Shown: positions 1 through 64,000 of the stretch, piece after piece
How positions within the stretch are numbered: position 1 is the first letter of the stretch
Layout: the number at the start of each line of letters is the position of its first letter
DNA from: Methylococcus mesophilus
GTDB lineage: Bacteria; Pseudomonadota; Gammaproteobacteria; Methylococcales; Methylococcaceae
Reading direction: 5' to 3'
Assembly: GCF_026247885.1 (NCBI RefSeq)
Contig: NZ_CP110921.1
Coordinates: forward strand, 2,041,001-2,105,000
DNA length: 64,000 nt
Position numbers and translations under genes: made by a program
The notes under the pieces: model-generated
Told to the model about the DNA's origin: nothing
Databases searched by the model: none
What the model saw: the letters and a program-made list of their open reading frames with translations, nothing else

Positions 1-2876
1 TCCTTGTAGCCGAGCGCGGGGTTGTCCACCTTGAGCCGGACGTACCAGGCCTTGAGGCTGGCCAGGGCGGAGGCGTGGCTGCGCCGCGTCGCTTCGCGGG
101 CGGCCAAGCCTTGGGCTTTCATGGCGGCACCCTGGGCTTCAACCGCCAGCCCGGCTTCTTCGGCCCTGACCGGCGGCGCCACCCAGTCCAGCCAGCCGAG
201 GTACCAGGGCAGGGCCGAAAGAGGGCTTGCTTCAGATACCCTCACCCCGTTCCAGTCATGCCGGGCCGTCCTGCCCGGCACCCTTTGGGCAAGTGCAAAT
301 CCGTTCCCGACGGATTTGTCCCAGAGGCGAGAGGGAGGAAATAGCGCCGGCTCCGCCTGGCTGGTGGTACTGGGCTTCGCGGGGATCAGCAGCTTCAGGG
401 TATGGCCGCTCGAGCCGGGCAGGGTCTTGACCCAGAACGACTGGAATACCTTGAGCGCGCCGGTCAGGCCGGGAGTCACGTCGTCGTAGGTGTCGTAACT
501 GGTGCCGTTCCAGATGGAGAAGCTCTTGGACATGAGGTTGCCGATCTGGGCCGCGACCGGTGTATAGACCGCAACGTCGTCGACCAGCAGCCGGACGTTG
601 GCCCAGTCGATGTCATAAGGCAGAGGATTACCCACCAGATTCATCAGGCCGGAGGCGCTTGCGGTACTGGTGAGGGTGATGGCGTAGCAGCCGTTGGCCG
701 AAGCGCAGTGGGCGCTGGCGGTTACCGGGGTGGCGCTGCCGTTGATAACGATGGAGCCGTTGGCAGGGTTGGCGCTGCTCTTGAGCCAGTAGCCGGTGCC
801 GGGGGCGACGGCATCGCCGGTGCCGGCGAACACGTAGGCGTCGGTGGCGGCGTCGCGGGTGTACAGGCCCCAGGTGTTGTCGTAGCTGGTGGTGGCCAGG
901 TTGGAGTAGGGGCTGTTGCCGCTATCGCCGAACGTGCCCGCCACCGTGGCCGAAGCCGGGACGCAGGGCGCCGCCACCATCTTCCACAGCGAGGTCGCCA
1001 ACGAGCCGGTGGCGGTGATGCCGGTGCCGAAAGCGCAAGGGAAGGTGTACATATAGGCCGAACCGGCGTTGGTGGCCGGGGAATCATCCGAATACGCACC
1101 CACCACGGCGGTGTTGCCCGAGATGGAGACGCTCGAGCCGAACCAATCGGATTCCGCCGGGTCGCTGGCCACGAGCTTCGCCTGCTGCGTCCAGGTGGCG
1201 CCGGAACGGGTAAAGACATAGGCCGAACCGGCGTTGAAAAGCGGAGAATCATCCCAATACGCACCCACCACGGCGGTGTCGCCCGAGACGGAGACGCTAT
1301 AGCCGAATCGATCGTCTGCCGCCGGGTCGCCGGCCACCAGTTTCGCCTGCTGCGTCCAGGCGCTGCCGGAGCGGGTAAAGACATAGGCCGAACCGGCGTC
1401 GGTGGCGGGGGAATCATCCCCATACGCGCCCACCACGGCGGTGTCGTCCGAGATGGAGACGCTCCAGCCGAAATAGTCGGATGCCGCCGCGTCGCTGGCC
1501 ACCAGTTTCGCCTGCTCCGTCCAGGCGCTGCCGGAGCGGGTAAAAATATAGGCCGAACCGGCGCTGCTGGCCGGGGAATCAGCCAGAATCGCACCCACCA
1601 CGGCCGTGTTGCCCGAGATGGAGACGCTAAAGCCGAACCAATCGGATGCCGCCGGGTCGCTGGCCACCAGTTTCGCCTGCTCCGTCCAGGCTGTGCCGGA
1701 GCGGATAAAGACATAGGCCGAACCGGCGTTGACAAGCGGGGCATCATCCTGATGTGCGCCAACCACGGCGGTGTCGCTCGAGACGGAGACGCTATAGCCG
1801 AACCAATCGTCTGTCGCCTGATCGCTGACCACCAGTTTCGCCTGCTCCGTCCAGGTGCTGCCGGAGCGGGTAAAGACATACGCCGAACCGGCGTTGGAAA
1901 GCGGGGAATCATCCCCATACGCGCCCACCACGGCGGTGTCGCCCGAGATGGAGACGCTCCAGCCGAAATAGTCGGATGCCGCTGCGTCGCTGGCCACCAG
2001 TTTCGCCTGCTGCGTCCAGGTGCTGCCGGAGCGGGTAAAGACATAGGCTGAACCGGCGTCGGTGGCGGGGGAGTCGTCGTAAGGCGCGCCGACCACGGCG
2101 GTATCGCCCGAGATCGAGACGCTATAGCCGAAATTATCGCTTCCACCCTGGTCGCTGGCGACCACTTTCTGTTCGCTGCTCACCAGCGGATCGACCACGA
2201 TCGGCCAGGCGGCGCCCTGGGCGTCAACGTGAATCTGCACGCCACCCTCGGCCAGGGCGAGATGGGCCGGCAGGGACTTGCCGGCGGCATCGACGACCTG
2301 CAGATCCTTGTAGTGCAGGACGGTGGCACCGGCGTCGTCGCGGAATTCGACGGCCCGACCGCCGGGGTCGAGCAAGGGCTTCAGGCCGCCCTCGATGGCC
2401 AGCCCAAGCACCAGGATATCGGCGCCGGGCGTGGGAGGTGCGGCCAGGGTGAAGCCCTGCTCCAGCCCTTCCGGACGATTCTCGTACCACTCCACAACGG
2501 CGCCGCGGCGGTATTCCAGCCGCTGCGCTGCCGCGACGGCTTCGGCCGGGGCCACGGGCCGGATCGCCTTCGAGGTGCCGTAGCCGGTGAGCTTCCTCCC
2601 CCACCGCCAGGCGGGCGAGGCTTTGGCATTCTCCAGCTTGCCCAGCGGGCCGACGGCGACCGCGCCTTGCTCGAAACGCAGCGCGAAGCCATGGTCCGAA
2701 TTGAGCGAGGCGTAGCCGCCTTCCGCCGCCTCGATCTTCCGCAGCTCCGCGCTCACCGCGGCCTTGAGTGCCGGAGGTATTTCAACCGGCTTTCCCGCCG
2801 CCCCTGCCCCAAAGACCGGCGCGCCGAGAGCCAGTACCAGCCCGATGGTCCGCAATAGCCGAAATCCGTCGCACAT
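1..2876 (-). CDS. FG-GAP repeat secreted surface protein (3' end beyond window)
   Basis: An open frame runs from the ATG at 2876 to the left edge without a stop, so the C-terminus is missing (about 958 codons visible). An AAGGAG ribosome site lies about 8 bases upstream. A signal peptide (residues 1-27) is followed by about 210 residues of unassigned sequence, then seven near-identical 55-residue units containing FGxSVSxSGxTAVVGA and AGSAYVFTRSG. These are FG-GAP (integrin alpha-type) repeats that normally form a beta-propeller. A domain of about 250 residues with paired Cys follows. The region near bases 238-342 is a dispersed palindromic element translated in frame. The visible end (residues after about 920) is Ala-rich, helical-looking linker. 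The protein is probably exported and adhesive or structural; its ligand is unknown. Large reading frames on the opposite strand are high-GC shadows. Confidence 0.85.
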   Translation of the reverse strand, partial: MCDGFRLLRTIGLVLALGAPVFGAGAAGKPVEIPPALKAAVSAELRKIEAAEGGYASLNSDHGFALRFEQGAVAVGPLGKLENAKASPAWRWGRKLTGYGTSKAIRPVAPAEAVAAAQRLEYRRGAVVEWYENRPEGLEQGFTLAAPPTPGADILVLGLAIEGGLKPLLDPGGRAVEFRDDAGATVLHYKDLQVVDAAGKSLPAHLALAEGGVQIHVDAQGAAWPIVVDPLVSSEQKVVASDQGGSDNFGYSVSISGDTAVVGAPYDDSPATDAGSAYVFTRSGSTWTQQAKLVASDAAASDYFGWSVSISGDTAVVGAYGDDSPLSNAGSAYVFTRSGSTWTEQAKLVVSDQATDDWFGYSVSVSSDTAVVGAHQDDAPLVNAGSAYVFIRSGTAWTEQAKLVASDPAASDWFGFSVSISGNTAVVGAILADSPASSAGSAYIFTRSGSAWTEQAKLVASDAAASDYFGWSVSISDDTAVVGAYGDDSPATDAGSAYVFTRSGSAWTQQAKLVAGDPAADDRFGYSVSVSGDTAVVGAYWDDSPLFNAGSAYVFTRSGATWTQQAKLVASDPAESDWFGSSVSISGNTAVVGAYSDDSPATNAGSAYMYTFPCAFGTGITATGSLATSLWKMVAAPCVPASATVAGTFGDSGNSPYSNLATTSYDNTWGLYTRDAATDAYVFAGTGDAVAPGTGYWLKSSANPANGSIVINGSATPVTASAHCASANGCYAITLTSTASASGLMNLVGNPLPYDIDWANVRLLVDDVAVYTPVAAQIGNLMSKSFSIWNGTSYDTYDDVTPGLTGALKVFQSFWVKTLPGSSGHTLKLLIPAKPSTTSQAEPALFPPSRLWDKSVGNGFALAQRVPGRTARHDWNGVRVSEASPLSALPWYLGWLDWVAPPVRAEEAGLAVEAQGAAMKAQGLAAREATRRSHASALASLKAWYVRLKVDNPALGYK
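238..342. repeat. Dispersed palindromic element, copy A (inside the FG-GAP gene)
   Basis: About 105 bases beginning ACCCTCACCC and ending GAGAGGGAGGAA, closely matching blocks at 10035-10139 and 12925-13040. It contains two internal hairpins: TGCCGGG/CCCGGCA, and AAATCCG (297-303) pairing with CGGATTT (311-317) around a 7-base loop. The outer ends (CCCTC / GAGGG) can also pair. The other two copies are intergenic; this one lies inside an open reading frame and adds about 35 codons without a stop. Confidence 0.8.
1041..2165 (-). repeat. Seven tandem 165-bp coding repeats (FG-GAP units)
   Basis: The same 165-base unit (55 codons) recurs seven times in one frame; the GAACCGGCGT core reappears at a constant 165-base spacing. 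Units differ by scattered substitutions, mainly in the acidic loop (YGDDSP, HQDDAP, ILADSP), where FG-GAP repeats usually bind calcium. The second and fifth units from the N-terminus are more alike than their neighbours, suggesting duplication of multi-unit blocks. The array is coding, not CRISPR or intergenic. Confidence 0.85.
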
Positions 2877-3278
2877 ACCCGAGGTCTCCTTATTTGAAGT
2901 TTGTACCGGGAAAACAATGCGAGAGGAATGCAATAAGTGATTTAGAAAAAATATATACAAACAGCTACTTGAGAGGCTAGCCCAGGCTGCGGGGTTTTTC
3001 AAGGGAGGCGGCGAGACGCTATTCTCGCCGATAGACACCCGGCTTGCGCCGTAGAATATTGATTTACATAAACGTTAATAACACATAGCACAAAACTCAA
3101 ACGACGCGCCTCGTAACCGTTCAATCCCCTGGGCGCGCGGGCCTCCCGCCCGCTGAAGATGCGGCCAAGATGGCCGCGATCCCAGCAAAAAAGGCAAGGG
3201 TATGAACGGTTACTGCCCCCTACCACGAATCCGACGCGTGCTACTCTTGTTCGACAAATTCCCCCGACCGCACGATAC
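2877..3278. other. Intergenic region between divergent genes
   Basis: About 400 bases separating the divergently transcribed FG-GAP and MoxR genes. The part near 2925-2970 and 3055-3100 is AT-rich compared with the surroundings and is the likely site of both promoters, but I cannot assign -35/-10 boxes with confidence. No RNA gene or repeat seen. Confidence 0.5.
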
Positions 3279-4190
3279 ATGGACCCCGCTTTCTCCCGCC
3301 TGCTCGACACCGCCAATTCCGTCATCCTCGGCAAGGAACAGCCCATCCGCCTGTGCGTCTGCTGCCTGCTGGCGCGGGGCCATCTGCTGATCGAGGACGT
3401 GCCGGGGGTCGGCAAGACCACGCTGGCACGCACCCTGGCGGCGCTGCTCGGCCTGAAATACCAGCGCATCCAGTTCACCAGCGATCTGTTGCCGGCCGAC
3501 GTGCTGGGCTCTTCGATCTACGACGCCGCCACCCACAGCTTCCGCTTCCATCCCGGCCCGGTGTTCAATCCCATGGTGCTGGCGGACGAGATCAACCGCT
3601 CCACGCCCAGGGCACAGAGCGCACTGCTGGAGGCCATGGAGGAACGGCAGGTGACGGTGGAGGGCGAGACCCGGCCGCTGCCCGAGCCGTTCTTCGTGAT
3701 CGCCACCCAGAACCCGAACACCCAGATCGGGACCTTCCCTTTGCCGGAATCCCAGCTCGACCGCTTCCTGATGCGGATCGAGCTGGGCTACCCCGATGCC
3801 CGTGCCGAACGCGAGCTGCTGATGGGGGAAGAACGCTATGCCCTGCTGCCGCAGTTGCCGGTCTGCCTGCCGGCGGAGGAACTGCTGACGCTGCAGAGCC
3901 GCGTCCGCGACGTTCATGCCTCGCCCGCCCTGCTGGACTATGTGCAGGCGCTGCTCCATTTCAGCCGGGAATCGCCGCTCTATCAGGGCGGGCTGTCGCC
4001 GCGGGCGGGGCTGGCCCTGCTGCACGCCGCCAAGGCCTGGGCGCTGATGGACGGACGTGCGGCGGTGCTGCCCGAGGACATCCAGGCCGTCCTGCCGCCC
4101 GTAGCCGGCCACCGGCTGAAACTCGCGTCGGGCGGAGGCGGCGTGGCCGAAGCCGTCGCGCCGCTGCTGCGGGACGTCGCCATTCCCTGA
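3279..4190 (+). CDS. MoxR-family AAA+ ATPase
   Basis: 303 residues. The start is taken at the ATG at 3279 because family proteins begin just before the helix preceding the P-loop; an in-frame upstream start would add 40 residues unlike the family. Walker A is GVGKTT (residues 44-49), Walker B is VLADEIN (about 100-106) and sensor 1 is ATQNP (142-146), so the ATPase core is complete. MoxR ATPases act as chaperones for metal-centre insertion or complex assembly, usually with VWA or DUF58 partners. The next two genes, a DUF58 protein and a transglutaminase-like membrane protein, are the classic MoxR-DUF58-TgpA arrangement. The client is unknown. No clear Shine-Dalgarno sequence precedes the start. 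Confidence 0.9.
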   Translation: MDPAFSRLLDTANSVILGKEQPIRLCVCCLLARGHLLIEDVPGVGKTTLARTLAALLGLKYQRIQFTSDLLPADVLGSSIYDAATHSFRFHPGPVFNPMVLADEINRSTPRAQSALLEAMEERQVTVEGETRPLPEPFFVIATQNPNTQIGTFPLPESQLDRFLMRIELGYPDARAERELLMGEERYALLPQLPVCLPAEELLTLQSRVRDVHASPALLDYVQALLHFSRESPLYQGGLSPRAGLALLHAAKAWALMDGRAAVLPEDIQAVLPPVAGHRLKLASGGGGVAEAVAPLLRDVAIP

Positions 4191-4203
4191 GGATGAGCGC
4201 GCG

Positions 4204-5169
4204 ATGATTTCCGTGCCGATAGAGTGGAAGGAGCGCTTCGACCTCCGCCGCTTCTTCCGGGGCGAGAAGGCGGTGGACGGGCCGATCCGCCTCACCCACC
4301 GCCGCGTGTTCATCGCCCCCAACCGGCGCGGCTTCGGACTGGCCGTGCTGCTGGCCATCCAGTTCCTGGCCGCCATCAATTACAGCAACAACCTGGCCTT
4401 CATCCTGACCTTCCTGCTGGCCGGCATCGCCATGCAGTCCACGCTGTACGCGTTCCGCAACCTGGCGGGGCTGAGCGTGCGCCGCGGCAAGGCGCCGCCG
4501 GTGTTCGTCGGTGAACCCGCGCGCTTCGAGCTGCATCTGGACAATCCTTCCCGCATCCACCGGCACGGCCTCAGCGCCCGGCTTGCCGGCGCTGCAACGA
4601 CGATCCGTTTCGACGTCTCTCCGGAATCCACGGCCACACTGACGCTGCACGCCGAAACCGAAACGCGCGGCTGGCTGCCGCTGCCCACGGTGACTTTCGA
4701 TACTTCGTTTCCGCTCGGATGGTTCCGCGCCTGGTCGCCGATCAACCTGCGCCAACGGGCCCTGGTCTATCCCCGCCCCGCCCCCGCGGGGATCGAACCG
4801 CCTGCGATCCCCGAGCCGGGCAGCGGTACGCGATTAAGCCACAGCGAGGAGGAGGATTTTTACGGCTTCTCCGGCTACCGGCCGGGCGATCCGCTGAAGC
4901 GCATCCACTGGAAGGGGGTGGCGAAGGGCCAGGGGGTGCACGTCAAACAGTACGCCGGCGGCGGCACGGCGGAGCTGGCTCTGGACTGGCAATACACGCC
5001 CGGCGCCGACGTCGAGGCCCGGCTGTCCCGCCTATGCCGCTGGGTACTGGACGCCGAGGCGGCGGGCACGCCCTATAGCCTGCGACTGCCCGGCGTCGTG
5101 ATCGAGAAAGGCCGGGGTGAAGCCCATCGGGCCCACTGCCTGGAAGCGCTGGCGTTGTTCGGCACATGA
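4204..5169 (+). CDS. DUF58 membrane protein, MoxR partner
   Basis: 321 residues. Two membrane helices at about 44-60 and 63-80 are followed by a soluble domain. The DUF58 signature GYRPGDPLKRIHWKG is at 224-238, with a following VKQY. It starts 13 bases after the MoxR gene and its stop overlaps the next start (ATGA, 5166-5169), which implies translational coupling. DUF58 proteins are thought to have a VWA-like fold and to work with MoxR ATPases; the biochemical role is not established. Confidence 0.88.
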   Translation: MISVPIEWKERFDLRRFFRGEKAVDGPIRLTHRRVFIAPNRRGFGLAVLLAIQFLAAINYSNNLAFILTFLLAGIAMQSTLYAFRNLAGLSVRRGKAPPVFVGEPARFELHLDNPSRIHRHGLSARLAGAATTIRFDVSPESTATLTLHAETETRGWLPLPTVTFDTSFPLGWFRAWSPINLRQRALVYPRPAPAGIEPPAIPEPGSGTRLSHSEEEDFYGFSGYRPGDPLKRIHWKGVAKGQGVHVKQYAGGGTAELALDWQYTPGADVEARLSRLCRWVLDAEAAGTPYSLRLPGVVIEKGRGEAHRAHCLEALALFGT

Positions 5170-7151
5170 CCCACCCTCCCCTCCCATCCGAACTCCTCCG
5201 GCGCAACCTGCCGCTGCTTTGCGCGGCCCTGGCGCTGGTGGTGAGCCCGCATGCGGCCGATCTGCCGCTCGACATCCCCGGGTTCGTCTGGCTGGCCTGC
5301 GGCTGGCGCCTGGCGGCGCTTTACCGCAAGGCGCCCCTGCCTTCCCGGATCAGCCTGTTCCTGCTGACCCTGGCCGGGGCGGGGCTGGTTTATGTGCACT
5401 TCCACAAGTTCTACGGACGGGAGGGCGGTACCGCCCTGTTCCTGGTCGGACTGGGCCTCAAGCTGCTCGAAATGCGCAGCCTGCGCGACCTGTACCTGGT
5501 GATTTACCTGGCGCTGTTCGTCGCAGTCACCGAATACCTGTTCTCCCAGAGCATCCCCATCGCCGCTTATACCTTAGGGGTCGTCACGCTGTTGATGAGT
5601 TGCCTGATCGGCTTGAACGGCGGGGAGAGCCTCAGCCTCGCCGGCCGGCTGCGCCTCGGTGCGAAGATGGTGATGCAGGCCGTTCCGGTCATGGTGGTGC
5701 TGTTCCTGTTCCTGCCCCGCATCGCCGGCCCTTTGTGGAAGCTGCCGGAGGATGAACCCGGCGGCAGGACCGGCTTGAGCGACTCCATGGAGCCCGGCGC
5801 GATCAGCCGGCTCGGGCTGTCGCGGGAAACCGCCTTCCGCGTCGACTTCGAAGGCGCCCTGCCGCCGCCGCAGGAGCGCTACTGGCGCGGCCCGGTGTTC
5901 TGGCAGTACGACGGGCGCCGCTGGACCGCCGGCTACGACGAACCGCTCCCGGCCCGGCGTCCGCCGCAAGCGGCCGGAGCAAGCTACCGCTACGCCCTCA
6001 CCCTGGAGCCGCAACGGCGGCGCTGGGTGTTTCCGCTGGAGACCCTGGAAACCTTCCCCGCCGAGCTGACGCGCGTCGAGGACGGATTTCTCCTGGCCGC
6101 GGAACCGATCCGCGAGCGCCGGCGCTACGTCCTGTCTTCGCGTCCGGCGGCGATTTTCGACGCATTGAGCGAGGGCGAACGGCGGCGCGCCTTACAGATT
6201 CCGGGCATGCCCGACGAACGGGTACGGGAGCTGGTCAACGGCTGGCTGCTGGAGAACCCGTCCGCCGAAGCCATGGCCCAAAAGGCGCTGCGCCATTTCC
6301 GCGAGGAACCGTTCATCTACTCCCTGCGTCCGCCAGCCATCGCGGGCGATCCGGTCGCCGGCTTCCTGTTCGACACCCGGCGCGGCTTCTGCGAGCACTA
6401 TGCCGGCGCCTTCGTCTACCTGATGCGGGTCGCCGGCGTCCCGGCGCGGGTGGTCACCGGCTACCAGGGCGGACACTGGAACCCGGTGGGACATTTCCTG
6501 GAAGTCGCCCAGGCCGATGCCCACGCCTGGGCGGAAATCTGGATCGACGGCGACGGCTGGACCCGCTTCGATCCCACCGCCGCGGTCGCACCGGAGCGTA
6601 TCGAGCGTGAACTGGAATTCGCGGCCGGCGCCGACGGCGCGGTGGTGTTCGCCAGCCCGGTGGCGCAGGCATTGGGGGACCGTCTGTCCAGCCTGCGCGG
6701 CCTGATGCGCGAGGCCGGCCTGATGTGGGACGCGGTCGACCACGCCTGGGTGCAGTGGGTGCTGGCCTACGGTCCGGAGGACCAGGGCCGGTTTCTGGAG
6801 CGCTTAGGGGTCGTCGACTGGAACCGCCTGGTTTATTGGCTGACCGGCCTGCTCGGGCTCCTCGCCCTGATCTCCTTCGCCCTGCTATGGCCGCGCAGCC
6901 GGCCTGTCGCCGATCCGGCCCTGCGACTCTACCTACGGGTCGCCGGAAAGCTCGAACGCCAGGGACTCGTCCGCGCGCCCGCCGAAGGCATGCGCGATTT
7001 CGCGACCCGCGTCGCCCAAACCCGGCCCGACCTGGCCGAACCCTTCGGCCGATTCACCGCGCTGTTCCTAGCCATCCGCTACGGCGGCAGGGTCCAACCC
7101 GCCGCGCTCGAACGCCTGAAGGCGCTGGGGCGGGAAATCCCGTCACGCTAG
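5166..7151 (+). CDS. TgpA-like membrane transglutaminase (DUF3488-transglutaminase core)
   Basis: 661 residues. An N-terminal bundle of membrane helices (about 15-190) precedes a periplasmic transglutaminase-like domain with an intact triad: Cys409 in RRGFCEHYA, His453 in DAHAWAE and Asp469 in RFDPT. A further helix lies near 553-574 and a C-terminal cytosolic tail follows. This is the layout of Pseudomonas TgpA, an essential inner-membrane protein with transglutaminase activity whose physiological substrate is unclear. It is last in the MoxR-DUF58 operon, and its 3' end overlaps the convergent cobS by 9 bases (7143-7151). Confidence 0.9.
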   Translation: MTHPPLPSELLRRNLPLLCAALALVVSPHAADLPLDIPGFVWLACGWRLAALYRKAPLPSRISLFLLTLAGAGLVYVHFHKFYGREGGTALFLVGLGLKLLEMRSLRDLYLVIYLALFVAVTEYLFSQSIPIAAYTLGVVTLLMSCLIGLNGGESLSLAGRLRLGAKMVMQAVPVMVVLFLFLPRIAGPLWKLPEDEPGGRTGLSDSMEPGAISRLGLSRETAFRVDFEGALPPPQERYWRGPVFWQYDGRRWTAGYDEPLPARRPPQAAGASYRYALTLEPQRRRWVFPLETLETFPAELTRVEDGFLLAAEPIRERRRYVLSSRPAAIFDALSEGERRRALQIPGMPDERVRELVNGWLLENPSAEAMAQKALRHFREEPFIYSLRPPAIAGDPVAGFLFDTRRGFCEHYAGAFVYLMRVAGVPARVVTGYQGGHWNPVGHFLEVAQADAHAWAEIWIDGDGWTRFDPTAAVAPERIERELEFAAGADGAVVFASPVAQALGDRLSSLRGLMREAGLMWDAVDHAWVQWVLAYGPEDQGRFLERLGVVDWNRLVYWLTGLLGLLALISFALLWPRSRPVADPALRLYLRVAGKLERQGLVRAPAEGMRDFATRVAQTRPDLAEPFGRFTALFLAIRYGGRVQPAALERLKALGREIPSR

Positions 7152-7868
7152 CGCGGCAGCCACCAGCACCGCGGCTTCGGCGATCTCGATGCTGGCGCCG
7201 AGGGTATCGCCGGTGCAGCCGCCGAGGCGGCGCAGCATCATGGCCCGCAAGGTCCAGGCGGCCGCGGCGACCGCGAGTAGGGGCCAGGGCCCGAGCGCCG
7301 CCAGCATCGCCGCCGCGAACAGCACGGCAAAAAGGGCCGGCCGCCGCGGCAGATTCTCCGCCAAAGGGCCGCCCAGCCCGCCTTTGCGCACATAGGGCGT
7401 AGTGAGCAGGAGGGCCGGAACCAGCCCGCGCGCGGCCGCCGGCGCGACGAGCAGCGGCAGCCAGGTGAACCGGCCAGACAGATCGACGAGCGCGCCGAAT
7501 TTCACCAGCAACAGCAGGACGACGACGGCGACGGCGATCGGCCCGGAGCGGGGGTCCTTCATGATTTCCAGGCTGCGCTCCGCATCGCCGTGGCCACCCA
7601 CCCAGGCGTCGGCGCTGTCGGCAAGGCCATCGATATGCAGCCCGCCGGTGACGAGCACCCAGAGCAGCAATACCAAAGCCGAAGCCAGTGCGGGCCCGGC
7701 ATCCTGCAGCAGCAGCCGGGCGGCCAGCAGGATCGCGCCGATCAACAGCCCCACGGCGGGATAGAACACGACCGACCGGCCCAGAGCGCGCGGGGAGAAA
7801 TCCACAGCGCGCGGCACCGGCAGACGGGTCAGGAACTGCACAGCCAGCCAGAAAGGCGAAAGGTTCAA
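7143..7868 (-). CDS. cobS: Adenosylcobinamide-GDP ribazoletransferase (cobalamin synthase)
   Basis: 241 residues, highly hydrophobic with several membrane helices. It joins adenosylcobinamide-GDP to alpha-ribazole (or its phosphate) to make adenosylcobalamin (phosphate) in the inner membrane. Family hallmarks are the N-terminal FWLAVQFLTRLPVP, the GGLHIDGLADSADAW metal-binding segment (about 75-89) and KDPRSGPIA. The start is a TTG at 7868 that overlaps the cobC stop as TTGA; no better start gives family-like sequence. It is the last gene of the cobU-T-C-S operon. Confidence 0.92.
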   Translation of the reverse strand: MNLSPFWLAVQFLTRLPVPRAVDFSPRALGRSVVFYPAVGLLIGAILLAARLLLQDAGPALASALVLLLWVLVTGGLHIDGLADSADAWVGGHGDAERSLEIMKDPRSGPIAVAVVVLLLLVKFGALVDLSGRFTWLPLLVAPAAARGLVPALLLTTPYVRKGGLGGPLAENLPRRPALFAVLFAAAMLAALGPWPLLAVAAAAWTLRAMMLRRLGGCTGDTLGASIEIAEAAVLVAAALA

Positions 7869-8458
7869 GGCCGCCCTCCGTGGAACACCAGCCGCGGCGC
7901 TTCCGCGCCGTCGCGGACGATGCGGCTCAGGCAGGCAGGGGGAACGTCGATCCCGAACAGGCGAGTCGCGGGGAACTCCAGCACCCGGCGCAGGACGGCG
8001 CGGATGGTGCCGGCGTGGGCCACCAGCAGCCAGTGCCGCTCGCCGGGCAGGTCCAGCAACTCCTCCCAGGCTGCGGCCACGCGGCGCTCGAAATCCGGGT
8101 AATGCTCGCCGCCCGGCGCGGGGTTGCAGTCCGGACGGCACTGGAAGTCCAGCAATTGCTCGCCGTAACGGTCGTACAATTCCGACCAGGGCCGCCCTTC
8201 CCATTCGCCGAAGCCCAGTTCGCTGAAGCGCTCGTCGACCCGGAGCTCCACGCCGAGCCGCCCCGCCAGTTCGCCGGCGAATTCGGCACACCGCAGGAGT
8301 GGCGATGTGGCGATGCCGGTCCAGGGCGGACGCTCCGGCAGCATCGCCCGCATCTGCGACCAGCCACGGGCATTGAGGGGGACATCGCATCCCCGGCCCA
8401 GGCACAGGCCGCCATCGACCTCGCCGTGACGCAGCAGATCGACGGTAACGCGGTTCAT
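7865..8458 (-). CDS. cobC: Histidine phosphatase, alpha-ribazole phosphatase type
   Basis: 197 residues of the phosphoglycerate-mutase-like superfamily. The catalytic RHGE motif is at residues 10-13 and the second histidine lies in the HAGTIRAVL segment. In the nucleotide-loop pathway the enzyme removes phosphate from alpha-ribazole-5'-phosphate or from cobalamin phosphate. Position between cobT and cobS, with 4-base overlaps on both sides (ATGA upstream, TTGA downstream), supports the cobC assignment over a generic phosphatase. Confidence 0.88.
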
Positions 8459-9495
8459 CCGCCCGACACCCCGGCCTCGGCGAAAGTCGCCATCTCGTTG
8501 TGCAGGGCACAGGCCGCCCGCAAGAGCGGCACGGCCACCGCCGCCCCGCTGCCTTCGCCCAGCCGCATGCCCAGATCGATCAGCGGCTCGCCGCCCAGCG
8601 CCTCAAGCACCAGGCGATGGCCCGGCTCGGCCGAGCGGTGGGCGTAGAGGAACCAGTCCGCGCAGGCCGGCTGCATGCGGACCGCCAACAGGGCGGCGAC
8701 CGTCGCGATGAAACCGTCCACCAGCACCGGAATCGAGGCCGCTGCAGCGGCGAGATAGGCGCCGGTCAACGCGGCGATCTCGAATCCCCCCAGGCGGCGG
8801 AGGATTTCCGCCGGATCACGCAGGGCTTCCCCGTGCAACCGCAAGGCCGTTTCGATCACCTCGCATTTGTGGCGGACGCCGGCGCCGTCGAGCCCGGTGC
8901 CGGGACCGGCCAGCCGGTCCGGCCCGACGCCGAGCAGAGCGCAGGCGAGTGCCGCGGCGGAGGTGGTATTGGCGATGCCCATTTCGCCGCCGATGAAAAG
9001 CTGCGCGCCGTGGCGCTCTGCGCGCGAGGCCGCTTCCGCGCCGGCCGCCAGCGCCCGGTCGCGCTGGGCTTCCGACATGGCGGCCGCGCGGGTGAAGTTG
9101 GCGGTACCGCTGCCGGCGCGGGCGTCGACGATGCCGGGGCTTGCGAGCGGCTCGGCGACGCCGGCGTCGACCACCTCCAGCACCGCACCGATCTGCCGCG
9201 CCAGGACGCTGACGGCGGCGCCTCCCGCCACGAACACACGGCACATCTCCCGCGTGACCGACTGGGGATAGGCGGAAACGCCCTCCTCGGCGACGCCATG
9301 GTCGGCGGCGAACACGCTGATCCAGACCCGCTCCAGCGACGGCCGCCCGCTCGCCTGCATGGCGGCCAGGCGCACCGCCAGGTTTTCCAGACGGCCCAGC
9401 GATCCCGGCGGTTTGGTGAGTTCGGCCTGCCGCTGCAAGCCTCGGCGGAATGCTTCGGCGCAGGGCGGCGCGATATTGGGGACTATCCAGCTCAT
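8455..9495 (-). CDS. cobT: Nicotinate-nucleotide--dimethylbenzimidazole phosphoribosyltransferase
   Basis: 346 residues, normal for CobT. It activates the lower base (5,6-dimethylbenzimidazole) as alpha-ribazole phosphate, using nicotinate mononucleotide. Visible hallmarks are [12 protein letters not shown] near the N-terminus, [17 protein letters not shown], and [15 protein letters not shown], with a glutamate near the C-terminal GEGSGAA segment. The ATG at 9495 overlaps the cobU stop by 4 bases. An in-frame upstream extension exists, but it lies entirely within cobU and is not family sequence. Confidence 0.94.
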
Positions 9496-10007
9496 GGAGC
9501 GCCCTTCAGCAGCTGGGGCAGGCCGGCCGCTACCCACACCACGCGGTCGCAGCGCGAGGCGAGTTCCTGATGCAGCCAACCCGCCTCGTCGACGAAGCGG
9601 CGCGCCAGCGGATTGACGGGCACGATGCCGTAGCCGACTTCGTTGCTTACCAGGCAGACCGGGCCCGGCAAGCCCGGCAACACCTGCAGCAGTGCCTGCC
9701 GTTCGCACCGGAACACGTCCTCGCCCTCGGCCAGCAGATTGCTAAGCCAGAGCGTCAGGCAGTCCACCAGGACGAAGCGGCCGGAGCCGGCGTTCGCCTC
9801 CAGGCCGGCGGCCAGTGCCAGCGGCTCCTCCACGGTCAGCCAGGATTCGGGACGCCTCGCCCGGTGGCTACCGATGCGCGCCGCCATTTCGGCATCGCCC
9901 GCCACGGCGGTCGCGACATACACGACCTCCAGCCCCGACAGCAGGGCGCGCTGCTCGGCGTGGCGGCTTTTTCCCGAGCGCGCGCCCCCCAGTATCAATT
10001 CCTTCAT
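9492..10007 (-). CDS. cobU: Adenosylcobinamide kinase / adenosylcobinamide-phosphate guanylyltransferase
   Basis: 171 residues. The start at 10007 places GGARSGKS (P-loop, residues 7-14) at the usual distance from the N-terminus. Further CobU signatures are CLTLWLSN and [11 protein letters not shown]. The bifunctional enzyme phosphorylates adenosylcobinamide and then attaches GMP. It is the first gene of the overlapped cobU-cobT-cobC-cobS unit. A dispersed palindromic element begins 28 bases upstream; I saw no cobalamin-riboswitch signature there. Confidence 0.93.
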
Positions 10008-10034
10008 CCCAAATGCGGCCCCCAAAGCGATCAA

Positions 10035-10139
10035 ACCCTCATCCCGGCCCTTTCATGCCGGGCTATCCTGCCCGGCACCCTTCGGGTCAATGCAAATCTG
10101 CTCCCGGCAGATTTGTCCCAGAGGGAGAAGGGAGGAAAT
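10035..10139. repeat. Dispersed palindromic element, copy B
   Basis: Intergenic copy between cobU and the GGDEF-EAL gene. The hairpin arms are AAATCTG (10094-10100) and CAGATTT (10108-10114). Compared with copies A and C (AAATCCG/CGGATTT) both arms have changed together, so pairing is kept by a compensatory change. The second hairpin TGCCGGG/CCCGGCA is identical to copy A. Confidence 0.82.
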
Positions 10140-10186
10140 CCCCTTGATTGTAAGCGCTCCGCCAGACCGGGACCGCGGAAAACAAC

Positions 10187-11971
10187 TCAGCCGTATCCGG
10201 AATCTTCGAACCAGTGCGCGAAATCCTCCGCAGTAAGCGGCTCCGACAGCCGGAAGCCCTGGTATTCGCTGCAGCCGCAGCGCTTGATGCACTCCAGTTC
10301 CTCCGAGGTTTCCACGCCTTCGGCGATGACGTCCAGGCCCAGGCTCCCGCCCAACGCGACGATCGCCTTGACGATGAGTTCGTTGGCGGGAATCCGGTCG
10401 ATCCCGCTGACGAAGGAACGGTCGATCTTAAGGCGATCCAGCGGAAACGTCCTGAGATAGCTCAGGCTCGAATAGCCGGTGCCGAAATCGTCGATGGCGA
10501 GGCGAATGCCGAAATCGCGCAACTCCCGGAGGATGCCGACCGAGTTTTCCGCGTCCGCCATCACCGCGCTCTCGGTCAGCTCCAGTTCCAGGTGCTCCGG
10601 GCGGATGCCGGTCTTTTGCACGATGGCCCGGACCTGGTCGCAGAAATCCCGGTTCCTGAACTGCAACGCCGAGATGTTGACGGCTACACGCAAGGGCGGC
10701 AATCCCTGAGAAAGCCACCGGACCTGCTGCGCACAGGCGGTCTCGAGCGCCCACAGGCCGAGGGGGAGAATCAGACCGGTCTCCTCCGCCACCGGAATGA
10801 ATTTCAGCGGTGGCACCCTCCCCAGCGCGGGATTGATCCAGCGCAGCAGCGCCTCGACCCCGACGATACGGTTGTCCTCCGTCGCTATCTGGGGCTGGAA
10901 ATGGCAGTGGAACTCCCCCTTTTCCAGCGCCGCATTCAGGGCTGACTCGAGCGTGACGCGCTCGACCACGGTCGAATTCATTTCCTCCGTGAACAGCGCA
11001 AGCCGGTTACGCCCTTCGCGCTTGGCGTGGTACATGGCTGCGTCGGCCTTGCGCATCAAGCCTTCGACCGTCGTATCGTGTTCGGGGAACAGGACGACGC
11101 CGATGCTGGCGGAGGTCGTAAGCTTCTGGTTCTGGATAGAGAACGGCCGGTCCAGGCTCTGCACCAGCCTGGATGCCGCCGCCAGCGCTTCGTCCCTCCC
11201 CTGCACCGGCTCCAGCAACACCGTGAATTCGTCTCCGCCGAGGCGCGCCACGGTATCCACTTTGCGCACGCAGGCGGCGAAACGGCCGGCCACGCCCTGC
11301 AGCAACTGGTCGCCCGCCGCATGCCCCAGCGTGTCGTTGACCAGCTTGAAACGGTCGAGGTCGATGAACAGCAGCGCGATCCGGTACCCCCCGCGCTGGC
11401 CCCGCAGACAGGCGCGCTTGAGCCGGTCGTTCAGCAACAGGCGGTTGGGCAGGCTGGTGAGCTGGTCGTAATGCGCCAGATAGTGCAGATGGTTCTGCTT
11501 GCGGTTGGCGACCTCCTCGAACAGGTCGTGCCCGCTGCCGATGCCCAGATAGACGCCGCCCTCGGTCACGATGAAACCGCTGACCATGTGCCGCATGCCG
11601 GCGTCGATGATGATGCGCGAAAGGTCGTCGATGCTGGAGTCGGCGTCGACGATGACCGGCCCGGGATCCATGAACGCGGCGATGGAACACTTGTGGTAGA
11701 GGTCCCGGCTGTACGGGTGGAGGAACTGCTCCACCAGCGAGTAGCGGTCGATCAGGCCCACGGGCCGCATGTCGTTGTCGACCACCGCGGCGGCGGCCAG
11801 CGAGGGATCGTGCAGAAAGCGGTCGAGGATGGCCAGGCAGGGAGAATCGCGATGATAGGGCGGGAAGCGCCGGGCAAGCACCCGGACCCGGGCGTCGACG
11901 GGGAACCGCCCGGCATCGAGATCGGGATGGCCGTGGCCCGTTCCCGCCTCGATGGCACTGGAATCCGACAT
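10187..11971 (-). CDS. CBS-like / GGDEF / EAL c-di-GMP protein
   Basis: 594 residues, no obvious membrane segment. The N-terminal ~160 residues resemble paired CBS-type sensory modules (AAAVVDNDMRPVGLI and a second half). A GGDEF domain follows with intact LGGDEF and an upstream RxxD (RKVD), the usual c-di-GMP inhibitory site. The C-terminal EAL domain keeps EALLRW, a VNIS asparagine, ELTES, DDFGTGYSS, LKIDRSF and AEGVE, so both synthesis and hydrolysis look possible. The N-terminal domain presumably sets which activity dominates. It stands alone on its strand; ATG start at 11971. Confidence 0.92.
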   Translation of the reverse strand: MSDSSAIEAGTGHGHPDLDAGRFPVDARVRVLARRFPPYHRDSPCLAILDRFLHDPSLAAAAVVDNDMRPVGLIDRYSLVEQFLHPYSRDLYHKCSIAAFMDPGPVIVDADSSIDDLSRIIIDAGMRHMVSGFIVTEGGVYLGIGSGHDLFEEVANRKQNHLHYLAHYDQLTSLPNRLLLNDRLKRACLRGQRGGYRIALLFIDLDRFKLVNDTLGHAAGDQLLQGVAGRFAACVRKVDTVARLGGDEFTVLLEPVQGRDEALAAASRLVQSLDRPFSIQNQKLTTSASIGVVLFPEHDTTVEGLMRKADAAMYHAKREGRNRLALFTEEMNSTVVERVTLESALNAALEKGEFHCHFQPQIATEDNRIVGVEALLRWINPALGRVPPLKFIPVAEETGLILPLGLWALETACAQQVRWLSQGLPPLRVAVNISALQFRNRDFCDQVRAIVQKTGIRPEHLELELTESAVMADAENSVGILRELRDFGIRLAIDDFGTGYSSLSYLRTFPLDRLKIDRSFVSGIDRIPANELIVKAIVALGGSLGLDVIAEGVETSEELECIKRCGCSEYQGFRLSEPLTAEDFAHWFEDSGYG

Positions 11972-12068
11972 GGCTGGGACGCTCCCTGCTTCGATTCACT
12001 CGGGAGTCCCAACATAGCGGCCGACCGTTACCGCAATGTGAAAGGCCGGGCCATGCCCGGCGAGATGG

Positions 12069-12649
<581 letters not shown>

Positions 12650-12924
12650 CAACATACCCTCCACGCTTCGGGTAAGGTGATTTTATGGCCGGAGGCACGG
12701 CGGATGTCAACGTACGCCGCACTTGCCGACGCGGGAAACCGGGTGCATAGTGCGGTTTCCGGGCGTTGCGTACTGTTACGGCATGAGACGGTCACATCCG
12801 GATTGTAACGTCGTTCCAGAGCTTCGCCCGACAGGCATCCCATTACCGCAATCAGGAACCCCTCCTGACGATCATGGCGACCAGCCGCCCTGGATGATGC
12901 AAGCGACTGTCCGCGATGATCGTT

Positions 12925-13040
12925 ACCCTCCCCCGGCCCGGCTATGGCGGGGCTATCCTGCCCGGCGCCCTTCGGGCCGCTCCGGGTCGATGCAAATCCG
13001 CTCCTGGCGGATTTGTCACACAGGGAGAGGGGGAGCAAGG
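12925..13040. repeat. Dispersed palindromic element, copy C, in a long intergenic region
   Basis: The 410-base gap 12665-13075 holds the third copy, the most diverged and slightly longer (an extra CGCTCC after the central CTTCGGGC). The AAATCCG (12994-13000) / CGGATTT (13008-13014) hairpin is intact. The upstream hairpin is altered (TGGCGGG instead of TGCCGGG). I see nothing else in the rest of this gap. Confidence 0.75.
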
Positions 13041-13075
13041 TTGCTGCGACTTTCACGTTAAGAAGAAGGAATACC

Positions 13076-13495
13076 ATGCGCACGATCGCAAGCAATACCG
13101 GCATCGGCCGGCTGAAGCACATCGCGTTGTTCACCTTTCTCGCAATTGCCTCGGCCGGCAACGCGGCGCCGCGCCCTCTGCCCTGCTCGGATGAAATCGC
13201 CAGGTACTGCAAGAATCTCGGCCTCGGCGGCGGCCGCATACAGAACTGTCTCAAAGAGCACGACGCACAGCTCTCGCCGGCATGCCGCTCCGGCTTGGAA
13301 TCCGCTCTCGCCCGGCACCGGGAGATACAGGCCGCCTGCGGGGCCGACGTCGAGCGCCTGTGCAAGGAGGTCCGGCCGGGCAAGGGCCGGGTGGCCAACT
13401 GCCTGAGAGAGCATCACCGCCAGGTTTCCTCCGCCTGCAAGGAGACCCTGGCTGCCGCCCGCAAAGCCGGAAACCGGACGAAACCCAACCCCTGA
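13076..13495 (+). CDS. Secreted cysteine-rich repeat protein (GLG1-type repeats)
   Basis: 139 residues. ATG at 13076 with AGAAGGA upstream. A signal peptide ends near SAGNAA (about 30). The mature part holds two repeats of the pattern Cys-x-Glu/Val-x(3-6)-Cys-Lys-x(3,5)-G-x(2)-NCL-x(3)-H-x(4)-S-x-AC, the cysteine-rich repeat known from Golgi apparatus protein 1 and many proteobacterial periplasmic proteins. Role in bacteria unknown. It lies 17 bases upstream of another small secreted Cys-containing protein, so the pair is probably one operon. Confidence 0.75.
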   Translation: MRTIASNTGIGRLKHIALFTFLAIASAGNAAPRPLPCSDEIARYCKNLGLGGGRIQNCLKEHDAQLSPACRSGLESALARHREIQAACGADVERLCKEVRPGKGRVANCLREHHRQVSSACKETLAAARKAGNRTKPNP

Positions 13496-13512
13496 ATTTA
13501 AGGAATCCACGC

Positions 13513-13872
13513 ATGAACGCGGAGTTTTCGACACAATCGCACCTTGCCGGCATCGCAAGGTTTCTGTTTCGCCTGAGCCTGGCATCCCTGCTCGCGCTGA
13601 GCGCCGCGTCCACCGCTCAGGCCTGGGAAGAATGGGAAGACGAAGCGGACAACCCCATCCAGGCGCAGTGCTACCGGGTGGAGCGCTGGGGCGACGGCTA
13701 CAACCTCGAGCAGGTCGGGAACGTCACCGTGCACAGCAATCAGCAGGCTGCGCTCATCTGCAACAATATGGAATACGCCTGCCGGGGACGCTGCATCGCC
13801 TGCGCTCACGATTACGACTACTACGAAGACATCTGTGTAGACTTGTCCGGGCAGCAGTTCGTCAAGCCGTGA
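13513..13872 (+). CDS. Small secreted protein, unknown
   Basis: 119 residues. ATG at 13513 preceded by AAGGA. The signal peptide ends at STAQAW (about 37). The mature part is acidic and aromatic (EEWEDEADN, HDYDYYEDICVD) with six cysteines, including CRGRCIAC, which could form disulphides or bind metal. It does not match a family I recognise. Context: directly after the GLG1-repeat gene. Confidence 0.7.
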   Translation: MNAEFSTQSHLAGIARFLFRLSLASLLALSAASTAQAWEEWEDEADNPIQAQCYRVERWGDGYNLEQVGNVTVHSNQQAALICNNMEYACRGRCIACAHDYDYYEDICVDLSGQQFVKP

Positions 13873-13998
13873 TTCCTTACGGCATCGACATGAAACCCGT
13901 CGTGGCCGCCTTCTCCGAATCGAACGGATGCGGAACGGCTGATCAGTCCCCCATCGCAACGCGCCGCGTTCCTGCTCGCCGGCACGGAGGCTGAAACC

Positions 13999-15378
13999 GT
14001 GCTGGCCGACTGTTTCGCCCGTCCGCGGTTCGTATCGGCGTTCGCCATCGCCATCTTCCTGCTGCTTGCAACGTTCGGCGAGTATGTCGTCAGGATCGAG
14101 GCGGAACGGCTGCGGGTCATCGCTCAAAGTCAGGTGCTCGCCGAGGCTTCGGCGATACGCGCGCGGCTGGAAGGAGAACTGTACTCAACGCTCTACCTCG
14201 CCAACGGCCTGAGCGGCTACGTGTCGGCCCACAAGACCCTCGATCCTGCGTCGGTCAAGGTCATCCTGAGCACCGTCTTCGGCTACGGGCGGCATTTGCG
14301 AAACATCGTGCTGGCGCCTGGAAACGAGGTGCGTTTTACCTATCCGCTCAAGGGTAACGAAAAAGTGATCGGCTTCCGCTACCAGGACAACGCCGAGCAA
14401 TGGGCAGCGGTCAAGCGGGCCATGGAAACCCGCACCACCGTGCTCAGCGGCCCCGTGGACCTGATCCAGGGGGGACGCGGCCTCATCAGCCGAACCCCGG
14501 TTTATCTGCTGAACGGCGATTATTGGGGAATCGTCGCCCTGGTGATCAATTTCGACTCGCTGTTCGCCACGATCAACAAGGACCGCCAGCCGGCCAAGAT
14601 CGCCTGGGCCTTGCGCAGCAAGGACGAGGTCGGGGAGAAGGGCCGGATCATCTTCGGCAACGCCTGGCTTTTCGACCACGACCATGTGGATTTGTCGATC
14701 GCCGTCCCCGGTGGATCCTGGGAGCTCGCCGCGACTCCCGCCGAGGGCTGGCAGACCAAAGGGAAACGCCTGATCATTCTGCGCATCGCCACTTTGCTGC
14801 TGTCGGGCCTGATCGCCGCGCTGGTGTTCCTGGTGCTTTTCGAGCGCATCCGCATCCAGCACCTGGCGCTGCACGACTCCCTCACCGACCTGCCGAACCG
14901 GCGCCTGCTCGACGACCGGCTCGAACGTGCCATCGCCCAGGCCCGGCGCCACCGTGACGGCTTCTCGCTGCTTTATATCGATCTCGACGACTTCAAGCCC
15001 ATCAACGACCGCCTCGGCCACCGGGCCGGCGATCAAGTGCTCGTGGAAATCGCCAGGCGGCTGCGCGGTGCGCTGCGTAGCAACGATACCGTCGCCCGTG
15101 TCGGCGGCGATGAATTCATGCTGATTCTTCCCGGCGCCCGTGGCAGCCATGGAGCGATCACCGTCGCGGAAAAGCTCGCCGGCATCGTCTGCCAACCGAT
15201 CGGCTATAAAGGGCAGCGCCTCAACGTCAGCGCATCGATCGGCGTCTCCACCTACCCCGAAAACGGCGTGACAGCGGACGCATTGATCAGCCATGCCGAC
15301 AACTCGATGTACAGGTTCAAGCAAAACCGGAAATCGCCGGCCGAAGCGAACGGCGTTCAGCAATCCGGCACGGCCTAG
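13999..15378 (+). CDS. CHASE-domain membrane diguanylate cyclase
   Basis: 459 residues, GTG start at 13999 with GGAGG 8 bases upstream. A first helix (about 12-30) precedes a periplasmic CHASE-like sensor domain (about 40-230; GRHLRNIVLAPGNEVRFTYP and LISRTPVY). A second helix lies at about 258-278. The GGDEF domain has intact VGGDEF and RSND, an RxxD product-inhibition site 5 residues upstream. It makes c-di-GMP in response to an unknown periplasmic ligand. No EAL domain. Confidence 0.92.
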   Translation: MLADCFARPRFVSAFAIAIFLLLATFGEYVVRIEAERLRVIAQSQVLAEASAIRARLEGELYSTLYLANGLSGYVSAHKTLDPASVKVILSTVFGYGRHLRNIVLAPGNEVRFTYPLKGNEKVIGFRYQDNAEQWAAVKRAMETRTTVLSGPVDLIQGGRGLISRTPVYLLNGDYWGIVALVINFDSLFATINKDRQPAKIAWALRSKDEVGEKGRIIFGNAWLFDHDHVDLSIAVPGGSWELAATPAEGWQTKGKRLIILRIATLLLSGLIAALVFLVLFERIRIQHLALHDSLTDLPNRRLLDDRLERAIAQARRHRDGFSLLYIDLDDFKPINDRLGHRAGDQVLVEIARRLRGALRSNDTVARVGGDEFMLILPGARGSHGAITVAEKLAGIVCQPIGYKGQRLNVSASIGVSTYPENGVTADALISHADNSMYRFKQNRKSPAEANGVQQSGTA

Positions 15379-15507
15379 TCCGGAGCTTTTTGAAATCAGC
15401 CTCTGATAACCATACTAACGCCATTATTTTTTACAGGACTGAAACTTTCCGGTCATTTTTCCGGACGACAATCCGTAGAGGTATTTCCTCCCGGAATCGC
15501 ATTCTCT

Positions 15508-16854
15508 ATGGCAAGACTCAAAATTCACAAGTCCCGCCGCCTGGCCGCCGGCATGGGACTTGGAATCCTCATGTCCGCGGGACAAGCGCACGCGGACCCG
15601 GAAAATCCCTACGAAAGTTTCGAGGACTTCCTGGCGCAGACCCGCTTCCACGGCAATCTCCGCAGCTATTTTTTCGCCCGGGACTATTCGCACGACGAGG
15701 TCGTGGACCAGCACTCGTTTTCCCTGGGTGGCTATGCCGGCCTCCTGACCGCACCGGTCTACAACGTTCAGGCCGGCCTGACCCTGGGGGCGGCCAACAG
15801 CCTAGGACTCAACCCCGTAAATACCAGCCAGGTCGACACCACCCTGCCGGGCAACACCGTCTATGTGCTGACCGAAGCCTTCGTCCAATACAAGCACAAA
15901 TACTTTACCGTCCGCGGCCCGGACCAGATTCTCGACACTCCCTGGATAAGCCCGTCCGATTCGCGCATGAAACCGTCCGGATACCGCGCTGTCTATGGAG
16001 AACTCACCCCGTTCGCCGATTACGCCCCGCTGAAGGATTTGACATTCGTCGGGCTCCGGCTGTTCGAGTTCAACGGCCGGGCGGAAGGAACGTTCAACAC
16101 GACCAACCTTTATTTTCCCGACCACGCCGGAGGCAGCCCGGTTTCGGAGTTGGCCAACAAAAGCGCACCGGGCGCTCTGGCGTTCGCGCTGAAATACGGC
16201 GGCACGCCCGGCAATCCTTTGACCGCACAATTGTGGTACAACAAATTCTATAATTTCTCCCAGCTTTTATGGTTTGACAGCAACTATATCCATAAAACCG
16301 GCACCGGCTTCGACCCCCTCATCGGATTCCAATTCGGAGGCCAGTGGAGCGACGGCGACAATCTGCTGGAGCAGGTGGGGAAAGGCGCGGCCGGAAACAC
16401 TCAGGCCTACGGCGTCATAGCGGGCATCGACACCCCCTATGTACGCCTGACCGCCGCATACAACGGCATCACCAAGCAAAACGGCGCCTTCGCCAACGGC
16501 GACCTGCTCTCGCCCTACAGCACCGGCTACTCGACCGATCCGCTTTACACGACGCAGATGATCGGCGGCATGATCGAAAAGCAGTCGCCGGGCAGCGCAT
16601 TCAGGGTCGCGGCGACCTCGTACTTCATGGATAAACAGGTCAAGGCACTGGTGTCTTACGGCAGCTATCACATCACGCCCACCAGCGCCTATACCTCCAA
16701 TCCGTACGAAACCAATATCGACCTAACCTACAGTTTCCCCAAATCATCGAACTTCGACGGCCTGTCCATCCGAAATCGATTCGGCTGGATGGCAGGCAAT
16801 ATCAAGGATGGCGATTTCTACTATGAGCGCTTTCAGGTCCAATACCAGTTCTAG
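15508..16854 (+). CDS. Outer-membrane porin-like beta-barrel
   Basis: 448 residues. The signal peptide ends near GQAHAD (about 30). The body alternates amphipathic strands and turns and ends in QVQYQF, with the C-terminal phenylalanine expected for outer-membrane barrels. The N-terminal motif FHGNLRSYFFARDY and size resemble OprD-family specific porins. Substrate unknown. A lipoprotein gene follows after about 37 bases. Confidence 0.8.
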   Translation: MARLKIHKSRRLAAGMGLGILMSAGQAHADPENPYESFEDFLAQTRFHGNLRSYFFARDYSHDEVVDQHSFSLGGYAGLLTAPVYNVQAGLTLGAANSLGLNPVNTSQVDTTLPGNTVYVLTEAFVQYKHKYFTVRGPDQILDTPWISPSDSRMKPSGYRAVYGELTPFADYAPLKDLTFVGLRLFEFNGRAEGTFNTTNLYFPDHAGGSPVSELANKSAPGALAFALKYGGTPGNPLTAQLWYNKFYNFSQLLWFDSNYIHKTGTGFDPLIGFQFGGQWSDGDNLLEQVGKGAAGNTQAYGVIAGIDTPYVRLTAAYNGITKQNGAFANGDLLSPYSTGYSTDPLYTTQMIGGMIEKQSPGSAFRVAATSYFMDKQVKALVSYGSYHITPTSAYTSNPYETNIDLTYSFPKSSNFDGLSIRNRFGWMAGNIKDGDFYYERFQVQYQF

Positions 16855-16891
16855 CCAATATGGTCGCGACCTTTCTTTCAGGGCCTTTGTT

Positions 16892-17599
16892 GTGAAACAC
16901 CACATTCTCCGAACCATTCTTCTGATCGGCAGCGTGGCCCTCGCCGGCTGTGCCGAGTCCCCACGAAAAGCGGCCCCGGACGCACGCCCGGCGCCTCTGC
17001 CCGCCGAAGCGCAGACCGGCAACGGCACCGCCGGGGCGCATCCCGCCGGCCCCGAGACAACGGCCACTCAGCCGGTCCAGACCCAGATGAGCGCCTTCGA
17101 GGGAACGGTCAAGGCGATTCACCACAGCAGCCGCAGGGTCACCTTCCTCCTCGCCGACGGGAAGCGGGCCACCGTCAAGGTTGCGGCCCAGGCCGGCAAT
17201 CTCGGCGATCTGCATGTCGGCGACCTCGCCAGATTCGAGCTCGCCGAGACGGTGGAAATCGTGAGAAACCATTTCCATCCGGAAAGCGGAATGATCGTCA
17301 TGGAACATATTGCGGGAAGCACCAAGGAACGGGAGGGATACAACGCCTACTATGACCGGGATGTGCACGCCAGCGGCAAACATAACGAACTTTCCTGGAG
17401 CGAAACCATCGAAATCCCGGCTCGCGTGGTGTCTTTTGACCCGGGGTCGCGCACGATAACCCTCAAGAGCCTCGAAGGCAGGGTATTCAGCGTACATATG
17501 GCCGAGGAAGCCCGCAACCTGGGCGAATACAAGCCCGGAGAAACCGTCATGGCTCGCTTCAAGGAAGTCGACGACATTACCGTGATCAATCCACACTGA
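16892..17599 (+). CDS. Lipoprotein of unknown function
   Basis: About 235 residues from the GTG at 16892, which places a lipobox (VALAGC) at the normal distance; longer in-frame starts overlap the porin gene. A low-complexity Pro/Ala linker is followed by two similar halves, each with a small beta-domain (FEGTVKAIHHSSRRVTFLLA, and PARVVSFDPGSRTITLK). The duplicated fold suggests an internal repeat. Periplasmic or outer-membrane location; no catalytic motif seen. Confidence 0.72.
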   Translation: MKHHILRTILLIGSVALAGCAESPRKAAPDARPAPLPAEAQTGNGTAGAHPAGPETTATQPVQTQMSAFEGTVKAIHHSSRRVTFLLADGKRATVKVAAQAGNLGDLHVGDLARFELAETVEIVRNHFHPESGMIVMEHIAGSTKEREGYNAYYDRDVHASGKHNELSWSETIEIPARVVSFDPGSRTITLKSLEGRVFSVHMAEEARNLGEYKPGETVMARFKEVDDITVINPH

Positions 17600-17647
17600 T
17601 ATCGGGCTCGTCGCCCCCATCAGAACATGAACCCATACAGGCCCGCC

Positions 17648-18160
17648 ATGAAACCGCTACAAATTCTCTTTTTCCTGCTCGGTTTATCCGCTTGTGCGAG
17701 GGATACCTTCACGACGACGGTGCCGGCTGAAGAACTGGAAAAAGTCAGCGAAGAAAAGCCCGCAAGCCACGCCGAAAATATCGATGGCATCGACATATGG
17801 ACGACGGGTGTACCCGGCAGGAAATACAAGATATTGGGGATGATCCACGATGTCCGCCGGAACATCCCCTGGCGAACCCAAACCTATCTCAGCGACGTAG
17901 CCCAGGCCACGAAAAAAGCCGGCGGGAATGCCGCCATCGTCATCATCGCCGACAGCAAGCCGGTCTACAAAATGGGGATGGGGTGCGACACGTCGGTGGA
18001 AGCCACCGAAAAATGCAAACACGCCCAGGGAGCATCGCTCAGCGGTGCAGCTCCCGGCGAGGAGGCCACCATCTACAGCGAGAATATCGAATCGACGTCG
18101 GTCCCCCTCGAGTACAAGGACTCGAGAGTCCTGGTAATCAAATATCTCGACACAAAATAG
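17648..18160 (+). CDS. Small lipoprotein of unknown function
   Basis: 170 residues from ATG 17648. The lipobox LSAC puts the lipidated Cys at residue 16. The soluble domain contains YKILGMIHDVRR and GGNAAIVIIADS, reminiscent of YbjQ/Rcs-type small lipoprotein folds, though I do not assign a family. It follows the previous lipoprotein by 48 bases on the same strand. Confidence 0.7.
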   Translation: MKPLQILFFLLGLSACARDTFTTTVPAEELEKVSEEKPASHAENIDGIDIWTTGVPGRKYKILGMIHDVRRNIPWRTQTYLSDVAQATKKAGGNAAIVIIADSKPVYKMGMGCDTSVEATEKCKHAQGASLSGAAPGEEATIYSENIESTSVPLEYKDSRVLVIKYLDTK

Positions 18161-18191
18161 GCTTGGGGAAAAGCCACCGCATCCTGAGACC

Positions 18192-18494
18192 TCACGAACC
18201 TTCGAGTTTTCCCCAAATGCCGGATGGCGGCTTCCGGCCCGTGCGCGAACGGCCGAATTTCGGCCGGTACGACTTCGGCCCGGCGGCGACCTCCGCAACG
18301 ACGAAACCCTGCTTCTCCAGCGCATCCAGTTGGCTTCCCGCCTCCTCCTCCGGCACTTCGAACCGCTCGGCGGCTTCGCGGACGGAACCCGAGCCGCGGC
18401 GCATCAGCCATTGGAGAAGGCGGCGCTCGGGGGGCGACAGCGCGAGCAGGTCGCTGGCCCTGAAACCGGCGGATGAAGGACCCTCCGACACCAT
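18192..18494 (-). CDS. Small protein with winged-helix-like segment
   Basis: 100 residues. Residues about 18-65 (LLALSPPERRLLQWLMRRG, then VREAAERFEV and LDALEKQGFVV) have the helix-turn-helix-wing spacing of MarR/ArsR-type domains. A basic C-terminal tail follows. It begins 35 bases after the ParA-like gene and is the last of six same-strand genes. DNA or protein binding is inferred from pattern only. Confidence 0.6.
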   Translation of the reverse strand: MVSEGPSSAGFRASDLLALSPPERRLLQWLMRRGSGSVREAAERFEVPEEEAGSQLDALEKQGFVVAEVAAGPKSYRPKFGRSRTGRKPPSGIWGKLEGS

Positions 18495-18529
18495 CTCGGA
18501 TACCTCTCTGCGAAACCGGCAGCGGCTGA

Positions 18530-19297
18530 TCAGGCGGCGTCGATCTGCTGCGCCGCCGCCTCCAACACGGAAGTCACGGGGTGTTCGGGATTCGCCAGGG
18601 CGAAGATGCCACCGCTGCCCAGAATGGCGACGTCGCCCGAGAGGGGCAGGACCCCGAGCACGGGCACATGGTAAGTCGACTCGACCCGCTGCTTCAACGC
18701 GCCGAAATCCTGTGGATTGATCGCCTTGTTGACCAGCATGAACATCTGCTCCACCTCGAGCTGGCGCGCCAGTTCGACCGTGATCGCCGTGCCCTGGTAG
18801 TCCTGCTGGTCGGGACGCAGGATCAGCAGCAGGATGTCGGAAATGGCGATCGACAGCAGGGTTTCCTCGTTGACGCCGGGATGGGTGTCGATCAGCAGAT
18901 GGGTGAGTTCCAGCCGCTCCATCAGCTCCTGGAATCCGCTGTTGAGGAGGCCGACGTCGTAGCCGTCGCGCAGGATCCGGGTGATCTCCCCTGTGCGCAT
19001 GCTGCCCGGTATCAGGTGCAGGGAACCGGCATCCTTCAGCCGATGTCCTTCCAGCACACCGCTGACGTCATAGGCGGCGTCTTCGATCCGGCATTTTCCC
19101 CACAGGTAGTCGTTCAGCGCGTAGCGGAACCGCTCCGGCGAGAGGTTGAACAGGACATGGATGCCCGGTGACTGGATGTCCGTGTCGACGATGCCGACCC
19201 GTTTGCCGCGGCGGGCCAGCAGGGCGGCGAGGTTCGCCGTCACGTTGGACTTGCCGGTGCCGCCGCGAAAGGAATGTACGGATATGATTTTTCCCAC
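18530..19297 (-). CDS. ParA/MinD-like P-loop ATPase
   Basis: About 255 residues from a GTG at 19297 (MGKIISVHSFRGG), the usual N-terminus of the family. The deviant Walker A is RGGTGKSN (residues about 10-17, with the signature lysine position replaced by Arg). Switch/Walker B regions are IVDTDIQSPG and LLIDTHPGVNEE. Such ATPases position or activate partner complexes. No ParB or parS-like partner is nearby, so plasmid partition is unlikely. It sits between the Cache-HAMP gene (60 bases upstream) and the small winged-helix candidate. Confidence 0.82.
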   Translation of the reverse strand: MGKIISVHSFRGGTGKSNVTANLAALLARRGKRVGIVDTDIQSPGIHVLFNLSPERFRYALNDYLWGKCRIEDAAYDVSGVLEGHRLKDAGSLHLIPGSMRTGEITRILRDGYDVGLLNSGFQELMERLELTHLLIDTHPGVNEETLLSIAISDILLLILRPDQQDYQGTAITVELARQLEVEQMFMLVNKAINPQDFGALKQRVESTYHVPVLGVLPLSGDVAILGSGGIFALANPEHPVTSVLEAAAQQIDAA

Positions 19298-19357
19298 GAC
19301 TCGAGTCCTCGAAGGTACAAACTGTTTGCGGCGGCCCGTTGCCGCCACCGTCAAATG

Positions 19358-20827
19358 TCAAGGTTCATGCTCGGCGAAAGCCCGCGCCGAAGGTTCCGCG
19401 GCGCGCTTCCGCTCGTCCCGGATGCGCCTGGCCTTGGCTTTCAGATCGGCAAAGAATTCGCTGTCGGCGATCTGCCTGATCTTGGCCTGCGTGTCGGTCT
19501 CGTCGATGTTGACCCGAAGCTGCTCCAACTGGGCCTCGAGCAAATCGTGACGAGCCCGCACTTCCTGGACCATGCGCAGGAAGATGCGGGCCAGTTCGCC
19601 GAATTCGTTGCGCCGGCAGGTGTCGCGCTCGAGCTGACGGATGTCGAGGTGCCGTGCGTCGAGTTCGTCTTTTTCCAGGGCGGCCGCCACCTTACCCAAG
19701 GTGAGGATGGGACGGATCATCCAGGCTCCGGTCCGCAGGCCCACGGCTATGGCCAGCACCAGCAGGCCCAGCGACAGCCAGGCGGCCGAGTGGATGCCGG
19801 TGATGAGATTTTCGATCAAGTCGCCTTCGGCGATCACCACCGCCAGTCGCCAGTCCAGGCCCAGGCCGGCGAACTGCCGGTCCGTCAGGAGATGGTCGGT
19901 ATACACATAATTGTGCTGCTCGCCGCGCACGAATTTGAATGACTCGGCGTCTGGAACATCGAGAAAGCCATAGCGGTCGCCGATGTATCCGGCCGTGCTG
20001 CGAATGGCCGGATCCGTGCTTTCGGCCGCAAGCAGCAGCCGCCCTGGCGTCGGGCCCGAGGACGAGCCGCGCGAAGCTGCGATCAGGTGGCCTTCTGCGT
20101 CGAAGAGAAAAGCAATGGAGGAATTCGGCAGATGGAGGTTCTGCAGATAACGGCTGATGCCGGCCAGATAGATGTCGGACGAGACCACCGCCCTGGGCCT
20201 GCCGTCCGCCGCATAGACCGGCTCGGCCACCGTCACGACCGGCGCCGATCCCTGCAGAACCGGGCTGAAGTGGATCGGCGAGATCACCAGGCCGCCCTTG
20301 GCCAGCGCTTCCTGGTAGTACGCCTCGGTACGGGGATCGTAGGCAGCCTCCTGTACCTCCAGCGGCGTACCACCCTTCCCGTAATTCTCCAGCAAACGCC
20401 ATTCGACCGTGCCGCCCCGCCGGATGTCGGACACCTTGACCACTTTCTTGCCGTACTCCCTGCGATCGAACCTGAGGTTCTGCCCGGCGGGATTGGCGAT
20501 ACTGAGATTCGCCCAGCGCGTCATCTGGGCCTGGGTCCAGACGCCGTTCGAGAGCCTCTTCACCAGCCTGGGCTCCAGCAGATCGTCGAGCCGAAGATCC
20601 GGCTGGCTTCTGAGGCCATCCGCGTAAACCTGGGTCAGATCAATGGGCTGGGACAGAAAACGGTAGAGCTGGTCGTCGATCGTATTCCCGATCAATTCGA
20701 GGATTTCCTTGGCGGTGTCCTGCGCCTCCCTCATGTGGCTGACGTAAGCGATGGCCCCCGTCAGTCCCACGGCGACGAATATCTGCAGAGCAAAAATAAA
20801 GGGGAATACGACCCTGATCGATATCAT
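19358..20827 (-). CDS. Cache-HAMP membrane sensor without output domain
   Basis: 489 residues. The N-terminal helix (about 8-30) anchors a periplasmic double-Cache sensor (about 45-340; AEPVYAADGRPRAVVSSDI). A second helix (about 352-375) and HAMP follow, then a coiled coil (LLEAQLEQLRVNIDETDTQ). It ends without kinase, GGDEF, cyclase or methyl-accepting domain, so the signal must pass to a partner protein, plausibly the ParA-like ATPase encoded next. It starts 63 bases after the P1B-type ATPase gene on the same strand. Confidence 0.85.
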   Translation of the reverse strand: MISIRVVFPFIFALQIFVAVGLTGAIAYVSHMREAQDTAKEILELIGNTIDDQLYRFLSQPIDLTQVYADGLRSQPDLRLDDLLEPRLVKRLSNGVWTQAQMTRWANLSIANPAGQNLRFDRREYGKKVVKVSDIRRGGTVEWRLLENYGKGGTPLEVQEAAYDPRTEAYYQEALAKGGLVISPIHFSPVLQGSAPVVTVAEPVYAADGRPRAVVSSDIYLAGISRYLQNLHLPNSSIAFLFDAEGHLIAASRGSSSGPTPGRLLLAAESTDPAIRSTAGYIGDRYGFLDVPDAESFKFVRGEQHNYVYTDHLLTDRQFAGLGLDWRLAVVIAEGDLIENLITGIHSAAWLSLGLLVLAIAVGLRTGAWMIRPILTLGKVAAALEKDELDARHLDIRQLERDTCRRNEFGELARIFLRMVQEVRARHDLLEAQLEQLRVNIDETDTQAKIRQIADSEFFADLKAKARRIRDERKRAAEPSARAFAEHEP

Positions 20828-20890
20828 TCACGCTCTTCCTGCAGCCACCGACGGCTGGCGGGACATTGTGCCCTTGCCTGCCGCCGGCGG

Positions 20891-22912
20891 CTAGGCCGGC
20901 TCGGCGTGTCCCGAATGGCCGCCGAGAATGTCATCGACGCCGGCGCGGCCGCGCTTGCGCCAGGGGATACCCAGCAGGCCTTCATCGTCCCGAAGCGTGG
21001 TCCGCTCTATCTCCGGATCCCTGCGCTCGCCCGAATAAAGCGGCCGCATGCCGTTGAGGCAAGCCAGAAGCGCCGCCCCGTTGTTGACGACGACCGCGCT
21101 CACCGTCCCCAGGTTGAAGAAAACCCCGCCGGCCACTACGGCGATGTTCGCGGCCGTGACCGCCGCGACGTTCTGATGCACCAGCCGCATCGCCTCGCGG
21201 GCGGTCTCGATGCCATAGCACAGCCCCTGGAGGCCGTCGTCGAGCAGCACCACATCCGCAGTTTCCCGGGCGAGATCGGTCGCCTGCTGGAAGGAGACCG
21301 CTACGTCGGCGTGGCTCATGGCGGGTGCGTCGTTGATACCGTCGCCCACATAGGCAACCGCGTTGTGCTTCCGGCGCAATCTGCGCAGCACTTCCACCTT
21401 GTGCTCGGGAGACGCTTCCGCGAAAGTGCAGCCCGGCTTGATGCCGAGCTTGTATGCCACCGCGTTCGCGGACTTGCTGGTGTCCCCCGTCAGCAGGTAA
21501 CACGTAATACCCATCCGCCTCAAAGTCTCGATGGTGACCGCGCTTTCCCGCCGAAGGGCGTTGCTGAAGAAAATCGCGCCCAGGACCTCGCGGTCGCGGA
21601 CGACGTAGCGGATCGAGCGGTTGAGGATGACGCCGTCGTGCCGGCGGTGATACTCGGCGTCCACCGGAATGCCGTGCGACTCCAGAAACTGGAACGTCCC
21701 GACGATGATTTCGCGCCCATCCACGTAGGACACGACGCCGGAATCGGAGTAATCCAGCGGGTCGCTGACCGTCAGCGCCACGCCTCTGGCTTCGGCATAC
21801 GCGACCAGGGCGGCGCTGAACGGCCGCAGCACGTAGCGGTTCGCCGATCCCGCCCAGTACAGCAGTTCGTCTTCGGACGCCGAAGACAGTGAGGTCTCCA
21901 CCGAACCGACCTCCACACCACGCTCGGTCAGTGTTCCTGTCTTGTCGAACACCACGGCGTCCACCTTCGCCAACTGCTCCAGCGCATGTCCACTGCGGAC
22001 GAGAATCCGGTTCTGCGCGGCATGATGGAGCGAAGCCAGCACCGGGACCGGCGCGCTGACGCCGATGCCCTGGGCGAAATCCAACTGCAGCGGCGCGACG
22101 GCCCTGGGGAGGCTGGCGGTGACTGCGAATACCAGCGCGCTGGCCCCGATCGCCGGCATCACCGCCTGGTTGCCGATCTCTTCCATGTAGTTGCTGATCC
22201 GGGTTTCCTTCCAGGGCCGCTCCTTGACCGTTTCCGCCATCTGCGCCATCCGCGTTTCCGCCCCCAGCCCGCGCATCTCCACCACCAGGCGCCCCTGGGT
22301 CAGGAGAGACGCCGCATAGACTTCATCGAGGACCGTGCGCGGCACCAGCTTGGCCCCTCCCAGCAGATCGTGCTCGTCGATCAGCCCGTCACCGCCCACC
22401 ACGACACCATCGCCCGGCACCCGGTCGCCGGGTCCCAGGAAGACGTGATCGTCCCTGAGCAGGTCCTTCGCCAGGACCAGCCGCCTTCTGCCCTTGCGCT
22501 CGATCCAGTACTGCCGGTTGGGAACCATGTCGGGCTTGCGCCGCTCGCCGGCAATGGCAGTCAGATCCCTGAGCACGCGGGCGGTCTCGGTGAGGCAGAT
22601 GGCCAGGGCGGGTGCGAACATTTCGCCCGTCGCGCCGTGAACCAGGACCCAGAGCGAATCGAGAAGGTCGGCGTTGGGACGTCCGGTCTTCTTCAGGTTG
22701 GCGAGCGTGCGCCTCCACAACGGAAAAGCGGCGCGCGCGAGGACGATACCGACGACGGCAGGTGCGAACGGCAATTCCAGAGGCGCGGCGACCACCGAAG
22801 CGCCGAGCGCCAGGGCGGGATATTTGAACCGTTCGCCATAGTCGATCCTGTGCTGTGCCGTCGCCGTCCCGCCCCAAGCAGCGGACGTCCTGCCCTGGCG
22901 CCGAGGAAGCAC
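20891..22912 (-). CDS. P1B-like P-type ATPase lacking key transport motifs
   Basis: 673 residues. The core is recognisably heavy-metal P-type: the phosphorylation site DKTGTLTE (Asp323), LLTGDTSKSA and GDGINDAPA are intact. Several defining motifs are altered: the TM6 metal-binding CPx is SAPVP (286-290), the actuator-domain TGE region reads DLLGGA (182-187), and the P1B His-Pro reads Arg-Pro in VLRPFSAAL. There is no N-terminal CxxC metal-binding domain. Transport by the usual cycle is therefore doubtful; the protein may be regulatory or carry an unusual cargo. The start is 2 bases after the MetK-like stop. Alternative: a divergent but active subfamily. Confidence 0.85.
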   Translation of the reverse strand: MLPRRQGRTSAAWGGTATAQHRIDYGERFKYPALALGASVVAAPLELPFAPAVVGIVLARAAFPLWRRTLANLKKTGRPNADLLDSLWVLVHGATGEMFAPALAICLTETARVLRDLTAIAGERRKPDMVPNRQYWIERKGRRRLVLAKDLLRDDHVFLGPGDRVPGDGVVVGGDGLIDEHDLLGGAKLVPRTVLDEVYAASLLTQGRLVVEMRGLGAETRMAQMAETVKERPWKETRISNYMEEIGNQAVMPAIGASALVFAVTASLPRAVAPLQLDFAQGIGVSAPVPVLASLHHAAQNRILVRSGHALEQLAKVDAVVFDKTGTLTERGVEVGSVETSLSSASEDELLYWAGSANRYVLRPFSAALVAYAEARGVALTVSDPLDYSDSGVVSYVDGREIIVGTFQFLESHGIPVDAEYHRRHDGVILNRSIRYVVRDREVLGAIFFSNALRRESAVTIETLRRMGITCYLLTGDTSKSANAVAYKLGIKPGCTFAEASPEHKVEVLRRLRRKHNAVAYVGDGINDAPAMSHADVAVSFQQATDLARETADVVLLDDGLQGLCYGIETAREAMRLVHQNVAAVTAANIAVVAGGVFFNLGTVSAVVVNNGAALLACLNGMRPLYSGERRDPEIERTTLRDDEGLLGIPWRKRGRAGVDDILGGHSGHAEPA

Positions 22913-22914
22913 GC

Positions 22915-24108
22915 TCAGTCGCCTGCCAGCAGATCCGCCTTGTCCGTCCGCTCCCAGGGCAGCGCCGTGAACGACGCCCCGAAATGGCCGTAGCCCGGCA
23001 ACATGCGGTAGAAGCTGCCCCGGTACTCGGCGGGCAGCCGCCGCAGATTGAAGTCACGGACGATGGCGCCGAGCCGGAAATCGAAACGCTTCTCCAGCCT
23101 CTGCTTGATGATGTCCTCGCCGATGCTGCCGGTCCCGAAAGTCGACACCTGCACACTGACCGGGCGGGCCTGGCCGATGGTATAGCTGAGCTGGACCTCG
23201 CACTCCTCGGCCAGCCCCGCCGCGACCACGTTTTTCGCCGCATGGCGGGCGGCGTAGGCGGCCACCCGGTCGATCCGCAACGGCCCCTTGCCGCTCAGGG
23301 CCGACCCGGCATGGCGGGCATAGCCACCGTAGGTGTCGCTCGCGCTCTTGCGTCCGGTCATTCCGGAATGCGCCGCGGGTCCGCTGCGGTGCAGCATGCC
23401 GCGCGGGTTGACGAAGATTTCGGTCTTCTTGTCGGGCCGCACCGCCTCGCCTTCGAACGCCGGCGCAATTACCCATTTGTCGAGGTCGCCGCGCAGTTCC
23501 TCCAGACTCAGGTCCGGCACGCCGTGGGTGCCGGCGATCAGGGCGATGCTGTGGATGCGCGCCGGCTTGCCCTTGTCGAATTCGACACCGACCTGGGTCG
23601 TGCAATCCGGGGAAAGATAGGGTACCTCACCGCGACGCCGCGCCCCGGTCAACTGCCGGGCCAGACGGCGGGCCAGCACGATGGGCAGCGGCAGCAGCTC
23701 GGGCGTCTGGCTGCAGGCGAAGCCGAACTGGGTCACCTGGTTCTTGACCGTGAGCTTATCCAGCTCCTTGTCGGTCATTTCCGCTTCGTCGCGCTCGGCA
23801 CGGCCTTCCAGCGACTGCACGATGAAGCTGGTCACCACGGTGGACTCGGGCGCGGAGAATTCTTCCGGATGGTAGCCGATGTCCTCGATGGTGCGCCGTG
23901 CCAGCTCGGGGATGTCCACCACCGCGGTCGAAGCGAAGCGCGCCGCCAGAAAAATGACGCTCTTCGACAAGGCGCACTCGGTCACCACCCGGGCGTAAGG
24001 GTCCTGCTGCAGGAACCGGTCGACCACCGCATCGCTGATGATGTCGCACACGCAATCGGGATGACCTTCGGTCACGGCCTCGGAAGTGAACAGGAATGTC
24101 TTTTTCAT
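22915..24108 (-). CDS. Divergent S-adenosylmethionine synthetase homologue
   Basis: 397 residues, full-length MetK fold from FLFTSEAVTEGHPD to the C-terminal GHFG and PWERTDKADLL. Compared with canonical MetK several active-site motifs have changed: GHPDK reads GHPDC (Cys19), the GAGDQG ATP/Met motif reads VKNQVT (121-126, Asp to Asn), the HRL before the catalytic Lys reads RRLARQ, and the lysine-aspartate pair of SGKDPxKVDR reads SGKGPLRIDR (Asp to Gly). TGRK is retained. A housekeeping role is unlikely. It is coupled to the P2A ATPase upstream (4-base overlap) and the P1B-like ATPase downstream (2-base gap). It could bind a nucleotide or SAM-like ligand without full catalysis. Confidence 0.85.
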   Translation of the reverse strand: MKKTFLFTSEAVTEGHPDCVCDIISDAVVDRFLQQDPYARVVTECALSKSVIFLAARFASTAVVDIPELARRTIEDIGYHPEEFSAPESTVVTSFIVQSLEGRAERDEAEMTDKELDKLTVKNQVTQFGFACSQTPELLPLPIVLARRLARQLTGARRRGEVPYLSPDCTTQVGVEFDKGKPARIHSIALIAGTHGVPDLSLEELRGDLDKWVIAPAFEGEAVRPDKKTEIFVNPRGMLHRSGPAAHSGMTGRKSASDTYGGYARHAGSALSGKGPLRIDRVAAYAARHAAKNVVAAGLAEECEVQLSYTIGQARPVSVQVSTFGTGSIGEDIIKQRLEKRFDFRLGAIVRDFNLRRLPAEYRGSFYRMLPGYGHFGASFTALPWERTDKADLLAGD

Positions 24109-27100
24109 GCACGGTTCTCGCTTTCGGGTTCCTTGGAAGGGAGCAGTTTGATGGCTTCATTGGCCACGAACGGGAGTACCGAGCCGGCTGCGATCACCGC
24201 CCAGTCCGCCGGGCTGATCGGCGTCAACCGCAGCAAGCCCCGCAACGGCGGGAACACCGCCGCGAAGGCCTGCAGCGCCACGGTCGCGGCGACGCCGGAC
24301 ACCAGCACCGGGTTGCCGGCCCGCGCATCCAGCACCGTCGTCCGCTCGGAACGGCAACTGATCGCGTGGAACATCTGGCCTACGGTCAGCGTCATGAATG
24401 CGTTGGTGGAGGACGCAGGCCCCAACCCGTAGCGCGCCAGGCTGTAGCCGTAGACGCCGAGGGTACCGGCCGAGACCACCAGGGACTGGCGGAGCAGCCG
24501 GAGCAGGTCTTCGCGCCGGAAGATCTTTTCCTTCGGATCGCGCGGCTTCTCCTTGAGCACGTCGCTTTCCGGCGGCTCCAGGGACAGGCCGACGGCCGGC
24601 AGGATGTCGGTGACGAGATTGATCCACAAGAGCTGCATCGGATTCAGCGCTTCACCTGCTCCGATCGCGGTCGCGATCAGCATGATCTCGATCTCGGCGA
24701 GATTGCCGCTCAGCAGATACGCCAGGCTCTTGCGGATGTTGCGGTAGATCGTCCGGCCCTGCTGCACCGCCGTGATCATGGTGTGCAGGTTGTCATCCTC
24801 CAGCACCACGTCGGCCACGGAGCGCGCCACGTCGCTGCCGTTGCCGAGCGCGACGCCGACGTCCGACGCCTTCAGCGCCGGGCCGTCATTGATGCCGTCG
24901 CCGGTCATGGCGACCACCCGCCCGTTGGCCTGCAAGGCCTGGACGATGCGCAGCTTCTGCGCCGGCGCCACCCGCGCGAACACCGTGGTGTCGCGCACGA
25001 TGCCCTTCAGCACATCCGGATCGAGTTCGTCCAGGTTGGTCGAATCGACGATTTCCAGCGGCTTCTTATCGTTGAGATTGAGCCGCGAGCCGAAGGCGAA
25101 GGCGGTGGCGCTCTGATCACCGGTGATCATCACGGTATCGATGCCGGCATCGTGGAACTGGGCCATCAGTTCGGCCATGCCCGGCCGCATGGTGTCCTCC
25201 ATGCCCACCACACCCAGCCAGATGAGCTTGTCGGAAATCGCCGCAGTCGAGGTGTCCTTGGAGTACCCGTAGGCCATGCCCAGCACCCGGAGCGCCTGCC
25301 CGGCCATGAGTTCGTTCTGCTCCACGATGGCCGCCCGCTGGTCCTCGTCCAGGACCACCAGTTCGCTTCCTTCCATGCGCCGGTCGCACAGCGCCAAGAC
25401 ATGAGTGGGGCTGCCCTTGATGGCGATAAGATGTTCCTCGCCGCCGGTGTCGTGGACGGTCAGCATGTACGGCCGCCCCTCGGCCCGATGCACGGTCTTG
25501 ACCAGCGGCAGGCTTTGACGCAGCACCGCGACGTCCTCGCCGGCATGCATCGCCATTTCCACCAGCGCCATTTCGGTCGGCGAGCCGTCCAGACCCGGCC
25601 GGCCGCCATCGCCGTTCAGCTGCACCTCGCTGCACAGGGCCACGACCTGCATCAGGCGCCGTAAATCTTCCGCCTCGGCCGGCTGGACCGTCTGCCCGTT
25701 AGACCGGAATTCGCCCGAAGCGGACAGGGTGATGTCCTGCGCCAGTGTCTTGAGGCTGACGACCCGCATGCAGTTCTCGGTCAGCGTGCCGGTCTTGTCC
25801 AGACACAGCGTCTGTACCGAGCCCAAGCTCTCCACGGAAGGCAACTGGCGGATCAGTACGTGGCGCTTCTTCATCTCCCGGATGCCGAGCGCCAACGTGG
25901 AGGTCGCCACCGTGGGCAAGCCCTCGGGCACGGCGGCCACCGCCAGCGAAATCGCGGTCTTCAGCATCTGCAGGGCGGGCGCTCCCCGCAGCACGCCCAG
26001 CCCGAACACGAACACGCAGATGCCGCTGGAGGCCAGCGCCAGCTGCTTGCCCATTTCGTCGAGCTGGCGCTGCAAGGGTGTTTCCGGCGTTTTCACCTCG
26101 CCGACCAGGGACTGGATCAGACCGATCTCGGTGTGGCGGCCGGTTGCCACCACGATCGCCTGGCCGCTGCCGCCGGTCACGATGGTGCCCATGTGCAGCA
26201 TGTTCTTGCGGTCGCCCAGGGGCGTGTCCTTGGTGCCGACGAAGGCGTGGCGTTTGCTCACCGGCAGACTCTCGCCGGTCAGCGCCGATTCGTCGACGGT
26301 GAGCTGGTTGCTGCTCAGCAGGCGCGCGTCCGCCGCGATGTAGGAGCCCGGAGAGAGCACCAGGATATCGCCCGGCACCACGTCTTCCAGGGCGACCGAA
26401 AGCTTGACGCCGTCGCGCATGACGAGGGCCTGGGTCGGTCCGATCTTGCCGAGGGCGTCGATCGTCTTCTGCGCCTGAGCTTCGGTGACATAGCCGATCA
26501 CGGCATTGATCAATACCACGCCAACGATCACCACGGCGTCGGCCATGCCGCCGGTAGCAATGGAGACGGCCGCCGAAAGCCCCAGCAGGGCCACCGGAGG
26601 ACTGGCGAACTGTTCCAGGAACATCGCCACCGACGAACGCTGCTTGATCTCGGTCAGCACGTTGTGCCCGTGCTGCGCCAGCCTGTCCACGGCGACGGTG
26701 GAGCTCAGGCCGTCCCGGTTCGCCGAGAGGCGGGACAGCACGTCTTCGGGGTCCAGGGTGTGCCAGCTCTCCTTGGCTCTCGCGGTGTCCGCGACGACGG
26801 GGGAAAGCTGCGGACGCGGGGCGGCCCCGGGGCGCTTGCCCCGCCCACGTTTAGGTTCCGCCGCGCCACGGCTCGATACCGGCCTGGAAGCGGGAACGGG
26901 AAAAGGCGCCCCATGAATCAAGGCGCATCGCTCCAGTTCCGAAAGCACTGCGGCCAACGGGCATTGCGGATCGAAGACGATCAGGGCATTGCCGGTGACC
27001 GGATTGGCGCTCACCATACGCAGCGCCTGCGCTTCGGCCGGCAAGGCTTCGAGCGCCCGCTGCAGGTCGTCGCAGCGGTACAGGCCCGCCACCTTGACGC

Positions 27101-27209
27101 GCAGCCGGCCGGGAGCGGGCATCCGCAGCACGCTGACCCGGGTCCCGCCGGAAGGCAGGGAGCTCACGATCGTATCGGCCGCATAGAGGTTCTTTTCCAT
27201 TGTGTTCAT
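24105..27209 (-). CDS. P2A-type (Ca2+-ATPase-like) cation pump with N-terminal extension
   Basis: About 1034 residues. ATG 27209 is used; a GTG at 27215 and an ATG at 27200 are also possible. The first ~110 residues resemble an HMA-like ferredoxin fold without CxxC, then a Pro/Arg-rich linker. The pump has an N-terminal cation-ATPase domain, VDESALTGES, TM4 with AVPEGLPT (P2 type), DKTGTLTEN, ITGDQSATA, TGDGINDGPALK, and a C-terminal membrane domain. All catalytic motifs are intact. Substrate probably Ca2+, Mn2+ or another divalent ion. First gene of the six-gene same-strand block. Confidence 0.9.
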   Translation of the reverse strand: MNTMEKNLYAADTIVSSLPSGGTRVSVLRMPAPGRLRVKVAGLYRCDDLQRALEALPAEAQALRMVSANPVTGNALIVFDPQCPLAAVLSELERCALIHGAPFPVPASRPVSSRGAAEPKRGRGKRPGAAPRPQLSPVVADTARAKESWHTLDPEDVLSRLSANRDGLSSTVAVDRLAQHGHNVLTEIKQRSSVAMFLEQFASPPVALLGLSAAVSIATGGMADAVVIVGVVLINAVIGYVTEAQAQKTIDALGKIGPTQALVMRDGVKLSVALEDVVPGDILVLSPGSYIAADARLLSSNQLTVDESALTGESLPVSKRHAFVGTKDTPLGDRKNMLHMGTIVTGGSGQAIVVATGRHTEIGLIQSLVGEVKTPETPLQRQLDEMGKQLALASSGICVFVFGLGVLRGAPALQMLKTAISLAVAAVPEGLPTVATSTLALGIREMKKRHVLIRQLPSVESLGSVQTLCLDKTGTLTENCMRVVSLKTLAQDITLSASGEFRSNGQTVQPAEAEDLRRLMQVVALCSEVQLNGDGGRPGLDGSPTEMALVEMAMHAGEDVAVLRQSLPLVKTVHRAEGRPYMLTVHDTGGEEHLIAIKGSPTHVLALCDRRMEGSELVVLDEDQRAAIVEQNELMAGQALRVLGMAYGYSKDTSTAAISDKLIWLGVVGMEDTMRPGMAELMAQFHDAGIDTVMITGDQSATAFAFGSRLNLNDKKPLEIVDSTNLDELDPDVLKGIVRDTTVFARVAPAQKLRIVQALQANGRVVAMTGDGINDGPALKASDVGVALGNGSDVARSVADVVLEDDNLHTMITAVQQGRTIYRNIRKSLAYLLSGNLAEIEIMLIATAIGAGEALNPMQLLWINLVTDILPAVGLSLEPPESDVLKEKPRDPKEKIFRREDLLRLLRQSLVVSAGTLGVYGYSLARYGLGPASSTNAFMTLTVGQMFHAISCRSERTTVLDARAGNPVLVSGVAATVALQAFAAVFPPLRGLLRLTPISPADWAVIAAGSVLPFVANEAIKLLPSKEPESENRA

Positions 27210-27447
27210 TTCCACACCAAAGTCCTGGCGGTCATCGCTAATGCTGGCCGGGGGAAGCAGATTGTTCGACTAGCGGAAGGAGGGAGTCATCCGGAAGCAT
27301 CCATCTGCTCGGAAGATTAAAGGGGGCTCATTACACTTTCGTGAATCGCCGGCGATCGCGACCGGCAAAGCGGAAGCGTCCATTGCCCGGACATACTTTG
27401 CCAAAGCACAATGCCGTTCCACAAGGTTTCGCCGCCCGGAGCATGCC

Positions 27448-29205
27448 GTGAATTCCCACATCATCGTACGGACATTGGCAGCCTCCGCCCTGTCCGGCCT
27501 CTCCGTCATTCATGCCGCCCGTCTCAACGCGGCGCCTGGTCCCGCGGTTGCATCAGGCGGCGAACAAACCATTGCAGTCAAGGTCATCGCGATCAACGAC
27601 TTCCACGGCAATCTGCGGCCGCCCGGAAACCTGGTGCTGAACAATACCACCGTGGCCGCCGGCGGTGTCGCTCATCTCGCGGGGTACATCCGCAAACTCA
27701 GGGCCGCCAATCCGGACCACGTCCTGGTTTCCGCCGGCGATCTGATCGGCGCCAGCCCGCTGGTTTCCGCCAACTTCCAGGACGAGCCCACTATCGAGGC
27801 GATGAATCTGCTCGGCCTGGACTTCAACGCGGTGGGAAACCACGAATTCGACGAAGGCCGCGACGAGCTTCTGCGCATGCAGCGCGGCGGGTGCCATCCC
27901 GAACTGGAACGGGCGGACCGGTCCTGCCGGGAACAGGAACTCAGCCCGATGATCCGCTCGAAAGTCGGCCAGACTTTCAAGGGTGCCGAGTTCCGCTTCC
28001 TGGCCGCCAACGTCTTCGACCGAAAGAGCGGCGGAACGCTGTTCCCGGCGTACGGCATCAAGCAGTTCCACGGCCGGAAAATCGGCTTCATCGGCCTGAC
28101 CCTGAAAGCCACGCCAAACCTGGTCAAGCCGAGCGGCGTCAAGGACCTCGAATTTCGCGACGAAGCGGAAACCGTCAATGCCCTGGTTCCCGTCCTGCGC
28201 TCCCAGGGGATCGAAGCCATCATCGTGCTGATCCATGAAGGCGGACATCCCGGCGGCGGCCCGGACGGCTGCAGCGGCATCTCCGGACCGATCCTTGACA
28301 TCGTGCACCGGCTCGATCCGGAAGTCGACCTGGTCGTCAGTGGCCATACCCATGAGACCTACGCCTGCCGCCTGCCCAACGCCGCCGGCGAACCGGTGCT
28401 CGTCACCAGCGCCCACGACTACGGCCGCCTGGTCAGCGACATCGACCTGGTGCTGGATGCGAACACCGGCGAGGTCACTTCGGCGGCGGCACGCAATCTG
28501 GTGGTGAGCCGCGACGTCCAACCGGAGCCGCTGCTCGCCCGGCTGGTCGAGGATTACGGCCGGCTTTCCCGCCCGATCGAGGAGCGGATCGTCGGCCGCA
28601 TCACCGCGACCTTCAGCCGGACGCCCAACGATGCCGGCGAGTCCACCCTGGGGGACCTCATCGCCGACGCCCAGTTGGAAGCGACGCGCAGCCGCAAACA
28701 CGGTGCCGCCGCCATCGCCTTCATGAACAGCGGCGGCATGCGGGCGGATTTCTCCTATGCCCCCGCGAGGAAAGGACGGGTAAGCTACCGCGAGGCATTC
28801 GACGTCCAGCCGTTCGGTGGAACGCTGGTCACGATGACTCTGACGGGCGCTCAGATCGAGCAGCTCCTGGAGCAGCAGTTTCCGGGCTGCCCGAACGGCC
28901 AGCCGGCCAACCGGATTCTGCAGGTCTCCGCCGGCTTCGAATATGCGTGGAACGCCGGCGGGAAAGCCTGCGACAAGGTCGATCCGGCCTCCATCAGGCT
29001 CGGCGGCAAACCGGTCGCCGCCGGAACGACCTACCGGATCGCCACCAACAATTTCCTGGCCGACGGCGGCGACGGCTTCACGCTGTTCACCGAGGGCACG
29101 AAACGCATGGCCGCCGTGCCGGAGCTGTCGGCACTGGAGCGCTATTTCGTCCGGCACTCGCCGCTGACGCCGGGAGCGCCCCGCCGGATCACGCGCCTTC
29201 CCTGA
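27448..29205 (+). CDS. Secreted 5'-nucleotidase / 2',3'-cyclic phosphodiesterase family enzyme
   Basis: 585 residues, GTG start at 27448 with GGAG 6 bases upstream. A signal peptide (about 1-29) precedes a calcineurin-like metallophosphatase domain with the metal ligands in INDFHGN, AGDLIGAS, GNHEFDEG and SGHTHE. The C-terminal 5'-nucleotidase domain carries NSGGMRADF, FGGTLVTM and a Gly/Asp-rich NNFLADGGDGF, which binds the nucleoside. It probably salvages phosphate or nucleosides in the periplasm. It is divergent from the P-type ATPase operon. Confidence 0.92.
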   Translation: MNSHIIVRTLAASALSGLSVIHAARLNAAPGPAVASGGEQTIAVKVIAINDFHGNLRPPGNLVLNNTTVAAGGVAHLAGYIRKLRAANPDHVLVSAGDLIGASPLVSANFQDEPTIEAMNLLGLDFNAVGNHEFDEGRDELLRMQRGGCHPELERADRSCREQELSPMIRSKVGQTFKGAEFRFLAANVFDRKSGGTLFPAYGIKQFHGRKIGFIGLTLKATPNLVKPSGVKDLEFRDEAETVNALVPVLRSQGIEAIIVLIHEGGHPGGGPDGCSGISGPILDIVHRLDPEVDLVVSGHTHETYACRLPNAAGEPVLVTSAHDYGRLVSDIDLVLDANTGEVTSAAARNLVVSRDVQPEPLLARLVEDYGRLSRPIEERIVGRITATFSRTPNDAGESTLGDLIADAQLEATRSRKHGAAAIAFMNSGGMRADFSYAPARKGRVSYREAFDVQPFGGTLVTMTLTGAQIEQLLEQQFPGCPNGQPANRILQVSAGFEYAWNAGGKACDKVDPASIRLGGKPVAAGTTYRIATNNFLADGGDGFTLFTEGTKRMAAVPELSALERYFVRHSPLTPGAPRRITRLP

Positions 29206-29220
29206 GCTGGCGGCCGCGAA

Positions 29221-30162
29221 TCATTCTATGCCGTATTTCTGAATACGGTAGTTGAGCTGGTCGCGGGTGAGGCCGAGCAGCTTGGCGGCGCGGGTCCGGT
29301 TGCCGCTGGTCCGCTGCAGCGCCTGACGGATGAAATCGATCTCCATCCGCTCCAGCTCGAATCCTTCGTCCGGAAGCATGAACAAGGGCATGGCCCGCGG
29401 CACGGAGCGGAGGGCTTCTTCCGGGAGGTCCCGCTCTTCGATCACCCGTCCGGGCATCAGGATGGCCAGGCGTTCGCAGAAATTCCGCAACTCCCGGATG
29501 TTTCCCGGCCAGGGGTAACCGTTCAGACGCCGCACCGCCTCCCGACCGAACACCGCCGGGGGGATAGCATAGGTCTGCGCGAAATGGCACATGAAGTGGT
29601 GCAGAAGCAGTCCGACATCGCCACCGCGCTCGCGCAAGGGAGGGATTTCGAGCGGAACCACGCTCAGCCGATAGTAGAGGTCGCGGCGGAAGTCGCCGGC
29701 CTCGATCTTGCCCGCCAGGTTCGCATTGGTCGCCGCGATGATGCGGACGTCCACCCGCTGCGGCGCACGCGCGCCGACCGGCTGGATTTCCCCGGAATCC
29801 AGGAACCTCAGGAGCTTGGCCTGCACCGGCAGAGGCAGCGAATTGATCTCGTCCAGGAACAGGGTACCGCCGTCCGCGGTCTCGAGCCGGCCGGGGAAAT
29901 CCGACACCGCACCCGTGAAAGCCCCGCGGCGATGGCCGAACAGCTCCGACTCGGCGACCGATGCCGGAATCGCGGCGCAGTTGAGCGTAACGAATGGTCT
30001 TTCGGCGCGCAGGCTTTGGCTTTGCAGCGCCTGGGCCAAGAGCTCCTTGCCAGTACCGGTTTCGCCCACGATGAGGACGGTCACGTCGGTCGCCGCCACC
30101 AGCCGGGCGCTACGGACGAGCGCCTCGAAACCGGGGGACTGGCCGATGAGCACTTCGAACAT
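29221..30162 (-). CDS. Sigma-54 activator without an N-terminal receiver
   Basis: About 313 residues. The AAA+ domain begins almost at the N-terminus: GETGTGKE (Walker A), ELFGHRRGAFTGA (sigma-54 contact loop), GGTLFLDEI (Walker B) and YYRLSVVPL. A Fis-type helix-turn-helix closes the protein (NRTRAAKLLGLTRDQLNYR). There is no receiver, GAF or PAS domain, as in PspF, so activity must be controlled by a separate protein or by expression. ATG 30162 is chosen (an in-frame GTG lies at 30168) with GGAAAA upstream. It is divergent from an operon that has a -24/-12 promoter. Confidence 0.93.
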   Translation of the reverse strand: MFEVLIGQSPGFEALVRSARLVAATDVTVLIVGETGTGKELLAQALQSQSLRAERPFVTLNCAAIPASVAESELFGHRRGAFTGAVSDFPGRLETADGGTLFLDEINSLPLPVQAKLLRFLDSGEIQPVGARAPQRVDVRIIAATNANLAGKIEAGDFRRDLYYRLSVVPLEIPPLRERGGDVGLLLHHFMCHFAQTYAIPPAVFGREAVRRLNGYPWPGNIRELRNFCERLAILMPGRVIEERDLPEEALRSVPRAMPLFMLPDEGFELERMEIDFIRQALQRTSGNRTRAAKLLGLTRDQLNYRIQKYGIE

Positions 30163-30428
30163 GGACACTTTTCCTTTTTCTTTTCCCGCCAGCGATCAAG
30201 CCCGTCTCGACCGCGCGCGCCGCGCACTCCGAAGCATCAGTTGTGCCATAAGGGGAAATCCGTGCTTCCGTCTTCGATGTCTCGTAGTCTCGCCCCCTCC
30301 GCCCCGGCCCGGCGGTCGTGCCCTCCGGTGCCCGGACTGAACTGAGTGATTCGCCGCACTGATTGAGTTATTTCACACAGGATTAAGCAGCCCTGCCCGC
30401 AGAAGTCCGGAATTCCGACACCCGGCCC

Positions 30429-30444
30429 TTGGCCTGCATATTGC
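30429..30444 (+). promoter_or_regulatory. Sigma-54 (-24/-12) promoter
   Basis: TTGGCCTGCATATTGC, with GG at 30431-30432 and GC at 30443-30444 separated by exactly 10 bases, close to the TGGCAC-N5-TTGC consensus. It lies 52 bases before the ATG at 30497 and beside the divergent gene for a sigma-54 activator. The intergenic stretch 30163-30428 probably holds activator-binding sites, but I could not define a palindrome there. Confidence 0.8.
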
Positions 30445-30496
30445 GTACGTCAGAACTGGATAATATTTTCCCGATCACTCTCGTCATGAGGACACG

Positions 30497-31237
30497 ATGA
30501 CCTACCGCAAGCTGCTGACTTCGATGACGGTCGCCGCCGGCATCGCCGGCAATGCCCTGGCCGGCGACATCTACCCGAGCTATGGCATCCAATACGCCGC
30601 CAAGCTGGTTTTCGACAAAAAGGACACCAAGACCGGCGCGGCCGCCGCCTCCCTTCATTCCGGGCAGACCTTCAACACGCCGAATGACGACGGCAACGCG
30701 ACGATGATTCCGCAAACCAAGTCGATGGCATACTGCGATCCGGCCGTGACGCCCGCCGGCTACGAAACCAACGGCTGCTACGGCTGGGGCATGAACGCCA
30801 ACTGGTATCTGATCGACCTGAGCAAACTCAAGGGCCAAGGCCTGGGCGCCGTGTGGGTCACCGTCAGCGTTGCACGCTATGCGGGCAGCGATCCGGCAAA
30901 CAACGACATCATCCCGGCCCTAACGGTCTACCGCGGCAACCAGACGCTGGGACCGCACATGCATTGGTATCCGAGCGAACTCCAGGGGATGCCGGAATTC
31001 TGGGGCTGGCTGCTGCAGCGCGACACCTTCATCAAGGGCGATCTGTTCAGCTACGACAGCGCCTACGCAACGACCTCGCAAGACCTCGCTTCAGTCATGG
31101 GGAAATTCAAGCTCAAGGGTGCTACCCAGGACTACCTGACGGTCGCAGTGGGTGGCGACGCCAAGGATCCCAACACCAAACATAGCGTCAATTACCAGCT
31201 GACCGTCGACGTAAAACAGAAGCAGCCGGCGCAGTAA
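30497..31237 (+). CDS. Secreted protein, paralogue 1, in a corA/mopE-like position
   Basis: 246 residues. ATG preceded by GAGG; the signal peptide ends at NALAGD (about 22). The mature protein is about 45% identical by eye to the next gene product, with shared blocks CYGWGM, WYLIDLSKLKGQGL, and HMHWYPSELQ followed by FWGWLL. No haem motif. Position (before a dihaem SACCP-type peroxidase, behind a sigma-54 promoter) parallels the copper-repressed corA-corB and mopE-SACCP pairs of methanotrophs. The Trp/His-rich segment could bind copper, but homology to CorA or MopE is not established from sequence alone. Confidence 0.75.
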   Translation: MTYRKLLTSMTVAAGIAGNALAGDIYPSYGIQYAAKLVFDKKDTKTGAAAASLHSGQTFNTPNDDGNATMIPQTKSMAYCDPAVTPAGYETNGCYGWGMNANWYLIDLSKLKGQGLGAVWVTVSVARYAGSDPANNDIIPALTVYRGNQTLGPHMHWYPSELQGMPEFWGWLLQRDTFIKGDLFSYDSAYATTSQDLASVMGKFKLKGATQDYLTVAVGGDAKDPNTKHSVNYQLTVDVKQKQPAQ

Positions 31238-31301
31238 CACCGCTCGCGCCGCGAACCCGGCCGTTCGATACCTTTCAAGTCCGACCCGTTTAGGATTCAC
31301 G

Positions 31302-32171
31302 ATGAAAAGAATTTTCACCGCCCTGGCCCTGGGGCTCGTCTACGCCGCGACCCCGGCGGGAGCCGTCGATATCGTCCCCGCCGAAGGCATCACCTACGCC
31401 GCAAAGTTCGTCTTTCAGAAAAGTGACACCAAGAAAGGCTCACCCGCGCTCTCGGTTTATTCCGGCCAGACCATCAGCACCCCTGGCGACGGCGGCTCGC
31501 CCGCGAGCATCCCGACCACCAAGTCCATGGCCTGGTGCGACCCTAACGTTGGCCCGCCGCCCGGGGCGATCGACGGCACCTGCTACGGCTGGGCCATGCA
31601 TTCGCAGTGGTTCCTCATCGATCTCAGTGGCCTGAAGGCACAGGGCTTGACCAAGCTCAACGTCACCATCAACGCCAAGCGCTACATCGGCGCGGATGCG
31701 GCAAAAAGCGACCTGATCCCTGCGATCACCGTCTGGCGCGGCAACCAGACCCAGGGCCCGCTCATGCACTGGTATCCGAGCCAGTTCCAGGCGACCCCGC
31801 CGTTCTGGGGCTGGCTGCTCACCCCGTGGACCAGCAAAACGAACCCTGGCTACATGTCGGCTTACAAGGTCGGACCGCAGACCGTGGCCAGCGTCAGCGG
31901 CCCTCTGACACTCAAGGGCAGGAAGGAAGACTGGCTGACCGTGGCCGTGGGTGGCGATGCCAAGCACGACGATGCCAGCCAGAAACACGACGTCTATTTC
32001 CAGCTCGAGGTGGACGTCAAGCAGGCCAGCAGTAGCGGCGGCGGCGGCCAAGTGATCGATCCCAACGGCTGCATCGTCGGCAAGACCTGCTGGCATCCGC
32101 CGATGAACCATTGCATGTCGGAGGATCTGTGCAACCTGCCGCAGTATCAAGGCCAGTGCCAGTGCTACTGA
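31302..32171 (+). CDS. Secreted protein, paralogue 2, with Cys-rich tail
   Basis: 289 residues, ATG 31302 with AGGA upstream. The signal peptide ends near PAGAVD (about 23). It shares the core of paralogue 1 (CYGWAM, WFLIDLSGLKAQGL, LMHWYPSQFQ, FWGWLL, TVAVGGDAK). It adds a Gly/Ser linker and a ~40-residue tail with six cysteines (CIVGKTCWHPPMNHC and QGQCQCY) that paralogue 1 lacks. The tail could fold through disulphides or bind metal. It sits 64 bases after its paralogue and is probably in the same sigma-54-driven operon. Confidence 0.75.
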   Translation: MKRIFTALALGLVYAATPAGAVDIVPAEGITYAAKFVFQKSDTKKGSPALSVYSGQTISTPGDGGSPASIPTTKSMAWCDPNVGPPPGAIDGTCYGWAMHSQWFLIDLSGLKAQGLTKLNVTINAKRYIGADAAKSDLIPAITVWRGNQTQGPLMHWYPSQFQATPPFWGWLLTPWTSKTNPGYMSAYKVGPQTVASVSGPLTLKGRKEDWLTVAVGGDAKHDDASQKHDVYFQLEVDVKQASSSGGGGQVIDPNGCIVGKTCWHPPMNHCMSEDLCNLPQYQGQCQCY

Positions 32172-32357
32172 GACCGTAGGTTTTCGGGATACACGGACGT
32201 ATCCCGCCTTGAGATGCGGCCCGCCGCGTCCTCCAGACAGGCAGGAATAAGCCTGAACCCCACCACCCGGACCAACCGGCCCGATCCGGGCCATTCCCGG
32301 CCGCCTGCGCGCATCGAGCCCGCCGGACGGTCTGTCCGCTACCGACGGTACAACGCC

Positions 32358-34433
32358 ATGCTTTCATCCTCTCGACACCTTGCCTCGCTCGCCGCCGCCC
32401 TGGTGCTGGCAGCGGCGCTGAACACCGCCTTTTTCGACGAACCCGTGCCGGATTCTCCGATGCTCGGCAACGGGGACGTTGCCGCCCTCCGTTCCGTCAT
32501 GGACCGATGGACAACCCGGCACGAGCAGCGGGGCGACGCGGAGACACTGAAGGTTTCTCTGGTCCATTCCCCCGCGCTCTCGGCCGGCAGGACGCAGGGC
32601 CGCGGCGAACTGCGCCTCAACTTGCTGACGGGCGCCCTGGAGGTGAAGGCGCGCGGCTTGCCGACGGAGGGAAATTACGAGGTCTGGCTGGCGGACAACC
32701 GCGGCGGCACCAGCCGGGCGGTGAAGCCCGAGGAAGGCGATCGCCTGATCGGGCTCGGCACGCTGACGCGGACGGATGACGGATTGGCGGTGCTGCGCAC
32801 CACTCTCGAACGGGAATCGCTCGCCGGCTTCGAGCTGGACCAGGCCATCATCGCCCGCAGCGGGGAAACGCCGGAACGCGGCGGCATCCTGTTCGGCGCG
32901 CCGAATCTCATGCAGCGCACCTATTTTTCCTCCCAGCCATGGAGCTTGACGGCGAGGGGAGAGGAGCCGGGTCGAGACTCCGGCTCCGCCCTGCCGTTCG
33001 CCTTCGTGCTGCCGAAGGCCGCGGTCGCGGAAACTTCGGCGACGGACGCGGCCGGCCTGGAACAACTCATCGCCCGCGGCCGGCAAATCTTCGTCGAGGA
33101 AACCTTCGACGGCAACGGCCGCACCTGCGCAACCTGCCACCGCCCGGAAAACAACCACACCATCGATCCGCGCTACATCGCCAAGCTGCCCCCCTCCGAC
33201 CCGCTGTTCGTCGCCGAGTACAACCCGGATCTCAAGGAACTGGAGAAACCCGCCCTGCTGCGGCAGATGGGCCTGATCCTGGCCAACGTCGACGGCTTCG
33301 ACAAACCGGGGGTCATGCGCAGCGTCCCCTATCTGCTGGGGCTTGCCACGTCCATGGAGGTCGAGGTCTGCGCCGAGCACGGCGGCAAGGGCGAATTCTG
33401 CGAAGACGAGGCCTACGCCCATGCCCTGGGCTGGTCCGGCGACGGCTCGCCGGGCACCGGTTCGCTGCGGGAATTCGCCCTGGGCGCCATCACCCAGCAC
33501 ATGCCGAAGACCCTCAACCGGGTTCCGCAGGTCGATTTCCGGCTTCCCACGGACGAGGAATTGACGGCACTCGAAGCCTACATGCTGTCCTTGGGCCGCA
33601 GCGAAGACATCGACCTTTCCAGGCTCAGCTTCAATTCCCCGCTGGTCCAGCAAGGCAAGCTGCTGTTCGACGTCAAGGAGAACCCCGTGCGGAACGGAGA
33701 AGTGATCCTGGGAGAAACCGCGAACTGCAACGGCTGCCACCAGAACGCCGGAGCCAACAGCTCTACCACCAAGGCCAACCCGACCCGGAACACGGGGGTG
33801 GAAAACATGCGCAACCCGCCCTCATTCCTGCTCGATCCGAAGCTGGCCGTCGATGGGGGCTTCGGCAAGGAAGAGCAGGTCAGTTGCGGCTTCAGCCAGG
33901 ACGATACCTGTTACGGCACCGGCCGCTTCAACGTCCCGCCGCTGATCGAGGCCGCCGACACCGCACCGTTCTTCCACAACAACGGCGTGAACACGCTGGA
34001 AGAAGCGATCGCCTCCTACAACGGGGATTCCTTCAACCTCTCGCCGGGCGCGAAGACCTCGTCCGGCAAAGACCGGCGGGTCAAGCTCGAATCGTCGCAG
34101 GTGACCGCCATCGCGCTGTTCCTGCGAACCTTGAACGCCATTGAAAACATCCGCAGTTCCAACAGCCTGTCCAGGAAATCCATGGATTTGCACGGCAAGA
34201 ACGCCAAGGAAACGCTGAAACTCGCCATGGCCGACACGGAGGATGCCATCGAAGTGCTCCAGGGCGGGATGCTGCTCCCCTACCCCGAAGCCCTGGCCCG
34301 GCTGGAGGAGGCGCTGGCCCTGGAAAAAAAGGCGCTCCACACCGACCTCGGCCCCATGCGGAACCTGCGCCTGCACAAGGCGATCGCCCTCAAGCTGCAG
34401 GCCAAGGCGTTGATGGTGACGGAGCAGCCTTGA
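32358..34433 (+). CDS. Dihaem cytochrome c peroxidase-like surface protein (SACCP/CorB type)
   Basis: 691 residues. The N-terminal hydrophobic segment (about 8-24) is a signal or anchor. Residues about 60-200 form an extra beta-rich domain (GRGELRLNLLTGALEVKA), then a bacterial cytochrome c peroxidase/MauG-like region with two haem sites: CATCH (257-261) and CNGCH (457-461). C-terminal residues beyond about 600 are helical. Size and layout fit the surface-associated cytochrome c peroxidases of Methylococcus-type methanotrophs, encoded beside copper-repressed surface proteins. Whether it is a peroxidase or a MauG-like oxidant (for example of Trp in the neighbouring proteins) is open. No clear ribosome site before ATG 32358. 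Confidence 0.85.
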   Translation: MLSSSRHLASLAAALVLAAALNTAFFDEPVPDSPMLGNGDVAALRSVMDRWTTRHEQRGDAETLKVSLVHSPALSAGRTQGRGELRLNLLTGALEVKARGLPTEGNYEVWLADNRGGTSRAVKPEEGDRLIGLGTLTRTDDGLAVLRTTLERESLAGFELDQAIIARSGETPERGGILFGAPNLMQRTYFSSQPWSLTARGEEPGRDSGSALPFAFVLPKAAVAETSATDAAGLEQLIARGRQIFVEETFDGNGRTCATCHRPENNHTIDPRYIAKLPPSDPLFVAEYNPDLKELEKPALLRQMGLILANVDGFDKPGVMRSVPYLLGLATSMEVEVCAEHGGKGEFCEDEAYAHALGWSGDGSPGTGSLREFALGAITQHMPKTLNRVPQVDFRLPTDEELTALEAYMLSLGRSEDIDLSRLSFNSPLVQQGKLLFDVKENPVRNGEVILGETANCNGCHQNAGANSSTTKANPTRNTGVENMRNPPSFLLDPKLAVDGGFGKEEQVSCGFSQDDTCYGTGRFNVPPLIEAADTAPFFHNNGVNTLEEAIASYNGDSFNLSPGAKTSSGKDRRVKLESSQVTAIALFLRTLNAIENIRSSNSLSRKSMDLHGKNAKETLKLAMADTEDAIEVLQGGMLLPYPEALARLEEALALEKKALHTDLGPMRNLRLHKAIALKLQAKALMVTEQP

Positions 34434-34500
34434 GGATTAGCCCAGAGGATGAAAGTGCGGTTGGGGCACGGTCGGCATACCCTTGCATTTCAAGGGGAGC

Positions 34501-34533
34501 GTAGGGTGGATAAGCGAAGCGCATCCACCCTAT
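34501..34533. repeat. REP palindrome, left copy
   Basis: A palindromic unit whose arms GGGTGGAT and ATCCACCC enclose AAGCGAAGCGC. The first 29 bases recur in inverted orientation at 35106-35134. The pair brackets a broken REP-associated transposase, as is typical for these elements. Confidence 0.85.
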
Positions 34534-34574
34534 CCCAACAACGCATAGAATCCGGCGATGCTCCCTCGTCCCCG

Positions 34575-35093
34575 TCATTCCAACTCCAAACCCGCAATGT
34601 GTGTCGGCTCGTCGCTGCCCCACGCCGGTTCATACCAGCCTTTTGCCACCGCCTTCTTGAAACTGGACCAGGGCCAATCGATCGGCCGTCGAACCAGACC
34701 ATGTTTGACCGGGTTGTAATGGACGTAATCCATGTGCCGGCGCCAATCTTCTTCGTCACGGATGACATGTTCCCAGAATCGGCGCTGCTATACCGGGCGT
34801 TCGTTTCGGGGATTGGTGACCGGGTCTAACTGCCGCGATGCGGCTTTCTTGATCTCCCGCCAGCGTCCTGAATAGTCGTCATCTCCTGTCGGCAAGCGTC
34901 AGATGCAATGGAGGTGATCCGGCACGACGACGATGGCTTCGATCTCGAAGGGGCGGCCGGTTTTCACCTTCGAAAATGCGGCCCTCAGGATTTGGATGGC
35001 AGACTCATCGGCGAAATACGGCGTTCTGTCGTGCGTGACCACCGTGAAGAAGAAGTTTCCTCCGGTGATTTTGGCTCTTCGGTAGTTGCTCAT
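34575..35093 (-). pseudogene. Decayed REP-associated tyrosine transposase (RAYT)
   Basis: Begins MSNYRRAKITGGNFFFTV and reaches the HUH-like PDHLHC motif, then meets an in-frame TGA (34899-34901). Reading on with a one-base shift at TGG-ACG, and another just after, restores RAYT sequence (DYSGRWREIKKA), interrupted by a TAG, then WEHVIRDEEDW, the catalytic-tyrosine region YVHYNPVKHG and PWSSFKKAV, to a stop at 34575. Two frameshifts plus a nonsense codon make it non-functional. Intact RAYTs mobilise flanking REP palindromes, which are present here on both sides. Confidence 0.88.
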
Positions 35094-35105
35094 CGGTGTT
35101 TGTTT

Positions 35106-35134
35106 GGTGGATGCGCTTCGCTTATCCACCCTAC
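35106..35134. repeat. REP palindrome, right copy (inverted)
   Basis: GGTGGATGCGCTTCGCTTAT and following, the reverse complement of 34501-34529. Together with the left copy it encloses the RAYT pseudogene; the pair would be a two-REP (BIME-like) mobile unit. Confidence 0.85.
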
Positions 35135-35164
35135 CTGCTGACCGGCGAGTAGTTGCAGCGGCGC

Positions 35165-35575
35165 TTATTCCTGAACCGTCGCCAGGGACAGCCGGTTGAC
35201 TCCGGCCTTGTGGGCGGTGGCCAGCACCTTGGCCACGACGGCATAGGACACCGCCTGGTCGGCATGGACGATGTACAGGCCTTCCGGATTCTGCTGCACC
35301 GCTTCCCGGAGCTTGGCCTCCAACTGCGCCAGGTCGGCGATCTCGGTCTTGTCCAGCACGATGCGTCCCTGGGCGTCGATGCCGATCGGGGTGGACTTGT
35401 TGTCGTCCGAGGCGGCCACCGCCCCGGTCTTGGGCAGGTTGACGTTCATGCTCTGGGTCAGCAGCGGCGCCGTCACCAGGAACACGATCACCAGCACCAG
35501 CATGACGTCGACCAGCGGAGTGACGTTGATCTCGCTCATCACTTCGTCGTTGTCGCCCCCGGTTTTCATGGCCAT
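35165..35575 (-). CDS. exbD: ExbD/TolR-family biopolymer transport protein
   Basis: 136 residues. One N-terminal membrane helix (LVDVMLVLVIVFLVTAP) carries the proton-path aspartate in NVTPLVDVMLV. The periplasmic domain follows (GLYIVHADQAVSYA). It converts proton-motive force to TonB energy with ExbB and TonB. It follows exbB by 11 bases, has GGAG before the ATG, and is the last gene of the receptor-tonB-exbB-exbD group. Starts at residue 1 or 3 are equally possible. Confidence 0.92.
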   Translation of the reverse strand: MAMKTGGDNDEVMSEINVTPLVDVMLVLVIVFLVTAPLLTQSMNVNLPKTGAVAASDDNKSTPIGIDAQGRIVLDKTEIADLAQLEAKLREAVQQNPEGLYIVHADQAVSYAVVAKVLATAHKAGVNRLSLATVQE

Positions 35576-35586
35576 GGCGGTCTCCT

Positions 35587-36243
35587 TCAGCGGTTGGCGG
35601 TTTCGGCGCTGACCAGGTGCAGGAAGTCTTCGGCGAAGATTTCCAGCGCCTGCTGCCGGCGGCGCGATTGCCGCATCAGAAAGTTGTAGGCCAGCACGGC
35701 GGGCACCGCGACGGCGATGCCGATGGCGGTGGCGATCAGCGCCTCGCCGATCGGGCCGGCCACCACTTCCAGGCTGGCCTTGCCGCTTTTGCTGATGTCC
35801 TGCAGGGCATGCATGATGCCCCAGACGGTCCCGAACAGCCCCACGAAAGGCGCCGTCGACCCGATGCTCGCCAGTACCGTGAGCCCCAGATCCGACAGGC
35901 GGGACTCGCGCTCCAGTTGCCGCTTGAGCTTCCGCTCCAGGGTCGCCACCAGATCCCCGCGGTGCTTCAGGCTGGGGGCGCCGTTCCCGTTGCCGCTGTC
36001 GAACACCTGGAAACCCGCCGTCGCCAGCCTGTGCAAGGGACAGATGCCGGCCTCCCCCATCCTCAGCCGCGCCTCATCGAGCGTGGCCGCACTCCAGAAT
36101 TTCTCCTCGAACAGGCGGTTGCCTACGGCATGCCGCCAATATTGCCCCCCTTTCAGCAGGATGACGGTCCAGGTCAGGACGGAAAACGAGATCAGCACCC
36201 AAAGGGTGACGTTGATGATGAGGGTGGAAGTATCGGTGACCAT
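35587..36243 (-). CDS. exbB: ExbB/TolQ-family proton channel
   Basis: 218 residues, ATG 36243. Three membrane helices: about 8-29, 123-150 and 163-188. The MotA/TolQ/ExbB signature GSTAPFVGLFGTVWGIM is at 128-144, and GPIGEALIATAIGIAVAVPA at 163-182. It energises TonB with ExbD. A longer in-frame reading exists upstream but runs through tonB and is not homologous. Gene order (tonB, exbB, exbD on one strand) shows a dedicated system. Confidence 0.93.
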   Translation of the reverse strand: MVTDTSTLIINVTLWVLISFSVLTWTVILLKGGQYWRHAVGNRLFEEKFWSAATLDEARLRMGEAGICPLHRLATAGFQVFDSGNGNGAPSLKHRGDLVATLERKLKRQLERESRLSDLGLTVLASIGSTAPFVGLFGTVWGIMHALQDISKSGKASLEVVAGPIGEALIATAIGIAVAVPAVLAYNFLMRQSRRRQQALEIFAEDFLHLVSAETANR

Positions 36244-36260
36244 GATTCCTGCCAGTGCTG

Positions 36261-37004
36261 TCAATGAGTCAGAGAGAATTCGAGCGGCACCACGACCCAG
36301 CTGGCCACGGCCTTGCCGCCCTTGGTCGCCGGGACGAAGCGCCAGCGGCGGACCGTTTCCATCGCGGACTCGTCGAGGATATCGTGGCCGCTGCCGGCTT
36401 GAAGTTCGACCTCCGCCGGAAGTCCCGTGGGCATGACGTGAACCTTCATCGTCACCTTCCCCTGCCAGCGCTGTTTCCTGGCGAATGCCGGGTATTCGGG
36501 CACAGGATTGTGCAGATAATTGGCGTTGAAATTCGCGGGAGTCGATGCGGGTACGGACGTACCGCTCCCGCTTGCCACGCCTTCGCCGCGCGCGGCCGAC
36601 GAGGTTTCGGGAGGCGGCGAGGCCGGCTCGCTCCGTGGCGCGGCGTCCCCTAGCGTCCGCTCGGGCTGGACCGGGAGCGGCTTGGGCAGGGTTTTCGTCA
36701 ACGGTTTGGGCTTGGCGACGGGCTTGGGTTTGGGCGGGGTGACCGGCTTGGGCGGCGCGGTCGGCGCCGGGGCAGGCTGGGCGGCAGGCTCCGCCGGCTT
36801 CGGCGCCGGGGCGATCATTTCCAGCGACACCTCGATGGGCTGCGACGGCCGAATCTCCGGTTCCAGCAGCTTCAACTGCCGGTAAGACCACCAGACGCCG
36901 AAATGCAGCAGGCACACGATCAGCAGAATCGCGCTGCCGGGGCGATACAGGGACTCAGCTCCGCTGCTCTTCGAGTCCGACTGGGCAAGGGGAACTGCGC
37001 CCAT
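36261..37004 (-). CDS. tonB: TonB
   Basis: 247 residues. A membrane anchor (about 24-40) is followed by a long Pro/Lys spacer (PPKPVTPPKPKPVAKPKP) that spans the periplasm. The C-terminal TonB domain has YPAFARKQRWQGKVTMKVHV and ETVRRWRFVPA. It transmits force to the receptor encoded immediately upstream (23-base gap). The closely linked copper-type receptor suggests it is that receptor's dedicated TonB. Confidence 0.92.
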   Translation of the reverse strand: MGAVPLAQSDSKSSGAESLYRPGSAILLIVCLLHFGVWWSYRQLKLLEPEIRPSQPIEVSLEMIAPAPKPAEPAAQPAPAPTAPPKPVTPPKPKPVAKPKPLTKTLPKPLPVQPERTLGDAAPRSEPASPPPETSSAARGEGVASGSGTSVPASTPANFNANYLHNPVPEYPAFARKQRWQGKVTMKVHVMPTGLPAEVELQAGSGHDILDESAMETVRRWRFVPATKGGKAVASWVVVPLEFSLTH

Positions 37005-37027
37005 GGCTGCTAAAGCAAGACCCTCAA

Positions 37028-39292
37028 TCAGAACTCCACATTCAGCGAGATGTACACCGACCTGCCGATGGCAGGGAGTCTGACCACGGCTTTCGCCTTA
37101 TCGCTTTCGACGATGTCCACGCCGCCCAGCGGATGGTAGTAAAGCTTGTTCAGCAGATTGTCGGCGCCCACGTCCACCCGCAGGTGCTCGCGCTGGTAGC
37201 TGGTACGCAGGTTGAGCAGGACGTAGCCCGGCGTGGTCGGCTCCGCATAGCTCTGGGCCACTGCCGTCTTGCTGTCCACCAGGTTCACCGAAATCGCGCT
37301 GTCGACCACGGCCGAACCGGCGGGGATACTGTGCTCCAGCGACACGGTCGCGTTCAGCGGCATCATGTGATAGAGGTTGACTGAAGTCGGCGCCAGATAG
37401 CCGTTGACCGGCCAGAATTGCTGAGCGTTATTGCACAAGCTCGCCAGTGAGGTCCCCACGTAGGGGCAGCCCATCGTGCGCTGGCCGTCGTTGCCCACGC
37501 CACGCACGTAGGCCGCGACCACCTTGGCTGCGAAGCTGCCGGCCGTCGATTCCGGCAGGAAGGCGTAGCGGGCCGAAAAATCGCCTCCGTAAAGATCGGC
37601 ATGGTCCAGGTTGACGAACTGCATGCCGTGGAAACCGTTGGCCTGCTGCGTGATCTGTTGGCCGTAGATGTAGTCGTTCACCCGCGTGTAATAAGGCGTC
37701 AGACTCACGTTCCAGATCTGCTGCTGTTCGTCGTGCCAGTTGGCGGTGAAAGTCGCCGTGTAGGCCGCCTCGGGATTGAGGTTCAGATTCCCCAAGTAGC
37801 CGTTGCCGTCGCCGAACCAGGTGATCATCGAGTTGGTGCCCCACCAGGCGTAGCGCTCGTACAGGTTTGGGGAGCGCTGCTTGCGCGATAGGCCCAGTTC
37901 GTAGCGGCTGTTGGCATCCGGCGTGAAGGCGGTCGTGGCGGTGGCGTCGAAGTTGTGGTCCACCCGCGAGCGGTTGGCGGCGTTGAAGGGCGTAGCCCAG
38001 ATAGTGTAAGTGGGGTCGTCGCTGTAGCCCTGGACACGGCCTGTGTTCATCCACACCATGTCGTTGCGCACGCCGAGCTGGGTCAGCCATTCCTTGTTCC
38101 AGTTCGCCTCCCACTCGGCGAAAGTGCCGAGGCGGTCGCGCTGCCCGTTGTTGATGCTCAGGAAATCCTGCGGCTGAAAGACCGGCTTGCCGGGCCACCA
38201 GTCCTGCAGTCCCTGCTGGAAGTATTCGCTGCCGACCCGCACGGTATGGACGTCGTCCACCGGCAGATGCGCCCGCACCCGGTAGCCCAGGTCGGACCCG
38301 TCGGCCTTCATTGGCATGAAACCGCCGCGTTCCGGCAGCATGTCCATCAGATGCCAGGTGGAATGGTAGTAGACCCGCGCATCCAGCTTGCCCCAGTCAA
38401 ACCCGTTCTCGTAGCTGAATCCGCCGAGCAGCCCGGTGTTTTCGGCCACGTCCATGCGCTGGTTCGGGAAACCCTGGTAGGGGATGTACTGACCGGTCAC
38501 GTCCGCCGAGAAGAAGCCATTGTCGAGCTTGGTCGAGGCCCGCAGGTTCATGTTGGTGCTCAGGTACCGGGTCGGCAGCACCGTCGGACCGCCGTTGCCC
38601 GCCATGTAGTTGTTGCCCTTCGCCCAGGACCCGCCGTAGTCGAAAGCGAAGTCATCGCTGGAAATGGAGCCGCTGAAGTTGTTGCCGAAGGTGTCGCTGT
38701 TGCTGCGGAACATGCCGCCCAGTTTGCCGGTGTAGGCCATCTGCCCGGCCTTGGCGAAACCCGGCGCCGCCGGATCGACCGAGATGGTCCCGCCGATGGA
38801 GTCGCCGCCCTGGCTGACCGGCGTGACGCCGGCCATGATCGAGGCCTTGCCCACCGAAGCCGGCGACACATAAGACAGCGCCGGGTTCATGTGGTTGCTG
38901 CAGGCGGAGGTGATGTTCATGCCGTTGACCAGGATCTTGACCCGGTCGTCCGCCATGCCGTGGATCGCCGGCAGGCTGGAGACGCCGCCGCCGGTGTACA
39001 GGCTCACCCCCGGCACGTCCTTGAACATGCTGGCGGTGTCCATGGTCTGCGCCTTCTTTTCCTCCAGCTCTTCCTCGGGAAGATCCGTCGTTTCCGGAGA
39101 AATCTCGTCCTCTTCGCCGTAGACGGTGATCTTGTCGAGCTCCACGACGTCCTCCGCCGCCTCGACCAAACCGACCCGAAGAGCAGCGGAGCCGAACGCG
39201 AGCAGGAGCGGCGCCAGCACCCACGCATCGCGACGATGCCGGGAACGGCGAACGCCGGCTGCCGGCAAACCTGAACCTGAATGCGTATTCAT
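37028..39292 (-). CDS. TonB-dependent copper receptor, OprC/NosA type
   Basis: 754 residues from ATG 39292 (AGGA 7 bases upstream). Signal peptide, a TonB-box-like segment near DKITVYG, plug domain (about 80-200) and a 22-strand barrel ending SLNVEF. In the plug, ACSNHM (C131...M135) gives the CxxxM pattern, and HLM (H314...M316) gives HxM. OprC of Pseudomonas aeruginosa binds copper through this CxxxM-HxM site, so copper is the likely substrate. Its own TonB-ExbB-ExbD follow on the same strand. For a methanotroph this would supply copper for particulate methane monooxygenase or copper proteins. Confidence 0.88.
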   Translation of the reverse strand: MNTHSGSGLPAAGVRRSRHRRDAWVLAPLLLAFGSAALRVGLVEAAEDVVELDKITVYGEEDEISPETTDLPEEELEEKKAQTMDTASMFKDVPGVSLYTGGGVSSLPAIHGMADDRVKILVNGMNITSACSNHMNPALSYVSPASVGKASIMAGVTPVSQGGDSIGGTISVDPAAPGFAKAGQMAYTGKLGGMFRSNSDTFGNNFSGSISSDDFAFDYGGSWAKGNNYMAGNGGPTVLPTRYLSTNMNLRASTKLDNGFFSADVTGQYIPYQGFPNQRMDVAENTGLLGGFSYENGFDWGKLDARVYYHSTWHLMDMLPERGGFMPMKADGSDLGYRVRAHLPVDDVHTVRVGSEYFQQGLQDWWPGKPVFQPQDFLSINNGQRDRLGTFAEWEANWNKEWLTQLGVRNDMVWMNTGRVQGYSDDPTYTIWATPFNAANRSRVDHNFDATATTAFTPDANSRYELGLSRKQRSPNLYERYAWWGTNSMITWFGDGNGYLGNLNLNPEAAYTATFTANWHDEQQQIWNVSLTPYYTRVNDYIYGQQITQQANGFHGMQFVNLDHADLYGGDFSARYAFLPESTAGSFAAKVVAAYVRGVGNDGQRTMGCPYVGTSLASLCNNAQQFWPVNGYLAPTSVNLYHMMPLNATVSLEHSIPAGSAVVDSAISVNLVDSKTAVAQSYAEPTTPGYVLLNLRTSYQREHLRVDVGADNLLNKLYYHPLGGVDIVESDKAKAVVRLPAIGRSVYISLNVEF

Positions 39293-39637
39293 GTATTTCC
39301 TGGACCTGATGACGAATCGGCTCCAATGCTTTACAAGTTCTGCGCCACCCATCCCCCAAGGCTCCCCGCGTCACCAGCGCTCGCCCGCGTACCGTCACCG
39401 ATCCGCCGAGCACCCCGGTCTTCGGGACGACGAGGACGAAAGCAAATCAGCGGCTTGCGTTCCCGCCAGCCGTCGCCCCACCCTGCCGCTTGGCCTGGGC
39501 AAAACGGCGGGCGACGGCTTGCCTCGCCGCGGGCCCCGCGAAAGTGCGTGAAATAACACACGACACTGAGCCATCTCACACACTCCGCTTTCGAAAAACA
39601 GCACACCCTGACCCTAAGGGCAGCGAAGCTGAATTCG
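39293..39637. other. Intergenic region upstream of the copper receptor
   Basis: 345 bases containing the presumed promoter for the receptor operon (- strand). The minus-strand segment 39333-39346 resembles a sigma-54 promoter (GTGGCG...TTGT) but lacks the near-invariant GC at -12, so I do not call it. No gene or repeat seen. Confidence 0.4.
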
Positions 39638-40540
39638 CTACGGTTTCGCCGGGGAGGGAGAGGCGGGGCGCGGGCTGGCCGACGGCACGGCCGGCATGTC
39701 GATCTTCGCCGCTGCCTTCAACGTATCGACGTGCTGCTGGAACTTTTTCACCTGCAAGCCCCGAACGATCTGGTCCTTCACCTGCTCGAACGCGGGAGGC
39801 TGTTTCTCCCGGAAATCCTCGCGCTCGACGACCTCCCAGCCGGCCGCGGTCTGCACCGGGACGGACGCCAATTCGCCGTTCTTCAGCCCGGCGAGCGCGG
39901 CGGAAACCGGAGCGGCGAGCCTGTCCTGCGTCTGCCAGCCCAGTTCCCCACCCTGCGCCTTGCTGGCGGTGTCGGTGGAAAGCTTCTTCGCCAGGTCCTC
40001 GAACTTCTCGCCTTTCTGCAGTCTGGCGATGGCATCCCTGGCCGCCGCCTCGCTGGCGAGAACGATGTGGCGTAGCCGGAACTCGGTTTTTCTCAACGGC
40101 GCCGATTTTTCCTCGTACGCCAGCCGGATCTCCTCGTCGGTCGGCGCCTGATGCTCGATGAAATACTCCGCGGCGGCCTGGGAAACCGCCATCCGCAGCG
40201 CATTGTCGACCTTCTCGGCGACGGCCGGATCGGCCAGCAGAGCCTGTTTCTCCGCCTCCTGCCGCAGCAACTCGCGCTGCACCAGCTCGTCCCGCATCTT
40301 GTCCGAGGCTCCCGGCGGCCCCGGCCGGTGCTGCTGGGGAATCGCACTGCGGGGAATCGGCCGGCCGTTCACCGTCGCCAGCGGATCGGCCGGTTTCACA
40401 TCGAGCCGCGCGGAGGCTTGGGTTGTTCCCGGCGAGGTGCCGGAACCGCTGTTCGAGGCGTTATCCGCAGGGTTGCAACCCTGGAGAAAAACGGCACCGG
40501 CGCAGATCGCCGCGGTCAAAGTCGCTGTGTGTCGCATCAT
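39638..40540 (-). CDS. Parvulin-type peptidyl-prolyl isomerase lipoprotein
   Basis: About 300 residues from ATG 40540. The lipobox VFLQGC puts the lipidated Cys near residue 22. SurA/PpiC-like helical N-terminal domain (MRDELVQRELLRQEAEKQ) is followed by a parvulin domain (about 145-245; RLRHIVLASEAAARDAIARL, KKLSTDT and GGELGW). A Pro/Ser tail closes the protein. It probably helps fold exported proteins. It sits downstream of the nine-haem cytochrome genes, which are candidate clients. A 51-residue membrane protein precedes it. Confidence 0.88.
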   Translation of the reverse strand: MMRHTATLTAAICAGAVFLQGCNPADNASNSGSGTSPGTTQASARLDVKPADPLATVNGRPIPRSAIPQQHRPGPPGASDKMRDELVQRELLRQEAEKQALLADPAVAEKVDNALRMAVSQAAAEYFIEHQAPTDEEIRLAYEEKSAPLRKTEFRLRHIVLASEAAARDAIARLQKGEKFEDLAKKLSTDTASKAQGGELGWQTQDRLAAPVSAALAGLKNGELASVPVQTAAGWEVVEREDFREKQPPAFEQVKDQIVRGLQVKKFQQHVDTLKAAAKIDMPAVPSASPRPASPSPAKP

Positions 40541-40607
40541 TCCTGATTCCTGAAAATACACCCGTTGAAAGGTAAGAATTATGAGCCGGCCAGGAAGCCA
40601 ACCTGCC

Positions 40608-40763
40608 TCAGCCTTGTGGCGCCCCAGACCACTTCGGAATTTTGATCCTGGCCACCGCCGACGCCAGGTCCGCCGCCAGCGCCGAAATCAGGGCAAACAG
40701 CAAACCACCGAGAAACGTCCGCCAAAACGGATGCATCTCCTGGACTGGGTAAAGAAAATTCAT
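40608..40763 (-). CDS. 51-residue single-helix membrane protein
   Basis: ATG 40763 with GGAGGA 4 bases upstream, stop TGA at 40608. Residues about 16-39 (TFLGGLLFALISALAADLAS) form one membrane helix, followed by a basic tail (ARIKIPKW). The strong ribosome site and position 67 bases upstream of the isomerase gene argue for a real gene. No family recognised. Confidence 0.65.
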   Translation of the reverse strand: MNFLYPVQEMHPFWRTFLGGLLFALISALAADLASAVARIKIPKWSGAPQG

Positions 40764-41167
40764 GGCTCCTCCGGATTCTTGTTATATGCGGCCGCCGCCG
40801 CGGGTAAAAAACACGAGCGAAACGAGGCGCGGCAACATTCGCGCCAAGAAGAAAACCAACATAAAACCAGAGACATATTTGAAGACAAACTTTCAGATGC
40901 GTCGTGATTTCACGCATCCCGTGCGTGTCTTCACTCACCACCCCATTCCGGACGGGAGGTGCGGGTGGGCAGCTTGCCTTTGCGAAGCGCAATGGTGCAT
41001 TGCAGACTCGGCAGGCGGATAAGTGCAATCACAGTGTACCCCGCATCATTGCTGCTCCCCTGCTCACTTCAGGCTGCTGTCCAAACCCGCTGGCCGTGGA
41101 AACTTGCAGGTTAGGGTGTCCGAGAAGGACGTTGGACGTTGGACGCCGAAACACAACCATACCCTGT
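40764..41167. other. Intergenic region between the cytochrome terminator and the small membrane gene
   Basis: About 400 bases. It holds a short direct repeat (GACGTTGGACGTTGGACG, minus strand CGTCCAACGTCC) at about 41129-41146 and an AT-rich stretch near 40850-40895 that may carry the promoter for the 51-residue gene and the isomerase. No coding sequence recognised. Confidence 0.4.
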
Positions 41168-41191
41168 AAAAAAAGGGCGCCGAAGCGCCCC
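41168..41191 (-). terminator. Rho-independent terminator with UUCG loop (nine-haem gene 2)
   Basis: On the minus strand GGGGCGC-TTCG-GCGCCC followed by seven T. It begins 24 bases after the cytochrome stop. A near-identical terminator follows the paralogous gene at 45238-45261. Confidence 0.92.
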
Positions 41192-41214
41192 ATGAGAGGG
41201 TCTCCTGTCTCCGT

Positions 41215-44200
41215 TTACATGCACATGCCGTGGTCGCTGTGCCAGGTCTGCGGCGCCACGCACACATTGACCGTCACGCTCTGGCCGGCATGGCCGCCCT
41301 GGCCGTCGGTCACCAGCACCTGGAAAGTCACGCCGCCGGATGCCGCGGCGGTGGCCTGCCAGGTGATGAGGCCCTTGGCGTCGATGCTCATCCCGGCCGG
41401 CTGCCCTTCCAGGGCATAGCTCAGCGGCAGGCCTTTGTCGCTGGTAGCGGTGACTTGGTAGCTGAATGTCTCGCCGCTATTAAGCCCCTTAATCCCCGGT
41501 TGGGATGTGATGGCGATACCAACCGAATCCGGCACGCATTTACCATCCCAACCCGGATTTACCCACGATTGCCCCTGGGGACACCGGAAGACCAAACCGA
41601 CGGTTTGTGTGGCGTAGCCACCCTTGCCATCGGTTACCCTGACGGCGTACGAAAAGAATGGCTGGCCGAAGTTCTGGGACGCGAAGTTGCTCATAGGCCA
41701 GTCGTAGCTCAACACTCCGTTCTGATCAATGGTCATCGTATCCGGCCCCCATGGGCGGGTGGCCAAGCTAAAGGTCAAAGGATCACCATCCGGATCAGTT
41801 GCCGTTACCTGGTAGCTGTATGCCTCGCCCATGACCGCCTCCGTCACGCCCGGCGTCGAGGTAATGACCGGGTCGTGGTTGACCGTGACCGGCACGTAGC
41901 TGGACGCCACGCCGCACTGACTGCCGGCGGGCGAGCCGATGCAGGAAGTCTCGATGCTGTGGCAGGTATCGCAGCCGATCTCAGTGCCGGCGGGCACTTT
42001 GATGACCTTGGACTTGAAGCCCGCTTTCTTCAGCTTCTTGGCGTTGAATCCGCGGAAGTCGAACACCCGATCCACCGGCGTCTTCGACAGCCGGGCGCCC
42101 TTGTGGTCATTGCCGTGGCAGGCCGCACACTGGTCTTCGCCGTTCGCACCGGGCTGCTTGGCGTAGTTGTTGTGCCAGCCGCCGTAGGTGGTGCCGTCGG
42201 CGTTGGCGCTGTCGCCTTCGGTCGACTTCCACCAGTAGGGATCGCTGATCGGGTGCAGGTTGTGCGGGCCGCCCAGGATGCCGGGTTTGGCGTCGCCGCT
42301 GTACTGGCCGCCGTCGAGGTCGGCCTCGAGCCTGAACGAATCCGCGGTATGGCAGACGTTGCATTCCAGGATATTGCCAGTGTGGCCCTGCAACTGCATC
42401 GCCGTGACGTTGTCGTTGGCCTTGGGGTCGCGGTTGGGCCAGTTTTCGTGGGCGCCGCCGTGGCAGGCCGCGCAAGGCACGTTGCCGTGGGTGTCCTTGC
42501 TGTTGCGGTATAGGGGTAGCGAAATGTTTAGCCAGTAGTCGGTGGCGGCAAACTGATGCTCAGGCGATATCTCGTAATCCACAACTTCCGCATCAAAGGG
42601 GTTACCGGGATGTACGGCAAAACGCGGGGTTTTCGGCGTACGGGAGGTCGCCGAACGATCCGCTCCACTTCCGCCGTCGTCGAATGCCCTTCTCATCACA
42701 CCAGCGCTGAAGAAACCATTTTTGCCATCTGCACCCTGATTGGCATTGCCGGTATGACAGGAACCGCAATCCGGCTGCTCATACCAACCCAGACGTTTGA
42801 TGTTCCCGTCGTAGCCCGGCTTAGGCTTGTCGTGGACTGCACCGACCGCCGACATGTCGCCATGGCAGTCGTAGCAGGTCACGCCCGCCGTGTACATGCG
42901 ATCACGGTAAAGCTGATCCCGATGACCCGCGTGGCAACGCAGGCAGTTCTGCTCCATGGGCAGTGCATTGCCGTTGGCATCTACCGTGGGGAACAGCGTA
43001 TTCGGATTGGGGCCGTCGGCCGGATTCCAGAGTTTGGGCCGCCCGGAGGGATTTCGCAGGACCTTCGTCGCGTCGGCAGGATCAAGTTGCAATTGGGCAT
43101 GCCAGTTATGCATAACTTCAGACAAGTTGGAGTTGCTGGGCGTGGGTGCCTCCCTCCCCTGGTAGTGGGGGAAGTTGACGAATGTCTGCCCCATTTGCGC
43201 CCCGATGCGGCTCCGGTGGCACCAGTTACAGGAATTCGGATGGTCCTCCGTGAAACCCTCCTCACCCGACCAGACCACGCCGAACCAGCCGTTTGCCATC
43301 CCAACTTCCCCAGTGTTGTCATAAAAGCTGTGGAGGCTGGCGATGTTGCGGTTGGCGGCGTGTTCCTGGTCGAAGAGGCTGTCGCTCGCTGCGTCGGCGA
43401 AGACAGGGGGAGCGAAAGACAAGGAACAATAGGGTTCTGGGAACCAGCAATTTCTGTTTCCGTAATTGTCGCCGGAATGAAAGGCCGATTGCAGGGCGGA
43501 CCAATCGATCTGATCATTGGCGCCGATCTTGCCTTTGGCGTGGCATTCCCGGCAGTGGACATCCCGCCCGGCCGCGAGCACCGCATCGGCAGCAGCCAGC
43601 GGCGCTCCGCTGGTTTTATCGACGGCTTCGATGCGAAGCAGCGGAACCGGATTGACCCGACCGGCGTCGTCGACATCGGTCAAGGGAATCGCGCGAGCCA
43701 AGTGTTTCCGCTCGCTGGGGTCATAGGAGGTGAACTCCTGGAACGCGTTGTCCGTATATGGATTGGCCCGCCCCGGCATATACCTTCCTTTGGTCTCTGG
43801 CGTAACGCTCCCATCGGCGGGGACAGGACCGAGCACCAAACCCTCGTCCGGGCCGACGATACGGTCGTTGTACTGCGGATTGATCGAAACCCAGTTACGG
43901 CTCTTATAACTAGGCGCCAGGACATCCGTATCCGGCCGCACGAAAACCTCCCACAGGTCGGTCTTCTGAATGGCCGCGCTCAATAGCGCTGCCGCTTGGC
44001 CGGACCCGGCGGGATTGAGCGGCCAGTTCTGGCTGGTGGAGTTGATCGAGTCAGGACCGACCGGGTCGGACGGATTCGAGGCGGCGGCAAATTTCATGAC
44101 CACCTGAGTTGCATCGAGTACGACCGGCAAGCGGTCTTTGCGGTAAACCACAGCATTTAGGTTACTGAAAGCGCCATCGGCTAGAAACTGCTCGATGTTG

Positions 44201-45021
44201 GGGGTATAGCGGTAATCGCCAGTTCCCGGCATGGTCAGATCGGCAAATGGCAAAACCACTACATCGCCCTTGTTCCCCGCCAACTGGCTGCCGGGCCTGG
44301 GCGCGCTGTCCTGGGCCTGCTTCACCATCGCCGAGACGTCGGGCAGGTTGGTCGGCGGGTTGCCGACGTGCACCATCACGCTGTCTTCGCAGTAGCGGTT
44401 CTTTTTGTCCCAGGCGGTGAAGCGCACTTTGTAGCTGGCGTTGTCGCGCACGAACTGGACGGTCGTATTTTGGCCGTCGGGGCGCTTGTAGGCGGTGGGA
44501 TGAGTGTTGGGCATGGCTTCGCCCATGCTGCCGCCGGCGAAGTCCCATTCGAGCTTGAGGGGTTGGGCTTCGGGGTCGTTGAGGCTGGCGCTGCCGGCGA
44601 AGCTGACGTCGGTGTTGGCGCTGACGTGGATTTCCTGGGTCGGGGTGAGGATCTGGCAGGCCGGGGCTTTCTTGCAGTCGGCGGGGCTGCCTTTGACGGC
44701 CTTGACGGCTTCGCTGTCGCCGGCCTGGACCCGGATGCCGCAGGGCACGGCGGCGAGGCTGCCGCGATCGAGCTTCAGCACGAAGGCGGGACCTTGGCTC
44801 GAGCCCAGTAGGCGGCCTGAGAGGTCGTAGATTTCGATGGAACCGCTAGCGTTCTTGGCGCTGCCTTTCACTACCAGCATCCCGGTGGTCTCCGACCAGG
44901 TCGCCTTGGCGATCTTGAGCTTGGCGGCGGCGAGGACCGTCGCGGGGGCGAGAGCCGCGACGAGTATGAACAGCAGACTGAGATGCAGACGACGCGCCGC
45001 TGCGGCACGGATGGTGGCCAT
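41215..45021 (-). CDS. Nine-haem surface-type cytochrome c with Ig-like domains (paralogue 2)
   Basis: 1268 residues from ATG 45021 (GGAGGA 5 bases upstream). The signal peptide ends near ATVLAA (about 31). The N-terminal 250 residues are beta-rich (PKD-like segment with two Cys). Nine CxxCH sites follow: CRECH, CNWCH, CLRCH, CYDCH, CGSCH, CAACH, CNVCH, CAACH, CDTCH. The last ~200 residues hold two cadherin/He_PIG-like Ig repeats (DPVITSTPGVTEAVMGEAYSYQVTATD-type and a second). Such tails usually attach proteins to the cell surface. Haem spacing and size resemble the surface multihaem cytochromes described in Methylococcus capsulatus. Its N-terminus is identical to that of the adjacent paralogue. 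Confidence 0.88.
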   Translation of the reverse strand: MATIRAAAARRLHLSLLFILVAALAPATVLAAAKLKIAKATWSETTGMLVVKGSAKNASGSIEIYDLSGRLLGSSQGPAFVLKLDRGSLAAVPCGIRVQAGDSEAVKAVKGSPADCKKAPACQILTPTQEIHVSANTDVSFAGSASLNDPEAQPLKLEWDFAGGSMGEAMPNTHPTAYKRPDGQNTTVQFVRDNASYKVRFTAWDKKNRYCEDSVMVHVGNPPTNLPDVSAMVKQAQDSAPRPGSQLAGNKGDVVVLPFADLTMPGTGDYRYTPNIEQFLADGAFSNLNAVVYRKDRLPVVLDATQVVMKFAAASNPSDPVGPDSINSTSQNWPLNPAGSGQAAALLSAAIQKTDLWEVFVRPDTDVLAPSYKSRNWVSINPQYNDRIVGPDEGLVLGPVPADGSVTPETKGRYMPGRANPYTDNAFQEFTSYDPSERKHLARAIPLTDVDDAGRVNPVPLLRIEAVDKTSGAPLAAADAVLAAGRDVHCRECHAKGKIGANDQIDWSALQSAFHSGDNYGNRNCWFPEPYCSLSFAPPVFADAASDSLFDQEHAANRNIASLHSFYDNTGEVGMANGWFGVVWSGEEGFTEDHPNSCNWCHRSRIGAQMGQTFVNFPHYQGREAPTPSNSNLSEVMHNWHAQLQLDPADATKVLRNPSGRPKLWNPADGPNPNTLFPTVDANGNALPMEQNCLRCHAGHRDQLYRDRMYTAGVTCYDCHGDMSAVGAVHDKPKPGYDGNIKRLGWYEQPDCGSCHTGNANQGADGKNGFFSAGVMRRAFDDGGSGADRSATSRTPKTPRFAVHPGNPFDAEVVDYEISPEHQFAATDYWLNISLPLYRNSKDTHGNVPCAACHGGAHENWPNRDPKANDNVTAMQLQGHTGNILECNVCHTADSFRLEADLDGGQYSGDAKPGILGGPHNLHPISDPYWWKSTEGDSANADGTTYGGWHNNYAKQPGANGEDQCAACHGNDHKGARLSKTPVDRVFDFRGFNAKKLKKAGFKSKVIKVPAGTEIGCDTCHSIETSCIGSPAGSQCGVASSYVPVTVNHDPVITSTPGVTEAVMGEAYSYQVTATDPDGDPLTFSLATRPWGPDTMTIDQNGVLSYDWPMSNFASQNFGQPFFSYAVRVTDGKGGYATQTVGLVFRCPQGQSWVNPGWDGKCVPDSVGIAITSQPGIKGLNSGETFSYQVTATSDKGLPLSYALEGQPAGMSIDAKGLITWQATAAASGGVTFQVLVTDGQGGHAGQSVTVNVCVAPQTWHSDHGMCM

Positions 45022-45076
45022 GGTTCCTCCGGTTCTTATTGTTGTCGCGCACCGCCGGGATGGCGGACGGTCCAAC
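44264..45076. repeat. 813-bp near-perfect duplicate block, copy 1
   Basis: Matches 48352-49164 at a constant offset of 4088 bases. It covers the first ~250 codons, the start codon, ribosome site and 55 bases of leader. Frames out of register also translate identically across both copies, so synonymous positions are conserved too. Identity stops abruptly at 45076 and inside the coding region near codon 253 (GNKGD versus GNKGE). Confidence 0.88.
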
Positions 45077-45086
45077 GCATCGAAGC

Positions 45087-45102
45087 GCAGCAATCATGCC
45101 AA
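45087..45102 (-). promoter_or_regulatory. Sigma-54-like promoter of nine-haem gene 2
   Basis: Minus strand TTGGCATGATTGCTGC: GG and GC separated by exactly 10 bases, 66 bases before the ATG at 45021. The first two GG-side bases and the final TGC match; the -12 element is CTGC rather than TTGC. The same element precedes the paralogue at 49175-49190, just outside the identical block. Confidence 0.6.
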
Positions 45103-45237
45103 TAAACACGCGCACATAATTCCGCCGATATTACAGTTCTTAATAAAAGGAGATCGTGTGATATCACAAGAGACCCCGGTGATATAACGCAAAATCCCAC
45201 CGAGCGGCCGCGCCAAACGCACGGTGCAAAACCCAAT

Positions 45238-45261
45238 AAAAAAGGGGCGCCGAAGCGCCCC
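45238..45261 (-). terminator. Rho-independent terminator with UUCG loop (nine-haem gene 1)
   Basis: Minus strand GGGGCGC-TTCG-GCGCCCC followed by six T, 24 bases after the stop of the upstream paralogue. It separates the two cytochrome genes, so each is its own transcription unit. Confidence 0.92.
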
Positions 45262-45284
45262 ATGAGAGGGTCTCCTGTCTCCGT

Positions 45285-48200
45285 TTACATGCACATGCCG
45301 TGGTCGCTGTGCCAGGTCTGCGGCGCCACGCACACATTGACCGTCACGCTCTGGCTGGCATGGCCGCCCTGGCCGTCGGTCACCAGTACCTGGAACGTCA
45401 CGCCGCCGGATGCCTCCGCGGCGGCCTGCCAGGTGATGAGCCCATTGGCGTCGACGCTCATGCCGGCCGGCTGCCCTTCCAGGGCATAGCTCAGCGGCAG
45501 GCCTTTGTCGCTGGTGGCGGTCACCTGGTAGCCGTAGCTTTCACCGGCATTGAGCCCGCCGATGCCGGGCTTGGAGGTAATGGTGATACCCACGCCTTGA
45601 ACCACGCATGACCCGCTCCAGGCATTTTCATCAAATACCCAGGCCTGGCCGTCGGGGCAACGCAGGGTCATGTTGATGGTCTGCGTCGCATAGCCTCCCT
45701 TGCCGTCCTTGACCGTGACGGTGTAGGGGAAGGTGAACGGACCGCTCTGGTACTTGGAAAAAGTCTCCATGAGCCAAGTGGTGGTCACGAGCCCTTGCTC
45801 GCTGATGCTCATGGAACCGGCTTTAAGACCCAGGCTGTAAGTCAACGAGTCGCCATCCGGATCGGTCGCCGTAACCTGGTAGTTGTACGCCTCGCCCATG
45901 ACGGCCTCGGTCACGCCCGGCGTCGAAGTGATGACCGGATCGTGGTTGACCGTGACCGGCACGTAGCCGGACGCCACGCCGCACTGACTGCCAGCGGGCG
46001 AGCCGATGCAGGAGGTCTCGATGCTGTGGCAGGTGTCGCAGCCGATCTCGGTGCCGGCGGGCACTTTGACGACCTTGGACTTGAACCCGGCCTTCTTCAG
46101 CTTCTTGGCGTCGAAGCCGCGGAAGTCGAATACCCGATCCACCGGCGTCTTCGACAACCGGGTTCCCTTATGGTCGTTGCCGTGGCAGGCCGCGCACTGG
46201 TCTTCGCCCTCCTTGCCGGGCTTCTTAGCGTAGTTGTTGTGCCAGCCGCCGTAGTTGCTGCCGTCGCGGTTGGCGACGTCGCCATCGGCCTGTTTCCACC
46301 AGTACGGGTCGTCAATCGGGTGGGTGTTGTGCGGACCGCCCAGGATGCCCGGCTTGGCGTCGCCGCTGTACTGGCCACCGTCGAGGTCGGCCTCGAGCTT
46401 GAACGAATCCGCCGTATGGCAGACGTTGCATTCCAGGATGGTGCCGGTATGCCCCTGCAACTGCATCGCCGTGACGTTGTCGTTGGCCTTGGGATCGCGG
46501 TTGGGCCAGACTTCGTGGGCACCGCCGTGGCAGGCGCCGCAGGCCACGTCGCCGTGAGTGTCGCGGCTCCAGCGGTAGAGGGGATTGGTCACTGCCAGGA
46601 TGCTGTCGCGCGTGCTCCAGTTCTCGTCGACCGGCTTGGAGTAGAAAATCTCCGCCGGCTTTCCGGGCTGCACGGCGAAACGTTGCGACTTGGGGGTACG
46701 TGACGTTGCCGAGCGGTCCGTGCTGTCGAAGGCCCGCTTCATCACGCCGGCGCGGAAGAACCCATTCTGGCCATCCGTGCCTTCATTGGCATTGCCGGTG
46801 TGGCAGGAGCCGCAATCGGGTTCTTCGTAATACTCCAGGCGGGCGGCGAAGCCTTCCGCTCCCGGTCTCGGCTTGCTGTAGGCTTGGCCGACCGCGAACA
46901 TGTCGCCGTGGCAGTCGTAGCAGGTGACGCCCGCCGTGTACATGCGGTCGCGATAGAGCTGGTCGCGATGGCCGGCATGGCAGCGCAAGCAGCTCTGCTC
47001 TTGCGGAAGGGAATTGCCCTGAGAGTCGACTGCTGGGAACAGGCTGTTGGGATTGGCGCCCTGGGCAGGATCCCAGCGCTGGGGCCGGCCATCACTCCCA
47101 CGGAGTAATTTGTCCGGATCGTTGGGATCGCGCTGCATCTGGGCGTGATATCTGTGCATGGTGAGGGAGTAGCGGGGGAAGTACCCGTCGTCCCCATGCT
47201 TCTCACCCCTCGAACCATTGGTATTGAAGCCCATCTCGTACTGCATCATCGTCTGATGGCAGGAAGTGCAGGTGCCGGGCCAGTCGTAATGGAAGCCGGC
47301 GTCATCCTTCCAGCCCAGACCCATGCTGCCGATGATGCCAACGTTGTCGTAGAAATCATGCAGGGCGGAGGCGTTTTTCACCGCCGCGTATTCCTGATCG
47401 AACGGGTTTTCGCTGGGCTGCCCATTCCTGTCGATGGCGTCAAAAAAGGCCGGAGGTGCGAAGGTGTCCGAGCAGGGATTCTGCCAGCTGCATGCCTTGT
47501 ATTCCGAACTCGAATGGAAAGCCTGCTGGTACTGCGACCAGTCCAGCTGGTCGTTGGCTGCGATTTTGCCCTTGGCGTGGCATTCGCGGCAGTGGAAGTC
47601 CTTACCGGCGCTGACCACTGCATCGGCCTTGGCCAGTGTCTGCTGGCTCTGCTTATCGACCGCCTGCACCCGCATCAGGGGAAACGGATTCACCCGCCCG
47701 CTGTCGTCGACGTCGGTAACCGGTACATTGCGTGCGGTGTGCTGGCGTTGCTCCTCGAAGTAGGTGGTGAAATCCTGCGGAGAGTTGGCCGCATAAGGCT
47801 GGTCGCGTCCCGGCATGTAGCGTCCGTGGTCGTCGGAGTAAGGCCCAGGCGGAGGGTCCCCGCCGGCAAGCTTCCAATACGGGTTGGGCGGCGTCCATAT
47901 CCGGAAACCTTCGTCCGGGCTGATGAAATTGTCCGGGTTGATGGGCCCTGAATAGCCGGTCCACCAGATGACCTGGGCGAGCCAGTTGTTGCTGCCGTAA
48001 TCGGGTACAAGCGGGTCGGACGCGGGCCGGACCAGGGTATCCCAAACGTCGGTTTTTTGAATCGATGCTCCTTCCAGGGGCGCCGCTTTCCGGATGTCGG
48101 AATTGAGCGGCCAGTTCTGGCTGGTGGTATTGATCGAGTCCGCGCCCGCCGGGTCCGCCGGATTGCTGGCCGACGAATATTTCATCTGCACGTCCTGCCC

Positions 48201-49109
48201 GGTCAATTGCACCGGCAGGCGGTCCTTCCGATAGACCTGGGCGTTGATCGCATTGAACGGCCCCCAAGCCGATGCGACTTCCAGGTTGGGCGTGTACCTG
48301 GCATCGACGGCGGTCTGTAGGGTCCAGTCAGGAAACGGCAACACCACCACCTCGCCCTTGTTCCCCGCCAACTGGCTGCCGGGCCTGGGCGCGCTGTCCT
48401 GGGCCTGCTTCACCATCGCCGAGACGTCGGGCAGGTTGGTCGGCGGGTTGCCGACGTGCACCATCACGCTGTCTTCGCAGTAGCGGTTCTTTTTGTCCCA
48501 GGCGGTGAAGCGCACTTTGTAGCTGGCGTTGTCGCGCACGAACTGGACGGTCGTATTTTGGCCGTCGGGGCGCTTGTAGGCGGTGGGATGAGTGTTGGGC
48601 ATGGCTTCGCCCATGCTGCCGCCGGCGAAGTCCCATTCGAGCTTGAGGGGTTGGGCTTCGGGGTCGTTGAGGCTGGCGCTGCCGGCGAAGCTGACGTCGG
48701 TGTTGGCGCTGACGTGGATTTCCTGGGTCGGGGTGAGGATCTGGCAGGCCGGGGCTTTCTTGCAGTCGGCGGGGCTGCCTTTGACGGCCTTGACGGCTTC
48801 GCTGTCGCCGGCCTGGACCCGGATGCCGCAGGGCACGGCGGCGAGGCTGCCGCGATCGAGCTTCAGCACGAAGGCGGGACCTTGGCTCGAGCCCAGTAGG
48901 CGGCCTGAGAGGTCGTAGATTTCGATGGAACCGCTAGCGTTCTTGGCGCTGCCTTTCACTACCAGCATCCCGGTGGTCTCCGACCAGGTCGCCTTGGCGA
49001 TCTTGAGCTTGGCGGCGGCGAGGACCGTCGCGGGGGCGAGAGCCGCGACGAGTATGAACAGCAGACTGAGATGCAGACGACGCGCCGCTGCGGCACGGAT
49101 GGTGGCCAT
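45285..49109 (-). CDS. Nine-haem surface-type cytochrome c with Ig-like domains (paralogue 1)
   Basis: 1274 residues from ATG 49109. Layout as in paralogue 2: signal peptide, beta-rich N-terminal domain, nine CxxCH sites (CRECH, CTSCH, CLRCH, CYDCH, CGSCH, CGACH, CNVCH, CAACH, CDTCH) and two Ig-like C-terminal repeats. The N-terminus (about 1-252) is identical to paralogue 2. The middle (about 255-500) is strongly diverged, with an extra WWTGYSGPINPDNF-type insert. The C-terminal third is similar but clearly diverged. The pattern suggests the central part determines a different partner or substrate. Likely exported and surface-exposed. Confidence 0.88.
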   Translation of the reverse strand: MATIRAAAARRLHLSLLFILVAALAPATVLAAAKLKIAKATWSETTGMLVVKGSAKNASGSIEIYDLSGRLLGSSQGPAFVLKLDRGSLAAVPCGIRVQAGDSEAVKAVKGSPADCKKAPACQILTPTQEIHVSANTDVSFAGSASLNDPEAQPLKLEWDFAGGSMGEAMPNTHPTAYKRPDGQNTTVQFVRDNASYKVRFTAWDKKNRYCEDSVMVHVGNPPTNLPDVSAMVKQAQDSAPRPGSQLAGNKGEVVVLPFPDWTLQTAVDARYTPNLEVASAWGPFNAINAQVYRKDRLPVQLTGQDVQMKYSSASNPADPAGADSINTTSQNWPLNSDIRKAAPLEGASIQKTDVWDTLVRPASDPLVPDYGSNNWLAQVIWWTGYSGPINPDNFISPDEGFRIWTPPNPYWKLAGGDPPPGPYSDDHGRYMPGRDQPYAANSPQDFTTYFEEQRQHTARNVPVTDVDDSGRVNPFPLMRVQAVDKQSQQTLAKADAVVSAGKDFHCRECHAKGKIAANDQLDWSQYQQAFHSSSEYKACSWQNPCSDTFAPPAFFDAIDRNGQPSENPFDQEYAAVKNASALHDFYDNVGIIGSMGLGWKDDAGFHYDWPGTCTSCHQTMMQYEMGFNTNGSRGEKHGDDGYFPRYSLTMHRYHAQMQRDPNDPDKLLRGSDGRPQRWDPAQGANPNSLFPAVDSQGNSLPQEQSCLRCHAGHRDQLYRDRMYTAGVTCYDCHGDMFAVGQAYSKPRPGAEGFAARLEYYEEPDCGSCHTGNANEGTDGQNGFFRAGVMKRAFDSTDRSATSRTPKSQRFAVQPGKPAEIFYSKPVDENWSTRDSILAVTNPLYRWSRDTHGDVACGACHGGAHEVWPNRDPKANDNVTAMQLQGHTGTILECNVCHTADSFKLEADLDGGQYSGDAKPGILGGPHNTHPIDDPYWWKQADGDVANRDGSNYGGWHNNYAKKPGKEGEDQCAACHGNDHKGTRLSKTPVDRVFDFRGFDAKKLKKAGFKSKVVKVPAGTEIGCDTCHSIETSCIGSPAGSQCGVASGYVPVTVNHDPVITSTPGVTEAVMGEAYNYQVTATDPDGDSLTYSLGLKAGSMSISEQGLVTTTWLMETFSKYQSGPFTFPYTVTVKDGKGGYATQTINMTLRCPDGQAWVFDENAWSGSCVVQGVGITITSKPGIGGLNAGESYGYQVTATSDKGLPLSYALEGQPAGMSVDANGLITWQAAAEASGGVTFQVLVTDGQGGHASQSVTVNVCVAPQTWHSDHGMCM

Positions 49110-49164
49110 GGTTCCTCCGGTTCTTATTGTTGTCGCGCACCGCCGGGATGGCGGACGGTCCAAC
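48352..49164. repeat. 813-bp near-perfect duplicate block, copy 2
   Basis: Partner of 44264-45076. It extends from within the coding region of paralogue 1 to 55 bases upstream of its start codon. Flanks on both sides are clearly diverged, which marks the block as a recent copy between the two genes rather than simple duplication age. Confidence 0.88.
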
Positions 49165-49174
49165 ACACCGAAGG

Positions 49175-49190
49175 GCAGCAAACATGCCAA
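49175..49190 (-). promoter_or_regulatory. Sigma-54-like promoter of nine-haem gene 1
   Basis: Minus strand TTGGCATGTTTGCTGC, GG and GC exactly 10 bases apart, 66 bases before ATG 49109. Compared with the element at 45087-45102 only one position differs, although the surrounding leader sequence beyond the duplicate block is diverged, suggesting selection. Confidence 0.6.
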
Positions 49191-49480
49191 GAAGAAGACC
49201 CTTATAAAACAAGGACATTACAATTCGAAAAGCAGGCTCAATGCGTGGTTTGACTACATGTCGCGTGCTATCACGCAGAGAAACGAGCAAGGAAGGGACG
49301 GACTAACCCGCAGAGCGGAACCGGTGGAAGTGGTGAGACCTCGGCTAAGCCTCATCCTCGACGCCCATACCGTGATTCGAAGCCCTATCGTGGGGTGGGC
49401 TTCGGCCAAGGATTCGCAGAAGCCGGCGCCTGATCGTCATCCCACCGCCTCGTGACCATTCGGCATCCCGGCGCTAACGG
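49191..49480. other. Region between the thioredoxin gene and nine-haem gene 1
   Basis: 290 bases upstream of the sigma-54-like element and downstream of the ten-gene cytochrome cluster. AT-rich near 49195-49235, otherwise featureless. Possible activator sites were sought but no clear dyad was found. Confidence 0.4.
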
Positions 49481-50020
49481 CTACTGGACCTCGTGCGGCG
49501 CCCCCGGACCGGCAAGAGCAGCACGCATCGCGGTCCAGACCTCCCAGGTCAGCGCGCCGACGTGGCGGTACCTGACGATGTTGTCGCCGTCCACCGCATA
49601 GGTCTCGGGCGCACCTATGACCCGGAATTCCGAACCGAGACTGCCGCGCTCGTCGAACAGAACCGCGGCATAGGGGTCGCCGAGACGATCCAACCAGCCC
49701 AGCGCCGTTTCCCGCTGGTCCAAATAGTCGACGCCGTAGATCGTGATGCCGGCATTGCGGGCGAGGTCCAGCAGCAGCGCATGTTCTTCGCGGCATGCGG
49801 CGCACCAGCTCGCCCAGAAGTTGACCAGCGCGGGCCCCTTGATGTCCTTGTCCCGGATCATCCCAAACGGTTCGCGCAGAGCAGGCAGTTCGAACGCCGG
49901 CAAAGGCTTGCCCAGCAGCGGCGAGGGGAGCGTATTGGGATCGAGCTTCATGCCCTGGAAAAACAGGAACCCCAGGATGGAAAAGATCAGCAGCGGAAGA
50001 AGGAGAAAGAGGCGGGGCAT
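49481..50020 (-). CDS. Membrane-anchored thioredoxin of the CcmG/DsbE type
   Basis: 179 residues. N-terminal anchor (about 3-22), then a thioredoxin fold with WCAAC (residues about 72-76), FELPALREPF and a cis-Pro loop in VIGAPETYAVD. CcmG/DsbE proteins reduce the CxxCH cysteines of apocytochromes in the periplasm so haem can be attached. Last gene of a cluster that encodes more than 50 haem sites, where such a helper is fitting. A second, housekeeping ccmG may exist elsewhere. Confidence 0.88.
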   Translation of the reverse strand: MPRLFLLLPLLIFSILGFLFFQGMKLDPNTLPSPLLGKPLPAFELPALREPFGMIRDKDIKGPALVNFWASWCAACREEHALLLDLARNAGITIYGVDYLDQRETALGWLDRLGDPYAAVLFDERGSLGSEFRVIGAPETYAVDGDNIVRYRHVGALTWEVWTAMRAALAGPGAPHEVQ

Positions 50021-50112
50021 GTCCGGGTTCCCGGGCGACTACGAGGAAATTTGGAATCGGAACAGTTGCAAACCGCAGGCGAAAGCCGGGTCCCACAGGC
50101 TCGGAGGTCCGT

Positions 50113-52908
50113 TCATTCCAGGTAGTCAACTCCCCCGTTACGGGCCCGCTTGGCATCGTGGTAGTACTTGTACTTCACCAGGGTTCCGAGCCCGTGGCAG
50201 TCGACGCAGAACACCTTGTCGGCATCCTTCGCCCGGAGGAACGCGTCGCGGTTGCTGCCTTCCAGGTTTTCCCGGTTGGCGGACAGTGCGATCGTCCCGT
50301 CCTTGCCCGGCGGCGGGATCTTGTCGGCATCCCAGACGTGCGGTTCATGGCAGGTGATGCAGGCGATGCCGCCGAAGTCCTCCGGCTCTTCCTTGGCACC
50401 CAGCAGCGGCAGGATCTTCTGGTCGGAGCGCAGCACCAGATCCTTTTGCGGGTGGCTGAAATGGTGGACCACCTTCTTCTCGCCGATCCCGCCCTTCTGG
50501 TGGCAGTTCAGGCACAGTCCATCCCGCTTGAAAGGCGTCTCGTCCATCACCGGGCCGGGCTGCGGCTCCACCTTCCTCGCCGCGAACAGGAAGCGGCGGT
50601 CGCCCTTGCCGCGGTGCAGGGTATGGCAGCTTCCGCAGACGCCGGTTTCGGACGGCAGCTTGCCCAGGGCGTTCTTCTTGTCCTTGGCGGTGAGGCGCAG
50701 ATCGTGGTCGGTACCCACGACGGTCTGCTTCTGTTTGTGGCAATGACTGCACAGCTCGCCGTCGCGGTCCGTCTCCACCAGGGCGGCGGTATGGGGTTTT
50801 CCGCCGTGCACGGAGTGGCAGGTGAGGCAGCCCACCGTCTTGATTTCCCTGCCGCCGATCCGCACCGGCTCGTCCAACTCGGCGTTGACGGGATGCACGC
50901 CCTTCTTCCTGGCGTCCTTCTCGTCTTCGGCGTGCTGACGTTCGTGGCAGTTCTTGCACAAACTTTCCGCGTTCGCCACGCCTTCCGGCAGCAGCGAGGT
51001 CTCCGCGCTGCCGTCGTGGACGCGGTGGCAGGTCTGGCAGCCGACTTCGGTGATTTCCGGCTTGCCTTTCCACAACACGGGCCTCGCGCCGGACTCGTCC
51101 GGTTCGCGCTTGACGTTGACGGGGTGTACGCCCTTTTCGTGGGCTTCCTCCTTGCTCTTGGTGAACTGCCGCAGGTGGCAGGCGGCGCACAGTTCGCCCT
51201 CGGCGGTTTCCAGCACCGTGGTCTTGCCGTCGCCGTGGCCGCCGTGGACCTGATGGCAGGTCTGGCAGATCAGCTCCTTGTGATCACCGAACGCCGCGCC
51301 GCCGGCAGTCAGGCGCTCCGGCAGTCCTTTGCGCAATTCGTTCTCTGTGGGATAGCCCTTGGCCTCCGGATGCGGCGGCGGCATGAAGCGTATCCCTAAG
51401 GGATGGTTGACGCCCTTACGGCCCTTGGTCCCTTCGGCGGACCCGGTAGGCACTGGCGCGTCGAGGCGAGCGCCCTTGACCTTGGATTCGTGGCAACGCT
51501 CGCACAGGTCCCCGCCACGGTTCGGCACGCGCAGCCAGGCATTGCCGTGGGCGGGATACAGGGTCTGCGCCTTGTCCGCGTCGGTATGCGGGGTGTGACA
51601 GGAAGTGCAGAGCAGCTGTTTGTTCTTGGTGACCGGGAACTTGTCGGGCAGCTTGTCCTTGCGCGGCTTGAGCCCCGCATGGCGCTTCTTCTCCTTGGGG
51701 CTTTCGTAGACGGTGGGATGCTGTGCACCCCGGTGGATGGTCAGGCGCGAGTCCATGACCGCGCCATTGTGGCAGCTGTAGCACATGCGGTAGGAAGCTT
51801 CCGGCAATGCGCCCTCGGCGTCGGCGGCGCGGACCTCGGGCGGCGCATCGCCGGCCCAGGACAGATGGCAGAGCAGGCAATCCTTCTGCGACAGCTCGGT
51901 GCGCACGCCGCTTTCCTTGCCGGCGGCGGCGTGGTCAGGATAGCTCACCCGGTAGCGCCACACCCGGCTGGCGCCGGTTTCGGCGACGTAAAGCCGGCCG
52001 TCGCGGAAATGCAGACCGGTGGGCGAATCCAGCTTCACCGGCTGGCCGTCCGCCTGCCGCAGCAGCCCCAGGAATTCGCCCTTGCGGAACACCGAGATGG
52101 TGCCGAAATAGCTGTCGCTGACGAAAAACGCGTCCTGCTCCCGGTCGACGGCGAGGCCGTTGGGCCGGAACAACTCGCCCTCGTCGATGCCGAACCGGCC
52201 GATCTGGGAAAACGCGCGTCCGCTCTTGTCGAACACCTGAACGCGGGCGTTGACGATGTCCACGACGTTGAAATAACCGTCGCGGTCCTGCGCGATCTGA
52301 AACGGGTACTGGAACTGCCCCGCCTCCCCGCCGCGCCCGCCGAAGCAGCCGAGCCCCCGGCCGTCGGCCAGCCGGGTCCGGCACACGCGGTGGCTGCGCC
52401 GGTCGGCCCAGAAGGCGATGCCATCCTGCACGCTGACGGCCACCGGCTCCGGCGGCAGGCTCGGCGGGGGGCTGGCTGATGGTGATCCGTCCGGCTTCGG
52501 GGACGGCTCCGGCATGGGTTCGATGGGCAGGTCCAGCGCCTTCAGCAGCCCGCCGCCGGGACGCAGCAATACCAGCCGGTGATGGCCGGTGTCGGCGACC
52601 ACCAGCCCTTCCTCGGACAGGGCGAAGTCCATCGGCAGCTTCAGCAGGTCGGCGCCGCCCAGGATTCGAAGGATTTCACCGTCCGGCGACAGCGCCACGA
52701 TCCGGTGATGGGCGCCATCGAGCACGTAGACCCGGCCCGCGCCATCCGCGGCCACGGCCGAAGGCTGCTCGAAGCCGGCTTCGTACCTGACCGGATCGGA
52801 CGCCACCACCGCCTGGAGCGCGCCGGCCGCCACCGGCCACAGCCCGATCAGGCCGGCAGCGATCGCGGCAAAGCGCAGCACGAGTGCTCCCGCTGGACTC
52901 ATCGCCAT
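50113..52908 (-). CDS. NHL beta-propeller fused to a 14-haem cytochrome c
   Basis: 931 residues. A signal-like helix (about 8-30) precedes an NHL-type propeller (about 42-320; blades such as FEQPSAVAADGAGRVYVLDGA and LFRPNGLAVDREQDAFFVSD) broken by a Pro/Ser linker (PEPSPKPDGSPSASPPPSLP). From about 345 onward there are 14 CxxCH sites: CLLCH, CYSCH, CTSCH, CERCH, CQTCH, CAACH, CQTCH, CKNCH, CLTCH, CSHCH, CGSCH, CLNCH, CITCH, CVDCH, many followed by a VHGG or TPH-type distal His. NHL domains bind other proteins, so the propeller may dock the haem chain. It starts 7 bases after the three-haem gene. Confidence 0.9.
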   Translation of the reverse strand: MAMSPAGALVLRFAAIAAGLIGLWPVAAGALQAVVASDPVRYEAGFEQPSAVAADGAGRVYVLDGAHHRIVALSPDGEILRILGGADLLKLPMDFALSEEGLVVADTGHHRLVLLRPGGGLLKALDLPIEPMPEPSPKPDGSPSASPPPSLPPEPVAVSVQDGIAFWADRRSHRVCRTRLADGRGLGCFGGRGGEAGQFQYPFQIAQDRDGYFNVVDIVNARVQVFDKSGRAFSQIGRFGIDEGELFRPNGLAVDREQDAFFVSDSYFGTISVFRKGEFLGLLRQADGQPVKLDSPTGLHFRDGRLYVAETGASRVWRYRVSYPDHAAAGKESGVRTELSQKDCLLCHLSWAGDAPPEVRAADAEGALPEASYRMCYSCHNGAVMDSRLTIHRGAQHPTVYESPKEKKRHAGLKPRKDKLPDKFPVTKNKQLLCTSCHTPHTDADKAQTLYPAHGNAWLRVPNRGGDLCERCHESKVKGARLDAPVPTGSAEGTKGRKGVNHPLGIRFMPPPHPEAKGYPTENELRKGLPERLTAGGAAFGDHKELICQTCHQVHGGHGDGKTTVLETAEGELCAACHLRQFTKSKEEAHEKGVHPVNVKREPDESGARPVLWKGKPEITEVGCQTCHRVHDGSAETSLLPEGVANAESLCKNCHERQHAEDEKDARKKGVHPVNAELDEPVRIGGREIKTVGCLTCHSVHGGKPHTAALVETDRDGELCSHCHKQKQTVVGTDHDLRLTAKDKKNALGKLPSETGVCGSCHTLHRGKGDRRFLFAARKVEPQPGPVMDETPFKRDGLCLNCHQKGGIGEKKVVHHFSHPQKDLVLRSDQKILPLLGAKEEPEDFGGIACITCHEPHVWDADKIPPPGKDGTIALSANRENLEGSNRDAFLRAKDADKVFCVDCHGLGTLVKYKYYHDAKRARNGGVDYLE

Positions 52909-52915
52909 GATCGCT

Positions 52916-53722
52916 TCAGCGCAGGATGTCGATGATCTTCAGCCGTTCGTCATCGGACTTGTAACGGTCGAAGAACTGCGGGATGACGTGCTTGCGGACG
53001 GCCGCGGCCTGGCGGGAATCCGCGCCGAGGGCCGCGAGATCCAGCATGGGGGCATCTTCGGTATGGCACTTCGCACAGGCGGGCCCTTCCTTGCTCAACG
53101 GCGTGTGCAGACGGGCCTTGAGCTGCGCTCTGGCGGATAGATCACCCTCCTTCCACTCGCGGCCGACCCGTTCGGCGAACGCCGTTCCGGGCAAGGCGAA
53201 CGCCGGCTCGCCTTGGTAAAACGGCGCGATCTTGAATTTACCCTCGATCAGCACCGAATTGTCGAGGTTCCGTCCGGTCCGGAACCGGCTGCCATCGGGA
53301 GCGGCCGGCCGGCGGGCGGCATAGTCGAACCAGCGGTAATCCAGCCGCACGTCCTCGGGCCGGAAATGGCAGGTCTCGCAGGCTACGTAACGGCTGTGCA
53401 TGTTGAGGAAACTGCGGGTACGGAGTTTCTTGCTGTGCGGCTGGGGGCGGTGACAGCCCTGGCAGTAGGTTTCGCCTTCGTGCAGTGGCGGCTCGATCCG
53501 TTTGTGGAACGCCGGTACCGCCATCTTTTCCCGGAGCTTAACGTCCTTGTGCTCGCGCACCTGCTCCTCCGCCTTACCGATGGCTTCCTGCGTCGGCACG
53601 GCCGACTCGACCCGCTGGACGAACAGCGGCTCGCCGGCGAAGGACGAGCCGCCGTTCGCCCAGCACAAGAGGGACAGCACCAGACCCGCGGGTCCCAACT
53701 TCACCTTATCCTTCAACTTCAT
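52916..53722 (-). CDS. Three-haem periplasmic cytochrome c
   Basis: About 268 residues from ATG 53722 (TTG 53728 also possible). The signal peptide ends near SSFAGE (about 30). Haem sites are CQGCH (about 87-91), CETCH (about 115-119) and CAKCH (about 220-224); HSKK and HSRY histidines nearby could be distal ligands. It lies between the fused reductase (27 bases upstream) and the propeller cytochrome, the likely electron partners. No family name assigned. Confidence 0.82.
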   Translation of the reverse strand: MKLKDKVKLGPAGLVLSLLCWANGGSSFAGEPLFVQRVESAVPTQEAIGKAEEQVREHKDVKLREKMAVPAFHKRIEPPLHEGETYCQGCHRPQPHSKKLRTRSFLNMHSRYVACETCHFRPEDVRLDYRWFDYAARRPAAPDGSRFRTGRNLDNSVLIEGKFKIAPFYQGEPAFALPGTAFAERVGREWKEGDLSARAQLKARLHTPLSKEGPACAKCHTEDAPMLDLAALGADSRQAAAVRKHVIPQFFDRYKSDDERLKIIDILR

Positions 53723-53749
53723 CTCCAAGCACCGTTCAGCGAAGCCGGC

Positions 53750-56692
53750 TCAATACACGTCGCGCAGATAGCGCCGGGAGGCGGCCATGGCCTCGAGGTA
53801 TTCCTCGGCCTGCTCCTGCGTCCTTCCGCCCTCCTGCATCACGATCGTCAGCAGCGCCTGGTGGACGTCCTGGGCCATGCGCGAAGCGTCGCCGCAAACG
53901 TAGAAACAGGCGCCCTCCTCGAGCCAGGCGTACATCTCCCCGGCGCTTTCCAGCATCCGGGTCTGGACGTAAACCTTCCGCTCCTGGTCGCGCGAGAAAG
54001 CGAGGTCCAGCCGGGTCAGCACGCCGCGCGCAAGCTTATCCTCCCATTCCTCCCGGTAGAGGTAATCGGTGGCGCAGCGCTGGTCGCCGAAGTACAGCCA
54101 GTTCCGGCCGCCGGCGCCGGTGGCCTCGCGCTCTTCCACGAAACTACGGAACGGCGCGATGCCGGTACCTGGCCCGACCATGATGAGCGGCGTCGCGGGG
54201 TCTTCGGGCAAGCGGAAATGCTTGTTCGGCTGCACGAAGATGGAAAGCCGCTCGTCCGCGCCGACACGGCCGGCAAGGTAGGTGGAGCAGACCCCTTCCC
54301 GGTCCCGACCGTGGGCGTGGTAGCGCACCGCGCCGACGGTGAGATGCACCTGGCCGGGATGGGACTTCATGCTCGAGGCGATCGAATACAGCCGTGGCGG
54401 CATGCGCCGCAGGACGTTGACGAAAGCCTGGAGCGGAACGTCCTGGAGCGGGAAATCCTCGACCAGGTCGATGATCTGCCGGCCCCACATGTAACCATCG
54501 AGAGGTGCAGGGTCGGCATCCGCCAGCAGCCCGGCGAGAACCCGGCTGTCGCTCAGTTCAGCGTATTTCTCGACCAATACCCGGCTCAGGCCGGTGATGT
54601 CGAGATGCTTGTAGAACGCCTCCCGCAGCGTGAGGGTCTCCTTGCCCAGGGTGACTTCGGCGTAGCCGTCGGCCTGCAAGGCTACCAGCAGGGCTTCGAC
54701 GTAAACGGGGTTGTTCTTCGGATAGACTCCCAGGGCATCTCCCGGCTCGTAGCTCAGGCTGGAATCGCCGAGATCGATCTCGATATGGCGGGTTTCCTTG
54801 GCCGAGCCCTCCCCGTTGAGATTGACATTGCGCCGGACCTCCGCCGGATAGGGATTGGTCTTCCCATAGCCGGCCTTGGCCGCGGCCTGATCCGCCGGTT
54901 CGGCCTCAAGCGGCTGCTCGATGCCGGTATCGCCAATGATGGCGCGGCAGCAGCCGAGCACCGCCTCGATCCAGGCGGCCGCCGGTTCCTCGAAATCGGC
55001 ATCGGCATCGACGCGATCGAGCACCCGGTTCGCCCCCAGGCGCTGCAGGAAGGCGTCGAAGTCCTTGCCGGCCTTGCAGAAATGCTTGTAGCTGCTGTCG
55101 CCGAGGGCGAATACGGCGAACTTGAGATGCTCCAGCCTCGGGGCGGTTTCGGCATAGAGATAGCCGTGCAGCTTCTCCGCCGGGATCGGCGGCTGACCCT
55201 CGCCGTGGGTGCTGACGATGACGAACAGCAGCCTTTCGTTGACGATTTCGCGCGGATCGTAATCGGCCATGTCGGCCAGCTTGACGCTGTAGCCCCAGGC
55301 CCTTAGCCGGGCTTCGAGATCGGCGGCGACGCCCTCGCCGTTGCCGGTCTGTGAGCCGAACAGGATGGTCAGCGAAGTGATGGGTGCGTCGGGTTCGACC
55401 ACCGGGGCCGCGACGGCCGGAGCGGCGGCGGGCGCCCGTCCGGCCAGCCGCAGCAGGATGCGCTGCCACAGACCGGCCTTGGCGGAGGTGCTGCCGATCA
55501 TCACGCGCTGGAAGTGTTCGTACCCCACGATCTCGGTTATCGGCAATTTCCGGGAACGGGACAGCGGCGAGAGGAAACTGGATACCAGGAAGATCAGTCC
55601 CAGCGGCCCCAGCACCCAACCCGCCGCGTACCAGGCGGAATCCAGGCGGGAGAAATCCATGGCGAAAGATGAGCCTTCCATGCGCAGGAAGTCCAGGTCG
55701 TGCAGATCGGTGTTGAGGAATCCGAGATTGAGCGGGCTCTTCGCGTAGCCGTGGCATCCCGCCTGGGAACAGGTCTCGCCCAGCCGGTCCGGGTGGGTCG
55801 AAGCCGCCTTCGATTCGTCCCGCAGGACGCCGTGGCGGAAACCTTCGGGCGCATGGCAGTCGATGCAGCTCGCGCCGGATTCGTCGTTGACCGCGAGGAA
55901 TCTGCCATGCAGCGTCTTCGCGTAGCTGTCGGTCGCGTGGGCGAAGCGGAAACTGGCCTTTTTCCTTTCCTTGGTTTCCGGGTCCTGTATTTCCACTTTC
56001 GCCATGGCTTCATGATCGCCGTGGCAGTCCACGCACAGGGCGTTGGCTTCCATCTTGTTGTAGTTCCTGCCGACCAAGCGGCGCAGGATGTGGCCGCTGA
56101 ACTGGTTGCGCCAGGTTTCGCCCTGGTGGCAGGTGCCGCACTCGGTCTCGGTGTGGTGCAGTTCCTGCTTGAACCGCTCCAGATTGGCATCCTTGATGTA
56201 CGGGGTGTTGGAATGGCAGCGTCGGCAGGAGGGATTCTGCTGGCCGGTCTCCTCCTCGAGGCGGTTGCCGCCGTGGAAATCCTTGGTCGCTCCCGGCGCG
56301 TGGCCGGCGCCGTGGACCGATTTCTTGAACTCATCGACCACCGGCTTGTGCGTGAAGGCCTTGTCCTTGGACGGCTCCTTGAGGTGGCAGGATTCGGAGC
56401 AGTCCACATAGCCTTCCTCCGGCTTGTGCGGATAGCGCTCGATCTTGCGGTGGCAGTCCTTGCAGGGCACGCTGCCGTGCAGCGAGCCGTAATAATCGCT
56501 CTTGAGGACCGTGGCGACCCGCAGCACGCCGTGGTCGTCCAGGTATTCGAGCCCCGGCAGGCCATGGCAGGAAAAGCAGCCGTCGGGATCGCTGTGCCGC
56601 TCCGCGGCCAGGACGGAACCGCACGCTACCAGCATCAGCCACAGGGAAAAGGCGTACCGCATCATCGTCGAATTCAAAAATCGCTGCCGCAT
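53750..56692 (-). CDS. Multihaem cytochrome fused to CysJ-like diflavin reductase
   Basis: 980 residues. Signal peptide (about 11-30), then a multihaem domain (38-320): CFSCH, CKDCH, CRRCH, CGTCH, CVDCH and CIDCH plus two unusual sites, CSESCH (CX3CH, 98-103) and CSQAGCH (CX4CH, 308-314). One membrane helix (about 355-376) with Arg/Lys on its cytosolic side. Then a flavodoxin-like FMN domain (FGSQTGNGEG, 445-454), an FAD domain (RLYSIASS, 766-773; GVCSTYLAG, 799-807) and an NADP-binding lobe (GPGTGIAPFRSF, 839-850), ending in Tyr980 as in CysJ/P450 reductases. Predicted topology puts flavins in the cytosol and haems in the periplasm. It would draw electrons from NADPH. ATG 56665 is an alternative start. 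Confidence 0.9.
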   Translation of the reverse strand: MRQRFLNSTMMRYAFSLWLMLVACGSVLAAERHSDPDGCFSCHGLPGLEYLDDHGVLRVATVLKSDYYGSLHGSVPCKDCHRKIERYPHKPEEGYVDCSESCHLKEPSKDKAFTHKPVVDEFKKSVHGAGHAPGATKDFHGGNRLEEETGQQNPSCRRCHSNTPYIKDANLERFKQELHHTETECGTCHQGETWRNQFSGHILRRLVGRNYNKMEANALCVDCHGDHEAMAKVEIQDPETKERKKASFRFAHATDSYAKTLHGRFLAVNDESGASCIDCHAPEGFRHGVLRDESKAASTHPDRLGETCSQAGCHGYAKSPLNLGFLNTDLHDLDFLRMEGSSFAMDFSRLDSAWYAAGWVLGPLGLIFLVSSFLSPLSRSRKLPITEIVGYEHFQRVMIGSTSAKAGLWQRILLRLAGRAPAAAPAVAAPVVEPDAPITSLTILFGSQTGNGEGVAADLEARLRAWGYSVKLADMADYDPREIVNERLLFVIVSTHGEGQPPIPAEKLHGYLYAETAPRLEHLKFAVFALGDSSYKHFCKAGKDFDAFLQRLGANRVLDRVDADADFEEPAAAWIEAVLGCCRAIIGDTGIEQPLEAEPADQAAAKAGYGKTNPYPAEVRRNVNLNGEGSAKETRHIEIDLGDSSLSYEPGDALGVYPKNNPVYVEALLVALQADGYAEVTLGKETLTLREAFYKHLDITGLSRVLVEKYAELSDSRVLAGLLADADPAPLDGYMWGRQIIDLVEDFPLQDVPLQAFVNVLRRMPPRLYSIASSMKSHPGQVHLTVGAVRYHAHGRDREGVCSTYLAGRVGADERLSIFVQPNKHFRLPEDPATPLIMVGPGTGIAPFRSFVEEREATGAGGRNWLYFGDQRCATDYLYREEWEDKLARGVLTRLDLAFSRDQERKVYVQTRMLESAGEMYAWLEEGACFYVCGDASRMAQDVHQALLTIVMQEGGRTQEQAEEYLEAMAASRRYLRDVY

Positions 56693-56717
56693 CGGTGCGG
56701 ATTCAAGTTCCTTGAGC

Positions 56718-57767
56718 TCAGTGCAGCCACACCGCGGTCGTGAACAGAAACACGGAAAAACCCGCGACGATCACGCCGTTGACCACCCGTCCCCAGTGGA
56801 TCTCGCGCGCAGTCGGCGCCGGTTTCGGCTGCATCCTCACCACCGCCTGCCATTGCGGCTCCGGATGGATCTGGATGCCGCGCTTGACCCGCTTGGGCGT
56901 CTTGTTCCTGGGCGCCGTGGTCCACTCGATGGCATTCCAGTCGCAGGCGTCGACGCAGTCGTGGCAGGACATGCAGGAGAACTGATCGACTACGGCAACC
57001 TTGTCCACCATCTTGATGGCGCCGCACATGCACTTCTTCGCACAATCGGTGCAGCCGGTGCAGCGCTGCTTGTCGACCCGGATGTGGTGGGTGAAACGGA
57101 ATTTCGCGCCCAGGCGGTTGACCAGTCCGTCGATGGCGCCGATCGGACAGAGGAACTGGCAGTAGGCCCGCCCCTTGCTGGCGAAGAAGCCGAGCAGGAA
57201 CAGGAGGGACAGGTTGACCAGGCCGACGGTGGAGAAGATGAAGGCCAGGCCGACGAAGCCCCCGCTGAGGGCCTCGACGAAGCGGGGCACGGTGATGAAG
57301 TTGCACAGGGTGCAGGCGCTGATGCCGAGCAGCGGAAGCAACCCCATGTAGACCGCGAGGTAACCGTAACGGATCTGGACCTGAGGCAGCCCGCGATACT
57401 CGATCTTCCAGCGGTCGTTCAGCATCCGGCTGACCAGCTCCGAGAACCCGCCGACCGGACAGATGAAGGAACACCAGATGCGCCCGAAAAAGAAGGTGAA
57501 GGTGATGATGACGAAGAAGGCCACCACGCCGATCAGCGCCACCGAGACGTGCATGAACAGGTCGTCCCAGTTCATGCCGGGAAAATACAAATAGAAGCGA
57601 CGCATGCACAGCTTTCCGCACAGATCGGTGTTGCCGGCCAAGCCCGGCAGCACCGCCAGCGGCCCCAGGAACATCGCGCAGGATACGGCGATCCAGAAAT
57701 AGCGGTAGCGCTGGATCTTCGGGACGGATCGGACTTTTTCGGCTAGTGTCGCGGTCAGGGCATTCAT
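56718..57767 (-). CDS. NosR/NapH-type membrane iron-sulphur protein
   Basis: 349 residues, ATG 57767 with GAGGAG upstream. Five membrane helices: about 22-42, 72-95, 133-152, 172-195 and 327-347. Two CX3CP motifs at the membrane surface (CSFICP, 99-104; CQFLCP, 203-208) and two cytosolic 4Fe-4S sets (C236/239/242/246 and C265/268/271/275) give the NosR/NapH/CcoG signature. CMSCH at 265-269 belongs to the ferredoxin motif and is not a haem site. Such proteins pass electrons between the cytosolic face and periplasmic partners. Its position directly before the fused reductase makes it the best candidate for the membrane-crossing step. Confidence 0.9.
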   Translation of the reverse strand: MNALTATLAEKVRSVPKIQRYRYFWIAVSCAMFLGPLAVLPGLAGNTDLCGKLCMRRFYLYFPGMNWDDLFMHVSVALIGVVAFFVIITFTFFFGRIWCSFICPVGGFSELVSRMLNDRWKIEYRGLPQVQIRYGYLAVYMGLLPLLGISACTLCNFITVPRFVEALSGGFVGLAFIFSTVGLVNLSLLFLLGFFASKGRAYCQFLCPIGAIDGLVNRLGAKFRFTHHIRVDKQRCTGCTDCAKKCMCGAIKMVDKVAVVDQFSCMSCHDCVDACDWNAIEWTTAPRNKTPKRVKRGIQIHPEPQWQAVVRMQPKPAPTAREIHWGRVVNGVIVAGFSVFLFTTAVWLH

Positions 57768-57795
57768 GGTCTTGCTCCTCGCGGTTGAGTTGGTG

Positions 57796-58728
57796 TCATT
57801 CGTCGAACTGATGGCAGGCCAAGCACAGCTCTCCATTCTTGGCCGGCAGCCTCAGCAATACTTCCTTGTCGATCCGCCGGTATCCCAGCTCGAATCGTTG
57901 TCCGTTTTGTTCGCTCAAGGTTTCCAGTCGCGCCTTCTTATCTTCCCGCACCACCGCATCCCAGGGGTGTTCGCGGTAGCTGACGCCGGTCTCCAGATCG
58001 GCGTTGTCCACCTGCCCGACGGCCGGGTTGAGCGCATCGATGACGCCTGGCTGATGCGGGGCGTGGCAGGTCGGGCACATGACCTTGCCCTCCCGGCTCA
58101 GGGGCAGGATGATCCCGTAGCGCTCCTTCGAGTCCTTCATGTGGAGCTTCATCTGGGCGTCGGGCTTCGAATCCTGGTGTTCCAGCGCATTGAAATGCGG
58201 CGTCTTCAAGTGGCAGCCGTAGCAAAGATTTTCCGGCGGCAGCCGCAGTTTGTAGTCCGGCGCGCGCAGTGGCCGGTCCCGCTCCCGGTGCACCTCCTCG
58301 TGGCAGTAGGTGCAGTGCTCCTCCTGGAGCTTGCCGTTCTTGTCCAGCAGGATGTGTATGTTTGGGCGCTTGAACTTGTCTTCCTCGTGGCATTCGTAAC
58401 AGAAGGTCTCCAACTCGTCGTAAGGCCCGCCCCGCAGGAAATCCGGTAGGCTGCGGTCGATCCGGCGGTACGGCACCTTGTCGATGTCCTCGATGCCATG
58501 ACAGGTCGGACAACGCAGCTCGCGGTCTTCGCGCAACGGCAGGCGTTTCGGCGTCTTCATCTCCTCGGGCAGCACGACGCCGATTACGTGGTGCAGGGGG
58601 GGCAGCTTCTTCGTCGTCGCATAGCTGTCCTCGGCACCCGCAGCCGCGATGCCGGTGCCGAGCAGCCACAGCAGCATTCCCGCCAACCACCTGCCCGGTC
58701 CCGGCCACGCGCTCCCCGCTCCCCTCAC
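57796..58728 (-). CDS. Six-haem periplasmic cytochrome c
   Basis: 310 residues. GTG start at 58728 overlaps the upstream stop (GTGA). The signal peptide ends near AAAGAE (about 32). Haem sites CPTCH, CYECH, CTYCH, CYGCH, CPTCH, CLACH. Conserved-looking repeats (LPLREDRELRCPTCHG and LPLSREGKVMCPTCHA) suggest an internal duplication. Likely periplasmic shuttle in the cluster. Confidence 0.87.
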   Translation of the reverse strand: MRGAGSAWPGPGRWLAGMLLWLLGTGIAAAGAEDSYATTKKLPPLHHVIGVVLPEEMKTPKRLPLREDRELRCPTCHGIEDIDKVPYRRIDRSLPDFLRGGPYDELETFCYECHEEDKFKRPNIHILLDKNGKLQEEHCTYCHEEVHRERDRPLRAPDYKLRLPPENLCYGCHLKTPHFNALEHQDSKPDAQMKLHMKDSKERYGIILPLSREGKVMCPTCHAPHQPGVIDALNPAVGQVDNADLETGVSYREHPWDAVVREDKKARLETLSEQNGQRFELGYRRIDKEVLLRLPAKNGELCLACHQFDE

Positions 58729-59723
58729 AATCCCCCCTTCACCGGCTCCCCATGGGTGTGGCACTCGGTACAATCGGAGGTCACGTCGTGCACGCCGGAC
58801 AGACCGTTGCCCGCGTCGTACGCGCCTTCCTCGACCGAAGGGTCCTCCATCCGGTGGCACAACACGCAGAATTCGGCGTAGTTGCCGTCGTGGACCCGGG
58901 CCTTGTAAGGCTTGGGCAGCGTCTTCAGCAGCCGGTTCGAGCCCTTGCGGGTGTCGTCCAGGATGAGCTTGGGGTTGCGGGTTCCATGCATGACGTGGCA
59001 GTCGGTGCAGGCGACCTCGTCCGCGTAGTGGAACTTCTTGCCGCGCAATCCGGGGTACGGCCCCGTACCGCCGTTGACCCAGCCGTGGCGGTCGATCTGG
59101 GTGTAGTCGTCCTCGATGGCCACCAGCGGATCGTTGAGCCCGTAGCTCGGCCTCGACTTGATGCGGACGCCGGCCGGCTGATGATCGCGGTTGTGACAGC
59201 GCAGGCAGAAGTCGGTATTGCTGGTATACGGCGCGAAGCTGCCGGCGGCGTCGCGGATCGCGGTCAGATCCACGTCGCGCTCGAACTGGCCGTCCATGTC
59301 CGGCTTGACGTGGCAGGTCAGACAGTCGCCGTCGCCGAGCGGCCGGTCTTTCTTGACCGAAAAATCGTGCTTGTGAGCGCCGCCTTGCCGGGGCGAGGTG
59401 GCCAGGTCGGTGGAGTTGTGGCAGATGATGCAGCGCCGTGGCGCGTTGGTCCCATTGGTGCCGTGGCAGCCGGTGCAGGTGGCCGTGCCTTTGTAGAGCA
59501 CCCAGTTGCGGATGTTGGGGGCCTTCTTGTGGATGTTCTGCAGAAAATGGCAGCTGACGCAGTTGGTCCGGCCCCAGGCGGTGCCGTCGCCGCCGTGTTT
59601 CGGCGTCAGCAGCAGGTTGCCGGTCGCCGTCGACACCGTGTAGGCGCCGGCCATCACGGAATAGAACACCGCAAATCCGACCATGCACAGCCATATCGCC
59701 AGACGCTTGGTGTTCGTTTTCAT
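58725..59723 (-). CDS. Eight-haem periplasmic cytochrome c
   Basis: 332 residues from ATG 59723, which overlaps the upstream stop as ATGA; a longer in-frame reading to 59906 lies inside the neighbour and is not used. A signal peptide or anchor (about 8-26) is followed by eight sites: CVSCH, CTGCH, CIICH, CLTCH, CLRCH, CTDCH, CVLCH, CTECH. His residues after many sites (HVMHGT, HTHGE) could be axial ligands. Overlaps on both ends show tight coupling in the operon. Confidence 0.88.
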   Translation of the reverse strand: MKTNTKRLAIWLCMVGFAVFYSVMAGAYTVSTATGNLLLTPKHGGDGTAWGRTNCVSCHFLQNIHKKAPNIRNWVLYKGTATCTGCHGTNGTNAPRRCIICHNSTDLATSPRQGGAHKHDFSVKKDRPLGDGDCLTCHVKPDMDGQFERDVDLTAIRDAAGSFAPYTSNTDFCLRCHNRDHQPAGVRIKSRPSYGLNDPLVAIEDDYTQIDRHGWVNGGTGPYPGLRGKKFHYADEVACTDCHVMHGTRNPKLILDDTRKGSNRLLKTLPKPYKARVHDGNYAEFCVLCHRMEDPSVEEGAYDAGNGLSGVHDVTSDCTECHTHGEPVKGGL

Positions 59724-60331
59724 TGGTATCGGGTCCTCGCGTGGCAGGTCTCGCAATAGACCTGGTTGTGGCAGCGTCCGCAGTCCAGCGTGTCGACCTT
59801 CACCGACAGGCCGTGCAGGGTACGGTAGCCCAGCGGGTGATAGCCGGTGCCCATGGTGTCCCTGCGGAAATGGCAGTTGGTGCAGAAAGCCAGATCGAGG
59901 TGGCATTCCTTGCAGGCGGCTTCGTCCCGGCGCGCGGCTTCGCCATGGTGGTCGATATAGCCGAAGCGATGGTCTTCCGGCCAGATCTTGGTCTTATCGT
60001 CATGGCACAGGTTGCAGCGCCAGGGGCCGCGCTGCTCGGTCACGTGGCAGTCGTGGCAGACCGCCTTGAGGGGCTCGTTGGAGATCGTGGTGAGCGGCTT
60101 GAGCTTGCTCTCGTCGGCCATCGCGTTGGGGGCGAAGGAATGGCACAGCATGCAGCTGTCGCCCTCCTCGTCCATCACCTCCATGTGGGCGTTGTGCGGA
60201 TAGCGGATGTCCGTGCGTTTCTCCCGCTTCTCCCACCATTTGGGGTCCTTGACCGCGTCGGGCAGATCGCCGGCACCGACGAGGGGGGCGAGGACCACGG
60301 CCCAGAGCAGAACCAGTATCAGCCGCGCCAT
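59720..60331 (-). CDS. Seven-haem periplasmic cytochrome c
   Basis: About 203 residues from ATG 60331 (the barrel gene stop overlaps it as TGATG; an in-frame GTG at 60334 is an alternative). Signal peptide about 1-20. Seven haem sites in under 160 residues: CMLCH, CHDCH, CNLCH, CKECH, CTNCH, CGRCH, CETCH. This density suggests a wire-like chain, comparable in size to small periplasmic cytochromes. Directly downstream of the outer-membrane barrel, it could sit inside or below it, as MtrA-type proteins do; this is inference. Confidence 0.85.
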   Translation of the reverse strand: MARLILVLLWAVVLAPLVGAGDLPDAVKDPKWWEKREKRTDIRYPHNAHMEVMDEEGDSCMLCHSFAPNAMADESKLKPLTTISNEPLKAVCHDCHVTEQRGPWRCNLCHDDKTKIWPEDHRFGYIDHHGEAARRDEAACKECHLDLAFCTNCHFRRDTMGTGYHPLGYRTLHGLSVKVDTLDCGRCHNQVYCETCHARTRYQ

Positions 60332-61827
60332 CACATCCCCTTCGGTTTGAAGTTGTCGAAGTAATAGATCACCTGGACCGCCCCCAGGTACTCGTCGAGG
60401 ATGCGGGTATACCAGACGTAGCTCCCTGCGACGTTGAGCACGAGATTGTTGCGCAGCATGTAGAAAGCCTCGATTTCCGCACCCACCGCCCGGTTGAACC
60501 CGTACAGGATCTTGTCCTCGAACCGCAGCGCGGTATTCACCCGCATCTGCAGCCGGGAATTCACGGTGTGCGTGCTGCTGAGGTAGAAACTGCTGGCAGT
60601 TTCGGGCCCCAGGGACATGTAGTCGAACTCGCCGATCAGACCGAAGTTGGGATTGAACACGTAGTTCGCCCCGAGCTCGCCGCCGTAGCCGTCGTAACCC
60701 TGGCGGCTCGAAGCGAGGCCGCCGACGTAGTAGTTGAAATCCTTCACCGGCTCGTGCTGGATGCGGGTCCGCGCCAGGGTCTGCTCGCCCAGCGCATAGG
60801 CGCTGTAGAACTTTTCCCGGAAGGTCAGGATGGGATCGCGCGGCTGGAAGTATTCGTAGGAACTGCGGACGCGCACGTCGTTGGTCAGGTCGAGCTGGCC
60901 GTTGAGGCGGATGTTCTCGAACGCCTCCCGGTCGGCCCGGTAGGTTCCCAGCACCCCCAGTTCATAGTCGCTGTTCCGCCAAAGCCCCAGCCTGCCCGCG
61001 CCGGTGGTGGCGAAATACAGCCGCTGCAAAGAGCTGCCCCAGGGCTTGGAACCGCCATAGGCCGAATAGCTGCCGGCGCCCGCCCCTAGCAGGCCGGTAT
61101 CGCCGATCAGCGCCCCGGAATTCACGTTGCCGCTGGCGTATCCCCCAGACCCTGTATATGGCGAATAGTCGAACGCGCTCTGGGACAAGTCGCGCCAGAA
61201 ATACTGGTAGCCGCCGCGCACGTCGATCCGGCTCAGGGAAGGCCCATCGCTCCCCCAGCCCCAGTCCGGCGTCCATTGCGCGCGCCCCTCCAGCCCGCCG
61301 ACGAACTTCCCTTCCACGCTGATCACGTGGTCGTATCGGCTGGGATGGCCGGCATAGGCGTCGAAGCCCCATCCGTTGTCGTCGGAGGCATAGGCGACGG
61401 CCCCGCCGTCGACCAGATACAGGCCCAGGTTGTCGGTGCGTTGGAAACGCCCCAGTTTGACGCGGGTGTTCAACGAATCGAAACCCTTTTCGACGAAAGC
61501 CTGGTACAACCCCGCCACGCCGCCTCCGTCGGGCTGATAACCGGTGCGCGTCACGAACTCCACGGCTCCGTGCAGATCCTCCTGGGTATTGTCATAAAAC
61601 CCCTGGCCCCACAGCTCGCCGAACACGTGCGCATTCTGCAGGGTATACCGGTTGTCGACCTGGACCTTGCTGCGCACCGAACCGTGCCAGTTGTCGCAGC
61701 GGCCGGGGGAGGAACCCAGCCCGCAAAACAGCAGGCAAACCATCGGCAGGACGGCGCTTCCCCGAGGCAAGGCCCAGGCGTACCGCAGGCGCACCTCGTT
61801 CCCAAAACAGCAACGCCTCCGGATCAT
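60331..61827 (-). CDS. Outer-membrane beta-barrel in the cytochrome cluster
   Basis: 498 residues, ATG 61827 overlapping the upstream stop (TGATG). The signal region ends near SSPGRC (about 43). The remainder is amphipathic strands with aromatic girdles (NRYTLQNAHVFGELWGQG, ARTRIQHEPVKDFNYYVGGL, RMQVN-type), typical of a porin or MtrB/PioB-like barrel. At 498 residues it is shorter than MtrB and nearer the size of Geobacter Ext-type barrels. The last strand region reads GAVQVIYYFDNFKPKGM. Cotranscribed with multihaem cytochromes, it is the likely outer-membrane sheath of the conduit. Confidence 0.82.
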   Translation of the reverse strand: MIRRRCCFGNEVRLRYAWALPRGSAVLPMVCLLFCGLGSSPGRCDNWHGSVRSKVQVDNRYTLQNAHVFGELWGQGFYDNTQEDLHGAVEFVTRTGYQPDGGGVAGLYQAFVEKGFDSLNTRVKLGRFQRTDNLGLYLVDGGAVAYASDDNGWGFDAYAGHPSRYDHVISVEGKFVGGLEGRAQWTPDWGWGSDGPSLSRIDVRGGYQYFWRDLSQSAFDYSPYTGSGGYASGNVNSGALIGDTGLLGAGAGSYSAYGGSKPWGSSLQRLYFATTGAGRLGLWRNSDYELGVLGTYRADREAFENIRLNGQLDLTNDVRVRSSYEYFQPRDPILTFREKFYSAYALGEQTLARTRIQHEPVKDFNYYVGGLASSRQGYDGYGGELGANYVFNPNFGLIGEFDYMSLGPETASSFYLSSTHTVNSRLQMRVNTALRFEDKILYGFNRAVGAEIEAFYMLRNNLVLNVAGSYVWYTRILDEYLGAVQVIYYFDNFKPKGM

Positions 61828-64000
61828 CAGGACTTGCTTCCCGCCTTGCCGGTAAACGCCAGAGATGCGACGGGGCGCTTCAGGCGCAACAAGACGTAGC
61901 CCGCCGCGCCGCCGGAGCCGGCCTTGAAGGCGACGATCCGTTCGCGCGGCAGCATGCGCCAGCTCCGTCCATCCTCGGAATACGCGACCTTGACGCCTTT
62001 GATCCGGGTCGCGGCGCCCGAATACGGCAGTTTGACCCAGCCGTTGCCGCTGCCGAAATTTTTCACCGCGCTGCCGCCGCCCCGGGTCAAACTCAGGCTG
62101 TAGACGTCCGACGCGAGGGCGCCCCCGCCCAGCTTGCCGATCTTGCGGCGCTCGGCGGCAGTGGCCTCCTTGCTGCTCAGTTCCGCCCGGACGCCGTCCA
62201 GCAGCAGCTGGTTCAGCGACGCACCGGGAATGAACAACGCCGCCCCCTGGACGGAGGCATGTCCGACCTTGGCGGAAAAAGTCAGCGACAGGTTGCTGTC
62301 CCACTGCGCCGTGAGCTTGCCGGCGGCGTCCTCGTCCAGCGAAGCCAGCGTCACGGCCTCGGCGGCCGGCAGTTTTCTCAGCGGACCGCCGACGGCGCGG
62401 CTCGTGGCGGCCTTGAGGACCGACATATCCGGCGCCTTGTCGGTGGCCTCGAGCACCTCCGCGACGGTTTCGGTGATCCTGCCGTCGGACTGCACCTTGT
62501 GATAGCCGGATGCCAGCTCCACCACGCCTTCGTCGACGAGGCGGGAATCCGGGATCCTCGCGACCTCAATGACCCGATTGGCGCCCATCAGGCCGTTGGC
62601 CGCGACCGCGCCGTTGATCGAGCCGTCCGCCCGGCGGGTATGGCACTCCTCGCAGGCGACCGCCTGTTCCGCCGGCCGGGTCTGGTGGGTGAAGAGGTAC
62701 TCGTTGCTCTCGGCATAGACGAAGCGCACGTCGGCGCTTGCGTAGCCTTTACCCTTGAGCAGGCCGTCGTAGGCCTGTTTGAGCGCCTTGAAGTCGTTGT
62801 AGGTGGACGGCAGATCGAACTGGCCGCCGGTGATGGTGACCGATCCGGTTTCCTGCCCGCCGGCCGGGTCGACGATGGCCGCCTGTCCATCGTTCTTCTG
62901 GCGGAACACGGACTGCCTTTCGTAGCGGTACAGCACCCGCCCGCTGCTGCGGTCCTGGACGAAGAACCTGGCGTTCGGTACGTAGGGAATGACCCGCAGC
63001 GCCCCGTCCGCACGCGCCCGGTAGCGGTAGTGCATGGGCAGGGTCTTGCCGTTGTAAACCGCCTTGTGGTTGTGGCAGGCCTGACAGGCAAGGTCGTCGA
63101 AATGCACCTGCACCACCCGGTTGTACGAGTTCGTGGCATATCCGCGCATGAAACCCGAGGACTTCCAGCGCTCACGGTGGGCGTCCAGCAGCGTGGGCTG
63201 GCCCGACGGCAGGGCCGGCGCCTTGGCAGTGCTGTGGCAATACTCGCAGTCGGCCGGACCGGGCTGAAAATCGAGGTCGTTGCGGATATCGGCGTCGCCG
63301 TTGCCCTTGGGGAAATCGTGGTCGGCGTCGAGGTCGATGTTGGCGTAGGCCGGCTTGTAGTACTGCTTGGCATGGCAGGCGTTGCAGTTGTCGATGATCC
63401 GGGTCTCGCCGGTGTCGTCGGTCCAGCTCTTGCCCTTGTGGACGTCGTCCTTGTAGTCGTCGACGGGCTTGCCGTCCTCGCCGAGGGTCTCCTTCGCCTC
63501 ATCGCCGAAGCCGTAGAAGCCGCGCCGGCTGCTCTTCGCCTTGGCATTGATGCGGTTGATGCCGGCTCCCGCCAGATGGCACAGCATGCAGTTGTCGCTG
63601 CTGGGAAAGCGGCGCATGGGGATCTGAACCTTGCTGCTATCGTCGAAGGCGTCCCGGTTCCAGTGCAATACGGGTTCGCCCGAGTCGCCCAGCACCAGGT
63701 CGTAATCCGGTTTGGCGGTTCCCGGCTTGACCGTCCGCTCCACGGTCAGCAGCTGAGCCCCTCCGGCCAGATCGGGGCGGACGTCGAGAAACTCCAACAT
63801 CGCCGAGTTCGCATGGCGGAAAAAGCCTTGGGCCACGAACTTGCCGTCCTGCAGCAGGCCCCAGTGATCCTGGGCGCCGGCCGTCCCGTCGCCGTTGCCG
63901 CCGAGCCCGCTGGCGGGAAACTTTTTCAACAGCGAGAAATCGGCATGACAGGTCATGCAGTCGGCCTCGCGCACGCCGCTCTTCTTCCAGTCCCACGGGA
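61827..64000 (-). CDS. Multihaem cytochrome c with C-terminal beta-domain (5' end beyond window)
   Basis: The frame is open to the right edge, so signal peptide and start are missing; at least 723 codons are visible. Six haem sites seen: CMTCH, CMLCH, CNACH, CEYCH, CQACH, CEECH. The C-terminal ~200 residues lack haem and look like a beta-sandwich (NWVKLPYSG-type, KVAYSEDGRSWRMLP). Upstream haems may be lost. It is the first visible gene of the operon and directly precedes the barrel, a position compatible with an extracellular or periplasmic electron partner. Confidence 0.85.
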   Translation of the reverse strand, partial: PWDWKKSGVREADCMTCHADFSLLKKFPASGLGGNGDGTAGAQDHWGLLQDGKFVAQGFFRHANSAMLEFLDVRPDLAGGAQLLTVERTVKPGTAKPDYDLVLGDSGEPVLHWNRDAFDDSSKVQIPMRRFPSSDNCMLCHLAGAGINRINAKAKSSRRGFYGFGDEAKETLGEDGKPVDDYKDDVHKGKSWTDDTGETRIIDNCNACHAKQYYKPAYANIDLDADHDFPKGNGDADIRNDLDFQPGPADCEYCHSTAKAPALPSGQPTLLDAHRERWKSSGFMRGYATNSYNRVVQVHFDDLACQACHNHKAVYNGKTLPMHYRYRARADGALRVIPYVPNARFFVQDRSSGRVLYRYERQSVFRQKNDGQAAIVDPAGGQETGSVTITGGQFDLPSTYNDFKALKQAYDGLLKGKGYASADVRFVYAESNEYLFTHQTRPAEQAVACEECHTRRADGSINGAVAANGLMGANRVIEVARIPDSRLVDEGVVELASGYHKVQSDGRITETVAEVLEATDKAPDMSVLKAATSRAVGGPLRKLPAAEAVTLASLDEDAAGKLTAQWDSNLSLTFSAKVGHASVQGAALFIPGASLNQLLLDGVRAELSSKEATAAERRKIGKLGGGALASDVYSLSLTRGGGSAVKNFGSGNGWVKLPYSGAATRIKGVKVAYSEDGRSWRMLPRERIVAFKAGSGGAAGYVLLRLKRPVASLAFTGKAGSKS

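Follow-up and report, generated by a model that had tools for sequence, protein, structure and literature searches.

A 64,000-nucleotide stretch of the Methylococcus mesophilus genome (contig NZ_CP110921.1, positions 2,041,001 to 2,105,000), hereafter the window, encodes a genuine fusion, on one polypeptide chain, of an octahaem domain, a membrane helix and a diflavin reductase. On the cytosolic side the fusion probably (at about 0.6) serves as the entry point to an inducible electron conduit across the envelope, in which electrons would run from NADPH through FAD and FMN to an adjacent NapH-like protein, on to the octahaem domain and out to the cell surface. The features of the locus are listed in Table 1.

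Table 1. Features of the fusion gene and its neighbours, in window coordinates.
Feature	Position	Strand	Basis
ExbB/TolQ-like protein	35587..36315	minus	profile search
TonB	36261..37004	minus	profile search
TonB-dependent receptor	37028..39352	minus	no curated cut-off reached; best scores from haem and copper receptor models
Second large multihaem cytochrome, paralogue of the 45285..49190 gene	41215..45093	minus	sequence comparison
Large multihaem cytochrome, Ig-like repeats, c553o-like (name by resemblance only)	45285..49190	minus	domains
DsbE/CcmG-type thioredoxin (c-type cytochrome maturation)	49481..50020	minus	NCBIfam TIGR00385, above cut-off
NHL-repeat protein, 14 haem-type motifs in homologues	50113..52908	minus	Pfam, locus comparison
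3-haem cytochrome (count from homologues), next cluster gene	52916..53728	minus	locus comparison
Octahaem-TM-diflavin fusion protein, 980 aa	53750..56692	minus	ORF, Pfam, genome comparison, hydropathy
NAD_binding_1 domain, aa 838-944	53861..54181	minus	Pfam; FSRDQxxKVYVQ motif
FAD_binding_1 domain, aa 611-805	54278..54862	minus	Pfam; RLYS and GVCS motifs
Flavodoxin_1 (FMN) domain, aa 443-574	54971..55366	minus	Pfam, motifs
Cytosolic juxtamembrane segment, about aa 386-400, alike in fused and unfused forms	55493..55537	minus	alignment
Membrane helix, about aa 353-375, only one in fusion	55568..55636	minus	hydropathy
Periplasmic octahaem domain, aa 31-345	55658..56602	minus	alignment, motif reading
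Signal-peptide-type N-terminus, aa 1-30	56603..56692	minus	hydropathy, sequence
NapH-like membrane Fe-S protein, five predicted TM helices, partner of fusion	56718..57767	minus	profiles, alignment, hydropathy
6-haem cytochrome (count from homologues; true start uncertain)	57796..58704	minus	locus comparison
8-haem cytochrome (count from homologues)	58725..59906	minus	Pfam, locus comparison
7-haem cytochrome (count from homologues)	59720..60334	minus	Pfam, locus comparison
Putative outer-membrane barrel, start uncertain	60331..61941	minus	gene order: counterpart of MCA0427
Outer-surface-type multihaem cytochrome, extends beyond window end	61827..64000	minus	Pfam, locus comparison

The fusion is read from an uninterrupted minus-strand ORF (56692-53750, 980 aa), and the plus strand of the same interval had three stops in the corresponding frame. 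The sequence-only reading had raised a frameshift or misread start joining two genes; this was ruled out by the intact ORF and by full-length and stop-free copies in four of the five other genomes of the genus (90-94% identity over residues 1-980). The fifth, which is 87% complete, gave no match to the fusion. Hydropathy revealed one hydrophobic segment of the signal type (residues 13-31) and agreed with the single membrane helix proposed earlier, which it put at residues 356-374. The haem domain, previously put at six to eight haems, contained eight haem-type motifs at residues 39, 77, 98, 156, 185, 220, 276 and 308, six being CXXCH, one CX3CH (98) and one CX4CH (308), the latter two of which would presumably also bind haem. 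Eight motifs were counted in 25 of 25 distinct complete octahaem rows, the window included; a further row, L081, ends at a contig end and was kept apart. Within the 10-row alignment, 18 histidines of the octahaem domain and residues G390 and F394 of the juxtamembrane segment were invariant. Pfam placed Cytochrome_C7 at residues 151-224, and the best PDB match of the octahaem profile was no better than E 0.23. The claim of a full FMN-FAD-NADP reductase with intact binding motifs was borne out by the Pfam domains and by FMN, FAD and NADPH motifs, conservative changes allowed, in all nine fused rows examined (from 12 fused genomes); the motif in the NAD_binding_1 domain is one that we take to be of the NADPH type.

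Besides the same-genus copies, the fusion was present in seven further genomes, and overall in 12 of the 48 octahaem-bearing genomes of the order (301 searched). The octahaem-plus-helix frame was too short to hold a diflavin in 34 of the 48, and none of the 14 loci read out of those 34 had a diflavin within the cluster. The diflavin is an optional add-on to the octahaem-plus-helix part, so the core of the system is the NapH-like protein with the octahaem domain rather than the fusion; since most relatives have the same cluster without a diflavin, the conduit there would draw on another electron source. An 8-kb insert in locus L095, inspected for an alternative electron donor, contained restriction-type genes. 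In the phylogenetic tree the fused diflavins formed one clade (99/97), sister to the Molydop_binding-diflavins (joint support 100/100) and apart from CysI-linked CysJ.

The NapH-like gene adjoined the octahaem gene on the same strand in all 26 loci read, those of 25 genomes besides the window, and a search with the NapH-like profile at E<=1e-22 recovered 6 of 229 genomes, every one with an octahaem protein. In four genomes the two proteins were encoded by one stop-free ORF. Long ORFs in other Gammaproteobacteria, suspected to represent a second reductase fusion, proved to be NapH-octahaem fusions. The neighbour looks like an obligate partner; constant adjacency, co-occurrence and natural fusions fit the earlier proposal that a membrane partner is needed, through which electrons would presumably pass. 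All 24 NapH-like proteins compared had the Fer4_5 membrane module and 16 invariant cysteines. Two CX3CP and two [4Fe-4S] motifs were present, as expected of NapH, and an extra CX3C + CX2C cysteine quartet, on the predicted periplasmic side, occurred in 24 of 24 NapH-like proteins versus 0 of 10 canonical NapH proteins. Both curated NapH models scored below cut-off (TIGR02163, 77.8 against 213.05 bits; NF007013, 69.6 against 234). Solved chains in the PDB matched only the ferredoxin part and the stretch directly before it (E<=0.01), and an AlphaFold2 model built from four sequences was uninformative (mean pLDDT 38) and was discarded. On the favoured reading the membrane cysteines would bind cofactors; NosR, however, is reported to hold at most 8 Fe, so the CX3CP motifs may be thiols instead of Fe-S centres (PMC5928378), and the new periplasmic quartet could alternatively form disulfides.

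The proposal that NADPH is oxidized in the cytosol while the haems lie in the periplasm was supported by established knowledge of haem attachment and NADPH use. In three complete NapH-octahaem fusions, moreover, 10-12 residues separate the end of the last NapH helix from the first haem motif, an arrangement that puts the ferredoxin domain on the cytosolic and the cysteine quartet on the periplasmic side. These lines of evidence argue for opposite sides better than the positive-inside flank originally invoked, which points that way weakly: with equal 15-residue flanks in 25 rows, K+R on the cytosolic side exceeded that on the other side in 13, matched it in 5 and fell below it in 7. A topology with both halves on the same side of the membrane is unlikely on the same three grounds of haem attachment, NADPH use and natural fusions.

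The fusion lies in a conserved multihaem-cytochrome cluster with a putative outer-membrane barrel. The barrel matched zero Pfam families, and its assignment comes from gene order and from MCA0427 of M. capsulatus Bath, termed a beta-barrel in print (PMC4831470). As in porin-cytochrome conduits, several multihaem cytochromes, the surface type among them, occur in one cluster, and the probable role of the gene set is electron transport to the cell surface. A sigma-54 promoter element was conserved, and in four of four same-genus loci with the element a Fur-like palindrome was found 185-264 nt upstream (2-4 mismatches against a Fur consensus, with a chance control for locus L121 alone). The Bath promoter is published with a putative FUR box, and its cluster is induced by copper starvation, MCA0431 by 4.3-fold (PMC4831470). 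That published box had no match in L121 at <=3 mismatches and no exact match in 127 loci; the palindrome found here differs from it. By gene order, MCA0431 would be the Bath counterpart of the fusion gene; its product reportedly escaped mass-spectrometric detection in the transcriptome study (PMC4831470). The promoter elements and the published induction fit an inducible electron-export system. With formate, Bath is reported to give anodic current and to reduce ferrihydrite, more strongly under copper starvation, the published outward transfer pertaining to whole cells and to a deletion of MCA0421, which lies outside the operon starting at MCA0424 and whose loss cut the current only partly (PMC6281684). 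The inner-membrane route behind the formate current is apparently unnamed in the literature.

In the proposed mechanism, electrons from NADPH would pass to FAD and on to FMN within the cytosolic diflavin domain. Held by the membrane helix and the conserved tail, the mobile FMN domain would deliver electrons one at a time to the NapH-like protein at its ferredoxin domain, and this protein would ferry them through the inner membrane via cysteine-ligated centres (two cytosolic [4Fe-4S], the CX3CP pair and the quartet predicted on the periplasmic side) and pass them to the octahaem domain of the fusion chain. From there the 3-, 6-, 7-, 8- and 14-haem proteins would lead to the barrel and surface cytochromes, where the electrons would reduce an acceptor outside the cell, Fe(III) being the likeliest. 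We infer the transmembrane path, the outward direction, the use of NADPH in vivo and the final acceptor, be it respiratory or part of Fe/Cu assimilation. CysI, to which CysJ passes its electrons, contains a [4Fe-4S] centre next to the sirohaem, so transfer from FMN to a NapH-type ferredoxin would not be foreign to a CysJ-type module; this qualifies the statement in the sequence-only reading that CysJ-like modules normally act on cytosolic haem proteins. At somewhat less than even odds, the system represents a quinone-independent NADPH:multihaem-cytochrome oxidoreductase, a new class of inner-membrane electron exit in which a NapH-derived protein with a periplasmic cysteine-ligated centre would complete an all-protein redox wire from the NADPH pool to the surface.

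Alternatively, the same outward path may serve assimilation, as an NADPH-driven surface Fe(III)/Cu(II) reductase feeding metal uptake on copper depletion, iron being needed for soluble methane monooxygenase and haems. This mechanism is compatible with the conduit favoured here, only the sink being different, and we consider it possible but doubtful. It would suit the palindrome upstream of the sigma-54 element, the putative FUR box of Bath, the TonB receptor, TonB and ExbB-like genes next on the same strand, NADPH rather than quinol as donor, and the reported absence of growth of Bath on Fe(III) (PMC6281684). Against this, no TonB genes were noticed within a few kb of the clusters in other genera, where ORF starts were read by eye, and at 58 haem motifs, the published figure for the Bath operon, a conduit would be expensive for assimilation.

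NapH-type proteins are commonly read as quinol dehydrogenases, and quinol might feed the octahaem domain as in Nap, leaving the diflavin as a second input or a quinone reducer. We regard this as unlikely: the family resemblance (TIGR02163) and the lack of diflavin in most clusters are in its favour, but the TIGR02163 score is far under the cut-off, and the periplasmic quartet, absent in canonical NapH, suits direct transmembrane transfer. An inward flow, with the conduit collecting outside electrons and the diflavin making NADPH, is highly improbable. Diflavin reductases are reversible in principle, and members of the sister clade adjoin what are presumably formyl-transfer (fhc-like) genes, where NADP+ reduction would be expected; yet Fe(II) to NADP+ is uphill at neutral pH with energy coupling not visible, and Bath shows the anodic current and ferrihydrite reduction described above. 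Lastly, the fusion is scarcely the cell's sulfite-reductase flavoprotein CysJ in membrane-tethered form, a reading largely rejected although the chain exceeds the NCBIfam TIGR01931 cysJ cut-off (685.8 against 668.15 bits) and is the sole match to this protein in genomes G000 and G002-G005: a sulfite reductase adjoining the fusion was not found among the matches listed, leaving it without CysI context, while such a match adjoined all but two of the canonical CysJ-type loci (16 of 18, the exceptions being G007 and G035); the N-terminal segment that serves CysJ oligomerisation was missing, as read by eye; and the fused diflavins form a separate clade. A 550-625-aa sulfite reductase, the type of G000 and G002-G005, also occurred in at least 16 of 20 diflavin-less genomes, so that enzyme dispenses with a diflavin elsewhere. 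A separate class of four diflavins was also observed without an adjoining sulfite-reductase match.

Known exits for extracellular electron transfer are mostly fed by the quinol pool. Working as proposed, the NADPH-fed conduit would link the NADPH pool to the outside with quinones bypassed, and an NADPH reductase of its own on the fusion would let the cell dump or use its anabolic NADPH pool at the surface. In methanotrophs this would offer a testable entry point for extracellular electron transfer, and a NapH-like relative that has the quartet and in some lineages shares a chain with its acceptor would be a clean system for the unsettled matter of transmembrane electron transfer in NapH and NosR.

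CysJ and cytochrome P450 reductase have FMN-FAD-NADPH modules and family motifs in common with the fusion, whose best PDB match was CysJ 6efv (over residues 440-980, E 3.9e-147); in contrast to CysJ, a membrane helix here ties the diflavin to an octahaem domain that is exported. NapH, NosR and PceC share the two CX3CP motifs with the NapH-like protein, and NapH and NosR also the two [4Fe-4S] motifs. Their common module is described with four helices (PMC5928378), whereas a fifth is predicted here, together with a constant octahaem partner, sometimes on the same chain, and the periplasmic quartet.

The Methylobacter EET cluster (PMC13322032), from the same methanotroph order, is alike in its barrel and multihaem conduit but has four genes and an inner-membrane monohaem protein with four helices; its main text contains no words beginning 'NapH', 'NADPH' or 'flavo'. 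As in MtrCAB, PCC3 and PCC4, surface multihaem cytochromes and more multihaem cytochromes lie in one cluster here, together with a putative barrel; the candidate for an MtrB/PioB-type barrel has no Pfam match, however, an NADPH reductase is fused on, and the inner-membrane part is NapH-like plus octahaem instead of CymA or the b-haem protein proposed for PCC3/4 (PMC5566968). MsrQ-like and PepSY-like proteins and NADPH oxidases similarly fuse a cytosolic NAD(P)H-binding domain to a membrane carrier through which electrons leave the cytosol, the MsrQ-like proteins with two haem sites inside the membrane and the PepSY-like ones described as poorly known (PMC8238504). In the system proposed here, a separate partner rich in cysteine would make the crossing and pass the electrons to a c-type octahaem domain that belongs to the diflavin's own chain.

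The reading frame combines a signal-type segment, eight haem-type motifs, a single membrane helix, a juxtamembrane stretch and a full diflavin reductase, in that order. Eighteen histidines were invariant in the octahaem part of a 10-row alignment, and Pfam found the diflavin part complete. CysJ was the best PDB match to residues 440-980. The protein would probably be named CysJ by automatic annotation, since its score exceeded the NCBIfam cysJ cut-off (TIGR01931).

Coordinates of features in the window and in loci fetched from other genomes (L handles)
Feature	Location	Strand	Remark
Octahaem-diflavin fusion	56692-53750	-	
Haem-type motifs of fusion	residues 39, 77, 98, 156, 185, 220, 276, 308		CX3CH at 98, CX4CH at 308
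Membrane helix of fusion	residues 356-374		single
Juxtamembrane stretch of fusion	residues ~386-400		conserved
NapH-like helices	residues 26-44, 76-94, 137-155, 174-192, 328-346		from hydropathy
NapH-octahaem ORFs	L078, L079, L080, L081		743, 735, 722 and at least 640 aa (L081 ends at contig edge)
Similar exported-looking proteins	30497-31237, 31302-32171	+	first without match in Pfam or NCBIfam
MauG/MbnH-like di-haem protein	32214-34433	+	follows the exported-looking pair
Tandem large multihaem cytochromes	41215-45093, 45285-49190	-	N-terminal parts read as near-identical
DsbE/CcmG-type gene	49481-50020		after the cluster
Restriction-type genes	L095:10211-18368		Eco57I methylase-like; PLD + SNF2 helicase; between octahaem and 3-haem genes
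Cytochrome c maturation genes	L016:13296-16000		Cytochrom_C_asm, CcmE, CcmF; few hundred bases beyond cluster
Molydop_binding-diflavins	L018:6153-8351, L019:5285-7474, L020:3416-5644, L021:5909-8095, L022:5594-7783		N-terminal domain FmdD-like

When the window proteins were searched against 26 loci (25 genomes, L012 and L023 being one record), a single common gene order emerged: surface cytochrome, barrel, 7-, 8- and 6-haem cytochromes, NapH-like protein, octahaem protein with or without diflavin, 3-haem cytochrome and 14-haem NHL protein. Gaps in this order fell mostly at the ends of contigs or of fetched stretches. The NapH-like gene immediately preceded the octahaem gene in all 26 loci. A diflavin match (E<=1e-8) occurred in seven loci from six genomes and was absent at that threshold from the other 19, which represent the five strong class genomes and 14 of the order's 34 unfused ones. 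The tandem cytochromes of the window suggest a recent duplication or gene conversion.

In four loci the NapH-like and octahaem proteins formed one stop-free ORF, the signal helix of the latter being replaced by the last NapH helix; the first haem motif lay 10-12 residues past that helix in the three complete cases. Haem attachment occurs in the periplasm, so the ferredoxin domain preceding the last helix would be cytosolic. Together with the hydropathy helices, this predicts that cysteines 50/54 and 152/155 are on the periplasmic side and 99/103 and 203/207 on the cytosolic side. Across 24 sequences of the NapH-like protein, none of its sixteen cysteines varied. Ten of the eleven matches above the NF007013 cut-off served as canonical NapH proteins: twelve cysteines were shared by all ten, the periplasmic four occurred in none, and these ten had no additional CX2C or CX3C motifs. 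The NapH-like profile matched 6 of 229 class genomes (E<=1e-22), each with an octahaem protein. As to what such cysteines bind, a study of NosR reports no more than eight Fe, and CX3CP motifs may be thiols (PMC5928378).

Some part of the fusion was matched in 41 of 61 genomes, its own included (E<=0.001), and the whole protein was present at 90-94% in four of the five other same-genus genomes. Named relatives came from M. capsulatus Texas, at 90%, and from two MAGs, one of Methylothermaceae (55%) and one of Methylococcaceae (63%, at a contig end). Of 301 genomes searched in the order, 48 matched an octahaem-helix profile (E<=1e-40). The diflavin was fused in 12 of these (G000, the window's own; G002-G005, same genus; G011, G013, G040, G046, G054, G063 and G069), as verified by full-length match or domain search, with G011 ending at a contig edge; in 34 the stop-to-stop frame spanned only 441-526 aa, which leaves no room for a diflavin, and two were fragments. 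At class level the profile matched 14 of 369 genomes (E<=1e-20): besides two of the same genus, five strongly (G503, G364, G436, G611 and G367) and seven as distant relatives matched in the haem part alone (best E 6.6e-50 to 5.3e-35). In these distant relatives (L059-L076) the membrane helix lay outside the match and some genomes had two or three; extra distant copies also occurred in two of the five strong genomes. In the phylum sample the own genome was the sole match (1 of 398, E<=1e-60).

The nine fused domains formed one clade (supports 99/97) in a 28-domain diflavin tree, which sampled 9 of the 12 fused genomes, every Molydop_binding type (five), 10 of the 18 CysJ-type loci considered canonical, and all four members of a further class. 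The sister of that clade comprised five ~730-aa proteins with a Molydop_binding domain ahead of the diflavin, Pfam-confirmed in three (pair 100/100). Ten CysJ with adjoining CysI (91/89) and four diflavins without CysI (100/100) were separate. The CysJ-type N-terminal segment, judged by eye, was missing in the fused form and kept in the other types. Four of the five Molydop_binding-diflavins have neighbours read by eye as fhc-like formyl-transfer genes; the diflavins are possibly NADP-linked formylmethanofuran dehydrogenases. In the octahaem tree, seven fused rows and the unfused L017 shared one clade (99/99), its internal order partly open; a single diflavin gain and perhaps one loss would thus suffice.

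No second match to the fusion protein was found in G000 and G002-G005, and in each of these genomes a separate sulfite reductase lay in a frame of 564-605 aa. Reductases of that type (550-625 aa) also occurred in 16 of 20 genomes without any fusion match, so sulfite assimilation need not be the role of the fusion. Among the sulfite-reductase matches listed, none was a CysI beside the fusion.

The sigma-54 element printed upstream of MCA0424 in M. capsulatus Bath had one exact copy in the window's genome (0.01 expected), upstream of the run's first cytochrome gene. Exact copies occurred in 4 of 127 loci, all same-genus; the G004 stretch (L124) stops short of the position. In those four loci a Fur-like palindrome lay 185-264 nt upstream of the element; it differed from a Fur consensus at 2-4 positions, with a chance control for L121 only. 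In the accessible text of Larsen and Karlsen, the Bath operon has eleven genes and 58 haem motifs and is copper-responsive, MCA0427 is a beta-barrel, and MCA0431 is listed at 4.3-fold and as undetected by mass spectrometry (PMC4831470). Gene order leads us to infer that the NapH-like gene corresponds to MCA0430 and the fusion to MCA0431. The accessible part of Tanaka et al. (2018) describes formate-driven current and Fe(III) reduction in Bath, and a lowered current upon MCA0421 deletion (PMC6281684).

In the proposed path, electrons would pass from NADPH through FAD to FMN in the diflavin part, then to the ferredoxin domain of the NapH-like protein, whose membrane centres would relay them to the octahaem domain, and would go on via other cytochromes to the cell surface. 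Redox potentials favour outward electron flow, and with the published anodic current the outward direction is favoured. Candidate sinks are respiratory, redox-balancing or assimilatory; metal assimilation stays well alive because of the Fur-like site and TonB neighbours.

In the open-access literature consulted, covered mostly as titles and abstract starts and with most subscription papers and all bioRxiv preprints outside it, no account was seen of the fusion, of any diflavin reductase linked to a multihaem cytochrome, or of the NapH-like cysteine quartet, a sentence in Ward et al. aside. The principle is already known from membrane electron carriers that bear a fused, cytosolic NAD(P)H-binding domain (PMC8238504), and porin-cytochrome conduits are known too.
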